Assembly: GCF_000002425.4 (NCBI RefSeq) | Contig: NC_037269.1 | Location: 15,845,309 to 15,909,308, forward strand | Length of the DNA: 64,000 bases | Reading direction: 5' to 3' | Origin: Physcomitrium patens | Lineage: Eukaryota; Streptophyta; Bryopsida; Funariales; Funariaceae | Position numbers and translations under genes: made by a program | Part shown: in pieces, positions 1 to 64,000 of the stretch | How positions within the stretch are numbered: the first letter of the stretch is position 1 | Layout of the letters: the number at the start of each line of letters is the position of its first letter | The notes under the pieces: generated by a model | Seen by the model: only the letters and a program-made list of their open reading frames with translations | What the model was told of the DNA's origin: nothing | The model's database searches: none

Positions 1-390
1 GTGACAACCTTCAAGAGGACACAATCGAGATGAAGATCTTCAAGAACAACATATTCTTACTCAAATAGATGGCGAGATACAACATGTTTGGTATCACGAC
101 TTGGGAAGGGACTCCTGATATTTGATGATTTTGCTAGAGACAAGATCAACTCTTGATGGTGTTCTAAATGTTCTATTCAAAGGAAGTTATGAAGGCCTCA
201 ACAATGATCAAATAACTGCGTGGTCTTCCCATCTTAGTATGGGACACTATGGATGGTTGAGAGGCCCTATCAATCATCTTCGAAGAGAACAAAGATCAAA
301 GTATGTCGCAAATATAATTCATCACATCATAGATTTCCTCAACATATGATGACCGCTCTTTGTGGAACTCATCCTTAAAAGGGCTAGTAA
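1..390 (+). mobile_element. 3' internal end of a family-B gypsy chromovirus, with polypurine tract
   Basis: This stretch has no open frame of its own. It matches, in inverted orientation, the segment at about 38574-38960 that lies just inside the 3' LTR of the family-B element there. A purine-rich stretch directly precedes the LTR that starts at 391, as expected for a polypurine tract beside a 3' LTR. The rest of this plus-strand element would lie left of the window. The short ORFs here are not real genes. Confidence 0.6.
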
Positions 391-951
391 TGTCACAAAC
401 ATACTCATGTAAGCTAGTAATTACATATATGAATAGGTAGAAGTAAGTAGAAATAAGTAAAAGTAAGTTAATTCTATAGTATTTAATATAGAAGCTTTTT
501 AGAAGCTTCATATATACTGATTTGACTTCATGGATGTCTTTAATTTACTTTTTGGATTAAAAACGTGGTCAACAAGTTGGCCATGTGCCACACATGTTTT
601 TAGCTTGAAGACCAAGCTAACTATGTGGTCCACACATAGAAAAACTTGCCTTGTAAGTTAAGGCATGTATCCTACAAAGTCAATACATATTGAAGGTCCT
701 ATAGAACATCACCACATAGTCTCTAGTTAGATAGTATATATAGAGACAAGAGTGAAGCCTTCTTGACTCTTGTCAACTCTTTTCTTGCTTCTAGTCTAGT
801 TTCAAGGGTCTCTTATTTTATTTTCTTTTGGCAATAGCCATTCCTATTTTTCTTTTAATATACATACTTGTTTATTTAAATTTTTTTACCTTTCTTTGAA
901 TGAAGGCTCACTTGTCTGAATTGCTTTTTCATTAAGTTCTTATCCTTGACA
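391..951 (+). repeat. Family-B LTR, about 561 bp (3' LTR of the element leaving the window)
   Basis: The LTR begins TGTCAC and ends TTGACA. Diverged copies of the same length lie at 38017-38573, 39789-40349, 44410-44753 (truncated) and 5083-5634 on the minus strand. A TATA-like TATATA at about 735-742 may be the retroelement promoter. The sequence is AT-decayed relative to the other copies. Confidence 0.7.
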
Positions 952-1962
952 ATAGGCTATGGCATCAAAAGAAGCTATTACTTATGGCATTGAGGCTGTA
1001 AGAAAAAAAGATGATGTTTTTGACAAGCATGTAAATACAAGGGATCTATGGAATCATGCTATTATCAGCATGAATAAGAAAAAAATAACAAGGTAGGAAT
1101 TACTTAACACATCCACAATAATTAGAAATGCTATAAGATAGGATGATTTTGTAGATACTATATCTGTATATGCTTATTTGGCAAAGTTTCAACATGAAGT
1201 CGAAATGGAGGTGAAAAATAGAAGAAATGAAATAGAAGAAAATTTTGAAGAACCAACTAATAAGAGGAGATCTCAAAGGCATGCAAAAATATTACAAAAT
1301 AAAGAAATACCTATACCACATGCTAATAGACGATCCAGGGCTGGGCCATCGACATCACACCTTGGAAAAGCACCACTGCCAAAAGAAAAATGGAAAGAAA
1401 GGATGGAAGGTTATTAAAACAAAAGAAAGAGTAAGCATGTTACTTATAAGCTTCAATTAGATATTGAGGCAGCCACAAATTTGAAAGGAGTGTTAGAAAA
1501 AAGAATATTGAATGCCAAAATTGAATTTATTCTATGAGAAATTTTAGACATTGCAAAGAGAGAGTTTCATGAAGTCATCATAGATACTATTAAACGAAAG
1601 AAGCAGTTGATAAGAGAATCTGTTGTATTTAATGCTTTGGATACAATCTTGATTAAAGAAGCAGAACATGAATTGATAGAATGTTGTATCAATAAAAAAT
1701 AAAAAAAAATTTATTTGGATGAATAGAATGATGATGACAAGGGCCCTGGACACTATACCAAAGGACATTGGGCAAGAATCACTACAGAGACTTTAGTAAA
1801 AATGGAAGACTTGGTAGAACTTGTAATTACTGTCATTGATCATAGATCTGAAATTAATGTTATGTCAAAAGAAGTCTATAAACGTGAAAGGTGGCCCATT
1901 GATATTAACCATGGATGGATGATTCGGGCAACAAATAATACACGACGAGATCTTTATGATAT
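952..1962 (+). pseudogene. Decayed family-A gag-protease fragment
   Basis: Translated on the plus strand with several stops, this stretch follows the C-terminal half of the intact gag-protease ORF of element A (49031-51424, minus). Shared landmarks are the AKFQHE motif at about 1180 (AKSQHE in A), and around 1830-1930 the protease-region stretch SEIN-MSK-YK followed by WPID-HGW. The active-site region reads DHRSE here and DHGSE in A. The similarity stops near 1962, where minus-strand family-B sequence begins. It is an old remnant with no function expected. Confidence 0.65.
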
Positions 1963-1964
1963 TT

Positions 1965-3860
1965 TGACATGGTATAAAATGAGCCATCTTGGTAAAATGA
2001 TCTACTATCACGAACATAGAGTCATAAGAACTTGAGATTGGAAGATCCATGATAAAATCCATAGAAATAGAAGACTATGGTTGTTCTAAAATGGATAATG
2101 GCTGAAGAAGTTCAAAAGCTCGATGACAAGGAGTTTTTGATCTTGAGCAAATATCACAAGATTGTACAAACTTTTTGACTGCTTTCCACATTTGTGGCCA
2201 CCAAAAGTCCTTGGATATTACTTCCAAAGTTTTATTGTATCGAAAATGTCCTATTGTTAAAAAATTGTGACGAGCTTGAAGAATACATAATCGAGTTTTA
2301 CCTTTTGGAACATATAGGCATCTCTCAAAATATAGTAGATTGTTTTTGAATTCAAACTTGGAAGTATCATGAGACTTTGAAGGATTTCTCTTCATATCAT
2401 GAATAAGAGGATCAGAAGATATACTTGACTAAACTTGCTTAATAAAAGTTGAATCAACAATTAGTATTGATTTCATTGCTCGAAAATGAAGATGTTCTAA
2501 CTTCAAGAGAATTATTTGTTGTTAATACAAAATCGCATCTTCTTCCTTTGGTATAAGATAAGATCATCTAGAAAATACATCTGACAAACCATCTGATCTT
2601 GAATGCATATCTTGACAAAGATACACTCTAACGGGCTTGGCAACAATTCAAAATTTATGTTGATATAAAATATTCAAGGTTCTTGTCATTCGTATACAGG
2701 TTGACTAGACTAAAAGTATCTTCTAGATAATAGCGCCATTCTTGAAATGAATCTACGATTACAAGAAGTTTTTTATTGTGGATCTTGTAGTTAATCTTGG
2801 CTGCTAAAAATTTTTTAGAATGAAAAGCTACTAGGTGAAGTTTATCATTTTTTCCTATTTGTGACAATACAACACCCAAAAAAAAGTCTGATGCATCTGT
2901 TTCTATAAAAAATGGCTTAAAAAAATCGACGTGATACAAGATTGCTGCAAAAATAAAGGGTGTCTTCAAAGCTTTAAATGCTACTTCTGCTTCTTGATTC
3001 CATTGAAGTTTATCTTTGCAAGTCAAACGTGTAAGTGGAGCTACAACTTAAGAGAAGTCTTTGATGAAGATCCGAAAGTAGTTGGCAAATCTCAAAAAAT
3101 ATTGAACATCTCTTACTATTTTTGGGATCTTTCAATCTATAATAGTTTGAACTTTTTTAGGATCCATCATAAGTCCATCATTTGAAATGATGTATCCTAA
3201 GAAGCTGACTTGAGTAGTGTATAATACACACTTTTTTATCTTGGTAAAGAGTCTTACATCTCTTAGTTTTTGTAATACTTGGCAAATATCAAGTTCATAT
3301 TCTTCTGGGTTCTTAGAATAGATTAAGATGTTGTCTAGGTAACAAACAACAAAATCATCTAAAAACTCCCAAAAGACATCATTCATTAGATGTTGGAATG
3401 CTGTTGATGCATTTGTAAGTCCAAAAGGCATGACGTTGTATTCAAAATGTCCATACCTTGTTTGAAATGCAGTCTTCCATTCATCTCTTTCTTTAATGCA
3501 TATCAAATTGTATACTCTCTATAGATCTATTATTGTATAGATCTTAGTTTGATTCAACTAATCAAGAAGTCCAGATATCAAAGGTAGTGGATACCTATTT
3601 TTGATAGGGATTTTATTCAGTCGTCAATAATCAACACACATCCGCAATGATCGATCTTTTTTCTTCACAAATAAAATTGGAGCTCCTACTGGAGATTTGG
3701 AATAGTGTATGAAGTTCTTAGCCAAATTCTCTTCAATATACTCCTTGAGTTCAGCTAATTCATTTTGAGATAAATTGTAGATTAGTCCAAATAGCGATTG
3801 TGCTCCTTCTTGAAGGTCAATTGAGTAGTTATAGGAACGATGTTTTGGAAGAGTATCCAC
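1965..3860 (-). pseudogene. Gypsy pol remnant: RT, RNase H, integrase N-terminus
   Basis: Segments at 3860-3624 and 3506-3132 are reverse transcriptase. The first has a KKKDRSLRMCVDY-like palm motif and the second FGLTNA; the catalytic box reads YLDN instead of YLDD. Segment 3026-2655 is RNase H (ETDASD followed by a VAFHSKKF motif). Segment 2395-2075 is the integrase zinc-binding domain, with GHFRYNKT, FWWP and a CDIC pair. The pieces lie in different frames, so several frameshifts and stops separate them. The loss of the second catalytic Asp would also inactivate the enzyme. Confidence 0.8.
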
Positions 3861-4097
3861 ATTCTTTTTCTCAAATACATCTTGAAAATCTTAATATTGG
3901 CTTGGAATGCCACTTGAAGTTTTTCCACCAATAAAAACAGATGTGGCATAAATGACCCAAGGTGATCCTTCTTTTGTAGCATGTAAGAAAGTACTTGCAC
4001 CTACAAATATAGGTTTAATTATACTAGACTTATAACTTTCGACTTGATTAATAATACTCTTAGTTATACTTTCAGAAAAGTCAAGACTACAAGAAGT

Positions 4098-4313
4098 CTA
4101 ATCTATTTTAGGATTATATTTTTCTAGCCATGATAAACCTAAAATGATTAGATTAAAATGAGATTTAATGATATTAAATATTATAAAGCTACTATGACCA
4201 TTAGTTGCTATTTTTATAGGAAGAATTTCATGAGTAACATCTCCTGAAGGTAATAGACGATCATCTATGACCTCTACATAAATAAGTTTAGATCCTAGAA
4301 TAATATTTATCAT
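4098..4313 (-). pseudogene. Gypsy aspartic protease remnant, family B copy 1
   Basis: About 71 codons correspond to the C-terminal half of the protease segment at 42656-43189. The shared motif is ILGLSWLEKYNPKIDW-like, typical of the flap-to-C-terminus of gypsy proteases. The N-terminal active-site part is not preserved in an open frame. Confidence 0.6.
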
Positions 4314-4572
4314 AAAACATGAAAAGGATTATGAGGAGAGGATAAGACATTCAATAGGCATTGTACAAGGTTCCAGTCACACCATCCGTATTGTAGCTAG
4401 ATAAATTTTTTTTCTGACATGCTATCTTCTTTAATTGCCATACTCCTCATTTTATGGTTGTATCACTTCTTTGGACAATGTTGAGCATTGAACTTAGGTT
4501 CTCCACAATATAAGCACAATCTTTCTTGACAACGACGAGTCTTTTCTTACTCAATAAGAAGTTTGAAACATT

Positions 4573-4775
4573 TGTGGCACATGGCCAACTTGTCGACCTC
4601 ATTTCTAATTCCAAAAAATCGATTAAAGACACCTATAAAGTCAAAGCAATGTCTATAAAGCTTCTAGGAAGCTTTCCTATCAAATACTATAGAATTAACT
4701 TACTTTTATCTACTTTTACTTACTTCTACCTATTTCTACATGTAATTATTGGCTTTCATGCATATGTTCATGATA
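4573..4775 (-). repeat. Partial family-B LTR inside copy 1
   Basis: About 200 bp match the 5' (U3) portion of the family-B LTR on the minus strand. The piece lies between gag sequence and the leader, where no LTR belongs. It is either the remnant of a nested insertion or the product of a recombination that also removed gag. Confidence 0.55.
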
Positions 4776-5082
4776 GAGGATTCGCATTAGTTGCAAATCT
4801 ATTCTCACTTCTACTAGAAGTGTCATCCATAATCTTTTCTTATATAGACAACTCAAACAAATCCAAAAAATTAAATTAAAGGATGGTAATCCGTAACCTC
4901 TAATAAAAATTTCTACAAAGAAAGGTAATCCACTTTCTTTAAGGATAAGATCATTGTTAGAAAATAAAAAAATTTGTTAAAAGATGGATAGTTTGCAACC
5001 TTCAAAATACAACAATAGAAGTGGAGTAATCCACTCACTTCTAAAACAAGACAAAAACAGTATGTTAGTACTCTTGTCAAAT

Positions 5083-5634
5083 CGTCAAAGATATGAATCT
5101 CAAAAAAAGAAAATCTTCAATACATTCTTGTGTCACTAAAGAGAACTAGAAAGTCATTCAAACGGTGATGTAATATTAAATTAGAATGAATATTGCCAAA
5201 AATAAAAAGATTAGAAAGTCTTGAAACAAGACTAAGGACTTGAAAGATGTTGAAAAGAATGAAGAAGGCTTCACTCTTGCCTCCATATATACTCTCTAAC
5301 TAAGAGCTACGTGGTGATATTCTATAGGACCTCCAACATGTGTTAACTTTGCTAGCCACATGTCTTAACTTACAAGGTAAGTTATCTATGTATGCGCCAT
5401 ATAGTTAGCTTGTTCCACAAGCTATTACACGGAGTTAACTTATTCCACAAGCTACTAATATGTGGTTAACTTGTTCGCCAAGTATCCATACTTCAAATAC
5501 ATCTAAAGTCAAAACTTCGTCTATGAAGCTTCTAAAAAGCTCTTCAAAAAGACTTTATAAAATTAATCTATATTTATCTACTTCTACCTAATCATATAAG
5601 TAACTATTTGGAATAAATGTATATATCCATGAAA
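5083..5634 (-). repeat. 5' LTR of family-B copy 1
   Basis: About 552 bp, diverged. It matches the family-B LTR on the minus strand with weakened TG/CA ends. It is followed on the minus strand by a leader (about 5082-4776) resembling 44230-44409 in copy 2. Confidence 0.6.
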
Positions 5635-6110
5635 CTAGGAAGAAAACTTGGAATGACTAATTGAAAGTCAATATATATCAATTTAATAGTAATATATATT
5701 TAATATTGAAATCTAAGTATGATTTGGCTAGATTTGGTGTTTAACAAAAAATCTTGATCAATTCAATATCAAAAAGAAGAGAGGGGAGTATACCAAGTAG
5801 TTTGAGATATGAAATGATATGAGTTTGAAGTGAAGGAAATTAGAGTTAGCTTTAAATTGAGATTTTTAGAAATATAAGACTAAGTACAAAATAAGAGATA
5901 GACACAAATATATTTTTTTGAGCTTTGATAGACAAGTGGTTGTCACTATCCTATATAGGGATAGAAAAATCTCTTTTTTACAATCTCTTGTATTTGTTGC
6001 AAATATGAATTAGACTCCACCCAATATCAATTTCTCACTTGGAAACTAATCTAAAAAAAAACCACAACTATCTTACAATCTTGCATTTTTCTTATAACTT
6101 GAAAATGATC
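5635..6110. other. AT-rich stretch, no gene seen
   Basis: No open frame or RNA gene is recognisable. The right part may be the 3' region of the adjacent copia remnant. Nothing else can be supported. Confidence 0.4.
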
Positions 6111-6119
6111 TCAATCTTG

Positions 6120-6600
6120 CATCTGTTGATCAATAATTGTAGATGCCAACTAATGCTTTGCACAACCTTAATTTCTCAAGGGTGACAACTTTGGAAAACT
6201 CAAGTTCTTTGATCTTGAGATCTTCTTCAAAGACAATGACCCATCTTCTTTAAGTTCATATATAATATGATACCTCAATTGAATATGCTTTGTCTCAGAA
6301 TGAAATATTGGATTTTTTGCAGGATAAATTGCACTTTGAGTATTGTTGAAAAGAGCATTGTTGACTTGCTCTTTGCCCAACTCTTTCAAAAAATTCTTTA
6401 ACCAAACCAACTTCAAAAATGGCTTTGTAGTCTGCTTTAGTAGTTGACAAGACAATGCTCTTCTGTAGTTTAGACATCCAACTCACAGCAAAACTTCGCA
6501 TGTTGAATACAAAACCTGTTTTGCTTCTACGGCTGTCTAAGTCACTACCCAAACCTGTATTAGTAAATATGTGCTTAGGAAAGGGAAACTGATAGTGTTT
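6120..6600 (-). pseudogene. Ty1/copia RNase H remnant
   Basis: Two overlapping minus-strand frames (6552-6295 and 6455-6168) together give the copia RNase H region. The first has GSDLDSRRSKTGFVF, SWMSKLQKS and a TTKADYKA motif (usually TEAEY). The second continues with NTQSAIYPAKNP and KHIQLRYHII. A frameshift lies near 6400. Copia RNase H sits at the C-terminus of pol, so this is the 3' end of a dead minus-strand element. Confidence 0.8.
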
Positions 6601-6640
6601 GTGTGATAGAAGTATAAAAGGACGAGTTTAATGCGTTTCA

Positions 6641-7380
6641 ATTTATCTATAACCAATCATTATCGTTGTGAAAATGATCCATATCCACATTCTCAATAAT
6701 CTCCTGCTCATCCTCTTCCTCTCCAAGAACAGCATGTAAGCTACTAATCCGGTACAGCAATATTTGATTTCAAGCCTGAAACACATCTACCTAAAAGTTA
6801 GGCATTCGTTGACTTGTTTAAAGCAGAGAAAAAACATTTCGGGGACCCATGCTAATTTTAGTAGAAACTTCCGTCCATCTCCAAAAACTCGTCAATCCAG
6901 TTCTTCTCTTTGAATAAAATTGCAGGTATTCGCCGAGCAGGAAACATCCAGCAAACCTGCTGCATGCTAACAAAAAGGCTATCTCGCTCAGCTCCTCCTC
7001 CCAGTCATCAGTTAAAAATCCGATTCGCATTGTTGTCCCAGAGTCGTCGAAAGTAGATTCTCCAGATAAAGACGAGAGTGAGAGGACAAACTCCTCGATC
7101 TCCCCCTCTACTTGGACTTCAGCAGTCTGGTCACCATTTTGTGATTTCCTCCGCTTGGCTTTTGAAGGAGCACTGCGGCAAGAATGGTTTCATTTATTAG
7201 TAGAAGTTGAACAAAGGTAATCATCAATTTCCTCTCCTTTCTCCTGATCTCTCTTTCGTTTTGATCTCTCGACCTTTTAGCTCTAGAATCTCGTCTTCTT
7301 ATTAGTGATCCACTATTTCTTCTTTCCGTCCCGTTGTTATGAGTGCCTCCTGGCCCGTCTCCATCGAATCTGCGTGGCAA
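6641..7380 (-). CDS. Possible small gene or gene fragment, unidentified
   Basis: A minus-strand frame starts with ATG at 7380 (MPRRFDGDGPGG...) and is rich in Arg, Ser and Gly. A GT after AAA-AG near 7272 and a CAG acceptor near 7173 would join it in phase to a second open stretch. That stretch carries a basic KAKRRK motif and then an acidic/Ser-rich part (VEGEIEEF, then LTDDWEEELSE). A separate acidic stretch ending NDNDWL-stop lies at 6755-6641, but I could not link it in frame by a clean splice. Base composition and codon texture are more gene-like than in the flanks. I do not recognise the product; it may equally be a decayed gene. Confidence 0.3.
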
Positions 7381-7599
7381 ATCTATGCTCTCCCCCCTTT
7401 TAATCCAATTCTTTGATCTTCAAGAGTCATTGCAACTGGATTCCTATGAGGCATTTTTCATCACTCCGTCTATTGCAAACATATCAGCAATGGCTAACTC
7501 TGTAAAGTTATTCTCTCAGGAAAGTTGTTCTGGTTCACTTCTGAGCCTCAGGTTATCCGAGTTTTACTCTTCCACAAGTTGATCCAGCTTGCTTGCTTT

Positions 7600-8290
7600 C
7601 GTAAGAGTCATCATGGCGGAGACCCTGTAAGTGAAGATGCAGCTCGTGCAGTTGAACCTCTTCTTTCTTCTTTCCTTTGACAGAACCGATTACCACTTTT
7701 GACGTCCCGAAGGTTCTTGACGTCATCCTTCACTTTCTCAATTTCTAACACCAATATCTCCCATTTGTCTTAGCATTGCTGTGTGCTTTTATGAACTCCT
7801 TGGCTCCAGCCGCAACCCTCTATGCACTTCCATCTCTCTAGTGGCAATTTGAATATTTCTTTCAAGATATCTCTACAAGCTCTATCGAAGTCCTCCCTAT
7901 GCGGTGCCTGCAACTTTAGGATCTCTGATCCCCTCTAATTTCTATTCTCATAAATATTACCTTTCCTGAATTCATCTCCCATTTACGATCAATCGCAAGT
8001 GCCCCTTCACCTCAACATCCAACCGCCTTGCAAACAAACTTCTTATATTGCAGATTTCACAAGTCACTCACACACTCTCATTAATGCTAGAATCGATAAT
8101 CTCAGTCTACGATGTCAAAGGCCTCCAACATCTCGACCTGCATACGAGATGTGTGATAGTGGATCAATGGATTTATTTACAGTTTATCCCTGTTGATCTC
8201 GCTATCTCCCTCACTATTACCTCAGAAACTCTCACATCATGTATCTAGTTGTGAACAAGTTACTAGCATGTGTTTGGCTGATCGTGAATC
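7600..8290 (-). other. Unresolved, possibly decayed coding sequence
   Basis: Moderately GC-rich for this window. Minus-strand frames contain short protein-like stretches such as CRDILKEIFKLPLERW at about 7890, broken by stops and frame changes. They may be exons or relics downstream of the U-box-like remnant. No family could be assigned. Confidence 0.25.
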
Positions 8291-8299
8291 TAGCGAGGA

Positions 8300-8990
8300 T
8301 TAACAAATTTATGATTAACATTCTAAGCTATGTTTCCAACTCTTGGAGTTTCTGCTTAAGAGAACCCAACCTTTTATCTTTTTTCAGCAAATTTTAGAAT
8401 ATTTTGAATGTTTTGGGATAGTCAGCTTCAATACTCTTTAGCATTGGACTCTCTCTGTAGGTAAGACGATTTCTTCAGCGGCGCTTACTCTAGCGTCCAA
8501 GCTGTTGCTTCTAGGTGCAAAGACCAAAAACACAGTCGATAGTATCACCCAATGAGCCACTAATATCTTTTTTTCTTCATCGTGTAGCGGCAACATATGA
8601 AGTTAAATAACAACGCATACATATACAAGCTCAATAATGGTTGAATGAGCCAAAGCTCCAGCATCCTTGATATACTCCCAAATACACTCGAAGTCTTCCT
8701 CTTATTCAAAGAGTTTCTTCAAGGATACATAGATGCTAGTTTTGTGTTGGGCGAGGGTGTTGAGAAGCTTGCAGACTGTCTCAGGATCTACTCGGGTGTG
8801 TATCCGAAGCTACTTGTTGGCTTTGCACCAGGATTGAATGGTGTAATGAAGAGCGCCGTTGGGAACTAGTCTTGATTTTCGAGGACCTGATTTGTTACAG
8901 GGCAATTCGAACTACTTTTTTACTTCATTGAGGACAGACATGATCCTCTGAGCGCCTTCAACCTGCCTCCCAGGTCCATATGTAAAAGCT
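8300..8990 (-). pseudogene. Decayed U-box/ARM-type E3 ligase-like remnant
   Basis: One minus-strand frame across about 8990-8560 reads, with several in-frame stops, LVPNGALHYTIQSWCKANK followed by VDPETVCKLLNTLAQHK and IWEYIKDAGALAH. The first motif resembles the end of a plant U-box (LVPN-AL---I--WC--N), and the following part resembles the start of ARM-type repeats. A shifted frame below 8480 continues with KTFKIF and LKQKLQELE. The U-box proper is not visible. The stops argue for a pseudogene unless they lie in unrecognised introns. Confidence 0.35.
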
Positions 8991-9019
8991 CGAAAGTGAA
9001 ACTTTGCTGGACTTGCTAC

Positions 9020-11400
9020 TAGGGTTAACCTAATTAACTATTTTGTATCTTCAGTTCTAATGTGTGCAAATCTGCACAAATTTTTTTCTTTTTTTCTTTT
9101 CTTCTTCTTCCAAGTTGATTTTAGTTTTATATTAAATTACCATTAAGATAAGTTTTAGTCTAATAATAGACAAAATTGTGTTTTGTATATGCAAAAAAAT
9201 CTTAAAATGCCATAGAAAAATAAACACTACTTTTTTGTATTAAAATAATTGTGAAGTTGACATTTGGTTAGACCACTTAAAAGATTATTTATAAAAAATA
9301 GTTTTGACAAAAGAAAAAAGTGGGTTTTATAACACCTAACAACAAATTGACAAGAACTACTATAATTTCTCTATTCAATTTTAACAATGATATGTGGGTT
9401 TGTTAATTATAATTATTATTTGAAGAAACAAGTGATTTTGCATCATTACAAATAACTAGATAAAAATCCTCTATGTATTACTTTCAAGACTTGAATTTAC
9501 ATTAAATATAAAAAAGAATTTAAAGTTTATAGGATAGTTATTATGTGTTTTTACAAAGATCTAAGTTAGCCAAACAATAATTTTAAGATACTACAATAAT
9601 ACTTTAATGACAAAAAATACCAATTCAAAAGAAAACATCAAGAGTAAGAAATATGTTGTTCAATTCTAAATAAATCCATTCAACAATGTGATTCTACATC
9701 CAGCAAAATAAATTATCAACTTCCAACATGAGAAATCAAAGACAAAATAAATTATATTCAATCCTTTTAAATGTTTGAATTACAAATATTTACTTTTAAT
9801 AGTAGTTACTTGTAATAAATCGAGTAGTAAAATTATTTTAAGCTGAACCATGAATATGATTGTTGTAAAATAAATACACAAAAAATGTAGTTAATTAAGA
9901 TGGCATATATTATATCAATTTAAAAAGCCTCAACAATCTATAAGTATACAAGTAGTGTAAATTTTATGGTTTGTTCAAAATTAAAATATTGAATTAGGAT
10001 ATGTTCAGATAAAAACAAGGATCAATTATATTCTAAATTTTTCTTGATTATTCTAAATATTTTAATTATTTATTTATAAAATATTCATAATTAAATTATA
10101 TAATATTAATAACAATAAAATAGTTTAATTAAGATGGTTGTATCAATATATTTCTTTAATTTCTTTGAGTAGAATATTGGAAAAAAATTAGACTAATTAA
10201 GACTTCTATTTATAATATAAATTCAAATATAAATATAAAAATTTCAAAAATAAAAATTGTAACTAAAAGATAGGTTGTATAATATCAAAAAATATTTTAT
10301 CTTCAAATTTGTACGCATGAGAAAAAAGTTGTGGCTAAAGATTATAGTAGAACAACTTCCAAAAGAATTCAAGTTGTCATAAAATAATAACTCACTTATA
10401 TATTAGAAAAATAAACATATATCTATTTTAGTAGTTTTGAAATTGTCATCGTACATTGTACAATTTAATGGTTATCTTCTTATAAAATATCTTCCTACCT
10501 ATTTTTAATAAATAAAAAATATTTGTTTTAATTTGCAAAAAAATTAAAAAAAAAAAATTATAAGCAATAACAATGGTAGTAAAATGGTAGTAAATTGACA
10601 CTCGGGCAAGTGCATGTTAGACACTAGGGTAAATTTGCTGTAATAGGTTTTCAGAACATCATTCGTTTGACCTAATTCCGTCAAAAGTGTTTGGTTAAAC
10701 ATATTCAAACTCAAAGATGTAAATATTACTTCCAGACTATTTTGACCAACTATGACGTAATAAGTTGCACATTTATTTTTACCATAGCAGATACGTTTTC
10801 TTAATGATAATATATGTGATAAAAAAAAGGATCTCAATCACGTGACTTGTTTTTTAACAGTTCATCTTCTCGCCCTACATGTATATTCATTTATAAAGTT
10901 GTGTTTGAGAATTCAAAGTTGAATCCAATCGATAAAATTTTCTAAGTAAATGCAGCGATTTTCAATAAGTTGTGCTAAACAATATTTACAATGAGCTACA
11001 CTTAGACGACAAAAAAGATTGTGCACGACTATGCACAAGCAAATGGAAAATAAAGCCAAATTAAGCTAAAATCTTAGTTTTAAGCCAGTTTCCTTAAAAC
11101 ATAATGATTTAAGAAATGAGGTTTGAAAACTACATTTAATTCATCGTCAAGAACCCAATCAAGAAAGCTCATAACTTAACATGAATTAAATGCACCCAAA
11201 CCCAGGACAATTTCATTTCATGCCAAATGGAACACACATTTGACAACCCAACATGAGCACCATGGTAACTCCATGTCACAAGAGAGATACTCGTGCCCAA
11301 ATATCAACCTGTGATGGCTCAGGGTGATAATTTCAAGAATAGTGCTGAACAGAACCTTAACATGCCTCCCGAATTCATCAAGAGCAAATTACAGCTATAG
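9020..11400. other. AT-rich intergenic DNA downstream of the Sec1 gene
   Basis: No supported gene. 9050-10560 is strongly AT-rich with A/T runs. 10900-11400 is slightly richer in GC and probably includes the 3' UTR of the Sec1-type gene. The 97-codon open frame at 10544-10837 has no recognisable features. Confidence 0.5.
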
Positions 11401-11461
11401 GAAAAATGCATCTATAACTTTGCAATACCAGGTACCAAAAATTCCTTCGTGCTCCTTCACA

Positions 11462-14400
11462 TCAAAAGTCGTCCATCTCTAATTTGCCCAAGTTCTTCAT
11501 TTTCTGCAACCAGATCCACATTGCTGTGAAAGGCGAATGAAGGACATCTAGAAGATGCATCCCAAACTTCAATTGAAAAATACGAACACAGCATCCGATG
11601 AGAAGGTTTACTACTCAACACACACAAATCGGATAAAAATGCATGTCAAACAAAATATGACGGAAGCAAAAAGTACCCGGATGAACTGATGTGGATCATC
11701 AATATTCGTGGAACCAATTACAACTTCTCGCTTCAACTGCGGGGTCAGTTTGTGAGCTACTCGTAGCTGCACGTCAAATCCGTAATAGATGATTAGCTGA
11801 AAGTACAGTGCACCCGCCCGAACTGATGCAATGTAAGCATGAACAAAAATGCGATCTTCAAATCCAACAAAGATAGTAGCAACTGAGTTCTCACCTCAGA
11901 TCTTGTCATGCCTCCTATAACGAACAAAAATATGCGCTTTCCATTGATTTTAGGATCACTGACGGCATGCCTCAATACCGAGTCGCTGCGGTCAAATACA
12001 ACAAGCTTAGACAAGATCCATGGAAAATTGACAGTTATTACTTCATCGCTAGATTGATAGCTTCTACAAATCAAAACCAAAAATTTCTCTAGGAATTTGA
12101 GCTTTAAGCGAGACACAGAAAATTCGAACCTTGAGTATCCTTCTTCAGACGATGCCCTGCCTTTCGATGCCCATGTAGTACCCCCAGTTTTGCCGACAGT
12201 GCGTCTAGACTGTACAGGTTTGGAGTTGGGATTTGCAGGTGGGCGTGTCGAGGGAGACGAGGAAGAATTGAGGCTGTTGCCAGCAGGGTCCTTAACATAA
12301 GGATACTCCTCTCTAGAAAGACTATCCTTATCGATTTCCTCCACCACATCCTGAACAGCCAAGAAACGAGTGATGACCCATAAATTAAAATACGAATCGT
12401 TCGATCAATAAAACTGACGATAATAAAAGAAAAATGAAGCACAATTTGTATCCACATCGTAACTGCAACCTACAACGATAAATCTAGTCAATCGTAAGTG
12501 TACCTGAAGTAGTGGATAAAATTTTGAAAGTGTATAGCCATCTTCATCCAACTCTTTTGCTTTTCTTGCAGGTCGTTTAGCCTGATCGTGACACAAATTA
12601 GAAGAAGCTATTTCACAAACTTCATTAAACATTAAAAAAGAAGTGTTTCATGCTTCACCTTCCTAGCCCCAAACTTCAAAGCAAACTTTTCGACTCCAGA
12701 TGATGTTTGTTTTTTTGGCGCTTGAATCCCCAAGAGCTCCAAATTATTTACAGCATTCATATCCTCATCACTCAACTTCGCTAGCTGCACAATTGCCGAA
12801 AGTGAAAACATCAGCGAATTTTATAAAATCGTATGCTGATGACAGCAACAAGGAAACATGCAGCGCAAGGGAAGCTATAACAGAGCTTTCAAAATATTGT
12901 AAAAGCTGAAATGAATAGGTATCTAGGCCACCATGTACCTGCTGCCATTGCTTCCGCTTATTTGCGTCTAGCTTCTCTGGACGAGTAGCTGCAAAGATCA
13001 TTAGAAGACGTAACTTGCATTCTGCACTCATCTCCTGCGTTAACCCCATGTCTATCTCATGAATAAAGTGCCACTTCACAAAAGTAGTAATGGAGGCATA
13101 CGTCAAGATCACATGCCAGTATGACTTCAGCAGGAATCATGTACAAAACCTATCCAGAACAGTAATCCTACAGTTGAAACCATGTAGCGACTGCTACAAA
13201 GACCAATAAAAGACTGGGATGCAGGAATGATTGATGAAGAGAATATGTGCACCGGATTATTATTGAGTATGCCGATGAGTTCCTTGGTAGTAGCATCGCC
13301 GTAGACAAATTCTTGCTCCAGATTGCCTATGTCCGCCAACCCCTCTTGTATAATCTTGTTATTAAGCGTAGAAGCAATCTAGAACAAAGTACAACTTTTT
13401 GAGTATCCAGTACTTTGAGAAGAGAACAAACAAGTTCTGCGAAAAAGCAATCTGCAGATAAACTATCACTTCACTCTTGCAATTACAAAAAGTATCAACA
13501 AATAATAATACTAAAATCCTTCAGTAACCAGTAGTCGAGACTAAGAATCATAGGTTGGTAACATACATTCACGTGAAGGCTAAGCTTGTCAATTTGATCC
13601 CGATATTGGGGAAGTGCCTGCACCAATTGCTTCATGTCCCTTGTTGAAAGTACCTGACCCTCCCTGTTACAAATTGGGAGCTGCTAATTAGTCAGCGAAA
13701 AACTAATCCAAACTATTGGGAAAATTCAATTCAAAATCCTCAGTGCATCACTCACGTGTGCTACAGAATTTCTGAATCTAAATCTTCTTTTGGACGGCGA
13801 GTAGCATAACATAAAAAATGCCAGTTAGGTGTACATTTTCTTTCACAACGAACAAAGCAACTGTACAAGTGAAATGCACTGTACCTCGCACCCAGTTGCA
13901 GTGAAGCAGCTTTATTTTTGCTGGTAAAATAAGCCATTTTATCCGCAATTCGCTTGCTTGCCTGTTGGAGCAATAAAACACGGGTTATATTCGATTTGAC
14001 AACTGTCGATTGCGGCAGCTAAACCGAGGATTATTCGAGGATTAGAGGACCTAAAATTACGCACATCAGCAATGAAGAGATCGCGCACTTCCACCCAAAC
14101 AGGATCGTGCTCCTCCAGTAACACCTCCTTGCGCTCCCTCTTGCCATCAATCGATATCTGCAGTTTTACCAAAAAACAAGGAAATGACCAAGTTCTTTCG
14201 ATTTCCCCTGATCTAAGTCACCACCAAATTCTACTAGAGACTCTGCAAAAGAGTCACTACTATGGACAAACTCTTGGATACACGATGCACCAAAAAAAGA
14301 AAACCCTAAACCTGGTTCCAGAACAATTTACTGCCATAGTCAACGATGCCGCATAATCTATGCAAAATGAGGCCCATTAACTGAAGAAAATATGTTTTCC

Positions 14401-17400
14401 ATACCTCGTAAGAATACTTGTTGCCTTCTAAATTCAAAAGATCATGGCACATTGCATCATACGACCACTCATGTATAACCGGAGTCACCTGCAATAATTC
14501 ATTGGATGGAAATCTTCACATTGTCAAAAGTGATCTTTTTGATAACATGCAGCACAATGTTGAGCAAGTGTGCATTGATCTGCTGTGAAAGACAAAACTG
14601 TATTCTTTGTCTACACGAAAATTCGAAGGGTAAGGAAACGGCAAAAGCATAGGACGTCCTAAGATTCAACATTATGGTGCACTAACCTAAACTCCCAAAC
14701 ATTTAAAAGAAGACGCCTTACTGGGTCAATTGATCTATCAACAATGATGAGGTCGCAGGTCTCCGATTGAGGAAAATTGAGTAAGGATGCTTTGTACTTC
14801 ATCAGCTTATCCCACAACACAGCAGCTACCTTTGTTGGTACTAATTCACGAGCTGTTGTGGCCGTAGAGGCATCCATAGCTGACCTAGGAGCACGGTATC
14901 TCACATATGGAAACTCCTTAAATGGCAACCATGAAATCTATTAGCAAGAGAATGAAACTAACACTGATATATAAGAGCTGCTAACAGTTCGGTCACTAAA
15001 AACAAGCATCGAGATGTCCGAGAACTACCAAAAATCTAGCAGAAACGAGTTGCAAACTAAGACGAAGGCACACAAGTATTATGATTTCCCGATACCTTCA
15101 AGGATGCAAATACAGTCGACAGTCGAGCAGCAATAGTCTCAATGCAAGCGTCATAGTCTCGTGTACTCTCGGTGTGCTCTCCAAACAACTGCTCTAAGGC
15201 AGAATCGTTATCGGTTGTAAAGCCCTGCAGCAGAAAATTTCCTCAAAACGTATATTTTTTCAATTGACAGAATATACGTATGGAAGTAAAACATGAACAA
15301 GCAACACTAGTAAACTGTAACAGTATACAAATTCAGAGAACCTGTTGTAGGAAAGTAAGAAGTAACAAACGTCATGCAGTACACTGCTCGTGATGAAGAT
15401 GGTTAGTGGAAGAGATAGAGGCGCCTTTAAGAAATACCTGTGTGTCAATGGTCAGGTACTCCAAATTCATCTGCATAAATACAACATCAAATAATATGCA
15501 GCTATTAAAAAATGACCTCTCTCAAAAATGCACTGACACTGAATCAAATGGTTGTACTTCGAAGATATCCTGATGTCTGACTGTGAATCAACAGGTGTAG
15601 ATAAAAGACAGCCTTCAATTATCAGCCTGCTTACCTCTCTAAGTGCTGCAATTCGGGACAAAACAGAATGGTCACCCTTGATTTGTTGAAGCAGATTGCG
15701 ATTAATCGGTGAACTGAAAAACACATATGCTCTGACAAATCCAAACCCAATTAGATGCCAAATATAGTTCTACATGACCAACAGAAATTCTGAATGTACC
15801 TCTTTTCCAACCCAAAAAATTCTAGTAGTCCAAGTAAATGAAACCATCAATGCCATAGTGAAACGTAGCAACACCCGCACGCGCTTAGAAGTGTAATGCT
15901 TTACGAGATTTTCTTTGCGTCCTTCGCAGACAGTGCATAAGCATCACGTTTGAAGGAACCCGCTGTATGCCCACCCACACGAGAGTACACTAAACACATT
16001 CACTACCATTGCAGCATAAAGTACGTCTGTCTTGCAAAACAGCTGAAGTGATAACTCACTTTTTATACAGAGGTGTTTTCCCTGACATGTCCAGCATAAA
16101 TTTTCGAACACTGCATGGTTCAAATAAGTAATTAGAAAGTTAAAAAGGGAAGAATAAAAAACAAAACTGAAATCCCCGTTATCAATTTTCCAACTTTGTT
16201 TCAGTAAAATCTGACGAGACCAACCAATTTAACAATCTAAAATCACTCTTCTGTAGAAAAATCCAAGAAGTGTGAGTTTGAGAAAAAATCAAAAAAAGAC
16301 ATCCAAGACTTCTATTGCAGATTGTAAGAAAGGTTGCAAAACCTGTCATGAGATGGCTGTATAAAGTAGACTGATTCGAGAGCAGGTAGGGGTTGCCTGC
16401 GTTTGTTCAAATCCTCTACCACTGCCACAAAGACCCAGAATACAAACTTTCATTCCTGTGCCTATTCCATGCATCATGACTTTACCTGTATACATGTAAA
16501 TAATTCTTTGGTAGTATAGCAACAATAACTAGCCATAATGTTCATGGAAGAAGTACATACACGAGATCCCTTCATCTGTAATGTCGGCCATCTTGCATGA
16601 GCATGACATCACTTTAACTGTCACTTCGTCCATTATAAGCACCTGTGCAAAATTTACATAACACTTCTCAATTTGATTGCCAATTCTAAAGAACTTCCAC
16701 GACCAACGTCAGCAATTTTTTCTACACGTGCCGGAAAAAATTCAAAGTATCTCAAGAACCACTCGTCATGTTGCAACTCGGCACGGGTGTAATTATGTAT
16801 CATCTAATAGCAAGAAGCCATAAAAGGCGCAAAGCAGGAACAAAGCAAGTCCGTGAAGGAATTCTTATAGTCGAGCAAACCATAGTAACATCCCCGCCTT
16901 ATGAAGACCCTTGGTTAGGATCACTGCAGATGCCGGTTAAATAGCTTCTATAGCTTGCAGGCAGCTCTGAAAATCAATAACAACTGACCTTCCATTCAGC
17001 TGATGCCTTGCCAGTCCTAGCTGTCTTCAGCATCTCTTGCAGAAGCCCTGCACGGGACACAAGTTTATAATTATACGCACTCAGTAGGAACCAAGATTGG
17101 ATGCAGTTCAGAGTGCACTTTGACAACCCATGAAAAAATGGTCAATAAATCTGGTTGGTTGTTGGTTTTTGAGTAATAACAAGAGTAAAAGTCGACATTA
17201 ATGAAAACAACACAAGAATACCTCAAGTAAAACCCCATTCTGACGAACAAAGAAATGAAGTTCAAATAGTGAAATCCTTCAGGAATCTTCATACGCAATG
17301 GAATACAATAATAACAATATTCTGTGCGCTACTGGGGCAACCACTTCAGTTGGTTGCCAAATAGGGTTTTAAACATACGTGAACATAATCATTCGATTCG

Positions 17401-17884
17401 AAAGGAACTGTAATCTTAGATACTTAGTCACACCCCCAAAATTGCAGGAGAGGGACAACCTAAACATTGATTTTCAAATTTAGTGTCAGCTTTAACAGAC
17501 ACTCACCAGACCCATCAGGACCTCGCGATGCTTCTTAGACTAACTAAAGCACTTGTAAACAGCAGAAAGCAATCGGACAATTGAGAGACTTGGGAGATAG
17601 TATGAGCAAATGAACACTACTAGGCCAGTACAGATTATGCAGTTACTTATACATGGAAAATCCGCGTTTAAAAGTATATGATCATCTAGTGCATACATAA
17701 ATGGCTCCAAATCGGCTTAGAAATCCACTGCCATATGGGAAATGATTTCCAACTTGTGTTTGTGAGACGGTTCGCAAGTTTATAAAAAGGAAAGATTCTC
17801 ACGATCTCGGGTTATCTGCCGAAAGGAACGGAAATCCACACCACCGTGCGAGGAACCATGGGAGGAACCGTGCGAGGAATCCAT
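11462..17884 (-). CDS. SEC1: Sec1/Munc18 (SM) protein, KEULE/SEC1 type, 21 exons, intact
   Basis: SM proteins bind syntaxins and control SNARE pairing in exocytosis; plant KEULE acts in cell-plate fusion with the syntaxin KNOLLE. Exons, 5' to 3' on minus: 17884-17803, 17047-16989, 16642-16561, 16421-16343, 16110-16060, 15731-15635, 15470-15438, 15224-15096, 14916-14722, 14488-14405, 14157-14065, 13961-13885, 13663-13567, 13378-13253, 13034-12939, 12784-12659, 12581-12504, 12350-12130, 11985-11895, 11766-11677, 11503-11462. They total 2028 nt, 675 codons plus stop, against about 666 residues in Arabidopsis KEULE. All 20 introns read GT-AG and the frame never breaks. Landmarks: [10 protein letters not shown] at about 20-29; the SM signature [14 protein letters not shown] at 264-277; LLEEHDPVW at 310-318; SKNKAA before domain 3b; a Ser/Pro-rich linker at about 550-600; [10 protein letters not shown] at 623-632. 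The C-terminus (MDDF) is shorter than in KEULE. The start is the ATG opening a Ser-His-Gly-rich N-terminus; no upstream in-frame ATG was seen nearby. It is soluble, with no signal peptide. Confidence 0.95.
17048..17802 (-). other. Intron 1 of the Sec1-type gene (755 bp)
   Basis: This is the longest intron of the gene; the others run about 75-360 bp. It separates the short Ser/His/Gly-rich first exon from the conserved body. A long first intron near the start often carries regulatory sequence in plants, but no specific site can be named here. Confidence 0.8.
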
Positions 17885-18147
17885 CACTGATGTTGCTGCT
17901 ACAAAGTCAAAATCTGTAGCGATCACCACCTGTCGCTCTGCCCTAAATTTTGAGGGTCCTGGTGCGTCCTACTGTAAGCTGCTCCAATAACAGTTGCAAT
18001 GAAGAAAGCCAATTTGCCGAAAGACCTCGTTACACTGCCTTAAATGCGCAATGCTTCGGACGATGGTGACAACCCAATCTGCCCGATCGCTCTCCACCTC
18101 GGGAAGGGGCCAGATGTTGTGGATCCAGAGACGGACAAGGTTTTTTT

Positions 18148-18166
18148 GGGGGGGGGGGGGGGGGGG
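18148..18166. repeat. Poly(G) tract, 19 bp
   Basis: An uninterrupted run of 19 G after seven T, in the upstream region of the Sec1-type gene. It could form a G-quadruplex and would be length-unstable. Confidence 0.9.
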
Positions 18167-18395
18167 CACCTGCAACGTGGCTTCCGAGATGAGGAATACG
18201 CTACGCATCGAAAGAGGGAACAAAAATATGATGCAAATGGAAAGCAAAAACAGAGCAGAGCAGACAAGACATGGTGAGGCAGAGGGGGACTGGGAATCCA
18301 ACAAAGCACAGGAAAGAGAGAGAGAGAGCGAGAGAGAGTGAGAAGAGAAGAATAGTCGGGTGCGAAGGATGCAAAAACAGAAGGAACCCCGAAAG

Positions 18396-18613
18396 CAAGG
18401 TGGAGGAGGTGGGGGTGCTAACAGACAAAGAAGAACTCCACTCCGACGAAGATGTAGAAAACCAGGATGGACCGGGATGTTATTTCTACGAAAGAGTAAC
18501 TCTCCAAGGTGGAGGAGGTGGGGGTGCTAACAGACAAAGAAGAACTCCACTCCGACGAAGATGTAGAAAACCAGGATGGACCGGGATGTTACTTCTACGA
18601 AAGAGTAACTCTC
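18396..18613. repeat. Tandem duplication, 2 x 109 bp
   Basis: Unit 1 is 18396-18504 and unit 2 is 18505-18613. I see one mismatch (TTATTTC against TTACTTC). The near identity indicates a recent event. 109 is not a multiple of three, which argues against a conserved reading frame across both units. Confidence 0.9.
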
Positions 18614-18854
18614 GGAAGACACAGAAAGTCTTCTTCGAGAGGGAGGAGGAGGAGCAGGGACAGCAGCACACTAACTAGCGGGAGGAGGAGCGCTCCTCGA
18701 GCACGGGGCCACAGCCTAAGGAAGGCCGCGTTGAATCACCATCCACCAGTTCTCGCTCACACTGGGTAGGATGGAAAGTGACTAGTAGGGAATGGATGAT
18801 GCCTCCCAAGGAAGGAAACGAAGAGGAAGAAGAATCCTCCATCCTCTTCTGTAA

Positions 18855-18870
18855 CCCCCCCCCCCCCCCC
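18855..18870. repeat. Poly(C) tract, 16 bp
   Basis: An uninterrupted run of 16 C about 970 bp upstream of the Sec1-type start codon. With the poly-G tract it brackets the duplicated segment. Confidence 0.9.
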
Positions 18871-19479
18871 TCCACCGAACCGCTTATCTCCGAACCTGAA
18901 ATCCATCACCACCACACCAGGTTCCCAACTACAACTAAGAGGGCATATGATGGTAAGATCATAGCAGCAGCAGGTCTTTTTTGTACACACACTCTCTTAT
19001 AATATTCCACAATGCAAGCGGCGGAACGACTCCATACGTGTCAAACGAACAAAAATAATGAACTACGAGTAAGTCAGCGAGAGAGCGCACTTCATTCTCC
19101 CTCCCCCCTCTCTCTCTCCCCCTTGCTGCTGCTGCTGCTGCACAAATGATATAGCCTAGCCTAGGGAAGTAAGTCTGTCTGGTCAATTGTTTGTTTGTTT
19201 GCCTGTTTGGAGGGTTGATCAGGAAGGAAGGCGGGAGTGAGTGAGTGGTTTCGGTCATGTCAAGCCGAACACGGAGGGAGACCAGACGAACAAAATAGCC
19301 ACCCAGAGACAGAGAGAGATGTATGTGCGACCAGGTTTCTGTGCCTCCCGTTTCGGCCTTTGCAAACCTGGGGCAACAACTTGTCTAATTGGTGTATAAT
19401 TGACACACGACCAGGAAGGAACGAAATTGTAGGCAATCACACACATCCAAGTATTTATTTATTTACTTAACTTTGAAAT

Positions 19480-22400
19480 TTTGATAAGATCAAGTAAAAC
19501 CTTCAAAGTTGTACTTCGGTTATTTATATAATTTCAGGAATATCTGTATAATTATCATTACAATATGAATCCTTACCAAAACTTAGTCAAAATTTTGTAT
19601 CCACTATACTTCACATTTTTTATTTACAATTTCGCACTAACATGATAATCTGTATTTTAATGATATACATACCCAGGCACATTCACATTTATATGTATAC
19701 ATATATTAGCACTTGCAAACTTAACTGAAGACAATGTTTAATTTGTATAATGACACCATAAACCTTCGTTCTGTAACAATTTTTTTCTTATACTAGAAAC
19801 ATGCATATAAGAATTAAAATGATTAAATTGGTTTGAATTAGTGTGTGTCATTTAATCATTTTTCAGAGAACGTCAGTATTTTTTTAATTAGAATGAAAAA
19901 TGAAACGATGCTGGTGCTCCTTAAAAATAAATATAAGATTCACAATGATGTATATCATATTTGTTTTGACACTTTATTAAAGCAACTTCAACGTTTCCAA
20001 AAAAATATATACATATATATATATATATATCTTTTTTATACTGTACAATCTAAATATAACAATAAATATTTATAAAGTAAATAAAGAATGAAAAAAATAA
20101 CAAAATTATATGAAAAAATAATTTAAATGATTTAGAATAAATTCGTACAATCTTATTTTGATTGAAAAAAAAATTGTGGTAAAAGAAAGCTAGTAAAGGA
20201 GTTATTAAATAATTAAACACATTTGAAGATTATGCATAAAATAAGTTATCCAAACCAATAATAAAACATGTTTGATACATTTAATTCTAACAAGTGACTA
20301 TTTTTTAATAAGTTTAATCATTTGTAAGTATAATCTTCCTTTTGAATATATTTATTAAACAAGGATTAGCAAGGTAATCCATATATAAATTTATTATGTT
20401 TTATTTATGCATTATTTCTTATGGAATACAATTTTTATATGAAAATTCTAAAGCAATATTATTTAGTTGAATTAAGCATCATTGTATCCATAGGCATAAG
20501 TGATATTTTTATCTTGTACAAACAACTGATTCTTTATCCATTCTTATCTTAAATTTTAAATTTTTATTTCATTTTTGCTATTATCATATCTAATTTTTTA
20601 AAAGAATAATAATTATATTAAAAATAAAATAATATAATTATTTTATAAATCTATGTACAAAGAATTTAATTTTTGCTCAATCCATTTGTCTTAAAAGACA
20701 CTCATTTTTCTTGAATATATTTATTTTTAAAAAGTCTATTTTCAAAACAAATAATACTTTTTTCATTTTCTAACATAATATCTATTATCACCAAAGTAGA
20801 GTTTATATTCTTTGATGAAAGACTTTAAGTAAATATTTAATATTATAATATAATAGATATATTATAATTTATATTTATTATTTTCAAAATATAACATTAA
20901 ATTATTATTTTTGAATAATTAAACTTATTATAGATTATTATAATCAATATTTTGTGTTTAAATCATTTTGTACAATATAAAATTTAATCTTGATACTTTA
21001 AAAGAATCAAAATTATTTTTTTATATAGATTATTATAATATGCGAATTTATTTTTACTATTATTCTAATATTTAAGATATAATTATTTGGTAATTATTTT
21101 AATTTATAATTTTAGATTTATTTTTAATTTATAAATTAAATTAAAAATAATTCTTATTTACTACTATTTACAAATAATAATAGTACATATTAGGTTATTT
21201 AGTTTAAAATTATATGTTCTTTATATGCTTATTTTAGAACATATTATTATTATTTCTAATCTTAGTTTGATGTGGTTGTTTAGTCAATACTGCTTGGATC
21301 TATTGTTGTTGCCAAAACTCTAATAGGGCTTGAAGAACAGCAAGACAAATAATAGGGTAGATTCAAGAAATAATGTATAAGTAGAGCACATAATAGGCTT
21401 AGATTATAGATGATTTATAGGATCATAATAAAAAAGAAAAAATATATATATATTTTAGGAGATAAATAAAATAAATTTACCAAAAGTCCAACTCAGGTCA
21501 TATTATTTCATATCTTATGAGATCTCATAAGAATCTTGATTCAATAGAAGTAAAACAATAATAAGATCAAAAAAAATTGCCATTAAAGAAAAAAAGTATT
21601 CATATTGGCAATAGACTCTTCCTAAGACTAATCATAGTATTTATTCTTTAGTTGCATTTTGATTGAATCTAAAAACAAATATAGCTTTGCGCATTCCTTA
21701 ATATAATATTTTATTAAATACTAAAAATACTTTATCGAAAGAAGAAATAATATTCAATTGAGACTTTTCTATTTGTTTGCCAATATTAGCAATGGTACTT
21801 TGAATTATGTTTTATTTTACAAGACATAAGATATTAATCTCAACTATAAAGAAGAAAGAATGAAATTAAGATTTTTAATGTAAAATTTTAAATCATTTTG
21901 CTTCAAAATAGTAGATCAACCATTAATTGGCTTCATTGGATTAATACTAAAGATGTGTATAATAATCTGTTTGTAACTTTATAAGTTTAGTAGAAAAAAA
22001 ACATTATCACCTTGCAAAGGCTATTATAGTATTGAATAAAATTCTTGAGGTCTTAAATTATAGTATAATATTATTATAGTATATAATATCTTTTGCATAA
22101 ACTACTACAACCATTGATTTTTGTCTATATGTCTTTGAATCTTAGTCACATATTGCTAGATGGTTGGCTATTTATCTAAATAAATTGTGAAAAATAAATT
22201 AGATATTAAGTAATATAAATATTAACTTACCACTATAGAATATATTTAGTGGAGATAAAAAATATTATGAAATAGAGATTATTAAATTTTTGGATATTAA
22301 ATTAAAAAATATATATTAAAATTTATATAAATATATAAATAAAAATATATATTATTACTAAAATTATACTTAGCAACAAAAAAATAAATTATGCATAAAA

Positions 22401-22620
22401 TTTATTGCATAGTTAACTTTGGCTTACATTGATCAAACTTTCATATGATTGGTAGAATAATGTGAATCCTTCTAAAATATTTTAATTAGTAGATTTATTA
22501 GAAATGATATATTAATATTATTAAAGTAAAAAATCTAATTTATAGGATTTTTTATTTTTTAAAATACGAATTAAAAATTATATAATAAAATAACCTTATA
22601 ATTTTAAAATCCTTATAAAA
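19480..22620. other. AT-rich intergenic DNA, no gene seen
   Basis: Very AT-rich, with short A/T runs and a TA microsatellite at about 20003-20028. No coding or RNA gene can be supported. Probably old, decayed repeats. Confidence 0.5.
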
Positions 22621-22624
22621 TTAT

Positions 22625-23058
22625 AAATAATTATAAAAATTATATTATTTATATAAAATTATAAAATCATAAAATTATAAAATTATAAAATTATATAAAA
22701 TTATAAAATTATATAAAATTATAAAATTATATAAAATTATAAAATTATATAAAATTATAAAATTATATGAAATTATAAAATTATATAAAATTATAAAATT
22801 ATATAAAATTATAAGGTTATTTAAGTCCTTATATAATTATATTTTGAAGAAACAAAAAATCCTTTAAAATAAAATTTTAATAAGTCAAAGGTTTTAGCAC
22901 CTTAAATAATTATAAAAATTATATTATTTATATAAAATTATAAAATTATAAAATTATATAAAATTATAAGGTTATTTAAGTCCTTACATAATAAAAGTCT
23001 GAGAAACAAAAATAATCCTTTAAAATAAAATTTTAATAAGTCAAAGGTTTTAGTACCT
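22625..23058. repeat. Tandem duplication with an internal 18-bp minisatellite
   Basis: Two adjacent copies (about 22625-22903 and 22904-23058) share left ends (AATAATTATAAAAATTAT) and right ends (AAGGTTATTTAAG... to AGTCAAAGGTTTTAG). They differ mainly in the number of internal 18-bp units, about seven more in the first copy. Confidence 0.75.
22676..22815. repeat. AT minisatellite, 18-bp unit, about 7-8 copies
   Basis: The unit is ATAAAATTATAAAATTAT with few variants (one unit has ATATGA). It is all A/T apart from that G and is embedded in the first copy of the duplication at 22625-23058. Confidence 0.85.
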
Positions 23059-23295
23059 TTGATGTAGGTAGGAGGATAAGACTAAGGCCTTGTGGCTCTT
23101 CTAATACACCTTACACACCACTTCTAATTCTTGATTAGACTCAAATTCTTGACTACCTAAATAAGTTATTATTGAGGTCAAATCCAATTACTCATTTTTT
23201 TTCATTTATACTATTTATTTCTCATCTTTCATGAATTATTCATAGCAACTTGAATTTAAAATTTTTACATAATTAAAAAGATAAAATAATTATCT

Positions 23296-23332
<37 letters not shown>

Positions 23333-23480
23333 GTAAAAATCTAGTAAATAAGTTGTGACAAGTTTTGAAAGGTGTATTAGTTTCATTACATTTCTTTCAT
23401 ATATTTTTTTCTTCTTTCTTTTTTTTCTTGTAAGTTTTACTTTTTATTTTATATCTCTACTTTTAAGAAATTCTTCATTA
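23059..23480 (+). repeat. Dispersed repeat G, copy 1
   Basis: The left part matches the reverse complement of about 44790-44947, and the whole stretch follows 57551-57990 (both contain a GGCCT block, a CTCAAA/CTCGAA-CTTGAC block and TAACTC/AACTTG-AATTT further right). It contains a TA microsatellite at about 23297-23329. No coding capacity. Confidence 0.55.
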
Positions 23481-25030
23481 TAAGTATCTTATAATATTTT
23501 CATTAAAGAACAAATTTTACTTTCATAAATGAATTAGATATTTTTGATCCACCTTAGAATACTTTCTAAAACCTATTGATTCAAGTTCTTTTATTGCCTA
23601 CATCTTACTAGTCCAAAAATAATACTAAGTTTAATAATAATAAATAATATTTTTTTATATCTTTTTTTATTCCATATATTTTTAATTTAGATTATTTTAT
23701 TAGTAAAATATCTTTTGAATTAGAATTATATTACCAAAAATTAATATTGAATAATAAATTTTCTTGTAAAATATTAATCTATGAATATCAATCTAAAGAT
23801 ACTATTTATAGATTCTATATATAATTTATCGAACAAATGTTTATTAGAAAGAATTGTACATCTGTTGCTAATTTGAATTAGAGTATATGCAACTCAAATT
23901 TAATAGAGTCTTATAAGGATATGATGTAAATAAAAAACTAGATAAGAAAATAACTAGTGAATTAAAAAATTATCTATTTTTATTATTATATTAAATATAT
24001 TTTTAGAATTAAAAGTAATAATAATAACAACTTTGTTTTATCTTATAGTAGGTATTTTGTAGTTTTTTATCATTTTTTTACTTTCTACTCACACGCACAC
24101 TTGTCACCCTTATTTGCTATAAAATTTTATTGTCTTAAAGATGTATAAGATTATGTGAGTAAAGAAAAATTAATCTCTATAGTTATCAGTTCAAAGATAA
24201 GAAAAGTCCAACAACTAAAAAAGAGATTAGTTGAATTGATAAAAAAAAGTACATATAATTAAAAAAATTATTCTTAAATTTAGTTTAATTAATACTATAA
24301 AAGATTACGAATGAAAGAATTTAATCAATGAAAAAGAAGAATCTTTTTTGATTTAAACAAACTTCTAAAGTTTATTCATTTAAACTATATTATTTTATAA
24401 CAAATTTTTTTTTATCAATATATAATTTTGGTTAGAAAAAAGTTTACTTAGAATCAACAATAGAGAAGAGAGTTTTAAAGAATAAGTATTATTCTTTGAA
24501 AGAGAAAAATAAATACTTAAAATAAGAAAAAAAACTATAGAGATTAGAATGTAAATTATAATACATGTTAGTTTAAGTCTATATTGGATAAAAAAATTCT
24601 AATTATTTATATGATTTTAAAAGAAGAATCTATTTTTTATGAAAATATAATAGATATGATTTTAATTTATTATTATTCTAAATAAGAGAGTAGAAATACT
24701 TGTTTTTTGCCAAAAAAAACTTCTAAATCAAACCATATACTTTTTAAAAATATTTAGTAATTTATTGAAATTTATATTTTATATTAAATATTAATTAAAA
24801 TAGCAAAAAAGAATTCTTAGGCTATCTTGGGTATTCTTTATACTATTGGTATTTCTTCTCTAAAATTATTTTTTAATACCAATTTTTAAAATATCATTGA
24901 TTTTAAATTTCATAATTCTAAACCTAACTATCATTTTATTAATGATTAATCTAATTTTTTTTTTTTTTTTTTTTTAAATTAAGATATTTAATTTTCAACT
25001 AGATCATGTATAATGGGATAAAGGTAAGAT
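23481..25030. other. AT-rich DNA, no gene seen
   Basis: Strongly AT-rich with a 21-base T run at about 24955-24975. No feature other than simple sequence can be supported. Confidence 0.5.
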
Positions 25031-25034
25031 ATTC

Positions 25035-25440
25035 ATATTGTTGATGCATAGAAATAGGTAGTTAGAGCCAAAATTTTTTAGAAGTTTTTAGAAATTTTTA
25101 GAAGTTTTTAGAATTAGAGCTAAATTGGTGGTCTATTAGGGACCTACCATAGAATATTTTAGAAAAGACTTAGAGTGGTTATTTGGATAAGTTCAACCAT
25201 TAAAAACATTCTAAAAAGTTTTAGGATGGTAGGACAAAATATAAATAGGATTGGCTAAAGCTATTTGGGTATTTGGTCAAGTATAGCCTCGATCCCTTTC
25301 TCTTAGTAAAGTTAAGTTTTGCACTTTTTTGTTCATTTTTTTTTTATTCTCTTTTGCTTTGTTGTACCTTTCATATTTCATCATGTTTGATTCTCTTTAG
25401 TTTTGTTTTGATCTATATTGTTCTATGTTGCGACAAGCGT
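25035..25440 (+). repeat. Possible 5' LTR of gypsy relic C
   Basis: It starts near TGTTGATGCATAG, contains a TATAAATAGG promoter-like motif at about 25240, and lies just upstream of the plus-strand gag remnant. No second copy was found in the window because the 3' end of relic C is lost, so the call rests on position and composition. Confidence 0.3.
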
Positions 25441-25599
25441 TAGTCTATTCTTTGGTAGTATATTGATAGTCATTGTCTAATTGGAGGTCAATTATTGTGG
25501 TTACATTAATTTTTGTTTTGGAGCTACTACAAGCTACTTTAAAGAAGTCAATTGAAAAGAAAAAAGAAATTATAGTAGTAGAATTTAGTAAAGAAATTA

Positions 25600-27060
25600 C
25601 AACATGGAAGATATGGCGAAGTAATTCCAAATAGAGACTCAGATACAAATCCTCCTAGGCCACATAGCTACTCTACAAGAGCAAATGAAAGCCTTTAGGA
25701 TGAAGGAGTTAACATCTACTAAATTAAAATTGAGTAAATCCAATACATATTCTAGGACTTCAAAATAAGAAGATGTATGCCAATGGCTCTTTAGCATACA
25801 ATAATACCTCCAACTATCTAGGACAAATACCACTAAAGGAATTATATATGTAGTCAACTATTTGAAAGGTGAGATAGTCATCTAAAGGCAACATTAAGCT
25901 TAAAGCTATGGAACTTAAGGTGGATTTTTTTTTATTGAAGAAGAGTTTGACACATAGTTTAGAAGTCAATTTTGGACTATCAATACAAAGAAGATAGCAA
26001 GCAATCGATTGGCTAATCTTACGCAATTTAAGTATAAAATTATGTCTCTCAATTCAAGTTTCTATGTCTCCAAATTGATAATGTTTCAGAGGTAGAGATG
26101 ATAGATCAATTTATATGAGAGTTGAAATTTGTGGTCTAGAAAGAAGTGAAATTAAGAAATCCACAAATATTTGAGGACATAATTAGGATTATAGAGATGA
26201 TCAATGTAATAGATTTCAAAAATTGTGGAACATGAGCTATTGCACAAAGTCTTATGCCGCTATGCAATATTATGATACAACAACTAATATTGATAGAGAT
26301 TGATGTCCCACAAAGATCATTGATACCACAAAGAAAATAAATATTAGAGCAAAAGAAATTATGTTTATACTATCGAGAGTCAATCAACTAAATTGGAGGT
26401 TGTCCAAAACGTCAAAATTTAGGCACCAATAAATTAAGGAGGATTCACAATCTCAAGATTCACCATGTTGATAATAAAATAGAGTAAAAAAATATGAATT
26501 CTTAATAAAAGTACAGAGGGCTAATATTAGGAATAGTTATTATCTTTTAGAGACAAATAGCATAGCTTCACACAACTATCAAAAGAATTGATTGATACAT
26601 CTAACAAGTCAAATAAGTGGACAACCAAGGCAAGAGCTTGTGGATTGTGGCTCCATAAAAAATTGCATCTTGATTGGAATTATTGATTGAATTGGAATTA
26701 AAACTAAGGTGATCAAAGAAGAGAATATATACTTTGTAGGTGATTGACAAAACATATTGAATAAGATATGTGAAGAAAAAACCTTGAAGTTGAGTGACAC
26801 CTATATTATAAGAGAGAAGTTCAAGATAATAAAGCTCAAATATGATGTTATCTTTAGTATCCCATAGTTAGAAGTAAAAAATAAGCAAATTGATTAGCTA
26901 AAAAAGATAATCTCTTTCAAAGTTGGTGGACATAAGGTGACTCTTTGTACCTCCACATAGAGTAAGATAAAAAAATAATTTGTAATTAAGAGCCTATTTG
27001 TAGAAATGGCCTTTATGAAGAAGCAAATATAGCACAAGCAACTGGTCTCATGATATAATA
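25600..27060 (+). pseudogene. Gypsy gag-protease remnant, relic C
   Basis: Plus-strand frames with many stops give a gag-like segment (KEVKLRNPQIFEDIIRIIE, about 26145-26200), a decayed zinc knuckle (KLCLYYRESIN--GGCPKR, about 26355-26420) and a protease segment with ELVDCGS near 26640. These are followed by DVIFSIP-LEV and ISFKVGGHKVTL near 26850-26940. The order gag, knuckle, protease is intact. The polymerase half resumes at 35450 beyond the D/F insertions. Confidence 0.65.
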
Positions 27061-27090
27061 TAACTAATAAATGAAAGAGAAAAAAATATT

Positions 27091-27095
27091 ATATT
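27091..27095. repeat. ATATT, candidate target-site copy left of the D LTR
   Basis: The same five bases follow the left LTR (27862-27866) and the right LTR (33907-33911), so three copies flank two LTRs. The region is AT-rich, which lowers the weight of a 5-bp match. Confidence 0.45.
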
Positions 27096-27861
27096 TGTGA
27101 TTGCTCGTTTTACTTATTTTGGAAGAAACTTCTCAACATAAACCCGTATAGGAGAATTCGAACACGGGGAATGACTAGTTACTTAAGCGTTTATATTAGG
27201 GTCACACAATCAATTACCTCCTGAATGTATCGTGTCTATTTTTAATATCTGAACACACAAGGAAACTATAATCTCTTCCTTCACCTTATCGATCTCTTCT
27301 TTACAGCAATTCAGTCATACCAATAACTGCTATTTCTATCAATATATTCACCTTCATAATCTCCAACTGTAATACTGTGCCCTCATAGCTTTCAGCACAC
27401 AATTATCCTCGTTCCAATCATTGGAATTCTTCACACAAAACTGCCATTCACATTATAGTGTTTCACACAAATATAGACTTGTTCTCTCTGCTGAACTACA
27501 ATCAGATTTCAGTATTCAATCTTTCTTCTTTTCAAATAATACCAATCACATTTCTATTCCATAATTTACTTCACAATATTCAGAAACTTTCAATCCTCTT
27601 ATTCAAAGAAAATAACAAACAAAAAAAAAGAGGTAGCACCAAGCTTACTCCGGCTCACAACTCTCACAATCTGGCATTTTCTTTCCCTCTCCCATCCTCC
27701 TTATACTATCCCAAAATACCAACTCCTATACTACAGATGATAATTACTTTTCTTGACTATTCATCCATTCTACTTGCTGAACCACCTTTTCAGCAGTTAT
27801 CTATCCCTGTTTATACTGTACACTAGGTATCTACATTCTGAAAATAACTAATTATTCTATA
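27096..27861 (-). repeat. LTR of element D, left copy
   Basis: About 766 bp starting TGTGATTGCT on the plus strand. It matches 33141-33906 at a constant offset of 6045 with about a dozen substitutions. Identity continues another 193 bp past the LTR end on both sides. Frames such as 27458-27826 and 33503-33871 are chance ORFs in the LTR. Confidence 0.8.
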
Positions 27862-28054
27862 ATATTATAAAATATCTTATTTTAAAATATTATAAAAAAT
27901 TATCTTAGAAAATAGACAATAATCAAAAAGATAATAAAACTAAAAGTTACTATTGCTGTCTTTTTATAAAATGGGCTTCTATTTACTTTATAGGGTCATA
28001 AATAAGGCAAATCAAAATAGATTAAAGAATAAAATGATACAAGCATATATAAGA
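27862..28054. repeat. Copy of D's right-hand flank, placed inside the left end of D
   Basis: These 193 bp match 33907-34099, the sequence just outside the right LTR, with about two differences. There it continues uninterrupted into repeat F (to 35449). Its presence here, between the left LTR and an older partial LTR, is a structural anomaly discussed in the findings. Confidence 0.75.
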
Positions 28055-28059
28055 AAAAC

Positions 28060-28357
28060 TCTTCACAATATTCAGAAACTTTCAATCCTCTTATTGAAAG
28101 AAAATAACAAACAAAAAAAAAGAGGTAGCACCAAACTTACCCCGGCTCACAACTCTCATAGTCTGGCATTCTTTTCTCATCTCCCATTCTTCTTATACTA
28201 CTCCAAAAATACCAACTCCTATACTACAGATGATAACTACTTTTTCTGACTATTCATCCATTCTACTTGCTGAACCATCTTTTCAGAAGTTATCTATCCC
28301 TGTTTATTCTATACTCTAGGTATCTACATTGTGAAAATAACTACTTATTTTACATAG
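28060..28357 (-). repeat. Older partial LTR of element D, with adjacent polypurine tract
   Basis: It matches the U3 half of the D LTR (27572-27861) but at about 9% divergence, much more than the two outer LTRs. Just to its right, minus-strand AGAAGTGAGGCTA resembles a polypurine tract and matches the tract of element E at the same place. This is probably the original start of the 3' LTR. Confidence 0.65.
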
Positions 28358-29060
28358 CCTCACTTCTAATTGTGCAGCGTCTTCACAAACACTCAATTGA
28401 TACCTATCCAAAAATTATCTAACAAATCTCCACAAAAATTGCGATCCCTCTAGCCTATCTAATTAATCAATTGTCGCAGTATCTGTTATTGGTTCCACCG
28501 ATTCCGGTTTCAACTGCAAATCTTTGTCCTCCTCCAATCCTTCCATCAGCTTCCACCTCAACTGAGCTTAAAGGTCTTCATTATACTCGCCCAGTTCACG
28601 GACTTGAGCTTCTAATTTCAGGATTGGGGCATCTCTCAATTCCAACTGGCGTTGAAAGTCATTCCTCTCTTCTGGAACTTTGAGAACTAGCAACATCGAT
28701 ACTTGTGCTTGACCAATATTGACTAAATCCTTTGTCAATCTTATCACCTCGGCATTCAAGGCCTCAATTTCAGCCCTTAACTGCTTCGTTTCACATCTGT
28801 ATTGGTCACTCAATTCCAATTTTTCTTGCGCCAATAACTCGGTCTTTTCTCGTTCCATTACCAACTAACCCTTTGCTTTTTTCAATTCCAAAATTGAATG
28901 ACTACAAGCTCGGAATAGTTCTTGCTTGTGGGTCTCCACCATGCGTTCTCTTTCTTGTGATTGACTCCTCACTATTAACTCTTAATTGGAACTACTACTC
29001 TCAAAAACACAAGAAATACAATAAAATGGTACTCCAGCCAACCCAAAAGAACACCACAGA
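28358..29060 (-). pseudogene. 3' coiled-coil reading frame of element D
   Basis: Minus-strand codons from 28864 encode a Glu/Leu/Lys/Arg-rich heptad-type stretch (ELSDQYRCETKQLRAEIEAL, then EAQVRELGEYNEDL). After a stop near 28568 a weak continuation runs toward 28480. The end of the coil matches element E at 52816-52900 (E: SQVRTLGA). Its position between pol and the 3' LTR makes it an accessory ORF. Function unknown; a structural coiled coil is inferred. Confidence 0.5.
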
Positions 29061-29460
29061 ATGACTTTAATTGGTGCCCCACTCCTATTCTTTTACTACC
29101 TGGTGATAATACCAATATGTTACCCATATTGTCTGTGAAAGGTAATGAGAAGTAATCTTTCTTGGTGGCCGCATTAAGTTTTCAAAAATCCTGACAATTT
29201 CCATTCTTTTTTGGTACCATCACGATTGGAGAAACCCACTCACTATTTGGTATTGGGTAAATAAAACCAACCGCAAGAAGCTTGTCCAATTCCTCCTTCA
29301 CCATGATAGAATATTTAAGATTAAGGCGATGTTGCCTCTGCTGTACCAGTTTAGCGTTCTCCTCTAAAATGATACGATGCTCACAAACTTCAGCGGGAAT
29401 ACCTTTTAAATCATCATAAGTCTAAGCAAAAGTGGATTTATGATGCAAGAAAAATTCGGT
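29061..29460 (-). pseudogene. Reverse transcriptase N-terminal part, element D (truncated)
   Basis: Minus-strand sequence gives VKEELDKLLAVGFIYPI, then WVSPIVMVPKKNG and a DYFSLPF motif, the canonical beginning of a gypsy RT. The domain stops there: the catalytic YxDD part, RNase H and integrase are absent and coiled-coil sequence follows. D is therefore pol-deleted. Confidence 0.75.
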
Positions 29461-29862
29461 TCAGTAGGTCAATTCTTGTTTCTTAATACCTTTGTAGATC
29501 TTAATTGTCCGAGGTTCTGCTGTGGTCGCCAAGTTGATAGTTTGACATAAAGGTGCAACGGCGATGTTCTGTTTCAACCATTGCACTGGTTTAAAGTCAG
29601 TTGGTAAGTTCGACATGTATGAAGTACTGAATCTTGTGTCTAGGGCACTAACATGGTGCACATCATACTTGGTCATCCAATCAGTACTAACATAATCCGA
29701 GTTTTCTGAGTCCGTCAAGTATATCAAGTACTCTCCCAAATCTCCACATTGGTATACTACTCCAAGGTGTAGTGCTGCCTCCACGAGCACCTTCGTAATT
29801 GGTACTACTACATTGTCATCGGAACTAAGCTCATCGTTCGACGTTAATTCAGATGCTGGCAA
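29461..29862 (-). pseudogene. Linker between protease and RT of element D
   Basis: 133 open codons, no recognisable fold, lying where gypsy polyproteins have a protease-RT linker. Acidic N-terminal part (NDELSSDDN). Confidence 0.5.
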
Positions 29863-29879
29863 TTGAGACTCTCTATGAT

Positions 29880-30260
29880 ATTGTATCGGGTATATCTATA
29901 GAATAATCTGATTCCGACCTTTTCTAATTATTAATGTGCCTCGGTCCCAATCGTTCTTAGCTTTGGCTTGATAAAGCCAAGGTCTGCCTAATAAAATGGG
30001 TTACGATAACGTAGAACTCTGTAATTGAAATACAATATAATCGATTTTGTATGTCAATCCCACGATTACAGTGGCAATATTGCGTAAGATTCCCATTAGC
30101 TTTTCTTGACTATGATCTGTCATTCGCAAGACCAATGTCGTAGGTAGCAATTGCTTTAGATTCAAGTCCTCCATTGTATCTGCATTCATTAAATTCACAC
30201 TGGAGCCACCATCGACTTATACCCCTAGAATTAAAATGCCATAGATTGATACATCGATTG
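29880..30260 (-). pseudogene. Aspartic protease region, element D
   Basis: Minus-strand codons read VDGGSSVNLMNADTMEDL near 30170-30220 and ILLGRPWLYQAKAKNDW near 29960-29995. These match the active-site and flap ends of plant gypsy proteases of the type with D-G-G in place of D-T/S-G. Stops separate the pieces. Confidence 0.65.
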
Positions 30261-30489
30261 TTGGTGATCTCGGATCTCGGTTTAAGCTAACTTCATGAAT
30301 TTCTTTATTGCAGGAACTTCATTGTATTAACACTGAATTCAATGTAGATCGACATTTCGGTGCTACAGCCAAAAGTTGCTTCATTGTAATTGAAGGTTGA
30401 ATAACATCTAAATCCCTTAGAATGTCGTAGGGTTCCATATTGAGAGTAATTCCCAATGCTCTTTAGCATTTCATTGATTTCGATTTTAC

Positions 30490-32856
30490 TTAATTTGGGA
30501 GCAATTCCTTCTTGGCGATTGGGATTGTCGTTGGTAACTTCGCCAACTTGTCTACCACTAAAGGTTCCTTTAATGCGTAAGATCTTTTATTGGACTGTAG
30601 AGGTATTGCTACTTGGTCAGTTGGGATCGATGTTGATGGTCCTGGTAAATTGGCACTCAGGATCGAATTGGGTTTCTCAGTCTGTTGAGGTCTGAATATT
30701 AGGATACGTCCTAATACTGATATTGGTTTGTTTAGCCCCGTCGACGACACTACTTGCTCTCCTGCGATTGGTTCATCCATGTCCTGAATTGAATTCTTGT
30801 CTTTTTGTTGGCCTCTGGTAAGTACTGCATTCACCACCTCGATACGATGTATTAGTGAGTCTCGTTGAACAGGGCCTTTGTCCTCCGCTGGTTGCCTTAT
30901 TTATATTTGTTGGTCCCGGTTATTATAATTAAAGGGTGCATTGCACTCTTGATAAGTGTGACCGGACTGCTTACAATTTTGACATATTGAAGCGTAGTTA
31001 TTACTAGCCCTTGGATTAGGACATTCACTCGCATAATGTCTGATTTGTCTGCAACGATAGCAACGAAGTGATTTCTTGCCAACTCTTTCAAGGATAATGG
31101 ATGTCTCTATTGGTATATAATGTCTATTCCATATCGGATGAGTAAAGGATCCTAGTTGACCCATTGTTATTGTAGAGTCTGGCATTGGCTTCATCATGGG
31201 TAGATATTGATGGTATCTTGGTTGGTTCATCGCCAATCCGTGAATATTAGATACACCTTTTTGGTGAAATTCAAAGTTGAAGAAATTAGAATAATTCATG
31301 TTTTGTTTATTTGCTCCATTTCTATTCCAGCCAAACCTATTATTCATCTGTACTTGATTGACATCCCACAAAGTTGATTAAGTCATTATGTGGTTACTGA
31401 GTTGTTGTTGCTTCCATAAATTCCAACAGTTGGTGGTAATATGTTTGCCCCCGCAAAATGTATATTGTATAGTCATTTGAGGTGGTGAAGGACATTCTGT
31501 TATTAAATGACCTTGCCCCTTATAATTGCTGCACCAGACATTGGGATGCATATTAGTTGGTTTATGCCTTTTTTCTATATCCTTAGCCAGATTCACAGCC
31601 AATTCATCCATTTTTTTCGTCAATGTTAACAGCAATGACTCATTGGGATCCCTTGATACCAATACATTTAGCAATTCCTTTATAGGTATTGCTTTCTCAT
31701 ATGCGGAATAAGGCGCATACAGGTGTGATGATGATGGTGGTACAGCTTGCAATGGAACGACATCCACTATTTCCTATGGAATTGTACCATAATCATTCCT
31801 TCCCAGATAACTTCTCGATGCGTCATTCAAATTTGTCATTTGATAACCTCCTTGAGATGGAATCATCGTGGCTCCAACTGTTAAATTTTGGTCATAGTGA
31901 CATTCCTCTCATACTTTTGCTCACTTAAGAGATGATGCAATGGTGGCTGATTGGGCTTCCTTTACAAACATTTTCAATTTTGGTGGGTATAGTCCATTAA
32001 CCAATATGGACAACACAAATGATTCTGGCATTTGGTTATTTGGCCATTTTCGAAGTATATCTACTATACGACCATAATATGACTATATTGCTTCTGCTAG
32101 TACTATTTTGCTGTTCATTAATTTTTCTCTAAGACGTTCTTCAAAACCAATTGGTCGAAATTGGACTAAAAATGTATTTTTCAATGCCTTCCAATTGATA
32201 AATTGTCCCATAGGTTGGCGGTTATACCACTCAAACGTTGTGTCTTTCAATGTCTTTAGCAGCCATCTCAACCAAATATCTTTTGTTCTTTCACTATTGG
32301 CTATACACACCGTCAAGAATTGAGACAAATGTTGATCTCGATCCACACCTGACAAACCCCAAAAAGTAGGTAATGGCACGACGTTAGTCGTTTGATCGCC
32401 CACTGCATCCATTTGAACTACAATCGGAATTACTGGTCCTTCGGACATCATTAAAGATGTCGGTGTTGCGCTCAATTTCTTATTAAAATAAAAACTGTCT
32501 CACACAATAGTCTTTTTTGGATTTCCAGGCCTTCTCGATTGACTATTATTATCTCCAAATAATTTTACTGATTGAATATGAGGTGAAAACAATAGGTTTT
32601 GATATACTCTGAATTGGTCTTTATTAGTAAGTGATTTATGCTGATCTTCAGAACCAATCTTGTTAGGATTGGATGTATTTCCAATTGAGAAGATACCGAG
32701 TGGGGTACCTAATTCTTCTGTGCCTTCCTCGTTTTCCGTTAACGGCTTTGAGAGATTTGCTGGACTATTAGCAGCGCTCCCTTCGAGTGCTCTTGGCAAT
32801 TTCTTTAACGGTATGTACTTCTGAAATATTAGAGGTCGATCATCTTTTGGATACAA
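30490..32856 (-). pseudogene. Gag of element D (broken into several frames)
   Basis: Frames 32856-32500, 32475-32083, 31767-31378, 31371-30901 and 30837-30490 run in order on the minus strand. 32475-32083 carries the gag core (DIWLRWLLKTLKDTTFEWYN, then INWKALKNTFLVQF). 31371-30901 has two perfect CX2CX4HX4C knuckles (CYRCRQIRHYASEC and CQNCKQSGHTYQEC); a further knuckle-like CSNYKGQGHLITEC lies at about 31500-31540. Stops and frameshifts make the copy inactive. A related fragment lies at 59590-60120 on the plus strand. Confidence 0.75.
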
Positions 32857-33120
32857 TCAAATATGCCGATAGGCATGCAACCACAACTTAATCCAACTTT
32901 GTCGATGCTTCTTTTTCAACTTATAATCTTGCTCATTACGCACCAAATTTCTTGCTTGCGATCTCTCTATTCTTTCTTTTGATTGCTTTATTCTCTTTGT
33001 TGTTAAATCCTCATTCTTAATAACCATATTCTTTCTTCAAAGACTACTGAAATTGTCTTTCATTGCCAATTTTCTCACACGTCTGGTAATTAATTCCTAA
33101 CACTCAAAGGTATTATCACT

Positions 33121-33140
33121 CTCCAGCAACGACACCAAAA
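33121..33140 (-). other. Primer-binding site of element D
   Basis: Minus-strand TTTTGGTGTCGTTGCTGGAG directly follows the LTR end at 33141. It is a diverged form of TGGCGCCGTTGCCGGGG seen in element E, the tRNA-Asp-type site known from plant Ogre/Athila-like gypsy elements. Confidence 0.65.
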
Positions 33141-33906
33141 TGTGATTGCTTGTTTTACTTATTCCGGAAGAAACTTCTCAACATAAACCCATATAGGAGA
33201 ATTCGAACACGGGGAATGACTAGTTGTTTAAGCGTTTATATTAGGGTCACACAATCAATTACCTCCTGAATGTATCATGTCTATTTCTAATATCTGAACA
33301 CACAAGGAAACTATAATCTCTTCCTTCACCTTATCGATCTCTTCTTTACAGCAATTCAGTCATACCAATAACTGCTATTTCTATCAATATATTCACCCTC
33401 ATAATCTCCAACTGTAATACTGTGCCCTCATAGCTTTCAGCACACAATTATCCTCGTTCCAATCATTGGAATTCTTCACACAAAACTGCCATTCACATTA
33501 TAGTGTTTCACACAAACATAGACTTGTTCTCTCTGCTGAACTACAATCAGATTTCAGTATTCAATCTTTCTTCTTTTCAAATAATACCAATCACATTTCT
33601 ATTCCATAATTTACTTCACAATATTCAAAAACTTTCAATCCTCTTATTCAAAGAAAATAACAAACAAAAAAAAAGAGGTAGCACCAAGCTTACTCCGGCT
33701 CACAACTCTCACAATCTGGCATTTTCTTCCCCTCTCCCATCCTCCTTATACTATCCCAAAATACCAACTCCTATACTACAGATGATAATTACTTTTCTTG
33801 ACTATTCATCCATTCTACTTGCTGAACCACCTTTTCAGCAGTTATCTATCCCTGTTTATACTGTACACTAGGTATCTACATTCTGAAAATAACTAATTAT
33901 TCTATA
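33141..33906 (-). repeat. 5' LTR of element D
   Basis: About 766 bp, abutting the primer-binding site, so the element reads leftward. Nearly identical to 27096-27861. Flanked on the right by ATATT and then repeat F. Confidence 0.85.
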
Positions 33907-35449
33907 ATATTATAAAATATCTTATTTTAAAATATTATAAAAAATTATCTTAGAAAATAGACAATAATCAAAAAGATAATAAAACTAAAAGTTACTATTG
34001 CTGTCTTTTTATAAAATGGGCTTCTATTTACTTTATAAGATCATAAATAAGGCAAATCAAAATAGATTAAAGAATAAAATGATACAAGCATATATAAGAG
34101 AAAATTAAGAGTATATTTTAGTAAAATTTACCTCAAGAAGCCAAGAATTGATATTTAAAGAAGATTAATTGTCAACTTGGATCAAAATCAGACCTTGAGG
34201 CACAAAACCATGCATCTACAATGACTCCAAAGTTTTTTTATAAATTGAAGAATGAAATTGGAGAGTAAATTTGATAGGATTTTTATAAGCTTTGATCTTA
34301 TGTGATTTGGATTTATAATGACCTTTTAAGAGCTTTACAGAATTAAGTTTGTTTTAGATGACTTGGATTTTTGTGAAATAAAATAAGGTTGAAGGTTTGA
34401 ACAATTTTAGAAGTTTTGTAGCAAATTTATAAGTGCAATTTTTTAGATAAGTGGATATAGTTGTGTTTGATGTGTGTTGTGAATTCAATCTTAATTGAAC
34501 AATTAAATTGAAGGTTCTTTAAGTTTAAGTTGGTTGAGGTCTCAAAATTTGGAATTTTAGGTCTAGTAAGGATTTTTAAGATTTCTAGCAATTTGTTAGT
34601 TATATTAGAGTGAAATTTATGTATATACATAGTAGACTTATTTTTCTATATATATGTGAATTTTGAGATTAATTAAAAGATATAAAAATGAGATATTAGT
34701 ACTCAAAGATTAACATCTAGGTTGAAGAAAGAAGCTGGTCAATACTCAAGTGGATTTTAGGATTTTTCTTCTATTTGGTAAATGTAATTATGTTCAAATT
34801 TTTTGTACTTATTTCTAACTAAGAGATTGAAAGGCATGTGAGTTTTTAAGTAAGATCAATGGCTTAATTAATAAATATAGAGATTCTAATCTACTTTAGG
34901 ATTGATTTGAATTGATTAGATTTAGTTAAGATTTGATTTAAGATTTAGGATTCATCTAATATTTAATTTAGGATTTGGAATTTTTTTAGGACTTGAGATT
35001 TGTCTAGAATCTGGTTAAAAATTTAAGATTTAGTTAGGATTTGACCTCATATTTAGTTAAAATCCATTAAGATTTCAATTAAGATTGAAGTAGGATTTGG
35101 TTAAGATTTATTTAAGATTTATTTAAGGTTTCTCTAATGTTTTTTTAGGATTTTTTGTATTTTTCTTTTAAATTTTTTAAATATTTTTTTAAAGTCTACT
35201 TATTAATTTTTTAGGATTTCTTTACAATACCTTTAGAAGTTCTTTAAGATTTCTTTATGTTTCTTTTGTAATTTCTTTAAGATTTCTTTTAGATTTGATT
35301 TAAACTTGATTAATATTATTAACGTTTAATTGGAGTTTATTTAAGATTCTATTAGATTTGTTACGATCTTGTCGTTGTAATTTTTCTTCTAACCTCTAAA
35401 GTGAAGTACCCAATATATTCTCAAGGAAGACTTCATATAATACAACATT
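33907..35449 (+). repeat. Dispersed repeat F, copy 1 (probable LTR, about 1.5 kb)
   Basis: It matches 60100-61647 over its length, including CTTCTATTTACTTT near the left and a right end of ACTTCAT/ACG-TAATAC-ACA. The middle (about 34870-35360) is a degenerate array of GGATTTG/TTTAGGATT units. CA-ending and non-coding, it looks like an LTR, here inserted in relic C. The left boundary is uncertain. Confidence 0.55.
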
Positions 35450-37780
35450 GGTATCTATGGTGGTTCCATATCTTGTCTCAATGGTAGATAAGAAAACCAA
35501 AGGAGTAGAATGAATATAGCAATTCATACGTGAATATTGAAATGTTTTTCCAATTGACTTATCTAATGGTATGCCATATGATTAAGGTGCCCTCTTTCTA
35601 ATAGAACTATTGCCTAAAGCCAAATCAATAAGTCAACTAATTTATCATATACTACTAAATGACCTTGAAGAATTGTGGAAGATACTAAGAAAACTTTTGG
35701 AGAAGGGCATCATTTGAAAAAGCACGTCACCATGGCTAAAGACATGTATTCTTTGCACTCAAAAAGATTAATAGACTTTAGCTTTGCATTGACTATCAAG
35801 GCCCCAAGAAGCAAACTGTTAAGAATATTTATCGACTTTCACATGTGGCTAATCTACTTAAGTAATTTTAAGGTACAACCATCTCTAGTAAATTAGATAT
35901 TTGGAGTGGCTATTGAAAAATATCTATCATAAAAGAAAATATAAAAAAGATGGCATTTTATACGCACTACAAAATATTTTGAATGACTTATTTTACCTTT
36001 TGGCTTTACTAATGCTTTAGCTTCTTTCATGGATCATATAAACGAATTATTTTAAAACCTTTTAGATAAGTATATAATTTTTTTCATCGATGATATCTTA
36101 GTCTATAATAAAACCAATGAAGAGCATGAGAAATATCTATGAGAAGTACTCTTTGGACTACAAGATAGTTTTTTTTATTCGAAGCAATCAAAGTATGAAC
36201 TTTGGAAGTTAGAGGTCATTTTTTTAGAACATTCATGTCATCTAAAGGCGTGCTCATGGAACATGATAAGGTGAAAGCCGTAGAAGATTGGCCAACCCTT
36301 AAAGATGCTTCTAGAGTTTACTCATTTTTGACCTTGTTGGATATTATTATTATTTTATTTGGCAATTTAAAGATAATACTGCCTCATTGATAAGCCTATT
36401 AGAGAAAGATGCTCCATTTGAATGAAAACTAGAGTAGAAAAGGGCCTTTGATAAGTTGAAAGGTGCATTCATTACTATTCCAATATTACAATAGTATGAT
36501 CTCAACCTTCTTTGTACACTTGATATTGTTGCTTTCAACTTAGGCCTTCAACAAGACTTTGGTAGGTCCTTGCAACTTGTGGCATATGAATTACTTAAGT
36601 TCAAAAGGATAGAGTGTAATTACTCTATACATAATTGAGAGCAACTAGCAATTATATATGTGATAAAGAGATGGCAACACTTTATATTGGAAAAGCTTTT
36701 GGCTGTTTGGACTAACTATTGGTCCTTGCTACATGATTTGCATCTATAAAATATAAAATCATGATATAATCATTGAGAATAATAATTCTAGCTCTTCAAC
36801 AATGAGCTTGAATATAAGCAAGGACAAGAACACATCATACTAAATAACTTATTATGCAAACTAGATTTAAAGTTCAAATCAATAGATAAGGTAGAAGTTG
36901 CTATCATTAATAGTATCATTTCAAAATGATTAAGAGTGAAATAGAAGAAAACTATACATTGAGATGCTTATTTTAAAATGATTATTAATTGGTTAAAGAT
37001 GGACAATGTGTAATATCAAAATTATCATTTTAATAATGGCTTATTCTATTTCAAGAAGAAGATTTATGTACTTGAAAATATTATACTTTGAACATGTATA
37101 CTTCAAGAGAGACATGACATTCCAATATTTGGACATCTAGGGCGTGAAAAGATTCTAAAATGGAACTTCAAGATATAATTTTGATCAAATTTGGATCATG
37201 ATGTTTGAATTTTTGTGTGCTCTTGCAAGTCATGCGAACGTAACAAAGAATACAACATATCATCTCCTAAATTATTATCAACCAATTCAACTATCTATAG
37301 CATGTTGGAAGAAGGTGATTGTAGATCTCATTACATGTTTGCTGCAAAGACCTTACAATCATACTACGGTTATTATCTTTATAGATTAATTCTTGAAGTA
37401 ACTTCACTTGGCTATGGTACAATCTGATATTAATACTCTAATACTTACATGAATCTTCTTTGATTTTGTTTTTAATCACTATAGATTATCTTGTATCATC
37501 ATTTCAAATTGAGATCTACGCTTCATGAGGAGTTTATGGCAGGCTTGATTGAAGCTACTAGGCACACAAATTGCCATGTTTATGGCCTTTTATCCTCAAA
37601 TAAATAGACAAACAAAGCATATAAATTGGACCTTAAAATATATGTTATGGACATTTGTGGTGATTTATCATAATGACTAGGATGAATATTTGACACCTTT
37701 CGAGTTTACTTACAATGAAAGTATTGTGAACATACAATTCATTCATCAATCCAAATTATGAATTGGCATCAATTAAGAAT
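35450..37780 (+). pseudogene. Gypsy RT-RNase H-integrase remnant, relic C
   Basis: Plus-strand frames with many stops give RT (ELLPKAKSISQ near 35610, LPFGFTNALASFMDHINELF, FFIDDILVYNKTNEEHEKYL near 36085-36140) and RNase H (TLDIVAFNLGLQQDFG). Integrase follows with ERHDIPIFGHLGREK and CKSCERNKEYN near 37105-37250. The RT catalytic box FIDD is intact, but stops elsewhere kill it. It continues relic C from 27060 and ends near 37780 without a 3' LTR. Confidence 0.75.
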
Positions 37781-37784
37781 TATA

Positions 37785-38010
37785 AATAATTAGTGGTGTG
37801 AAGTGGAAACAGTAAGAACAAGAACAAAAAGAGCAAAAACATAAAAAAAATAGGTAAAAAAAAGTGCAACTAAGCAATTATATACTACAAAACTAATCAC
37901 AGTCTATTCACTAAATTTTTATCTAATAAAAAATAAAAAATAAAAATATATTTTTAGAATTTTTTTTTTAATTTATTTAATGAAGTAAAAAATATATAAA
38001 TAAAAGTTAT
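37785..38010 (-). repeat. Dispersed repeat G, partial copy
   Basis: Matches the reverse complement of about 57800-57960, including AACAAGAACAAAAAGAGC and ATCACAGTCTATTCAC. It truncates the integrase of relic C on the left and abuts the family-B LTR on the right. Confidence 0.55.
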
Positions 38011-38016
38011 TATATA

Positions 38017-38573
38017 TGTCAAAGACAAGAATATGATAAAAATAAATAAACAAGTGAGACTTCTCTCAAAAAAAGATGAAAAAATAGAAATAACTTGATA
38101 TGTATATTGAGAAAGAAATTAAAATGGTTATTATCAAAAGTCAAGAAAACTAAAGACCCTTGAAATTAGATTGGAAGCAAGAAAGGAGTTGACAAGAGTG
38201 AAGAAGGCTTCATTCTTATCTGTATATATACTATCTATGTAGAGGCTACATGGCGATGTTCAATAGGACCTCCAATATGTATTGACTTTGTAAGACACAT
38301 GCCTTGACTTACAAGAAAAGTTTTTCTATGTGTGAGTTACATAGTCAGCTTGATCTTAAAGTTAACAACATGTGTGGCATACAGCCAACTTGTTGGCCAC
38401 ATTTCTAATCCAAAAGTCAATTAAAGGCACCTATAAAGTCAAAGTAGCATCTATAAAACTTCTAAGAAGTTTCTATAGCAAATAATATAGAATTAACTTA
38501 CTTTTATCTATTTTTATTTACTTCTATCTATTTATATATATAATTATTAGCTTACATACATATGTCTATGATA
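38017..38573 (-). repeat. 3' LTR of family-B copy 2
   Basis: About 557 bp. A minus-strand AGAAGGAGGGATAA just to its right is the polypurine tract. Both the LTR and the tract match 371-951 on the plus strand. Confidence 0.75.
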
Positions 38574-39189
38574 TTATCCCTCCTTCTAGGGATGAGTTCC
38601 ATAAGGAGGGGCATCATATATTGAGAAAATCTATGATGCGACAAATTATATTTGCTACATATTCTTATCTTTGTTTCTTTCAAAGATAATTGATAGGGCC
38701 TCTCAACCATCGATAGTGTCTTATACTAGGGCGGAAAGACCACTCAATTATTTGATCATTGTTGAGGCTTTTATAACTTTCTTCAAATTAAACATTTGGA
38801 ACACCGTCAAGAATTATTTCTACCTCTAGTAAAATCACCAAATATCGGGAGTCCCTTCCAAGGTCGTGATACCAAACATGTTGTATCTTGCCATCTATTC
38901 AAGGAAGAACATGTCGTTCTTGAAGATCTTCATCTCAATTGTGTCGTCTTCAAAGTTATGACAAATGTAATGCTTCATTCGATAGGATAATAAACAAAGG
39001 CTCTTAAATCGAATCCGTTGGTTGGTAGCTATCCATCTCCTCAGTGTCACAACTACAAAGAAGCTACAAATAAGGATTGAAAGTAGAATCTTATCTAGCT
39101 TAGATTTTATTTCTTTTATAAGAAAGATTTTCATCTTGATTTTAATAGATGTCGTCGATGAAAAGCCTCTAATGCCTTTGCTGTATTTA

Positions 39190-39660
39190 TAGGATGCTTT
39201 ATTAGCTTTCATGTGTATTCACTACTATCATATCCATACCAATGGACAAGATATTCTAATTTATTTTGACGTCACCTTGAATCTAAGACTTCTTCTACTT
39301 CAAACTCTTTATCATTGTCCATTTCTATAAGAAGAGGTAGAACTTGTCTTTTTCTTGATATGTCCACTGTCTTGTATGGTTAAAAAAGAGACATGTGGAA
39401 TATTGGATGGATTTTCATTGACTCCAATAAATATAAATGATATGCAATTGGATTGATTTGTACAAAAATAGAAAATAGTCCAAGCCTTTGATAGTCCACC
39501 TTCTCACAAGCACGAGTAGTCTTAATATTGCGACAAAGTAACCTTACCTTATCACATACGTGGAATGGTGGTTGTTCCTTTTGATAGACATCTGCATTGA
39601 CCTTTTGTTTTTCTTGAGCTTCTTTTAACTACACCTTCATTGTTATATGATGCTTTAAAA
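39190..39660 (-). pseudogene. Integrase C-terminus and chromodomain, family B
   Basis: Minus-strand codons read PPFHVCDKVRLLCRN (integrase C-terminal barrel), then GLFSIFVQINPIAYHLYL, then FEVEEVLDSRWRQNKLEYLV with HWYGYD near 39230-39310. The last is the chromodomain pattern of chromoviruses, thought to guide integration toward marked chromatin. Stops interrupt it. Confidence 0.75.
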
Positions 39661-39788
39661 AATGAATTACTCAATCTTTCTCACCAAGATTATCAACTTT
39701 TGAAAAGTCAAAAGTATCAAGTCATGGATGAAAACCAAAATTGATAAAGAAATATATTTTTTTTATAGAAGAATGTATTTTGTGACTA

Positions 39789-40349
39789 TATCAAGGACAA
39801 GAACTTGATGAAAAAATAATTCAGATAAGTGAGCCTTCATTCAAAGAAAGGTAAAAAAATATAAATAAAGAAATATGTATATTGAAAGAAAAACTGGAAT
39901 TACTATTGCCAAAGACTAGAAAATATAAAGATTCTTAAAACTAGACTGAAAACAAGAAAGAAGTTGACAAGAGTGAAGAAGACTTCACTCTTATTTCTAT
40001 ATATATTATCTAACTAGGGGCTACGTGGTGATGTACTATAGAACCTCCAATATGTGTTGACTTTGTAGGATACATGCTTTAACTTACAAGGCAAGTTTTT
40101 CTACGTGTGGGCTACATTGTTAGCTTGGTCTTCAAGCTAACAATATGTGTGGCACATGGCCAACTTGTTGACCACGTTTTTAATCCAAAAAGTCAATTAA
40201 AGATACTTTTAAAGTCAAAGTAGCATCTATTAAGCTTCTAGAAAGCTTTCATATCAAATACTATAGAATTAACTTACTTTTATCTAATTTTATTTATTTC
40301 TATCTATTTATATATGTAATTACTAACTTACATGAATATATCCATGACA
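39789..40349 (-). repeat. Solo family-B LTR nested in the integrase of copy 2
   Basis: 561 bp starting TGTCATGG and ending TTGATA on the minus strand. Integrase codons EFTYN stop at its right edge and FGFHP resumes left of it, so it interrupts one gene. No internal region is present. A target duplication is not clear (CAATC against TAGTC). Confidence 0.7.
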
Positions 40350-41100
40350 GATTGTAAGTAAATTCTGCTAATCACAAAAGAATTATCTAATCATCTTATT
40401 GGTAGTTAATAGTACATCTTAAATATTACTTCTAAACTTGATTAATATGCTCTGTTTCTCCATCAATTTGAGGATGGAATACCAAAGATGGTTTTATATC
40501 CACTTTTAAAATCTTAAAAAGAGTTAGCCAAAATCTTCATACAAATTGAGTTTCTCTATCTGATATAATATCCTTGGATAATCCATAATAGGGATAGATA
40601 TTGTCAAGAAAGAGCTTAGCTATTTCTTTATCTGTGATAAATTTTGTACATGGTACAAAATATGCCATCTTGGTAAAACGATCTACTATAACAAATATAG
40701 AGTCATAAGATCCTCAGATTGGAAGATCCATGATGAAATCCATAGAAATAAAAGACCATAGTTGTTCTAGAATGGATAATGGCTGAAGAAGTCCGTAAGG
40801 TCGATGACGAGGAGTTTTTAATCTCAAAAAAAGATCACAAGATTGTACAAAATCTCTAAATGATTTTCATATTTGGGGCCTTGACAAGTCTGTAAGTATT
40901 AGTTCCAAAGTTTTATTGTATACAAAATGTCCTGATCTAGAAAGTCATGATAAGCTTGAAGAACATGTAATCAAGCTTCACCTTCTAGAATATATAGGAG
41001 TCCCTCGAAATATAGTAGATTGTTCTTAAATTCAAACTTCAAAGTATCATGAGACATTGAAGGGTTTTCCTTAATATCACAAATAAGAGGATCAGAAGAC
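40350..41100 (-). pseudogene. Integrase core, family-B copy 2
   Basis: Minus-strand codons give IISDRETQFV, LFKILKVDIKPSLVFHPQ and DGETEHINQV near 40400-40570, the catalytic-core signature (D then D and E region) of gypsy integrases. The N-terminal zinc-binding part lies near 40900-41100. Stops break the frame. Confidence 0.7.
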
Positions 41101-41435
41101 ATACTTGACTAAACTTATTTGATGAAAGTTGAATCAATAATTAGTATTGATTTCATTACTCAAAGATAAAAATGCTCTGACTTCAAGAGATTTGTCTGTT
41201 GTTGATCAAAAGTAGTATTTCCTTCCTTTGGTATAAGGTAAGATTGTCTAGAGAATGCATCTGATAAACCTTATTTTTTTCTTGATCAATAACTGATCTT
41301 GAATTTGAATCTTGACAAAGACACACTCCAATGGGCTTGACAACAATTCAAAGTTTATGTTGATATAAAATATTCAAGGTTCTTGTCAATTGTATACAGG
41401 TTGATTGGATTAGGAGCACTTTTTAGATAATAACA

Positions 41436-42420
41436 CTATTCTTGAAATATATCCATGATTACAAGAAGTTCTTTATCGTGGATCTCATAGTTGATCTCGA
41501 CTGTTGGAATTTTTTTGGAATAAAAAGCTACTCGGTGAAGTTTAATATCTGTTCTTATTTGTGACAATACGACATCCAAATCAAAGTCTGATGCATCTAT
41601 TTCCATAAAAAATGGCTTAGAAAAATCGACACGATACAAGATTGGTGCAGAAACAAAGGGTGTCTTCAAAGCTTCAAATGCTACTTCTACTTCTTGATTC
41701 CATTTAATTTTTTCTTTACAAGTCAAACGTGTAAGTAGAGTTGCAACTTGAGAGAAGTCTTTGATGAAGATCCGATAGTAGTTGGCAAATCCCAAAAAGC
41801 ATTAGACATCTCTTACCATTTTTGGGATCTTTCAATTCATAATAGCTTGAACTTTCTTAGGATCCATCATAAGTCCCTTATTTGAAATGATGTATCCTAA
41901 GAAGTTGACTTGAATAGTATGAAAAAGAATCTTTTCTATCTTGACATAGAGTCCCACATCTCTTAGTTTTTGTAACACATGACGAACATAAAGTTCATAT
42001 TCTTCTAAATTTCTTAAAATAGATTAAGATATCATCTAAGTAACAAATAACAAAATCATCTAAAAACTCCCAAAAGACATCATTCATTACATGTTAGAAT
42101 GTTGCCGATACATTTGTAAGTGGAAAAGGCATGACGTTGTATTTGAAATGTCTATACCTTGTTTGAAATGCATTCTTCCATTCATCTCCTTCTTTGATGC
42201 GTACCAGATTGTATACTCTTCTTAATCTATTTTTGTATAGATCTTAGCTTGATTCAACTAATTAAAGAGTCAAGATATCAAAGGTAGCAGGTACCTATTC
42301 TTGATGGTGATTTTGTTGAGTCCTTGATAATGGACAGACATCTGTAATGATTCATCTTTTTTCTTCACAAATAAAATTACAGCTTCTCTTGGAGATTTGA
42401 AATGGTGTATGAAGTTCTTG
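41436..42420 (-). pseudogene. RT and RNase H, family-B copy 2
   Basis: 41795-41436 holds FANYYRIFIKDFSQVA, then SKPFFMEIDASDF and VAFYSKK (the RT-RNase H connection and RNase H start). 42420-41850 is RT in broken frames, parallel to 3860-3132 in copy 1. Confidence 0.75.
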
Positions 42421-42655
42421 ATCAAATTTTCTTCAATATAATCCTTGGGTTCAACTAACTCATTTTGTAATAAACTATAGATTGTTCCAAATAGTGGTTG
42501 TGCTCTTTCTTAAAGGTCAATTGAGCAGTCATAAGATCAATGTTTTGGAAGAGTATCTACATTTTTTTCACAAATACATCTTGAAAATCTTGATATTCGC
42601 TTGGAATGCTACTTGAAGTCTTTCCACTAGTAGAAACAGGTGCAACATAAATGAC

Positions 42656-43189
42656 TTAAGATGATCCTTCTTTTGCAACATGCAAGAAAGCTCTTGCACT
42701 TATAAATATAGGTTTAATTGTACTAGACTTATGACCTCCTACTTGATTAATTATGCTCTTAGTTATACTTTCAGAAAAGTCAAGACTACAAGAAGTCCAA
42801 TCTATTTTAGGATTATATTTTTTTAGCCATGACAAAGCTAAAATGATTGAAATAGAGAGAGATCTAATGATATTAAATACTATAAAGCTACTATAACCAT
42901 TAGTTGTTACTTTTATAGGAAGGATTTCATGAGTAACATCTCTTGAAGACAATGGACGACCATCTTTGACTTCTACATTAAGAGGTTTAGATTTCTTCAC
43001 TAAAAATATGCTATGTCTTTTACCAAATTCTTCATCTAAGAAAAATAGTGAGGCTCTTGAATATAACAAGGCAGAGGCTTTGAGATGTTTAGGTCCAAGA
43101 ATAATATTTATCGTAAAACATGGAGAGGATTTTAAAGAGAGGATAAGACCATTACTAGGCGTTGTACAAAGTTCTAGCTGCACAGTCAC
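42656..43189 (-). pseudogene. Protease region, family-B copy 2
   Basis: 177 open codons: KASALLYSRASLFFLDEEFGKR (the D-S-G-A-S active-site region, decayed), VEVKDGRPLSS, then ILALSWLKKYNPKIDW. The length and order match the gypsy protease domain, but the catalytic Asp appears lost (LYSRAS). Confidence 0.7.
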
Positions 43190-43247
43190 TATTGTAGCTC
43201 GACAAATTCGTTTTCTGATATGCCATCTTTTTTGATCGCCATACTCT

Positions 43248-44232
43248 TTATTTTATGATTGCATCACTTTTTTGAGCAATATTGAGTAGTGTACTTAGGT
43301 TCTCCACAATATAAGCACAATCTTTCTTGATGACGACGTGTCTTTTTTTGTTCAATAAGAGGTTTGAAACGTACTGCATCAATTTACATATTGTCAACTT
43401 TTGAATATATTTGTTGAAGAGATATTGGTGTTGCCATTGAATTATAGTAATGTTGAGGTCCACTTGTATGATTCTCAGATCAAAATTCAAAAAAAAGACT
43501 GTCGCACTTCACAGCAAAGTCAATTGCTTGACTCAATGTTTGAGGATCAGGTAAGTTGAGCATTAATTTTTTTATCTCATATTCTAATCCGTAGAAAAAT
43601 TGGCTAATAAGTGCAGCATTATCCCATTTGCTATTAATTATAAGTTGTTGAAATTGTTATACATATAATGTTATTGATCGATTGCTTTGTCAAAAACTAC
43701 GAATCTTATTGGTTGCAACACAAATTGCATCATGTTCTCTATACATGGATCAAAAATCCACCAGAAAAGCTTTTAGATTATCCAATATTAGATCTCGTTG
43801 TTCAAGAAAAGATGAAAACCTTCATAGTGCTGAACTTGAAAGAAGCGTACCAATGAATCTAACTTGAGATCCTGGAGTTGGATAGCTTTGGGATTGAAGT
43901 TCAATCACAAGTTGCACTTGATTTGTAAATCTTTTAAACTTTGATTTGGTGCCATCAAACTTCTCGGATAGGACAATTCTTGGTTCTCTAATATTGGAAG
44001 GACGTTCCACCATAGGAGAAGGGACATGTTTTGGTGCAGATGTTGAAGTAGCTCCAATTATTTCTATATCTTCACTTCCTGCCAATCTTATTGCTCCTTG
44101 TAGTGGTTGATTGAGTTGATCCATCACAAGCATTAACTCTCTCAATTGCTCTTGCATTTGTGCCATTACACTCTTTATTTTAGCAAGTTTTGTCATGATA
44201 ACACTTAGAAAAGAGAAGATATCTAACATCAC
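43248..44232 (-). pseudogene. Gag, family-B copy 2
   Basis: 44232-43822 begins with ATG and has a coiled N-terminal part (LRELMLVMDQLNQPLQG), then a gag core entry (KFDGTKSKFKRFTNQVQLVIE). Near 43280-43340 a different frame gives a zinc knuckle CLYCGEPKYTTQYC, with Tyr in place of the usual His. Frame breaks lie between. Confidence 0.65.
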
Positions 44233-44409
44233 TCAAGATAAATAGAAGAGAGGACTTGAGAATAAAAAAAAATACTAATGATAATATCAGTTTAGAAGAG
44301 GGTAATCTGCAACTTCTAATATGTTTATGTCTTTTGAAGAGAAAGGGGTAATCTACTCTTAATCAAGATTAGACAAAGCTTTGATATTAAAAATGTACTC
44401 TTGTCAATT

Positions 44410-44753
44410 TGTCAAAGTCAAGAATATGATAAAAATAAATAAACAAGTGAGACTTCTCTCAAAGAAAGATGACAAAATAGAAAGAAACTAGAATGTTTAT
44501 TACCAAAAGTCAAGAAAATTAGAAATCCTTGAAACTAGATTAGAAGCAAGAAAAGAGTTGACAAGAGTGAAGAAGGCTTCATTCTTATCTATATATATAC
44601 TATCTAATTAGGAGCTATATGGCGATGTTCAATTGGACCTCCAATATGTGTTGACTTTGTATGATACATGCCTTGACTTACAAGAAAAGTTTTTCTACGT
44701 GTGGATTACATAGTCAGCTTGGTCTTGAAGCTAAAAACATGTGTGGTACATGA
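44410..44753 (-). repeat. Truncated 5' LTR of family-B copy 2
   Basis: Matches the 3' 344 bp of the LTR on the minus strand and stops at GTGTGGTACATG, where repeat G begins. Confidence 0.7.
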
Positions 44754-45005
44754 AGGTTTAAAATTAACAAGTAAATAATTTAAAATTTAAATAAATAATT
44801 TTACCTCAAGAATAATTTGGGTAAGAAATCAAGAGTTTGAGTCTCACTAAGGCTAACAAGTTGTGCATATAGGTTCCTAAGACACGCCACAAGGCCTTAG
44901 TCATATCTTCCTAACTACCTTCAAGGTGCTACAATCTATATGAGACTTGTGCACCTTCCTTCTTACAAAGACTACACTAGCTGCTTGTCTTCCTATTTTT
45001 TAATA
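44754..45005 (-). repeat. Dispersed repeat G, copy 3
   Basis: The reverse complement follows 23059-23200 and 57551-57680, including a GACTCAAACTCTTGA block. In the 57.6-kb copy the same block is GGCTCGAACCCTTGACC, which on the other strand resembles a tRNA B box (GGTTCGAGCC). The fold-back element lies immediately to the right. Confidence 0.55.
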
Positions 45006-45032
45006 CTAAAATCCATAATTTTATATTTATGA

Positions 45033-46030
45033 ATTTATCATGGTATTAAAAAATATCTTATTAGCATGAAAACCTTTCAAGGCCTTCAAATCTTGCTCCA
45101 TTTCTTCATAATGGCTCCCAAAGTGATAAAACTCATTTTTACCAAAGTCTTGGAAATTACTCTAAAAATTCCTAATAAATTTCAAATAAATTCTAAATAA
45201 ATTCTAATTTTTTTTAATACTAATATCAATTTAAGGCTATAGGTTTCTACCTTGATTATTTTTATATTAATAAAATCAATTTCAATCTAGTATAAATCTT
45301 TCCTTTTATATAACTAACTAAAAAGACATGAGGTTCTTTCTCATGCTTCTTCTAATTACTAACTTATATTTATAGTTTTTCATATAAATAATATGTATAG
45401 ACGAAAGATGTGAGTCATCAAATTCATTCATTTATTATTTTAGAATAATAATATATATTTAGAATAATTTTAATCATAATATATAATAATTAGTATAGAA
45501 ATCCTTAGAAAAATAGTAAATTAGAATGTTAGTGGTAGAAATGGAGTCTTAGTAAGTCTTGGAGGCAATTATCTACATTGGTTTAGTATTTCTATTCATT
45601 GTTGAATGGTAAGAATTATTTATTAAGACCAATATTTATATTGGTCTTTTATCTATATGTATTACTTATAAAAACTATAAATGTTAGTAGTTAGAAGAAG
45701 CATGAGAAAAAACCTCATATCATTTTAGTTATTGGTATAAAAAAATGATTTATAATAGATTTAAATTAATTTTTATTATTATCAAAAATCACCAAGGTAA
45801 GAAAATATAGCCTTACATGGATATTAGGATAATAAAAATACTATAGGATTTTTTCGAATTTATTTAGAATTTATTTATAATTTTTTAGGAATTTTTAGAC
45901 CAATGTTTATGATCTTAGTAAAAATAAGTTTTACTACTTTGGAAACCATTATGAAGAAAGGGAGTAAGATTTGAAGGCCAGATCAAGTTTTTTAGCTAAT
46001 AGGGTGTTTTTTATTTTTGAATTCACCATA
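45033..46030. mobile_element. Fold-back (long inverted repeat) element, about 1 kb
   Basis: Left arm about 45033-45410 and right arm about 45640-46030 are inverted copies, roughly 80% alike by eye, along almost their full length. Matching blocks are GGCCTTCAAATCTT, TTTCTTCATAATGG, TCTAAAAATTCCTAA, and near the loop CATGAGG-TTCT-TCATGC with TTCTTCTAA-TACTAAC. The loop (45411-45639) is non-coding and ends in a small perfect hairpin, AAGACCAATA/TATTGGTCTT. No transposase. It could be a MITE/fold-back DNA transposon. It borders a truncated LTR on the right. Confidence 0.75.
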
Positions 46031-46631
46031 TGTATTAATTATCTAAAACTTCCAAAGTTCTCTTCCTCATCTCAATTCAATCCCTTCACAATTTCTACAA
46101 TCGTTCACTGCCCTGCAGCTACTCAATATCACTGACATTCATGACATCTACAGGATGCTTAATCTCTTTTTACAGTACTTCAATTCTCAATTCCTTTACT
46201 TTTACTCAATCTTCCAGTGTTACTAACACAATGCAATAATCTCTATTATCACAATCACACTTTCTTTCTCCAAATTAATTAATTCAAATTCATAATTTTC
46301 AATATCTCAATTACAGTTTCAGCAATCCTTTTCTTAAATCCAATATTAAAGAAAAACACAAAAGCAAAGAAAACAAAAGGGTAGCTCCAAGCTTTACCCT
46401 GGCTCACGACTATCACAGTCTAGCCCGGAGGTCATCTTCGTCAACCCACTTATCCTACTCAACTGACATGGCAGTTAACAGATTCCAAAAGGTACGTATT
46501 TTGGCCTGTTAACCGCTTTTCCCGCTAACTACCAATTCCTACTAATACCAATTGGTAACCATCCGACCAATTCCAGATTTTATCAACAAAGAATTGGTAC
46601 GGGATTTCGAAGACCAATTACCAATTCTACA
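46031..46631 (-). repeat. 3' LTR of element E (truncated)
   Basis: 601 bp matching 56950-57550 without indels, with about 16 substitutions. The last 116 bp of the LTR (minus-strand sense) are missing and the fold-back element stands in their place. Confidence 0.85.
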
Positions 46632-46840
46632 TAGTCCTACTCCTAGCTGTGCAGCGTCCTCGCAAACACCAATATACACCAATTTTACAACATTTGCACA
46701 TCATTTTCTTCCTCCAATTCTTGAACTTGTTGTTCGCCTTGTTCTGTTCCAATATGCTTTGCTATTGGGTTGGCTTCGTCTTCCTCTCCTTCTTCTGTCT
46801 GCTCCTCTTTAAGTTGGGCTGTCAAATCTTTGTTTAACGC

Positions 46841-48180
46841 TGTCGTATAACGTGCTTTCCTGCTCGAGAACGCGCCGGGCGTCTGGCTGTAGAAGGTAGT
46901 ATGGAGATTCGCCGATAGTCAAGCAGTCTATCAGTTTTTGACTGCTGGAATATAAACGACTGCAATAATGTACCGTAAATCTATACGGGTGCTCTTCGAC
47001 TGCTTGTCGGAGTCCTTTTTGTCCCAGCCGGTAGGTCTCTAGACGTTACAGAGAACCCCGTACAACCCAAACTGTTAACCTTCAATACTCCTTTGTACTT
47101 ACGATCTTGTATCCACTGACTGTCTTGTTAGATTAACCCAATAAATTTCATTCACTCCGCATACTCAATCCTATAGACACCCTTTTAATCCTTCAATCAC
47201 AGACGTAACTCGATTTCACAAAACAGTCAAGAGTATTCAAACCCACTTCATTTAAAAATCCCGATTCACCAGTACAACACTGACTTCAGCAGCGATAGCC
47301 TCAGTCTTCCCCAAAACTCTACGAAGAAGAAAAATCCAAATCCTATGTCTTTCCTTCCCCGACCCGAAGCATGAAGCTCCTCTCTCTAATTCCCTTGATC
47401 TCCAAAACCCTCCAATGAAAACCCGAACTGGTAACCTTGCCAAAACTTGAAAAACTAGCCCCCCCCCCCGATTCCTCGAAGAAGAAGAAAAAAACCCCCT
47501 TCCCCTAAAACTATATCCCCTCTAACCTTATCCCCTGAATTTCTTCAATCTTCCGTCTTAGATCCGGAATTGGCTCCCACCTCAAGCTTGGATCCGAAAT
47601 TGGCTCTCACCGCCAAGCTTTGTCCTCCGTTTTTACCTTTAAGAAATCCATTTACCGCAAACAACGTTCCCTGAAACGGCACAGAGAATAAGACGTAAAA
47701 CAGAATCGAACCCCGTAATCGGGACCACATTGAGTCGCCTGACCAATTCAGGTCCTATATTGGAAAAGATGCCCGTAGTAACCTAGATGTTCCCGTAATT
47801 GGGTCAAATTGGTCCTCGCGTCAGATTGGCTAAGACCCGTAGTAAGACCTGGATTCCCCGTAATTAGACTGCATTGGGTTGCCCCACCAATACAGGTCTC
47901 ATATTGGGTAAGAGGACCCGGATTGGATTATCGAAATTGGATCCAATTGGCTCCTCGAACCCGTCGTGTGAATTGGTCCTTCTCTTCCTACTGACTCCCG
48001 TTATTCGAATCGAACGGGGCATTCCAGTATGCCCCGGCTGACTGTAACGGAGTCACTGAACCTGACCACTCAGTATTTGTACTGGAGTTGGTCGATGCTC
48101 CCAATATTCGAGATAACTGAATATTAATAAAATCCCCCTTTCTTTTTATTTTCACTGTATACTCGTGTTACAACACGACA
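46841..48180 (-). repeat. 3' LTR of element A
   Basis: 1340 bp. The minus-strand tract AGAGGGGGTGGA just right of 48180 is the polypurine tract. Contains a C9 run and repeated AATTGG motifs. Confidence 0.9.
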
Positions 48181-48242
48181 TCCACCCCCTCTGAACCTGT
48201 GCATCCTCCGGTATGCACCAATTTATCCAATTGCTGTTTGAT

Positions 48243-48953
48243 TCAGAATATATCCCCTACGTCTTTGTCCAGTTCGTCTTCGTCACCTTCATTATCCATA
48301 TCACTTTCATCTTCTTGCTGCGGAATCTCTGTACCTTCATTAAGGTCTTCCATATTCATCTCTGCGTGTCTTCGTTTAAATATTTTTACTCTCTTCCCTG
48401 CAATTGGTATTTTCAATTTTGTACCATCTAACTCCCGTAATGAGTAAGTCGCATTATCATGAACAGTTGTTACAACATATGGTCCAAACCAACGTTTTGA
48501 AAATTTCCGCAAAGAACTATGTTGATTATCCAGACTATTGTCATAAACAAGTACCCAGTCACCTTCCTCGATTGCTTTTGGTCTCAATCGATGTTGCTTA
48601 TCGAATCGCGCCTTGTTTTGTAACCTTGCTCTTTTTAACCTTTCCAATGCTATCTGGACATCTGCCGTTCTATATCTCGTCTCTACTGTGACTTCTGGTG
48701 CTTGAAAAGATTCAAGCATGGTATAAACCTCTCTCGAATGAATCTCAACAATCTTATCATTATTTCCTAACCCAATAGATGCAATCAATTCCAATGAATC
48801 TTCCAGCCCATTTTCTTCATAAACACCCAAAATCCTCTCATCATCTTGCAATGTATCTATCTTGCGTAACTGTCCTTCAATATTATATAATCTTTTTCTT
48901 TCTTTTCTTTTAAAATCTTCAACTTTCTTATACATAATATTTCCATTCTCCAA
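48243..48953 (-). CDS. Element A ORF2: integrase C-terminal domain with acidic tail
   Basis: 236 codons from ATG at 48953 to a stop 62 bp before the 3' LTR. Residues about 95-185 form the integrase C-terminal region: ALERLKRARLQNKARFDKQH, then EGDWVLVYDNS and KFSKRWFGPYVV, the GPY/F motif, followed by RELDGTKLKIPIAGKRVKIF. The first 95 residues are charged and unrecognised. The last 40 are very acidic (EDESDMDNEGDEDELDKD). The catalytic core and zinc domain are missing, so it cannot integrate DNA by itself. It may be expressed as a fragment or be a leftover of a deletion. Confidence 0.8.
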   Translation of the reverse strand: MENGNIMYKKVEDFKRKERKRLYNIEGQLRKIDTLQDDERILGVYEENGLEDSLELIASIGLGNNDKIVEIHSREVYTMLESFQAPEVTVETRYRTADVQIALERLKRARLQNKARFDKQHRLRPKAIEEGDWVLVYDNSLDNQHSSLRKFSKRWFGPYVVTTVHDNATYSLRELDGTKLKIPIAGKRVKIFKRRHAEMNMEDLNEGTEIPQQEDESDMDNEGDEDELDKDVGDIF

Positions 48954-49030
48954 TATACCAATAAAACTCGCATCAAAGGCACCTTCATCTCGCGAGAGTA
49001 CCTCCTCTTTTGTACCTCCATAATCTCGCT

Positions 49031-51424
49031 TTACAGTGGTACCTCCCCAAAATCCTTAAATCCTTCAACAATCTTTGGCAATGGTTTCTCCCTCAACCTA
49101 TCTCGATTCCGTTCATGGTTAGGAGGTACTTTTAGAAATTGTACAGCTTTCCTCCCATCTTCGCTCCGTACCCTTGCATAAGCAGAACCATCGTCAAGTA
49201 CCTTTGTTTCCATCCGTGTTGCCGTGATATAAGGTTGTCCTAAAATCAACGGATAAGACGTTGTATCTTGAATGAAGAAATGTTGCTCCGTAGCAACATC
49301 CCCAATCCGAATTTTGACATCTGGACAAGCTCCATATAATTCGCCTCGTGTGTTATTAGCTGCTCGTATTGCCCATCCATGTTCCATATCAATTGGCCAT
49401 TTTTGCTTCTTATAAAGATCTTTAGACATGAGATTTATTTCAGAACCATGGTCCACCAAGGCAACTATTGGTTCTTCTATATCTCCTACCTTCACCAATA
49501 CCTCAGTAGTTGCCCTTGCCCAATGCTTTCGAGTATAATGGCTCAAAGTTTCCATTTCCTTGTCATTAGAATCTTCGAAACGTACTCGCTGATTATACCC
49601 ATTCTTTTCATTTATTGGTTGCTTGTAACCAATATCAACCTCTTCTTCATCTCTACATATTCTTGCGTCAATAGCATGACTCATTCCAGTTTCGCTCATT
49701 AATTGCCTCTTTCGCTTAATGCTGTCAATGATAACATCATGAAACTCCTTCTTTGCAATTCCCAAGACTTCTTTCAATGTGAATTCCACCTTAGCATTTA
49801 ATATACGTTCTTCCAACACCCCTTTCAAATTTGTTGCTGCTTCAATGTCAGAAAGTAGCTTATAAGCAATTGATTTGCCCTTATCTTTTGTCTCCGTTGT
49901 TTTTTCTCCCAATGATGCTGAGGTATCCTTTACAGGCAATTCTTGTGAAGCTGCCTCCCGAGCCTTGTCTCCTCGAGTTTGCCTCTTAAAAGAATTTCCT
50001 TCTCTAGTATCATCAAAATTTCCTCGTCTTTTTCCTTCCATCAAAGCTTCATGTTGGCTCTTAGCAATATATGCATGAACTGAAAGAGACTCAATGGGAT
50101 CCTCCCAACCTGTTCTTCCTCGTATTGTAGCTGCAGTTCTCAATAACGCTTCTCGAGGTAATTTCCCTTCTTGCATTGTAGAAACGGCAGAAGCCCAAAA
50201 CTCACTAGTTTTCGTACTTCCACCAATTTCATCATCTATTCTAGCACCATAACTTGCACTTTCTCGTGCTACTGTTTCATGCTCTTTTAAGTAATCTTGA
50301 ACCAATGCTCTCATTCCTCCCTTGCCAAAATTGGTTTGAAGAAGATCCTCCCTATCTTTCAATGCTATCTTCCCATCTTTCCAGCAAATAATTCCCTGCC
50401 GTATCATATTATTAAATTCATTGCAATCTTTTCTAGTGTGTGAAGCATCATCACACCAAATGCATCTTTGTACATATCCTTGTTTTGAAACATTCTTCGA
50501 ATTGTTTATAGAAGTATTCTCTTCAAGTCTTGCCAATTTGATTTGAAGATCTCGCATTCCTCGTATAATTTCTTCCATACCCATATCTGTTTTCTTTGAC
50601 AAGGATGTCGAAGGTTGAACTGTAGGCATTGTCGGTGGTGTTGTACGTACTGGAGCTTTGGATGCTTGTACTTGTTTTGGAATATTACTCCTATCCTTCC
50701 TCCTTTCTTTTTTTGTAAGCAACCCCACCGCATCTTCAACGTTCTTCCACTTCGTTGTCAATCCTTCATTTTCTTCTTTGTCTTCAAGAAGGGGTTCTAA
50801 TTTCTCTTGCAATTCTCCATCAGCAGCTTGAAGAAATAAATCAACTTTGTTCGGCTCCAATGTCAATTTTTCTACCTTCGATAATTGAGAGTACTGCCTC
50901 TCAAATTCCCTTAGTAGCTCTGTTGCTTGCAAATTCTTATTGGGCCGTTCAATCCATCCCAGAAACAGCTTCTTAGTAACGCGATCAGCATCTTCCAAGA
51001 AATATTCGTCTTTCAATGCATGTGAAAAATCCTCCCATGAATTCCCACAATGATCCGTAATCGATGTAATGTGGTCCCTTATCTCCGGTATCGTGGCAAG
51101 TCCAAATAGTGCAACCATTTTCTTCTCAGAAACCCGATTTAATTCCATTTCACGAACATAACATCTTAAATACCTTGAAATATTCCTCCCATCAAATTGA
51201 TCAATTTTATTGACCACTGCTTGCAATGCTTTGGTTGCCAAAGCTTCCTTTCGATCATTGCTTTGCTGTTGCTGCATTGACAATGAGAAGGCTTGAAACA
51301 AACTAGCAATAGATGGATCCATGTGCATACCTTGTCCTTTAGAAGACTCCCCACCAGAAATTTCTCCCAAAAATCCTTCAAAATTTTTATTTTCGTTTTC
51401 CATAAAAAATAAAGATAAAATCAA
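49031..51424 (-). CDS. Element A ORF1: intact gag-protease polyprotein
   Basis: 797 codons starting about 50 nt after the 5' LTR; a second ATG is at codon 8. It should form the virus-like particle and process it. A low-complexity Gln stretch lies near residue 52. The gag core spans about 75-240 (LRCYVREMELNRVSEKKMVA, LEPNKVDLFLQAADGELQEK). A perfect CX2CX4HX4C knuckle, CIWCDDASHTRKDC, lies near 320-333. The protease near 655-740 has VDHGSEINLMSK and PLILGQPYI; its active site reads D-H-G rather than D-T/S-G. The frame is free of stops, unlike every other retroelement ORF in the window. A decayed relative lies at 952-1962. Confidence 0.85.
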   Translation of the reverse strand: MILSLFFMENENKNFEGFLGEISGGESSKGQGMHMDPSIASLFQAFSLSMQQQQSNDRKEALATKALQAVVNKIDQFDGRNISRYLRCYVREMELNRVSEKKMVALFGLATIPEIRDHITSITDHCGNSWEDFSHALKDEYFLEDADRVTKKLFLGWIERPNKNLQATELLREFERQYSQLSKVEKLTLEPNKVDLFLQAADGELQEKLEPLLEDKEENEGLTTKWKNVEDAVGLLTKKERRKDRSNIPKQVQASKAPVRTTPPTMPTVQPSTSLSKKTDMGMEEIIRGMRDLQIKLARLEENTSINNSKNVSKQGYVQRCIWCDDASHTRKDCNEFNNMIRQGIICWKDGKIALKDREDLLQTNFGKGGMRALVQDYLKEHETVARESASYGARIDDEIGGSTKTSEFWASAVSTMQEGKLPREALLRTAATIRGRTGWEDPIESLSVHAYIAKSQHEALMEGKRRGNFDDTREGNSFKRQTRGDKAREAASQELPVKDTSASLGEKTTETKDKGKSIAYKLLSDIEAATNLKGVLEERILNAKVEFTLKEVLGIAKKEFHDVIIDSIKRKRQLMSETGMSHAIDARICRDEEEVDIGYKQPINEKNGYNQRVRFEDSNDKEMETLSHYTRKHWARATTEVLVKVGDIEEPIVALVDHGSEINLMSKDLYKKQKWPIDMEHGWAIRAANNTRGELYGACPDVKIRIGDVATEQHFFIQDTTSYPLILGQPYITATRMETKVLDDGSAYARVRSEDGRKAVQFLKVPPNHERNRDRLREKPLPKIVEGFKDFGEVPL

Positions 51425-51454
51425 CCAAAATCCAATACCTTCTACCTCAAGCTT

Positions 51455-51475
51455 TCACGTCGGGTTCACCACTTA
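51455..51475 (-). other. Primer-binding site of element A
   Basis: Minus-strand TGGTGAACCCGACG lies three bases after the LTR end. It begins with TGG, complementary to a tRNA CCA end. The matching tRNA was not identified. It differs from the site used by D and E. Confidence 0.6.
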
Positions 51476-52815
51476 TGTCGTATTACGTGCTTTCCTGCTC
51501 GAGAACGCGCCGGGCGTCTGGCTGTAGAAGGTAGTATGGAGATTCGCCGATAGTCAAGCAGTCTATCAGTTTTTGACTGCTGGAATATAAACGACTGCAA
51601 CAATGTACCGTAAATCTATACGGGTGCTCTTCGACTGCTTGTCGGAGTCCTTTTTGCCCCAGCCGGTAGGTCTCTAGACGTTACAGAGAACCCCATACAA
51701 CCCAAACTGTTAACCTTCAATACTCCTTTGTACTTACGATCTTGTATCCACTGACTGTCTTGTTAGATTAACCCAATAAATTTCATTCACTCCGCATACT
51801 CAATCCTATAGACACCCTTTTAATCCTTCAATCACAGACGTAACTCGATTTCACAAAACAGTCAAGAGTATTCAAACCCACTTCATTTAAAAATCCCGAT
51901 TCACCAGTACAACACTGACTTCAGCAGCGATAGCCTCAGTCTTCCCCAAAACTCTACGAAGAAGAAAAATCCAAATCCTATGTCTTTCCTTCCCCGACCC
52001 GAAGCATGAAGCTCCTCTCTCTAATTCACTTGATCTCCAAAACCCTCCAATGAAAACCCGAACTGGTAACCTTGCCAAAACTTGAAAAACTAGCCCCCCC
52101 CCCCGATTCCTCGAAGAAGAAGAAAAAAACCCCCTTCCCCTAAAACTATATCCCCTCTAACCTTATTCCCTGAATTTCTTCAATCTTCCGTCTTAGATCC
52201 GGAATTGACTCCCACCTCAAGCTTGGATCCGAAATTGGCTCTCGCCGCCAAACTTTGTCCTCCGTTTTTACCTTTAAGAAATCCATTTACCGCAAACAAC
52301 GTTCCCTGAAACGGCACAGAGAATAAGACGTAAAACAGAATCGAACCCCATAATCGGGACCACATTGAGTCGCCTGACCAATTCAGGTCCTATATTGGAA
52401 AAGATGCCCGTAGTAACCTAGATGTTCCCGTAATTGGGTCAAATTGGTCCTCGCGTCAGATTGGCTAAGACCCGTAGTAAGACCTGGATTCCCCGTAATT
52501 AGACTGCATTGGGTTGCCCCACCAATACAGGTCTCATATTGGGTAAGAGGACCCGGATTGGATTATCGAAATTGGATCCAATTGGCTCCTCGAACCCGTC
52601 GTGTGAATTGGTCCTTCTCTTCCTACTGACTCCCGTTATTCGAATCGAACGGGGCATTCCAGTATGCCCCGGCTGACTGTAACGGAGTCACTGAACCTGA
52701 CCACTCAGTATTTGTACTGGAGTTGGTCGATGCTCCCAATATTCGAGATAACTGAATATTAATAAAATCCCCCTTTCTTTTTATTTTCACTGTATACTCG
52801 TGTTACAACACGACA
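51476..52815 (-). repeat. 5' LTR of element A
   Basis: 1340 bp, about 99.2% identical to the 3' LTR by my count. Confidence 0.9.
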
Positions 52816-53410
52816 ACGCTCCCAATGTGCGCACCTGAGATTCCAATAATGCGATTTGGTTGTCTCGCTCCTTCAGCTGCTCTTTGAGTACATGCACATG
52901 TATCTCCGGTTCTCCTGACGATGTACTGGCGGGATTGGCTGCTTCCTTCTACTTGTTCAATGTAGACACCTCGGCTTCCAATTCCTGAATCCGGAGTGTT
53001 AAGTTCTCGTTCTCCACCTTTGAACTCTCCGACTGCCTACGTAAATCATCCTCTGATTTAGTCTTCTCGGCCGCCAATTCTTTCGCCTGATTCATTTCCT
53101 CCTGACACTGGTTCCGCAACTCAATACACTCCTGCTTGTTAAGCTCCGCCAGAGTCTTCATCATCTTGTGCTGCCTGGTCTATTCCCCTTCTCTCTCCTT
53201 GACCTGGTGCTCCAATTTAGCATACTTGAGGGCGTTCGTTACTGAAACACGTTGTAAATCCTCGATCTTCTACTGTTGCTTCTCCAAAATCTTGTTCTTC
53301 TCCTCCAATTTCTGTCGAAGACTCAGCTCGTTGTCCATCCTTACAACTGCCAAATGCAGCTGGTTAATCTGTGCCGAGATCAACTCCTTAAGCTCTCCTG
53401 CCTGCTGATT
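52816..53410 (-). pseudogene. Coiled-coil C-terminal part of element E ORF2, split by element A
   Basis: Minus-strand frames read ELKELISAQINQLHLAVVRM, LRQKLEEKNKILEKQQ, then ECIELRNQCQEEMNQAKELA and LTLRIQELEAEVSTLNK, a long heptad-type coil with two stops. The frame runs into A at 52816 and resumes at 46840-46640 with NKDLTAQLKEEQTEEGEEDE. The SQVR-LG--N-DL-AQL pattern matches the 3' ORF of element D. Confidence 0.6.
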
Positions 53411-54342
53411 ACCTCCCTATGAATCCACCCGTTGAAAATACTGCACTGATACTGGTGTTGCTTCTGTCCTATTGGTGCTGGGGGGGGGACCAATTCCGTT
53501 GATGATGAACTCGCATTGGTCCGATCGCGATTCCTAGCTTGACTGCATTCTGCTATCGGCGCTCCTTCTACTAGTGTTGATGGTATTGGTACTGGCTCCA
53601 GTCTTGTCTCCGTCGCTACAGGTCCCAATCTCGCCACCAATACTAGTTGCTGCAGCTGATATTTAATGGCTCTACACACGTAATTGGAACACAACAACGT
53701 GGTAACCTTCCCTGTTCTCCTCTTCGTGTCCAATTCCGCATGGATCCTTGTTGCAACATATGCTGTCCAATTGAAGACCATCCCTTCCAACGTCACAATT
53801 GCTAAAAATAACAATCTTCTCGATATATATATTGTATGCCGATTCAACCCTAATCTCTTTTGCACATACCGCATCTATTCTACTAGCTCTGGCGAAAGCG
53901 CATCCGCTGTTTTCCACCCTTGACTCTTCTCAAATGCTTCATTTCCCGACTTGAAGTAGTTGCTTGGAACAAAATCAAACTCCAGATCTCCCGATATTGG
54001 CAACTCACCCATGGGAAGATATAATACCTTATTCAGCACCACCTCATTTATACCAATAATTTTGCCATGCGCCACACTGGACCCATCCTCCGGATCATAA
54101 TTCTTCAAATATTTTGTTACCAATGTTATGTCAATTGGTGGCAGCTTTTGCGAAAACTTCAAAAACCCATACATCTGCGCCGTGCAAAACTCTCTCTGTC
54201 TCTTCTGCCACCAAAAGATGTCCATAGCTATCGGCTCCATATTGGTCACTATAACACACTCTATTGGTGGCATTTCGCCTTTCGACTTGATTGAACGCTG
54301 TCTCTCATCTCTCCTAGCTGTCCTCTTCTTACGAATCACCAT
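53380..54342 (-). pseudogene. Element E ORF2, N-terminal part; plant-transposon-protein-like
   Basis: 54342-53875 (155 codons) and 53874-53380 (164 codons) are the same frame split by one stop. The N-terminus is basic (MVIRKKRTARRDERQR). The middle has HGKIIGINEVVLNKVLYLPM, resembling the conserved segment of accessory proteins of plant gypsy elements (Transposase_32 style; recognised by eye only). A Ser/Pro-rich linker follows, then a frameshift near 53410 into the coiled coil. Function unknown. Confidence 0.4.
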
Positions 54343-54639
54343 CTCTTCTACTCACAACAATACTCTAAACTCACACTCGGGAATACGACTCACAAAAATT
54401 ACAATGTAAACAATGCAAAAATAGAGTCCCACTCCTAACTTCTACCATGTTTCTCCTCCTGAATTGATGTACTCTGACGTGCTCTTGACGCCTAGCCTAT
54501 TAGGATCTTCGTAACGACCTTTGTATTGCACTTCCTGTCTTAATCGCATTATTACCCATGTTACAATTTCCATCATAACACTTGCGCTGTCACTTCAGCA
54601 CGTAATGACCACTCGTTCCTCCTCCCCACCAATATAGAA

Positions 54640-55260
54640 AAAACCCGTCCCGGGTTTATGTATTATACAGGCGTAACCGATTTCCTAAATTGCCGCATCA
54701 TTGACTTCTTCCGTTGATATTGGTGCGCCACGCTTCAAATTGGTAACCTCCTCCTCCACTTCTTCATCTTCTATTTCAGTATTCAAGTCTTGATACTGGT
54801 GCATTGGTCTTCCCAATAATTGGAATTGGTTCTGGAATTGGCTTGATCCCGTTTGTAAAATTGGTTCTCTTACGGGTTAAGACTGGCCACCCAAATTGGT
54901 TGAAATTGGCTCCTTAAAATTGGTGAACAACCCAATATACTGGTCGAATTGGTTAATAAAATTGAACCTGCTATTGGTTCTGGTATCGGACTTTCTTTTT
55001 TAAACAGTATTGGAGTACCTTTGCCATGTATTGGTTCTTGCTGATTTTCAATAATTGGGTCTGTTCCAATATTTGAATTGGTCCTTCGTCTTTCAATATT
55101 TAAATTAGGTCTTTTCCAATCTGAAATTGGGTATTTTTCAATTTAATTGGGTCATTTTCATCTTTGAATTGGGTCATTTCTAATCTAAATTGGATCTTTA
55201 CCAATCTGAATTGGCTTGTTGATTACCATTAGACTAGATTTCTCATTTATAAACTGATTT
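54640..55260. repeat. ATTGG-rich spacer of element E
   Basis: About 21 ATTGG pentamers occur on the plus strand in roughly 520 bp (54715-55220), mostly as AATTGG. Spacing is irregular. No open frame. The same motif recurs in the LTRs of E and A. On the other strand it is CCAAT. Confidence 0.75.
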
Positions 55261-55298
55261 ATATCTTTATTTTGTTCAGCGCATGAATTTCTTTCCTT

Positions 55299-56732
55299 TC
55301 AAATATGCCAGGATCCCATATTTTTTTCATTACTTGACACTTGTAGAAACAAATTCTTCAAAATGCCATTTGATGCAATAATATTGCTTGAAAATAATAT
55401 ATGATAATACTTTGAATTCATTGCATACATACTTTGCTTAATGTTGGAAAAACATCCTTCATAAGATTTTGTAAATCTTAAACCACCAATATTGAGTATA
55501 GTCGTACAGTTATCAATTAAACATGTCATAGACGTCTTAAGATCCATAATTATTTTATTAATTTTGAGATTAAAGATTTGAGAATATAAAATTTCCTTCA
55601 CACATTCCAAATTTGAATGAAAATTCTCATAAAGAAACGCTGATATTTTAGTTTTCACAATTGATTTTTGAGTTGCAAAAGTTTTTCTTTTCCACATGTT
55701 GAAATCCATTGTCCTTTTTAAAATAATTTTTTTCAACAGCTTTGGTTCTTGCTTATCTACTTTAAGCAAATTTGACATGGTTTCATTCTTCAATTTAAAA
55801 TTTGGTAAATAATGATGCCTCCAAGTACTAAAGATTGTAAATTTGTTGAATTTGACTTCAAAATATTTTATTAAGCAACCTTCATTGGCTTGATTGCAAA
55901 ACAATGGCTTAACTTTTAATTTTGCCAAAGCTTCACCTCTTTGTCTAGCTAGAAATAAAATTTCTTTATTCTTTAAAATCTTTGATTGCAAATTTTCTTC
56001 AACTCCTTTTGACAAAACTTTGTTTGCAATGGCCTCAACTTCCTTAATTTTGAATCTTGATTTTTCTTCATTTAGTTGTGAAACTAAATTACTATTATTA
56101 TCAATTAATATAGTAATCTCAATTTCTAATTTTATATTCCTATCTTTATATTCCAAATTGTCATAATTCATATCCTCATGCAATTGTTTGAATGTTGCTT
56201 CTTTCCTTTCCATACATTCAAGGTTTCTTTCTTCTAATTGTTGAAATTTTTCATGCTCATGTTGCAATTTACTTTTCAAATTATAAATAATCTTTTTTTG
56301 ATTTGAAGTTTCTTCCAATAAATCATTTTTTTCTTCCAATGAATTGATCAAGTCATTTGTTTTTGTGCATAATTCATTTTTTAAAGATTCAGTACACAAT
56401 TCATAATTCTTTTTAATTTTCTTTAACAATTCTTCTCTTTGATATTTCATATCGAACTCTTGTTGTTTCATATCCCTAAATATCCTTTCTTTTTGCAATT
56501 GATTTTCCCGAATTTGAAAAGTTTCATGTTCTTCTTGCAATTCCAATTTTAAATCATTGATCATTTCATCTCTTATTAAAATTTGATCAATTAAATCTTT
56601 TCTTTCACCTTGGAATTTTTCAAGTTCATAAAAAAATTGCAAGCCATTTTCATGGAGATAACTTTCTCTTGATGACCTTGGCCAAAAATTTTCAAAGTCT
56701 AAATCAAACATTCTTATAATTCTTTTATTCAA
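55299..56732 (-). CDS. Element E ORF1: 477-codon coiled-coil protein
   Basis: Starts about 85 nt after the primer-binding site, the position of gag, and is uninterrupted. Residues about 35-290 are rich in Glu, Lys, Leu, Gln and Asn with heptad spacing (LIDQILIRDEMINDLKLELQ, REELLKKIKKNYELC, NDLINSLEEKNDLLEETSNQ), a long parallel-coil candidate. The C-terminal 190 residues are Lys/Phe/Asn/Ile-rich with scattered Cys and no known motif; they include KRKTFATQKSIVKTKISAFL. No zinc knuckle, signal peptide or catalytic signature. Codons are strongly AT-biased. It may replace gag as a structural protein, or be captured sequence. I do not recognise the family. Confidence 0.6.
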   Translation of the reverse strand: MNKRIIRMFDLDFENFWPRSSRESYLHENGLQFFYELEKFQGERKDLIDQILIRDEMINDLKLELQEEHETFQIRENQLQKERIFRDMKQQEFDMKYQREELLKKIKKNYELCTESLKNELCTKTNDLINSLEEKNDLLEETSNQKKIIYNLKSKLQHEHEKFQQLEERNLECMERKEATFKQLHEDMNYDNLEYKDRNIKLEIEITILIDNNSNLVSQLNEEKSRFKIKEVEAIANKVLSKGVEENLQSKILKNKEILFLARQRGEALAKLKVKPLFCNQANEGCLIKYFEVKFNKFTIFSTWRHHYLPNFKLKNETMSNLLKVDKQEPKLLKKIILKRTMDFNMWKRKTFATQKSIVKTKISAFLYENFHSNLECVKEILYSQIFNLKINKIIMDLKTSMTCLIDNCTTILNIGGLRFTKSYEGCFSNIKQSMYAMNSKYYHILFSSNIIASNGILKNLFLQVSSNEKNMGSWHI

Positions 56733-56815
56733 CTTCCAATATTTTTATTATTGGAATTATTTCCCTTTTCTATTTTACATTCAATTTTTAATACTTCGTA
56801 CTGTTGTTCTTTCCC

Positions 56816-56833
56816 CGGCAACGGCGCCAAAAA
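56816..56833 (-). other. Primer-binding site of element E
   Basis: Minus-strand TGGCGCCGTTGCCGGGG after the LTR end. This is the tRNA-Asp-type site of Ogre/Athila-like plant gypsy elements and is shared, in diverged form, by element D. Confidence 0.8.
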
Positions 56834-57550
56834 TGTAATCGTCGTTTGACTCGGACTCAAAACACCAAGATATTTGATCAGTATAGGTGGGTTTGATCTT
56901 GGGGAAAGACTCGTTGTATGAATTGGATATGTTATGTTACAATTGATTATGTATTAATTATCTAAAACTTCCAAAGTTCTCTTCCTCATCTCAATTCAAT
57001 CCCTTCACAATCTCTACAATCGTTCACTGCCCTGCAGCTACTCAATATCACTGACATTCCTGACATCTACAGGATGCTTAATCTCTTTCCACAGTACTTC
57101 AATTCTCAATTCCTTTACTTTTACTCAATCTTCCAGTACAACTAACACAATGCAATAATCTCTATTATCACAATCACACTTTCTTTCTCCAAATTAATTA
57201 ATTCGAATTCATAATTTTCAATATCTCAATCACAGTTTCAGCAATCCTTTTCTTAAATCCAATATTAAAGAAAAACACAAAAGCAAAGAAAACAAAAGGG
57301 TAGCTCCAAGCTTTATCCTGGCTCACGACTATCACAGTCTGGCCCGGAGGTCATCTTCCTCAATCCACTTATCCTACTCAACTGACATGGCAGTTAACAG
57401 ATTCCAAAAGGTACGTATTTTGGCCTGTTAACCGCTTTTCCCGCTAACTACCAATTCCTACTAATACCAATTGGTAACCATCCGACCAATTCCAGATTTT
57501 ACCAACAAAGAATTGGTACGGGGTTTCGAAGACCAATTACCAATTCTACA
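56834..57550 (-). repeat. 5' LTR of element E
   Basis: 717 bp, TGTAGAATTGG to CGACGATTACA on the minus strand. Contains CCAATT/AATTGG clusters near its right end. Complete, unlike the 3' LTR. Confidence 0.85.
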
Positions 57551-57990
57551 ATAGGTATGAACATAAGACAAAGGCCTAAAGGCCTCTTTAGAAAACTGAT
57601 ATACACTACATGTGAGCCTTGGTGAGGCTCGAACCCTTGACCTATAAGCTAGTTACCTTGGAGGTAAAACATTTTCACTTAACTTTTATTTATTTATTTG
57701 TTATTTTTAAACCTTCATAATTTACTCATAGTAACTCGGATTTACATGTTACTTATATCATTGGAAATATTAAAAAATTAAATTTCTAAAAATGTACTAT
57801 TTATTTTTATTTTTTTACTTTTTACTGGATAAAAACTCCGTGAATAGACTATGATTGAGTTTTGGAATGTGTATTTGCTTGTATACATTGCTTTCAATTG
57901 TTTGTATTGTTTCTTCTTTTGTTCTTGTTCATTGCATCTTCTACTTCACACTACCCATTACAAGAAATTCTTAATTGATGCCATCTTGTA
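57551..57990 (+). repeat. Dispersed repeat G, copy 2 (longest)
   Basis: Left part has GGCCTAAAGGCCTC and the block GGCTCGAACCCTTGACC, whose reverse complement resembles a tRNA B box. The right part contains GTGAATAGACTATGATTGAG and GTTCTTGTTCATTGC, both found inverted at 37785-38010. Four partial copies occur in the window. A SINE or a small LTR element are both possible. Confidence 0.55.
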
Positions 57991-58247
57991 ATTTGGACAG
58001 AGGGGTGAAATTTACACTCACATTTTGGTGTGTTTGCTGGGAGATGGTGCTTCTAATAGGTGTGTGTGGATGTGAAGTTGCTTATTGTAATTGATTGTAC
58101 TTGGTTTTGTTGAGTGAGCAATTCAAGTAGCTCTTCATCATTGGTATGTGTTCTACATCTCTTCCTTATTAGTGGAACCAAAGCATTAATGTTTCTTACT
58201 TTACAAGATAGTAAAAATTTCATTGTTGAGTTGATTATTGATTTACT

Positions 58248-58625
58248 CTCGGATTTTCATCAATCTGTTTTTACTTGTTGGGTGTTTGAACTTCAAACTT
58301 TTTGAGGTTGTGTATCTTGATGTGAGCTTTCTTAAAAACTATTACATGTTTGAATTGGACTAAAATTGATTTCTTAGTGGATTTTCGATAAGAAGGGGAT
58401 TCATTGCCTTGGAAGTTTTGTGTACTCCGAGTTGCTCTCAGGTTTTCATTAATCAGTTTTTATGTTTTGTATATTTGATAGTGAAACTTTTTGAAGTTGT
58501 GTATGTTGATGTTAGCTTTTCAATAAGCTATTGCACGTTCAAATTAGAATTGATACAAATTTATAGTGAGTTTTAGACTAGAAACAGGTTCACTGCCTTG
58601 GCAGTTTTATGTACCTCATGTTTAG
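58248..58625. repeat. Tandem repeat, 2 x about 189 bp
   Basis: The units start at about 58248 and 58437 with CTC-GG-TTTTCAT-AATC, and share AAACTTTTTGA-GTTGTGTAT-TTGATG and TTCA-TGCCTTGG-AGTTTT-TGTAC. Moderately diverged. No open frame of note. Confidence 0.6.
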
Positions 58626-59580
58626 AAAGGCATTTCTTAGTTCCTAGTAAAAATTTAATTTTGAAAAATACTGAGTATAAGAACCTTTGAGTTGAGATTT
58701 AGTGGTGCAAAATTTGGTGCTATTGAATCAAAATTAAAATTTTGGCGATTTTTGGAGTAGAGAGGGGTTGCTGCCCTAAGTGGAATACAATTGAGGTAAG
58801 TGAATTCTATCTTTTCACTCATTTACATTACTTTTTTTATGTTATACTCGTAAAATTTGTGTTTCAGAATTTTTTTCTTAATTATATTAAACTATAAAAA
58901 AAAAATAACTTAAATTGAAAATTTAAACAAAATGAATAATAAAAATAAAAAATAAATATTGAAATCAATTAAAATTAAAATAAAAAATAATAATATTAAA
59001 ATAAATTAATTATTTTTATAAAATAAAATAAAAAACTCTATGGACTTTAAGTTTACTTTTAACTTCTAATTTTAAATTAATTTTTATTTAATATTTTTTG
59101 GTTAATTCTTAATTTTAATTCTTATTTTTTATTTTTGTTTTTATTTCTATTCTATTTACATTGAATTTTATTTTGACTTTTACTTATTTTTTATATTAAT
59201 TCTTACTTTTATTTTTATTTACTAATATTATTATTTTCAATTTTTATTTTTTTTAATTTTTTAATTATTTTATTTTATTTTTTATTTTTTTACATGCATG
59301 ATAATTTTATGTATTGAAGTAAGTTAATATATTTTTATTTATTAATTTATTTATTTCTTTGCAATAGTGTTATTTCTAATCCTACATAGAATTTTAGTAG
59401 TTAAATGTTATTACTAGCATTATGTGGTGGTTTTTTAGGATTGGTTGTCACTTCTAAAGTATTAAGGGTGCAGCTTGTCTTCAAGGTTTCATCATTCCCT
59501 TTTCTTGTAAATTTTTTAGTTGATGGTGTTGTATTATAACACGACTATATGGTAAAAATATAAATGAAAAAGGTATTATT
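58626..59580. other. AT-rich DNA, no gene seen
   Basis: 58860-59330 is almost pure A/T with A-rich then T-rich halves that could pair imperfectly. No supported coding sequence. Confidence 0.4.
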
Positions 59581-59589
59581 AATATTTAG

Positions 59590-60120
59590 TCATCTTGGAT
59601 GTTAAAAAACAGTGGCGAATTCCATTGCCAATATTCAGGAACAGTTAATGTCACGCCACCAGCGTCATCAAATCAAATACCCTTCGTACCAATGGGACAA
59701 CCAAGATCATTTTCCAACCCTATATGAAACAAGCCTAGTAGGTATATATTAGAAGAGACACCTAATATGCATGATGGAGGTATAAGAAGACCATTTTGTC
59801 ATTTTTGTTGCAGACAGGTTGGTCATTATGCTAATGAATGTTCCAATCCCAAAGCCAGTGATGATAATGTGCTAGTGTATAGGAATTGCAAGCAATCAAG
59901 GCATACTTATCAGCAATGTAATACTCCGTCTAATTTCAATAAATGGGATCAGCAGATCCAAAGCCAAGGAAAAATTGTGAAGATAAATCAAGGTCCTCAA
60001 GATTCTCCAGTAAATCAGTGTCATGATGTAATATGGATAACAAGTAAAAGAGTGAAGAAAATATCATGTTTTGAGGATCTCACTTCAAAAATATTGCACC
60101 AAATTATCTTAAAAAAATAG
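59590..60120 (+). pseudogene. Gag fragment related to element D
   Basis: The open part 59767-60120 has two zinc knuckles, CHFCCRQVGHYANEC (CX3C spacing, so the first is altered) and CKQSRHTYQQC with an upstream YRN in place of C-x-N. Both match the D knuckles at 30901-31371. Following DQQIQSQGKIVKIN also parallels D. Repeat F begins right at its end. Confidence 0.65.
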
Positions 60121-61647
60121 ATATTAGTCAAAAGGTAGAAAAATTAAAGATATTAATGCTGCATATTTACAAATTATGCTTCTATTTACTTTGTAAGGCC
60201 ATAAACAAGGCAAAACAAGGTAGATTAGAAAAATAAAGGATATAGGCATGTGTAGGGAGGAATTAGAAGTGTAAATTAGTAAAAAATATCTCAAGAAGAT
60301 GAAAGTTGATACCTGAAGAGGATCAGTTATTAACCTAGGTCAAAATTAGATCCCGAGGCACAAAACTACACTCTGATAGTGACTCAAGGGTTCTTTGGGA
60401 GATCGAAGAGTCGAATTAGGGGACAAACTTGTGGAGGAATTTTTGAGAGGTTATTTCATGTCATTTGGATTAGTATTGGATTTTTGAAGGATTTTCAAAG
60501 TCAGTTATGTTTTCTATGAATTTAGATCTTTGAGAAATAAAATTGGTTTACAAATCTTTGGATTTTGTGTCTTATTAGCATTTTTACAGATAAAAATTTA
60601 GAGACTTATTGGTATGCTTGTTGTAAATGTGTGTAAGAGATTTGAAGTCAATTGAATGGCTAGATCGATACATATGAAGGTTTTTATGGGCTAAGGTCTC
60701 GAGATTTAGGGTTTTGAATACTAGTAAGGTTTTCTTAGATATCTAGCAATCTACCAGTTGAATTGGAGAGATTTTTGATTTTATCAGTAGAAGACTTGAT
60801 TTCTTATATGCAAGTAAAATTTGGAAGCAATGGAACAGTGGAAAAGAGAGATATTAGTGCTGGAAGTTGGTATCAAGGTTGGAGAAGGAGAGACTAGCCG
60901 ACATCCGAGCGGAATTTTGAGGTCATCGAGTAATTGGTAAGTGCGATTTCCTTCAAAATTTGTGTGCTAGTTTCTAACTTACACTCCAAGAGGTATGCAA
61001 ATTTTGAATTAAAATCAACAGTTCAATCTTTAGTTATCTAATTTTCAAATTTGTGATTATGATTTGGTTTGGTTTGGATTAGGATTTGATTAGGGTTTAA
61101 AGATAGGATTTGGTTAGGATTTGGTTTAGGGTGTAGGATTTATTAGGATTATAGTATGGTTTAGGATTTGATTTAGGATTTAGGATTTGATTTAGGATTT
61201 AAGCATTGGATTAGGATTTGAATTAGGGTTTGGATTAGGATTTAGGATTTAGTTTAGGATTTGATTAGGAATTGATTTAAGATTTAGAATTTGATTAAGA
61301 TTTGATTAGGATTTGGTTTAGGATTTAGAATTTATCTAGGATTTGATTAAAGTTGGATTAGAATTAGGAGTTGATTAGAATTTCAGGTTTTATTAGATTT
61401 TTGTTAGGATTTGATTAAGTTTTCTTTAATATTCTTTTATATTTCTTTAAGATTTCATTGTATTTCTTTTATACCTTCAATAAAAATTAATTTAAATTGC
61501 TTAATATTTGATTATAATTATTAACATTTAATTATAAATTCTCTATAATCCTATTGAATTGTTAGGACCTTTTGTTACAATTTTCTTTTACCTTCTACAG
61601 TCAGGTGCTCGGTGCATTCTCAAGCACGACTTCACGTAATACGACAT
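60121..61647 (+). repeat. Dispersed repeat F, copy 2 (probable LTR)
   Basis: Matches 33907-35449. The middle (about 60990-61440) is a degenerate array of GGATTTG, TTTAGGATT and TTAGGGTTT units. The right end reads TAATACGACA. Confidence 0.55.
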
Positions 61648-61880
61648 TGGATGGAATAAGTCCAAGTTATTCTTACCAAGAGTCGACAAAAGGGGAAAGG
61701 ACCAATTCAATATTCGGATGAGTGTGATGTAAAGGACCAATTTGACCCATTTACAGGGACATCCAATCCAGGTCCTGATATGGGACTCTTATCCAATATG
61801 AGACATGACTTGGTTGGGCAACTCAATGAGGTCCCGAATACGGATGCTTACCAACGAGGCAACTTCCATCTATTTGATAT
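61648..61880 (-). repeat. Diverged fragment of an element-A-type LTR
   Basis: The reverse complement resembles 47870-47945: GGTTGCCCAACCAA against GGTTGCCCCACCAA, and CTCATATTGG-TAAGAG. An old piece of a related LTR. Confidence 0.5.
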
Positions 61881-62039
61881 TACATCTGTTTCTACCTCTT
61901 CTTAGTAAAGTCTCAGTACTACCATAATAACTTACTTTACCTCTTTGCTATTTTTTTACAATTACCATCATACTATGCTTAAACTTTATGTGGTTGTAAC
62001 TAAGCAAGTACTTACTATTCTTCAATACTCCCACTTTAC

Positions 62040-63990
62040 TAATATTCAAAAGGCTTTTAATCCTAATCTCTGAATCAAATCATGATGTCTACCCTTTAGT
62101 AATGTCTTTGTAAGTTCATCAGCAAGCATGTCATTTGTAACACAATACTTCATACCTATTATTCCATCTTCAATCTTCTCTCGTATGAAATGATGTTGAA
62201 CATCAATGTGCTTGGTCCTTGAATGATGCTTTGAATTCTTTACAAATGCAAGACATCCTTGATTGTCATACATAATGGTAGTTACTTCTAATTATATTAG
62301 ACTAATATCTTCTAAAAGTTGCCTTATCCAACAAGCCTCCATTTGCACAATGACTTGCTGCCATGTATTCTGCCTCCATTGTTGATCTTGCAATAGTAGG
62401 TTGTTCTTGCAATTCTATGAAATTGCTCCAATTCCAATGAAGAATACATATCCTATTGTGAATCGTCTATCATTTACATCTCTTGTCCAATCCGCATTAC
62501 AATAACCTTGCAAGTCAATGTTCTTACTACCAAAGCATAATTTGAGGTCTTTTATACGTTTTAAGTACCTCAAAATCTTCTTTATTGTTTTCCAATGCAT
62601 TGGTCCAGCCTTAAACATGTGTTGGCTTACAATACTCCCTGCATATGCAAGATCCACTCTTGTAGCCACCATTACATACATGAGTGAGCCTACTACTGCT
62701 TTGTATGGAATACTTTGCATCTCACCTTCAACTTGTGTAAACTCCTCATCTGTGAGCTTCATCAACTTCAAATTTGTCTCTAAGGGTGTTCCAATGGGCT
62801 TGCATTCTTCCATCTTGAATTGTTTCAACACTTCTTTAATGTACTTTGTTTGGCTCATTGTAATGGTCTTGTTACTACAATCTCTTAAAAATTCCACTTC
62901 CAAGCAATAGTGTAATTCTCCCAAATCACTCATCTCATATTTCTTCTCTAATTTAGCATTCATCCAATCCATCTTTTCCATATTGTTAGCCAAAATCATC
63001 AAATCATCAACATAGAGGATTACAATCAACAAGAACTCTCTAGATTGCATCACATACAATGAATGATCAGCTTCACTCCCTAAAAATCCTTCAATGACAA
63101 AGAAGGTGTGAATTCGTTGGTACCATGCCTTTGGTGATTGTTTCAACCCATACAAGAATTTCTTCAATTTGCAAACAAGATGTTCTTTGCCTTGTTGTAT
63201 AAATCCTTGAGGTTGGTCCATATAGATGTCTTCTTACAATTTTTTATTCAAAAAATGCCGTCTTTACATCTATTTGGTGTATTTTCAAATCCATTGCTAC
63301 CCCAATTGCTTCAATGGTCCTTATGATGGTGAATTTGGCAACGGGTGCATAAGTCTCATTGAAATCAATTCCAGCAACTTGTGAGTATCTTTTGGCAACT
63401 AATCTTGCCTTGTGCCTCACCACCACACCCATTGAATCTCTTTTAGTCCTGAACACCCATTTACAACCAACACTAGATTGATTTGGTGGAAGAGGTGCCA
63501 ATTTCCATGTACCATTGTCCATAAGAGATTGGTACTCTTCTTCTATAGCCTTCTCCCACTTGATTGCATCTTCACACTTCATAGCATCACACAAAGACAA
63601 TGGATCAGCAAGAAGAGCAACATTTACATTTTCTTCACTTCGTTGAGGGAAGATGTGATCCTTCCACCATTCGCCATGTTGCCTTCTTTCTTTCAAGAGA
63701 TATCTCCTTTCATTGATTGAAGAACATTCACCTTGTTCTTTTCATACTCTTAAACCTTGTCGTTTCTTACTCAATGGTTGGAAGTTTTCATCATTGTCAT
63801 CATCCCAATCTTCAACATCTTCATTTCTTTCATTCCTGGTCCTATCAATTATAAGAGCCTTCATCTTTTCAACCTTCTTTCGATTTTTATCTTCATCATC
63901 TTCATTGTCTTCATCTTCTTGTTTCTCTGCTGAATTCAAAGATGTGTCTACAAACACACCATTACTCCTACTTGGACACATCTTCAAGTA
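62040..63990 (-). pseudogene. Ty1/copia pol: RT and RNase H, 3' half, broken
   Basis: Read leftward: an acidic linker (63987-63742); RT start 63696-63244 (WKLAPLPPNQSSVGCKWVF, KARLVAKRYSQ, FNETYAPVAK, QIDVKTAFFE); RT core 63221-62415 (MDQPQGFI, KKFLYGLKQSPKAWYQRI, LYVDDLMILANN with an intact catalytic YVDD near 63003-63014); RNase H in 62415-62046, ending NDMLADELTK and RLGLKAF. A stop sits between 63244 and 63221, and RNase H is frame-broken near 62400. The element continues right of the window. It is better preserved than the copia relic at 6120. Confidence 0.9.
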
Positions 63991-64000
63991 CTCACAAACA

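What the first reader, a model, noticed from the sequence alone, without database searches (positions are those of the whole stretch)
46031..57550. LTR element E carries two non-gag-pol reading frames
E has proper LTRs, a tRNA-Asp-type primer site and a polypurine tract, so it was made by reverse transcription. Its gag position is filled by an uninterrupted 477-codon coiled-coil ORF (55299-56732), followed by a second ORF with a plant-transposon-protein-like segment and another coiled coil. No RT, integrase, protease or zinc knuckle is visible. It may be a non-autonomous family with its own structural protein, or it may have captured host sequence.
Basis: partly seen in the sequence, partly recalled or inferred. 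Interest (0 to 1): 0.7.

Follow-up and report, generated by a model that had tools for sequence, protein, structure and literature searches.

The report
Retrotransposon family with orphan coiled-coil gene
In a moss-like plant genome, a family of about 22 recently active retrotransposon copies has lost its own replication genes and instead carries a long coiled-coil protein gene of unknown origin that has moved between different terminal repeats.

Summary
Element E is real: a 717-bp 5' LTR, an exact tRNA-Asp-type primer site, a 481-codon open frame in the gag position and a broken second gene, interrupted by an unrelated nested 6-kb Gypsy element. E itself is dead (its 3' LTR lacks about 114 bp). 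Genome-wide, ORF1 occurs in 22 copies. In 20 of 22 it holds 87 more in-frame codons; 6 of 22 have an intact 578-codon frame. In 13 copies with LTR pairs these are 97-100% identical, and 11 of 13 have perfect 5-bp target duplications, so the family jumped recently. Four relatives with about 90% similar LTRs hold gag-pol DNA plus ORF2 (a fifth is seen in part); none holds ORF1. E is thus non-autonomous: ORF1 sits where gag was and protease-RT-integrase is gone. ORF1 stays near-identical in copies whose LTRs or ORF2 are far less alike, so the cassette moved by recombination. No other gene in the genome resembles ORF1. E and one other copy lack exactly a 261-bp segment with GT...AG ends, suggesting splicing before reverse transcription. 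Selection on ORF1 cannot be judged: gag and pol fail the same test. New variant of a known kind; ORF1's source and function stay open.

The parts
56834..57550 (-). 5' LTR of E, 717 bp
   Evidence: TGTA...TACA ends; matches 3' LTR copy at 97.5% over 603 bp; full LTR pairs in relatives
56812..56829 (-). primer-binding site, tRNA-Asp type
   Evidence: TGGCGCCGTTGCCGGGGA on the minus strand; tRNA identity recalled
56769..56833 (-). leader (with the primer site) shared with gag-pol relative C10
   Evidence: similarity to C10 continues from the LTR to 56769 and then stops
55299..56732 (-). ORF1, coiled-coil protein in the gag position (this copy lacks 261 bp and has a 1-bp insertion near the end)
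   Evidence: 22 copies in the genome
54857..55093 (-). remnant of the gag-protease spacer of the gag-pol relative
   Evidence: two weak, collinear matches to L023:3290-3492
54352..54685 (-). remnant from the end of integrase and spacer before ORF2
   Evidence: GNRLRLY peptide and DNA match to L024 from position 2144
52816..54351 (-). ORF2, first part (PF20167-like region then coiled coil), broken frames
   Evidence: 76% DNA identity to C10 relative; PF20167 in relatives
46841..52815 (-). nested Gypsy element inside ORF2 (not part of E); LTRs 46841-48180 and 51476-52815
   Evidence: TSD ACGC; gag-protease frame with weak DUF4100 match
46632..46840 (-). end of ORF2 and 3' internal region with short purine-rich tract next to the LTR
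   Evidence: tail piece 91-96% identical in 9 loci; CTAGGAGTGGGACTA before the 3' LTR in most copies
46029..46631 (-). 3' LTR of E, truncated by about 114 bp at its outer end
   Evidence: compare full LTRs

Best explanation
E is a dead copy of a young non-autonomous LTR retrotransposon family derived from an Athila-like Ty3/Gypsy element. In the founder, gag was replaced by an AT-rich orphan gene (ORF1, 578 codons, long coiled coil) and protease-RT-integrase was deleted; LTRs, primer site, a scrap of the gag-protease spacer and the 3' gene ORF2 were kept. Shown: structure, copy number, mosaicism, recent jumps, existence of gag-pol relatives, no other ORF1 homologue found in this genome. Inferred: the RNA is packaged, copied and integrated in trans by gag-pol relatives that share LTR and leader; template switching between co-packaged RNAs moved the ORF1 cassette into other LTR and ORF2 backgrounds; and in two copies (E and C23a) a 261-nt in-frame, intron-like segment of ORF1 was spliced out before reverse transcription. 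ORF1 was most likely acquired once, recently, from a source not seen in this assembly; whether its protein helps the element is open.
For: LTR and ORF1 searches of the genome. LTR-pair identity 97.1-100% in 13 copies; by eye 11 of 13 have perfect 5-bp duplications, 1 has one mismatch, 1 not seen; 2 of the 15 loci examined gave no LTR pair. gag-pol relatives: gag (PF03732), zinc knuckles, RNase H and integrase in C10, RVT_1, RNase H and integrase in C9, DNA collinear in C4, C9 and C18, ORF2 after integrase. Collinearity of E with C10 outside ORF1. Mosaicism: ORF1 windows 96.4-99.8% identical to C15 in 9 of 9 compared copies, while LTR windows fall to 52-73% in 4 of them and several ORF2-side windows to 63-77% in 2. 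GC 26% in ORF1 against 39-47% in gag, pol and ORF2. Splice-like ends: only 176 of 52,551 possible microhomology deletions in ORF1 would show GT...AG; E and C23a share no exclusive variant.
Against: No source gene for ORF1 was found, so capture is inferred from composition and from its absence in the gag-pol relatives. Trans-mobilisation is not demonstrated. The gag-pol relatives seen have LTRs about 90% identical to E's, not the same, and each of the five shows at least one stop in the frames examined. The fifth, C24, was seen only from the end of RNase H onward. A closer helper was not found, and the search for one with the C18-type LTR did not complete. The 261-bp loss could be one deletion spread by recombination.
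Confidence: 0.72

Rival explanations
1. ORF1 encodes the family's own working protein (RNA-binding, particle or movement function) and is kept by selection on the element.
For: ORF1 is open over 578 codons in 6 of 22 copies, among them 4 of the 5 closely related copies C15, C18, C26, C23b, C23c. It was kept through several changes of LTR and ORF2, while ORF2 carries a stop at reference codon 390 in 13 of the 15 family rows that can be scored there, E included (a 16th row, C3a, has that part deleted).
Against: Variants in ORF1 fall as under neutrality (singletons N/S 1.3 times, shared 0.83 times expectation); rates per base class are similar to the LTRs; stop changes are not depleted (12 and 5 seen where about 5 and 3 are expected). 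But gag and pol of relatives look equally neutral (dN/dS 1.04-1.32), so the test is blind.
Confidence: 0.35
2. ORF1 is passenger sequence: a gene or fragment captured by transduction, as in maize Bs1, with no role in movement.
For: Different composition from the element, abrupt borders at 56769 and near 55093, no selection signal.
Against: No donor gene in the genome by DNA or protein search; composition unlike a typical host coding sequence (GC3 24%; the host comparison is recalled).
Confidence: 0.45
3. ORF1 is an old 5' accessory ORF of an autonomous lineage whose gag-pol copies are lost or unassembled; E arose simply by deleting gag-pol.
For: 5' accessory ORFs with helical segments exist in plant Gypsy elements (PMC11728184 passages). 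A gag-protease spacer scrap directly follows ORF1.
Against: The gag-pol relatives lack ORF1, and all ORF1 matches in the genome are at the 22 copies of the family. ORF1 is far more alike between copies than LTR and ORF2.
Confidence: 0.18
4. The 261-bp difference is a plain deletion, not splicing.
For: 2-nt microhomology at the ends; the segment is coding, in frame, and has the same GC as its flanks.
Against: Exact GT...AG register (0.33% by chance), AG|GTATAT donor and TGCAG acceptor, lost in two copies that share no exclusive variant.
Confidence: 0.3

Closest known systems
Athila-type Ty3/Gypsy retrotransposons with a 3' accessory ORF (PF20167-like)
   Same: [quoted passage not shown] PF20167 in a sunflower Athila 3' aORF, PMC11728184 passages)
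   Different: the E family has no gag or pol; ORF1 fills the gag position; lineage of the RT not tested by a tree
Maize Bs1 and other gene-transducing LTR retrotransposons
   Same: LTR element carrying transduced non-retroviral coding sequence (Bs1 named in PMC7264820, parts 1-2 of 3 read; that it is non-autonomous is recalled)
   Different: Bs1's donor genes are known; ORF1 has no donor here, and occurs in 22 copies and several LTR types
Plant LTR retrotransposons with 5' accessory ORFs (e.g. Tekay group)
   Same: extra ORF with helices upstream of where gag lies (PMC11728184 passages)
   Different: in those the ORF accompanies gag-pol; here it replaces gag
Recently active non-autonomous Retand elements
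   Same: elements lacking some standard domains were recently active (PMC11963269 passages)
   Different: other lineage, reported only from Eudicotyledons and Liliopsida, with antisense ORFs

Membership tests
Non-autonomous LTR retrotransposon | two LTRs, PBS, target-site duplication | tested here: met
   family: 11 of 13 copies with LTR pairs have a perfect 5-bp TSD; E itself has a truncated 3' LTR, so no TSD
Non-autonomous LTR retrotransposon | no RT, integrase, protease or gag of its own | tested here: met
   Pfam on ORF1 and ORF2 pieces; pol absent relative to C10
Non-autonomous LTR retrotransposon | mobilised in trans by a related gag-pol element | not testable with these tools
   related gag-pol elements exist; no mobilisation assay
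Athila lineage | tRNA-Asp PBS | tested here: met
   sequence; tRNA identity recalled
Athila lineage | 3' sense ORF with PF20167 domain | tested here: inconclusive
   best E-value 2.1e-5 but 24.9 bits against cut-off 45
Athila lineage | RT/integrase phylogeny | not tested
   no reference set at hand
Phygy clade (moss Gypsy) | NCGN insertion preference, short element without extra ORF | tested here: not met
   the E family has varied 5-bp TSDs and extra ORFs; the nested element does show ACGC; definition from PMC6317226 passages
Gene-transducing element (Bs1-like) | donor gene identifiable in host | tested here: not met
   whole-genome DNA and protein searches find only the family

The most novel reading that the evidence does not exclude
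ORF1 is a gag substitute: a foreign coiled-coil protein, possibly self-assembling and RNA-binding like LINE-1 ORF1p, that lets a gag-less LTR element package its RNA and recruit pol from relatives, with a spliced short isoform that shortens a helical hairpin; its presence in several LTR backgrounds would be selection for the gene itself.
Probability: 0.1. Interest if true: 0.85.

Novelty: new variant of a known kind. Interest (0 to 1): 0.55.

Why it matters
Plant LTR elements with extra ORFs are known, but typically the ORF sits beside gag-pol. Here an orphan gene stands in gag's place in a recently mobile family and has crossed between LTR types, with hints of an in-frame intron. That gives a young natural case, possibly in a genetically tractable moss (species inferred), for asking how retrotransposons acquire genes, how non-autonomous families recruit helpers, and whether accessory ORFs do anything.

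Tried and rejected
Pfam on ORF1 of E and on the full-length ORF1 of copy C18 gave nothing above noise; PDB sequences gave one meaningless hit at E 0.26. IMG/VR and GTDB scans found no relative of ORF1 (in GTDB 7 stretches matched a pattern and none was confirmed); both reach only close relatives, so a distant viral or bacterial source is not excluded. AlphaFold models of ORF1 (mean pLDDT 43) and ORF2 (44.7) are too poor overall for a fold search, so none was run; only the long helices are worth mention. The selection test was run and found blind by its own control. The low overall divergence of ORF1 looked like conservation, but per base class it is similar to that of the LTRs: the gene is AT-rich and most changes are C to T or G to A. 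I first read the 261-bp segment as a non-coding intron; it is open, in frame and coding, so 'exitron-like' is the better word, and deletion remains possible. I first placed the outer LTR end 4 bp off (57554) from a BLAST end; one search corrects it to 57550. Not answered despite repeated tries: whether the C18-type LTR has a gag-pol partner, how widespread ORF2 and PF20167 are, how many copies of the C10 gag region exist, and a relaxed search with the C-terminal half of ORF1.
Full report
Its size and the nested element's ACGC target duplication, which fits the NCGN preference reported for the Physcomitrella-specific Phygy clade (PMC6317226, passages), suggest Physcomitrium patens; this is inferred, not tested.

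E as seen. On the minus strand E has a 717-bp 5' LTR (56834-57550), 4 bp, then an exact TGGCGCCGTTGCCGGGGA primer site (56812-56829), a leader, ORF1 (55299-56732; frame 481 codons), an ATTGG-rich stretch, and a broken ORF2 (from 54351). A nested Gypsy element fills 46841-52815 (LTRs 99.3% identical; TSD ACGC; gag-protease frame with a weak DUF4100 match). The outer 3' LTR (46029-46631) lacks about 114 bp. The length of ORF1's frame is far beyond chance (481 codons; longest simulated 176 and 151 in two sets of 1000). E is thus a real but dead copy.

The family. DNA search with ORF1 found 45 matches from 25 scored candidates, which I group into 22 copies. Protein search with the full ORF1 of copy C18 found 35 matches from 37 scored candidates, all within those copies. 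I fetched DNA around all 22, some only in part because of nested insertions (and the window). Of 15 loci examined for LTR pairs 13 gave one, 97.1-100% identical; by eye 11 of 13 show perfect 5-bp target duplications, C21b has one mismatch, in C3b none was seen; C3a and C13b gave no pair. Copy C23b has identical LTRs over 729 bp. The family was therefore mobile very recently.

ORF1. In 20 of 22 copies ORF1 holds 261 bp more than in E. With it the frame is 578 codons and is intact in 6 of 22 copies: C18, C23c, C15, C26, C21b, C3b. E also has a 1-bp insertion near the end that changes its C-terminus. The segment is absent from E and C23a exactly between AAAG|GTATAT and TGCAG|AAA. Of 52,551 possible 60-599-nt deletions in ORF1 with 2 or more nt of microhomology, 176 have a GT...AG register. 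E and C23a share no variant that other copies lack (3 shared sites, all shared with others too) and do not group in a poorly resolved tree. Splicing followed by reverse transcription is the simplest reading; a deletion spread by recombination is not excluded. The AlphaFold model is poor overall (pLDDT 43), but residues 91-200 score about 70-90 and form two long helices whose turn (141-145) lies within this segment.

Relatives with gag and pol. Five elements (C10, C4, C9, C18 at 12.07 Mb, C24) have LTR matches of 90-91% to E. DNA of C4, C9 and C18 is collinear with C10 from LTR through gag, pol and ORF2 at about 94-97%; C24 matches only from the end of RNase H onward, with a nested element at the border. 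C10 shows Retrotrans_gag, zinc knuckles, RNase H and integrase (protease below cut-off); C9 shows RT, RNase H and integrase; C4 a gag match just below cut-off. After integrase comes ORF2: 567 codons open in C9, with weak similarity to PF20167 (2.1e-5; 24.9 bits against a cut-off of 45) and a coiled-coil tail. Each of the five shows at least one stop in the frames examined. PF20167 has been reported in a 3' extra ORF of a sunflower Athila element (PMC11728184, passages). E matches C10 through the LTR and leader to 56769, then weakly at 55093-54857 (gag-protease spacer), then from 54685 (end of integrase) through ORF2. So ORF1 took gag's place and protease-RT-integrase was lost.

Mosaicism. Against copy C15, ORF1 windows are 96.4-99.8% identical in 9 of 9 copies compared. 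LTR windows fall to 52-65% in C18, C21b and C3b (in C18 and C21b after a first 275 bp at 90-92%) and to 73% in the first part of C21a's LTR; several ORF2-side windows fall to 63-77% in C23a and C21a. C18 and C15 are 97.5-100% identical in all internal windows but differ in LTRs. The ORF1 cassette has therefore been moved between LTR and ORF2 backgrounds, most simply by template switching (inferred).

Selection. Among the 22 copies, N/S is 1.3 times the neutral value for singletons and 0.83 times for shared variants, with no lack of stops. Pairwise dN/dS of ORF1 runs from 0.56 to 3.0 in 10 comparisons. But gag and pol of the gag-pol relatives give 1.04-1.32 in 5 comparisons, so this test cannot see constraint in young copies. 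ORF2 gives 1.0 and 0.71 between gag-pol relatives and 0.43-0.59 in 4 comparisons between more distant copies, a sign of past constraint. Per base class, ORF1 diverges about as the LTRs do: CG 22% against 15 and 10%, CHG 11% against 16 and 13%, CHH 5.8% against 7.0 and 7.7%, transversions 0.40% against 0.56 and 0.67%. In ORF2 a stop at reference codon 390 is shared by 13 of 16 family rows, E's first part included; C23a and C21a lack it and C3a has that part deleted. In ORF1 I saw no in-frame stop in more than 2 of the 19 copies translated (by eye; some rows are frameshifted).

Source of ORF1. Its GC is 26% (GC3 24%), against 39-40% in gag and pol and 47% in ORF2. No Pfam family, no solved structure, no relative in IMG/VR or GTDB by scans that reach close relatives only, and none found elsewhere in this genome at E 0.001. 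A foreign AT-rich donor, a lost host gene, or an old accessory ORF of an unseen lineage all remain possible.

Literature. In the held open-access library, searches on non-autonomous and gene-capturing LTR elements in plants and mosses listed 8, 1, 12 of 141, 4, 1 and 10 of 97 papers; in those titles and abstract starts I saw no such moss family. Most subscription papers are not held, so this is weak. [quoted passage not shown] The moss TE survey (PMC7466625, passages) names RLG1-3 and others; I could not match them to this family.

Verdict. A real, recently mobile, non-autonomous family: new variant of a known kind, with an unexplained gene.

Noticed in passing
46841-52815: Nested Gypsy element, LTRs 1340 bp and 99.3% identical, TSD ACGC, gag-protease frame of 797 aa (weak DUF4100) followed by an integrase-tail frame; two relatives (L021, L028) hold about 2.7 kb more internal sequence there, so this copy has an internal pol deletion.
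   Followed up: partly
L019, L020, L021, L022, L034, L040: The same nested element type lies in or next to several other copies of the E family (C5, C20, C13, C6), as if it often inserts there.
   Followed up: no
27096-34104: Another LTR element (LTR pair 98.4% identical) with internal stretches 67-76% similar to the gag-pol relative C10, and zinc-knuckle-like motifs at 30901-31377.
   Followed up: partly
45047-46013: Terminal-inverted-repeat element (arms about 370 bp, 78-79% alike) ending about 15 bp from E's truncated 3' LTR; its insertion may be linked to the truncation.
   Followed up: no
20001-25000: Five kilobases of 13-21% GC with short AT-rich tandem repeats.
   Followed up: no
62415-63741: Two adjoining Copia-like reverse transcriptase frames on the minus strand, broken once (family recalled from the sequence).
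   Followed up: no
56241-56353 and 56514-56625: Internal repeat within ORF1 (67% identity), matching two similar coiled-coil modules.
   Followed up: no
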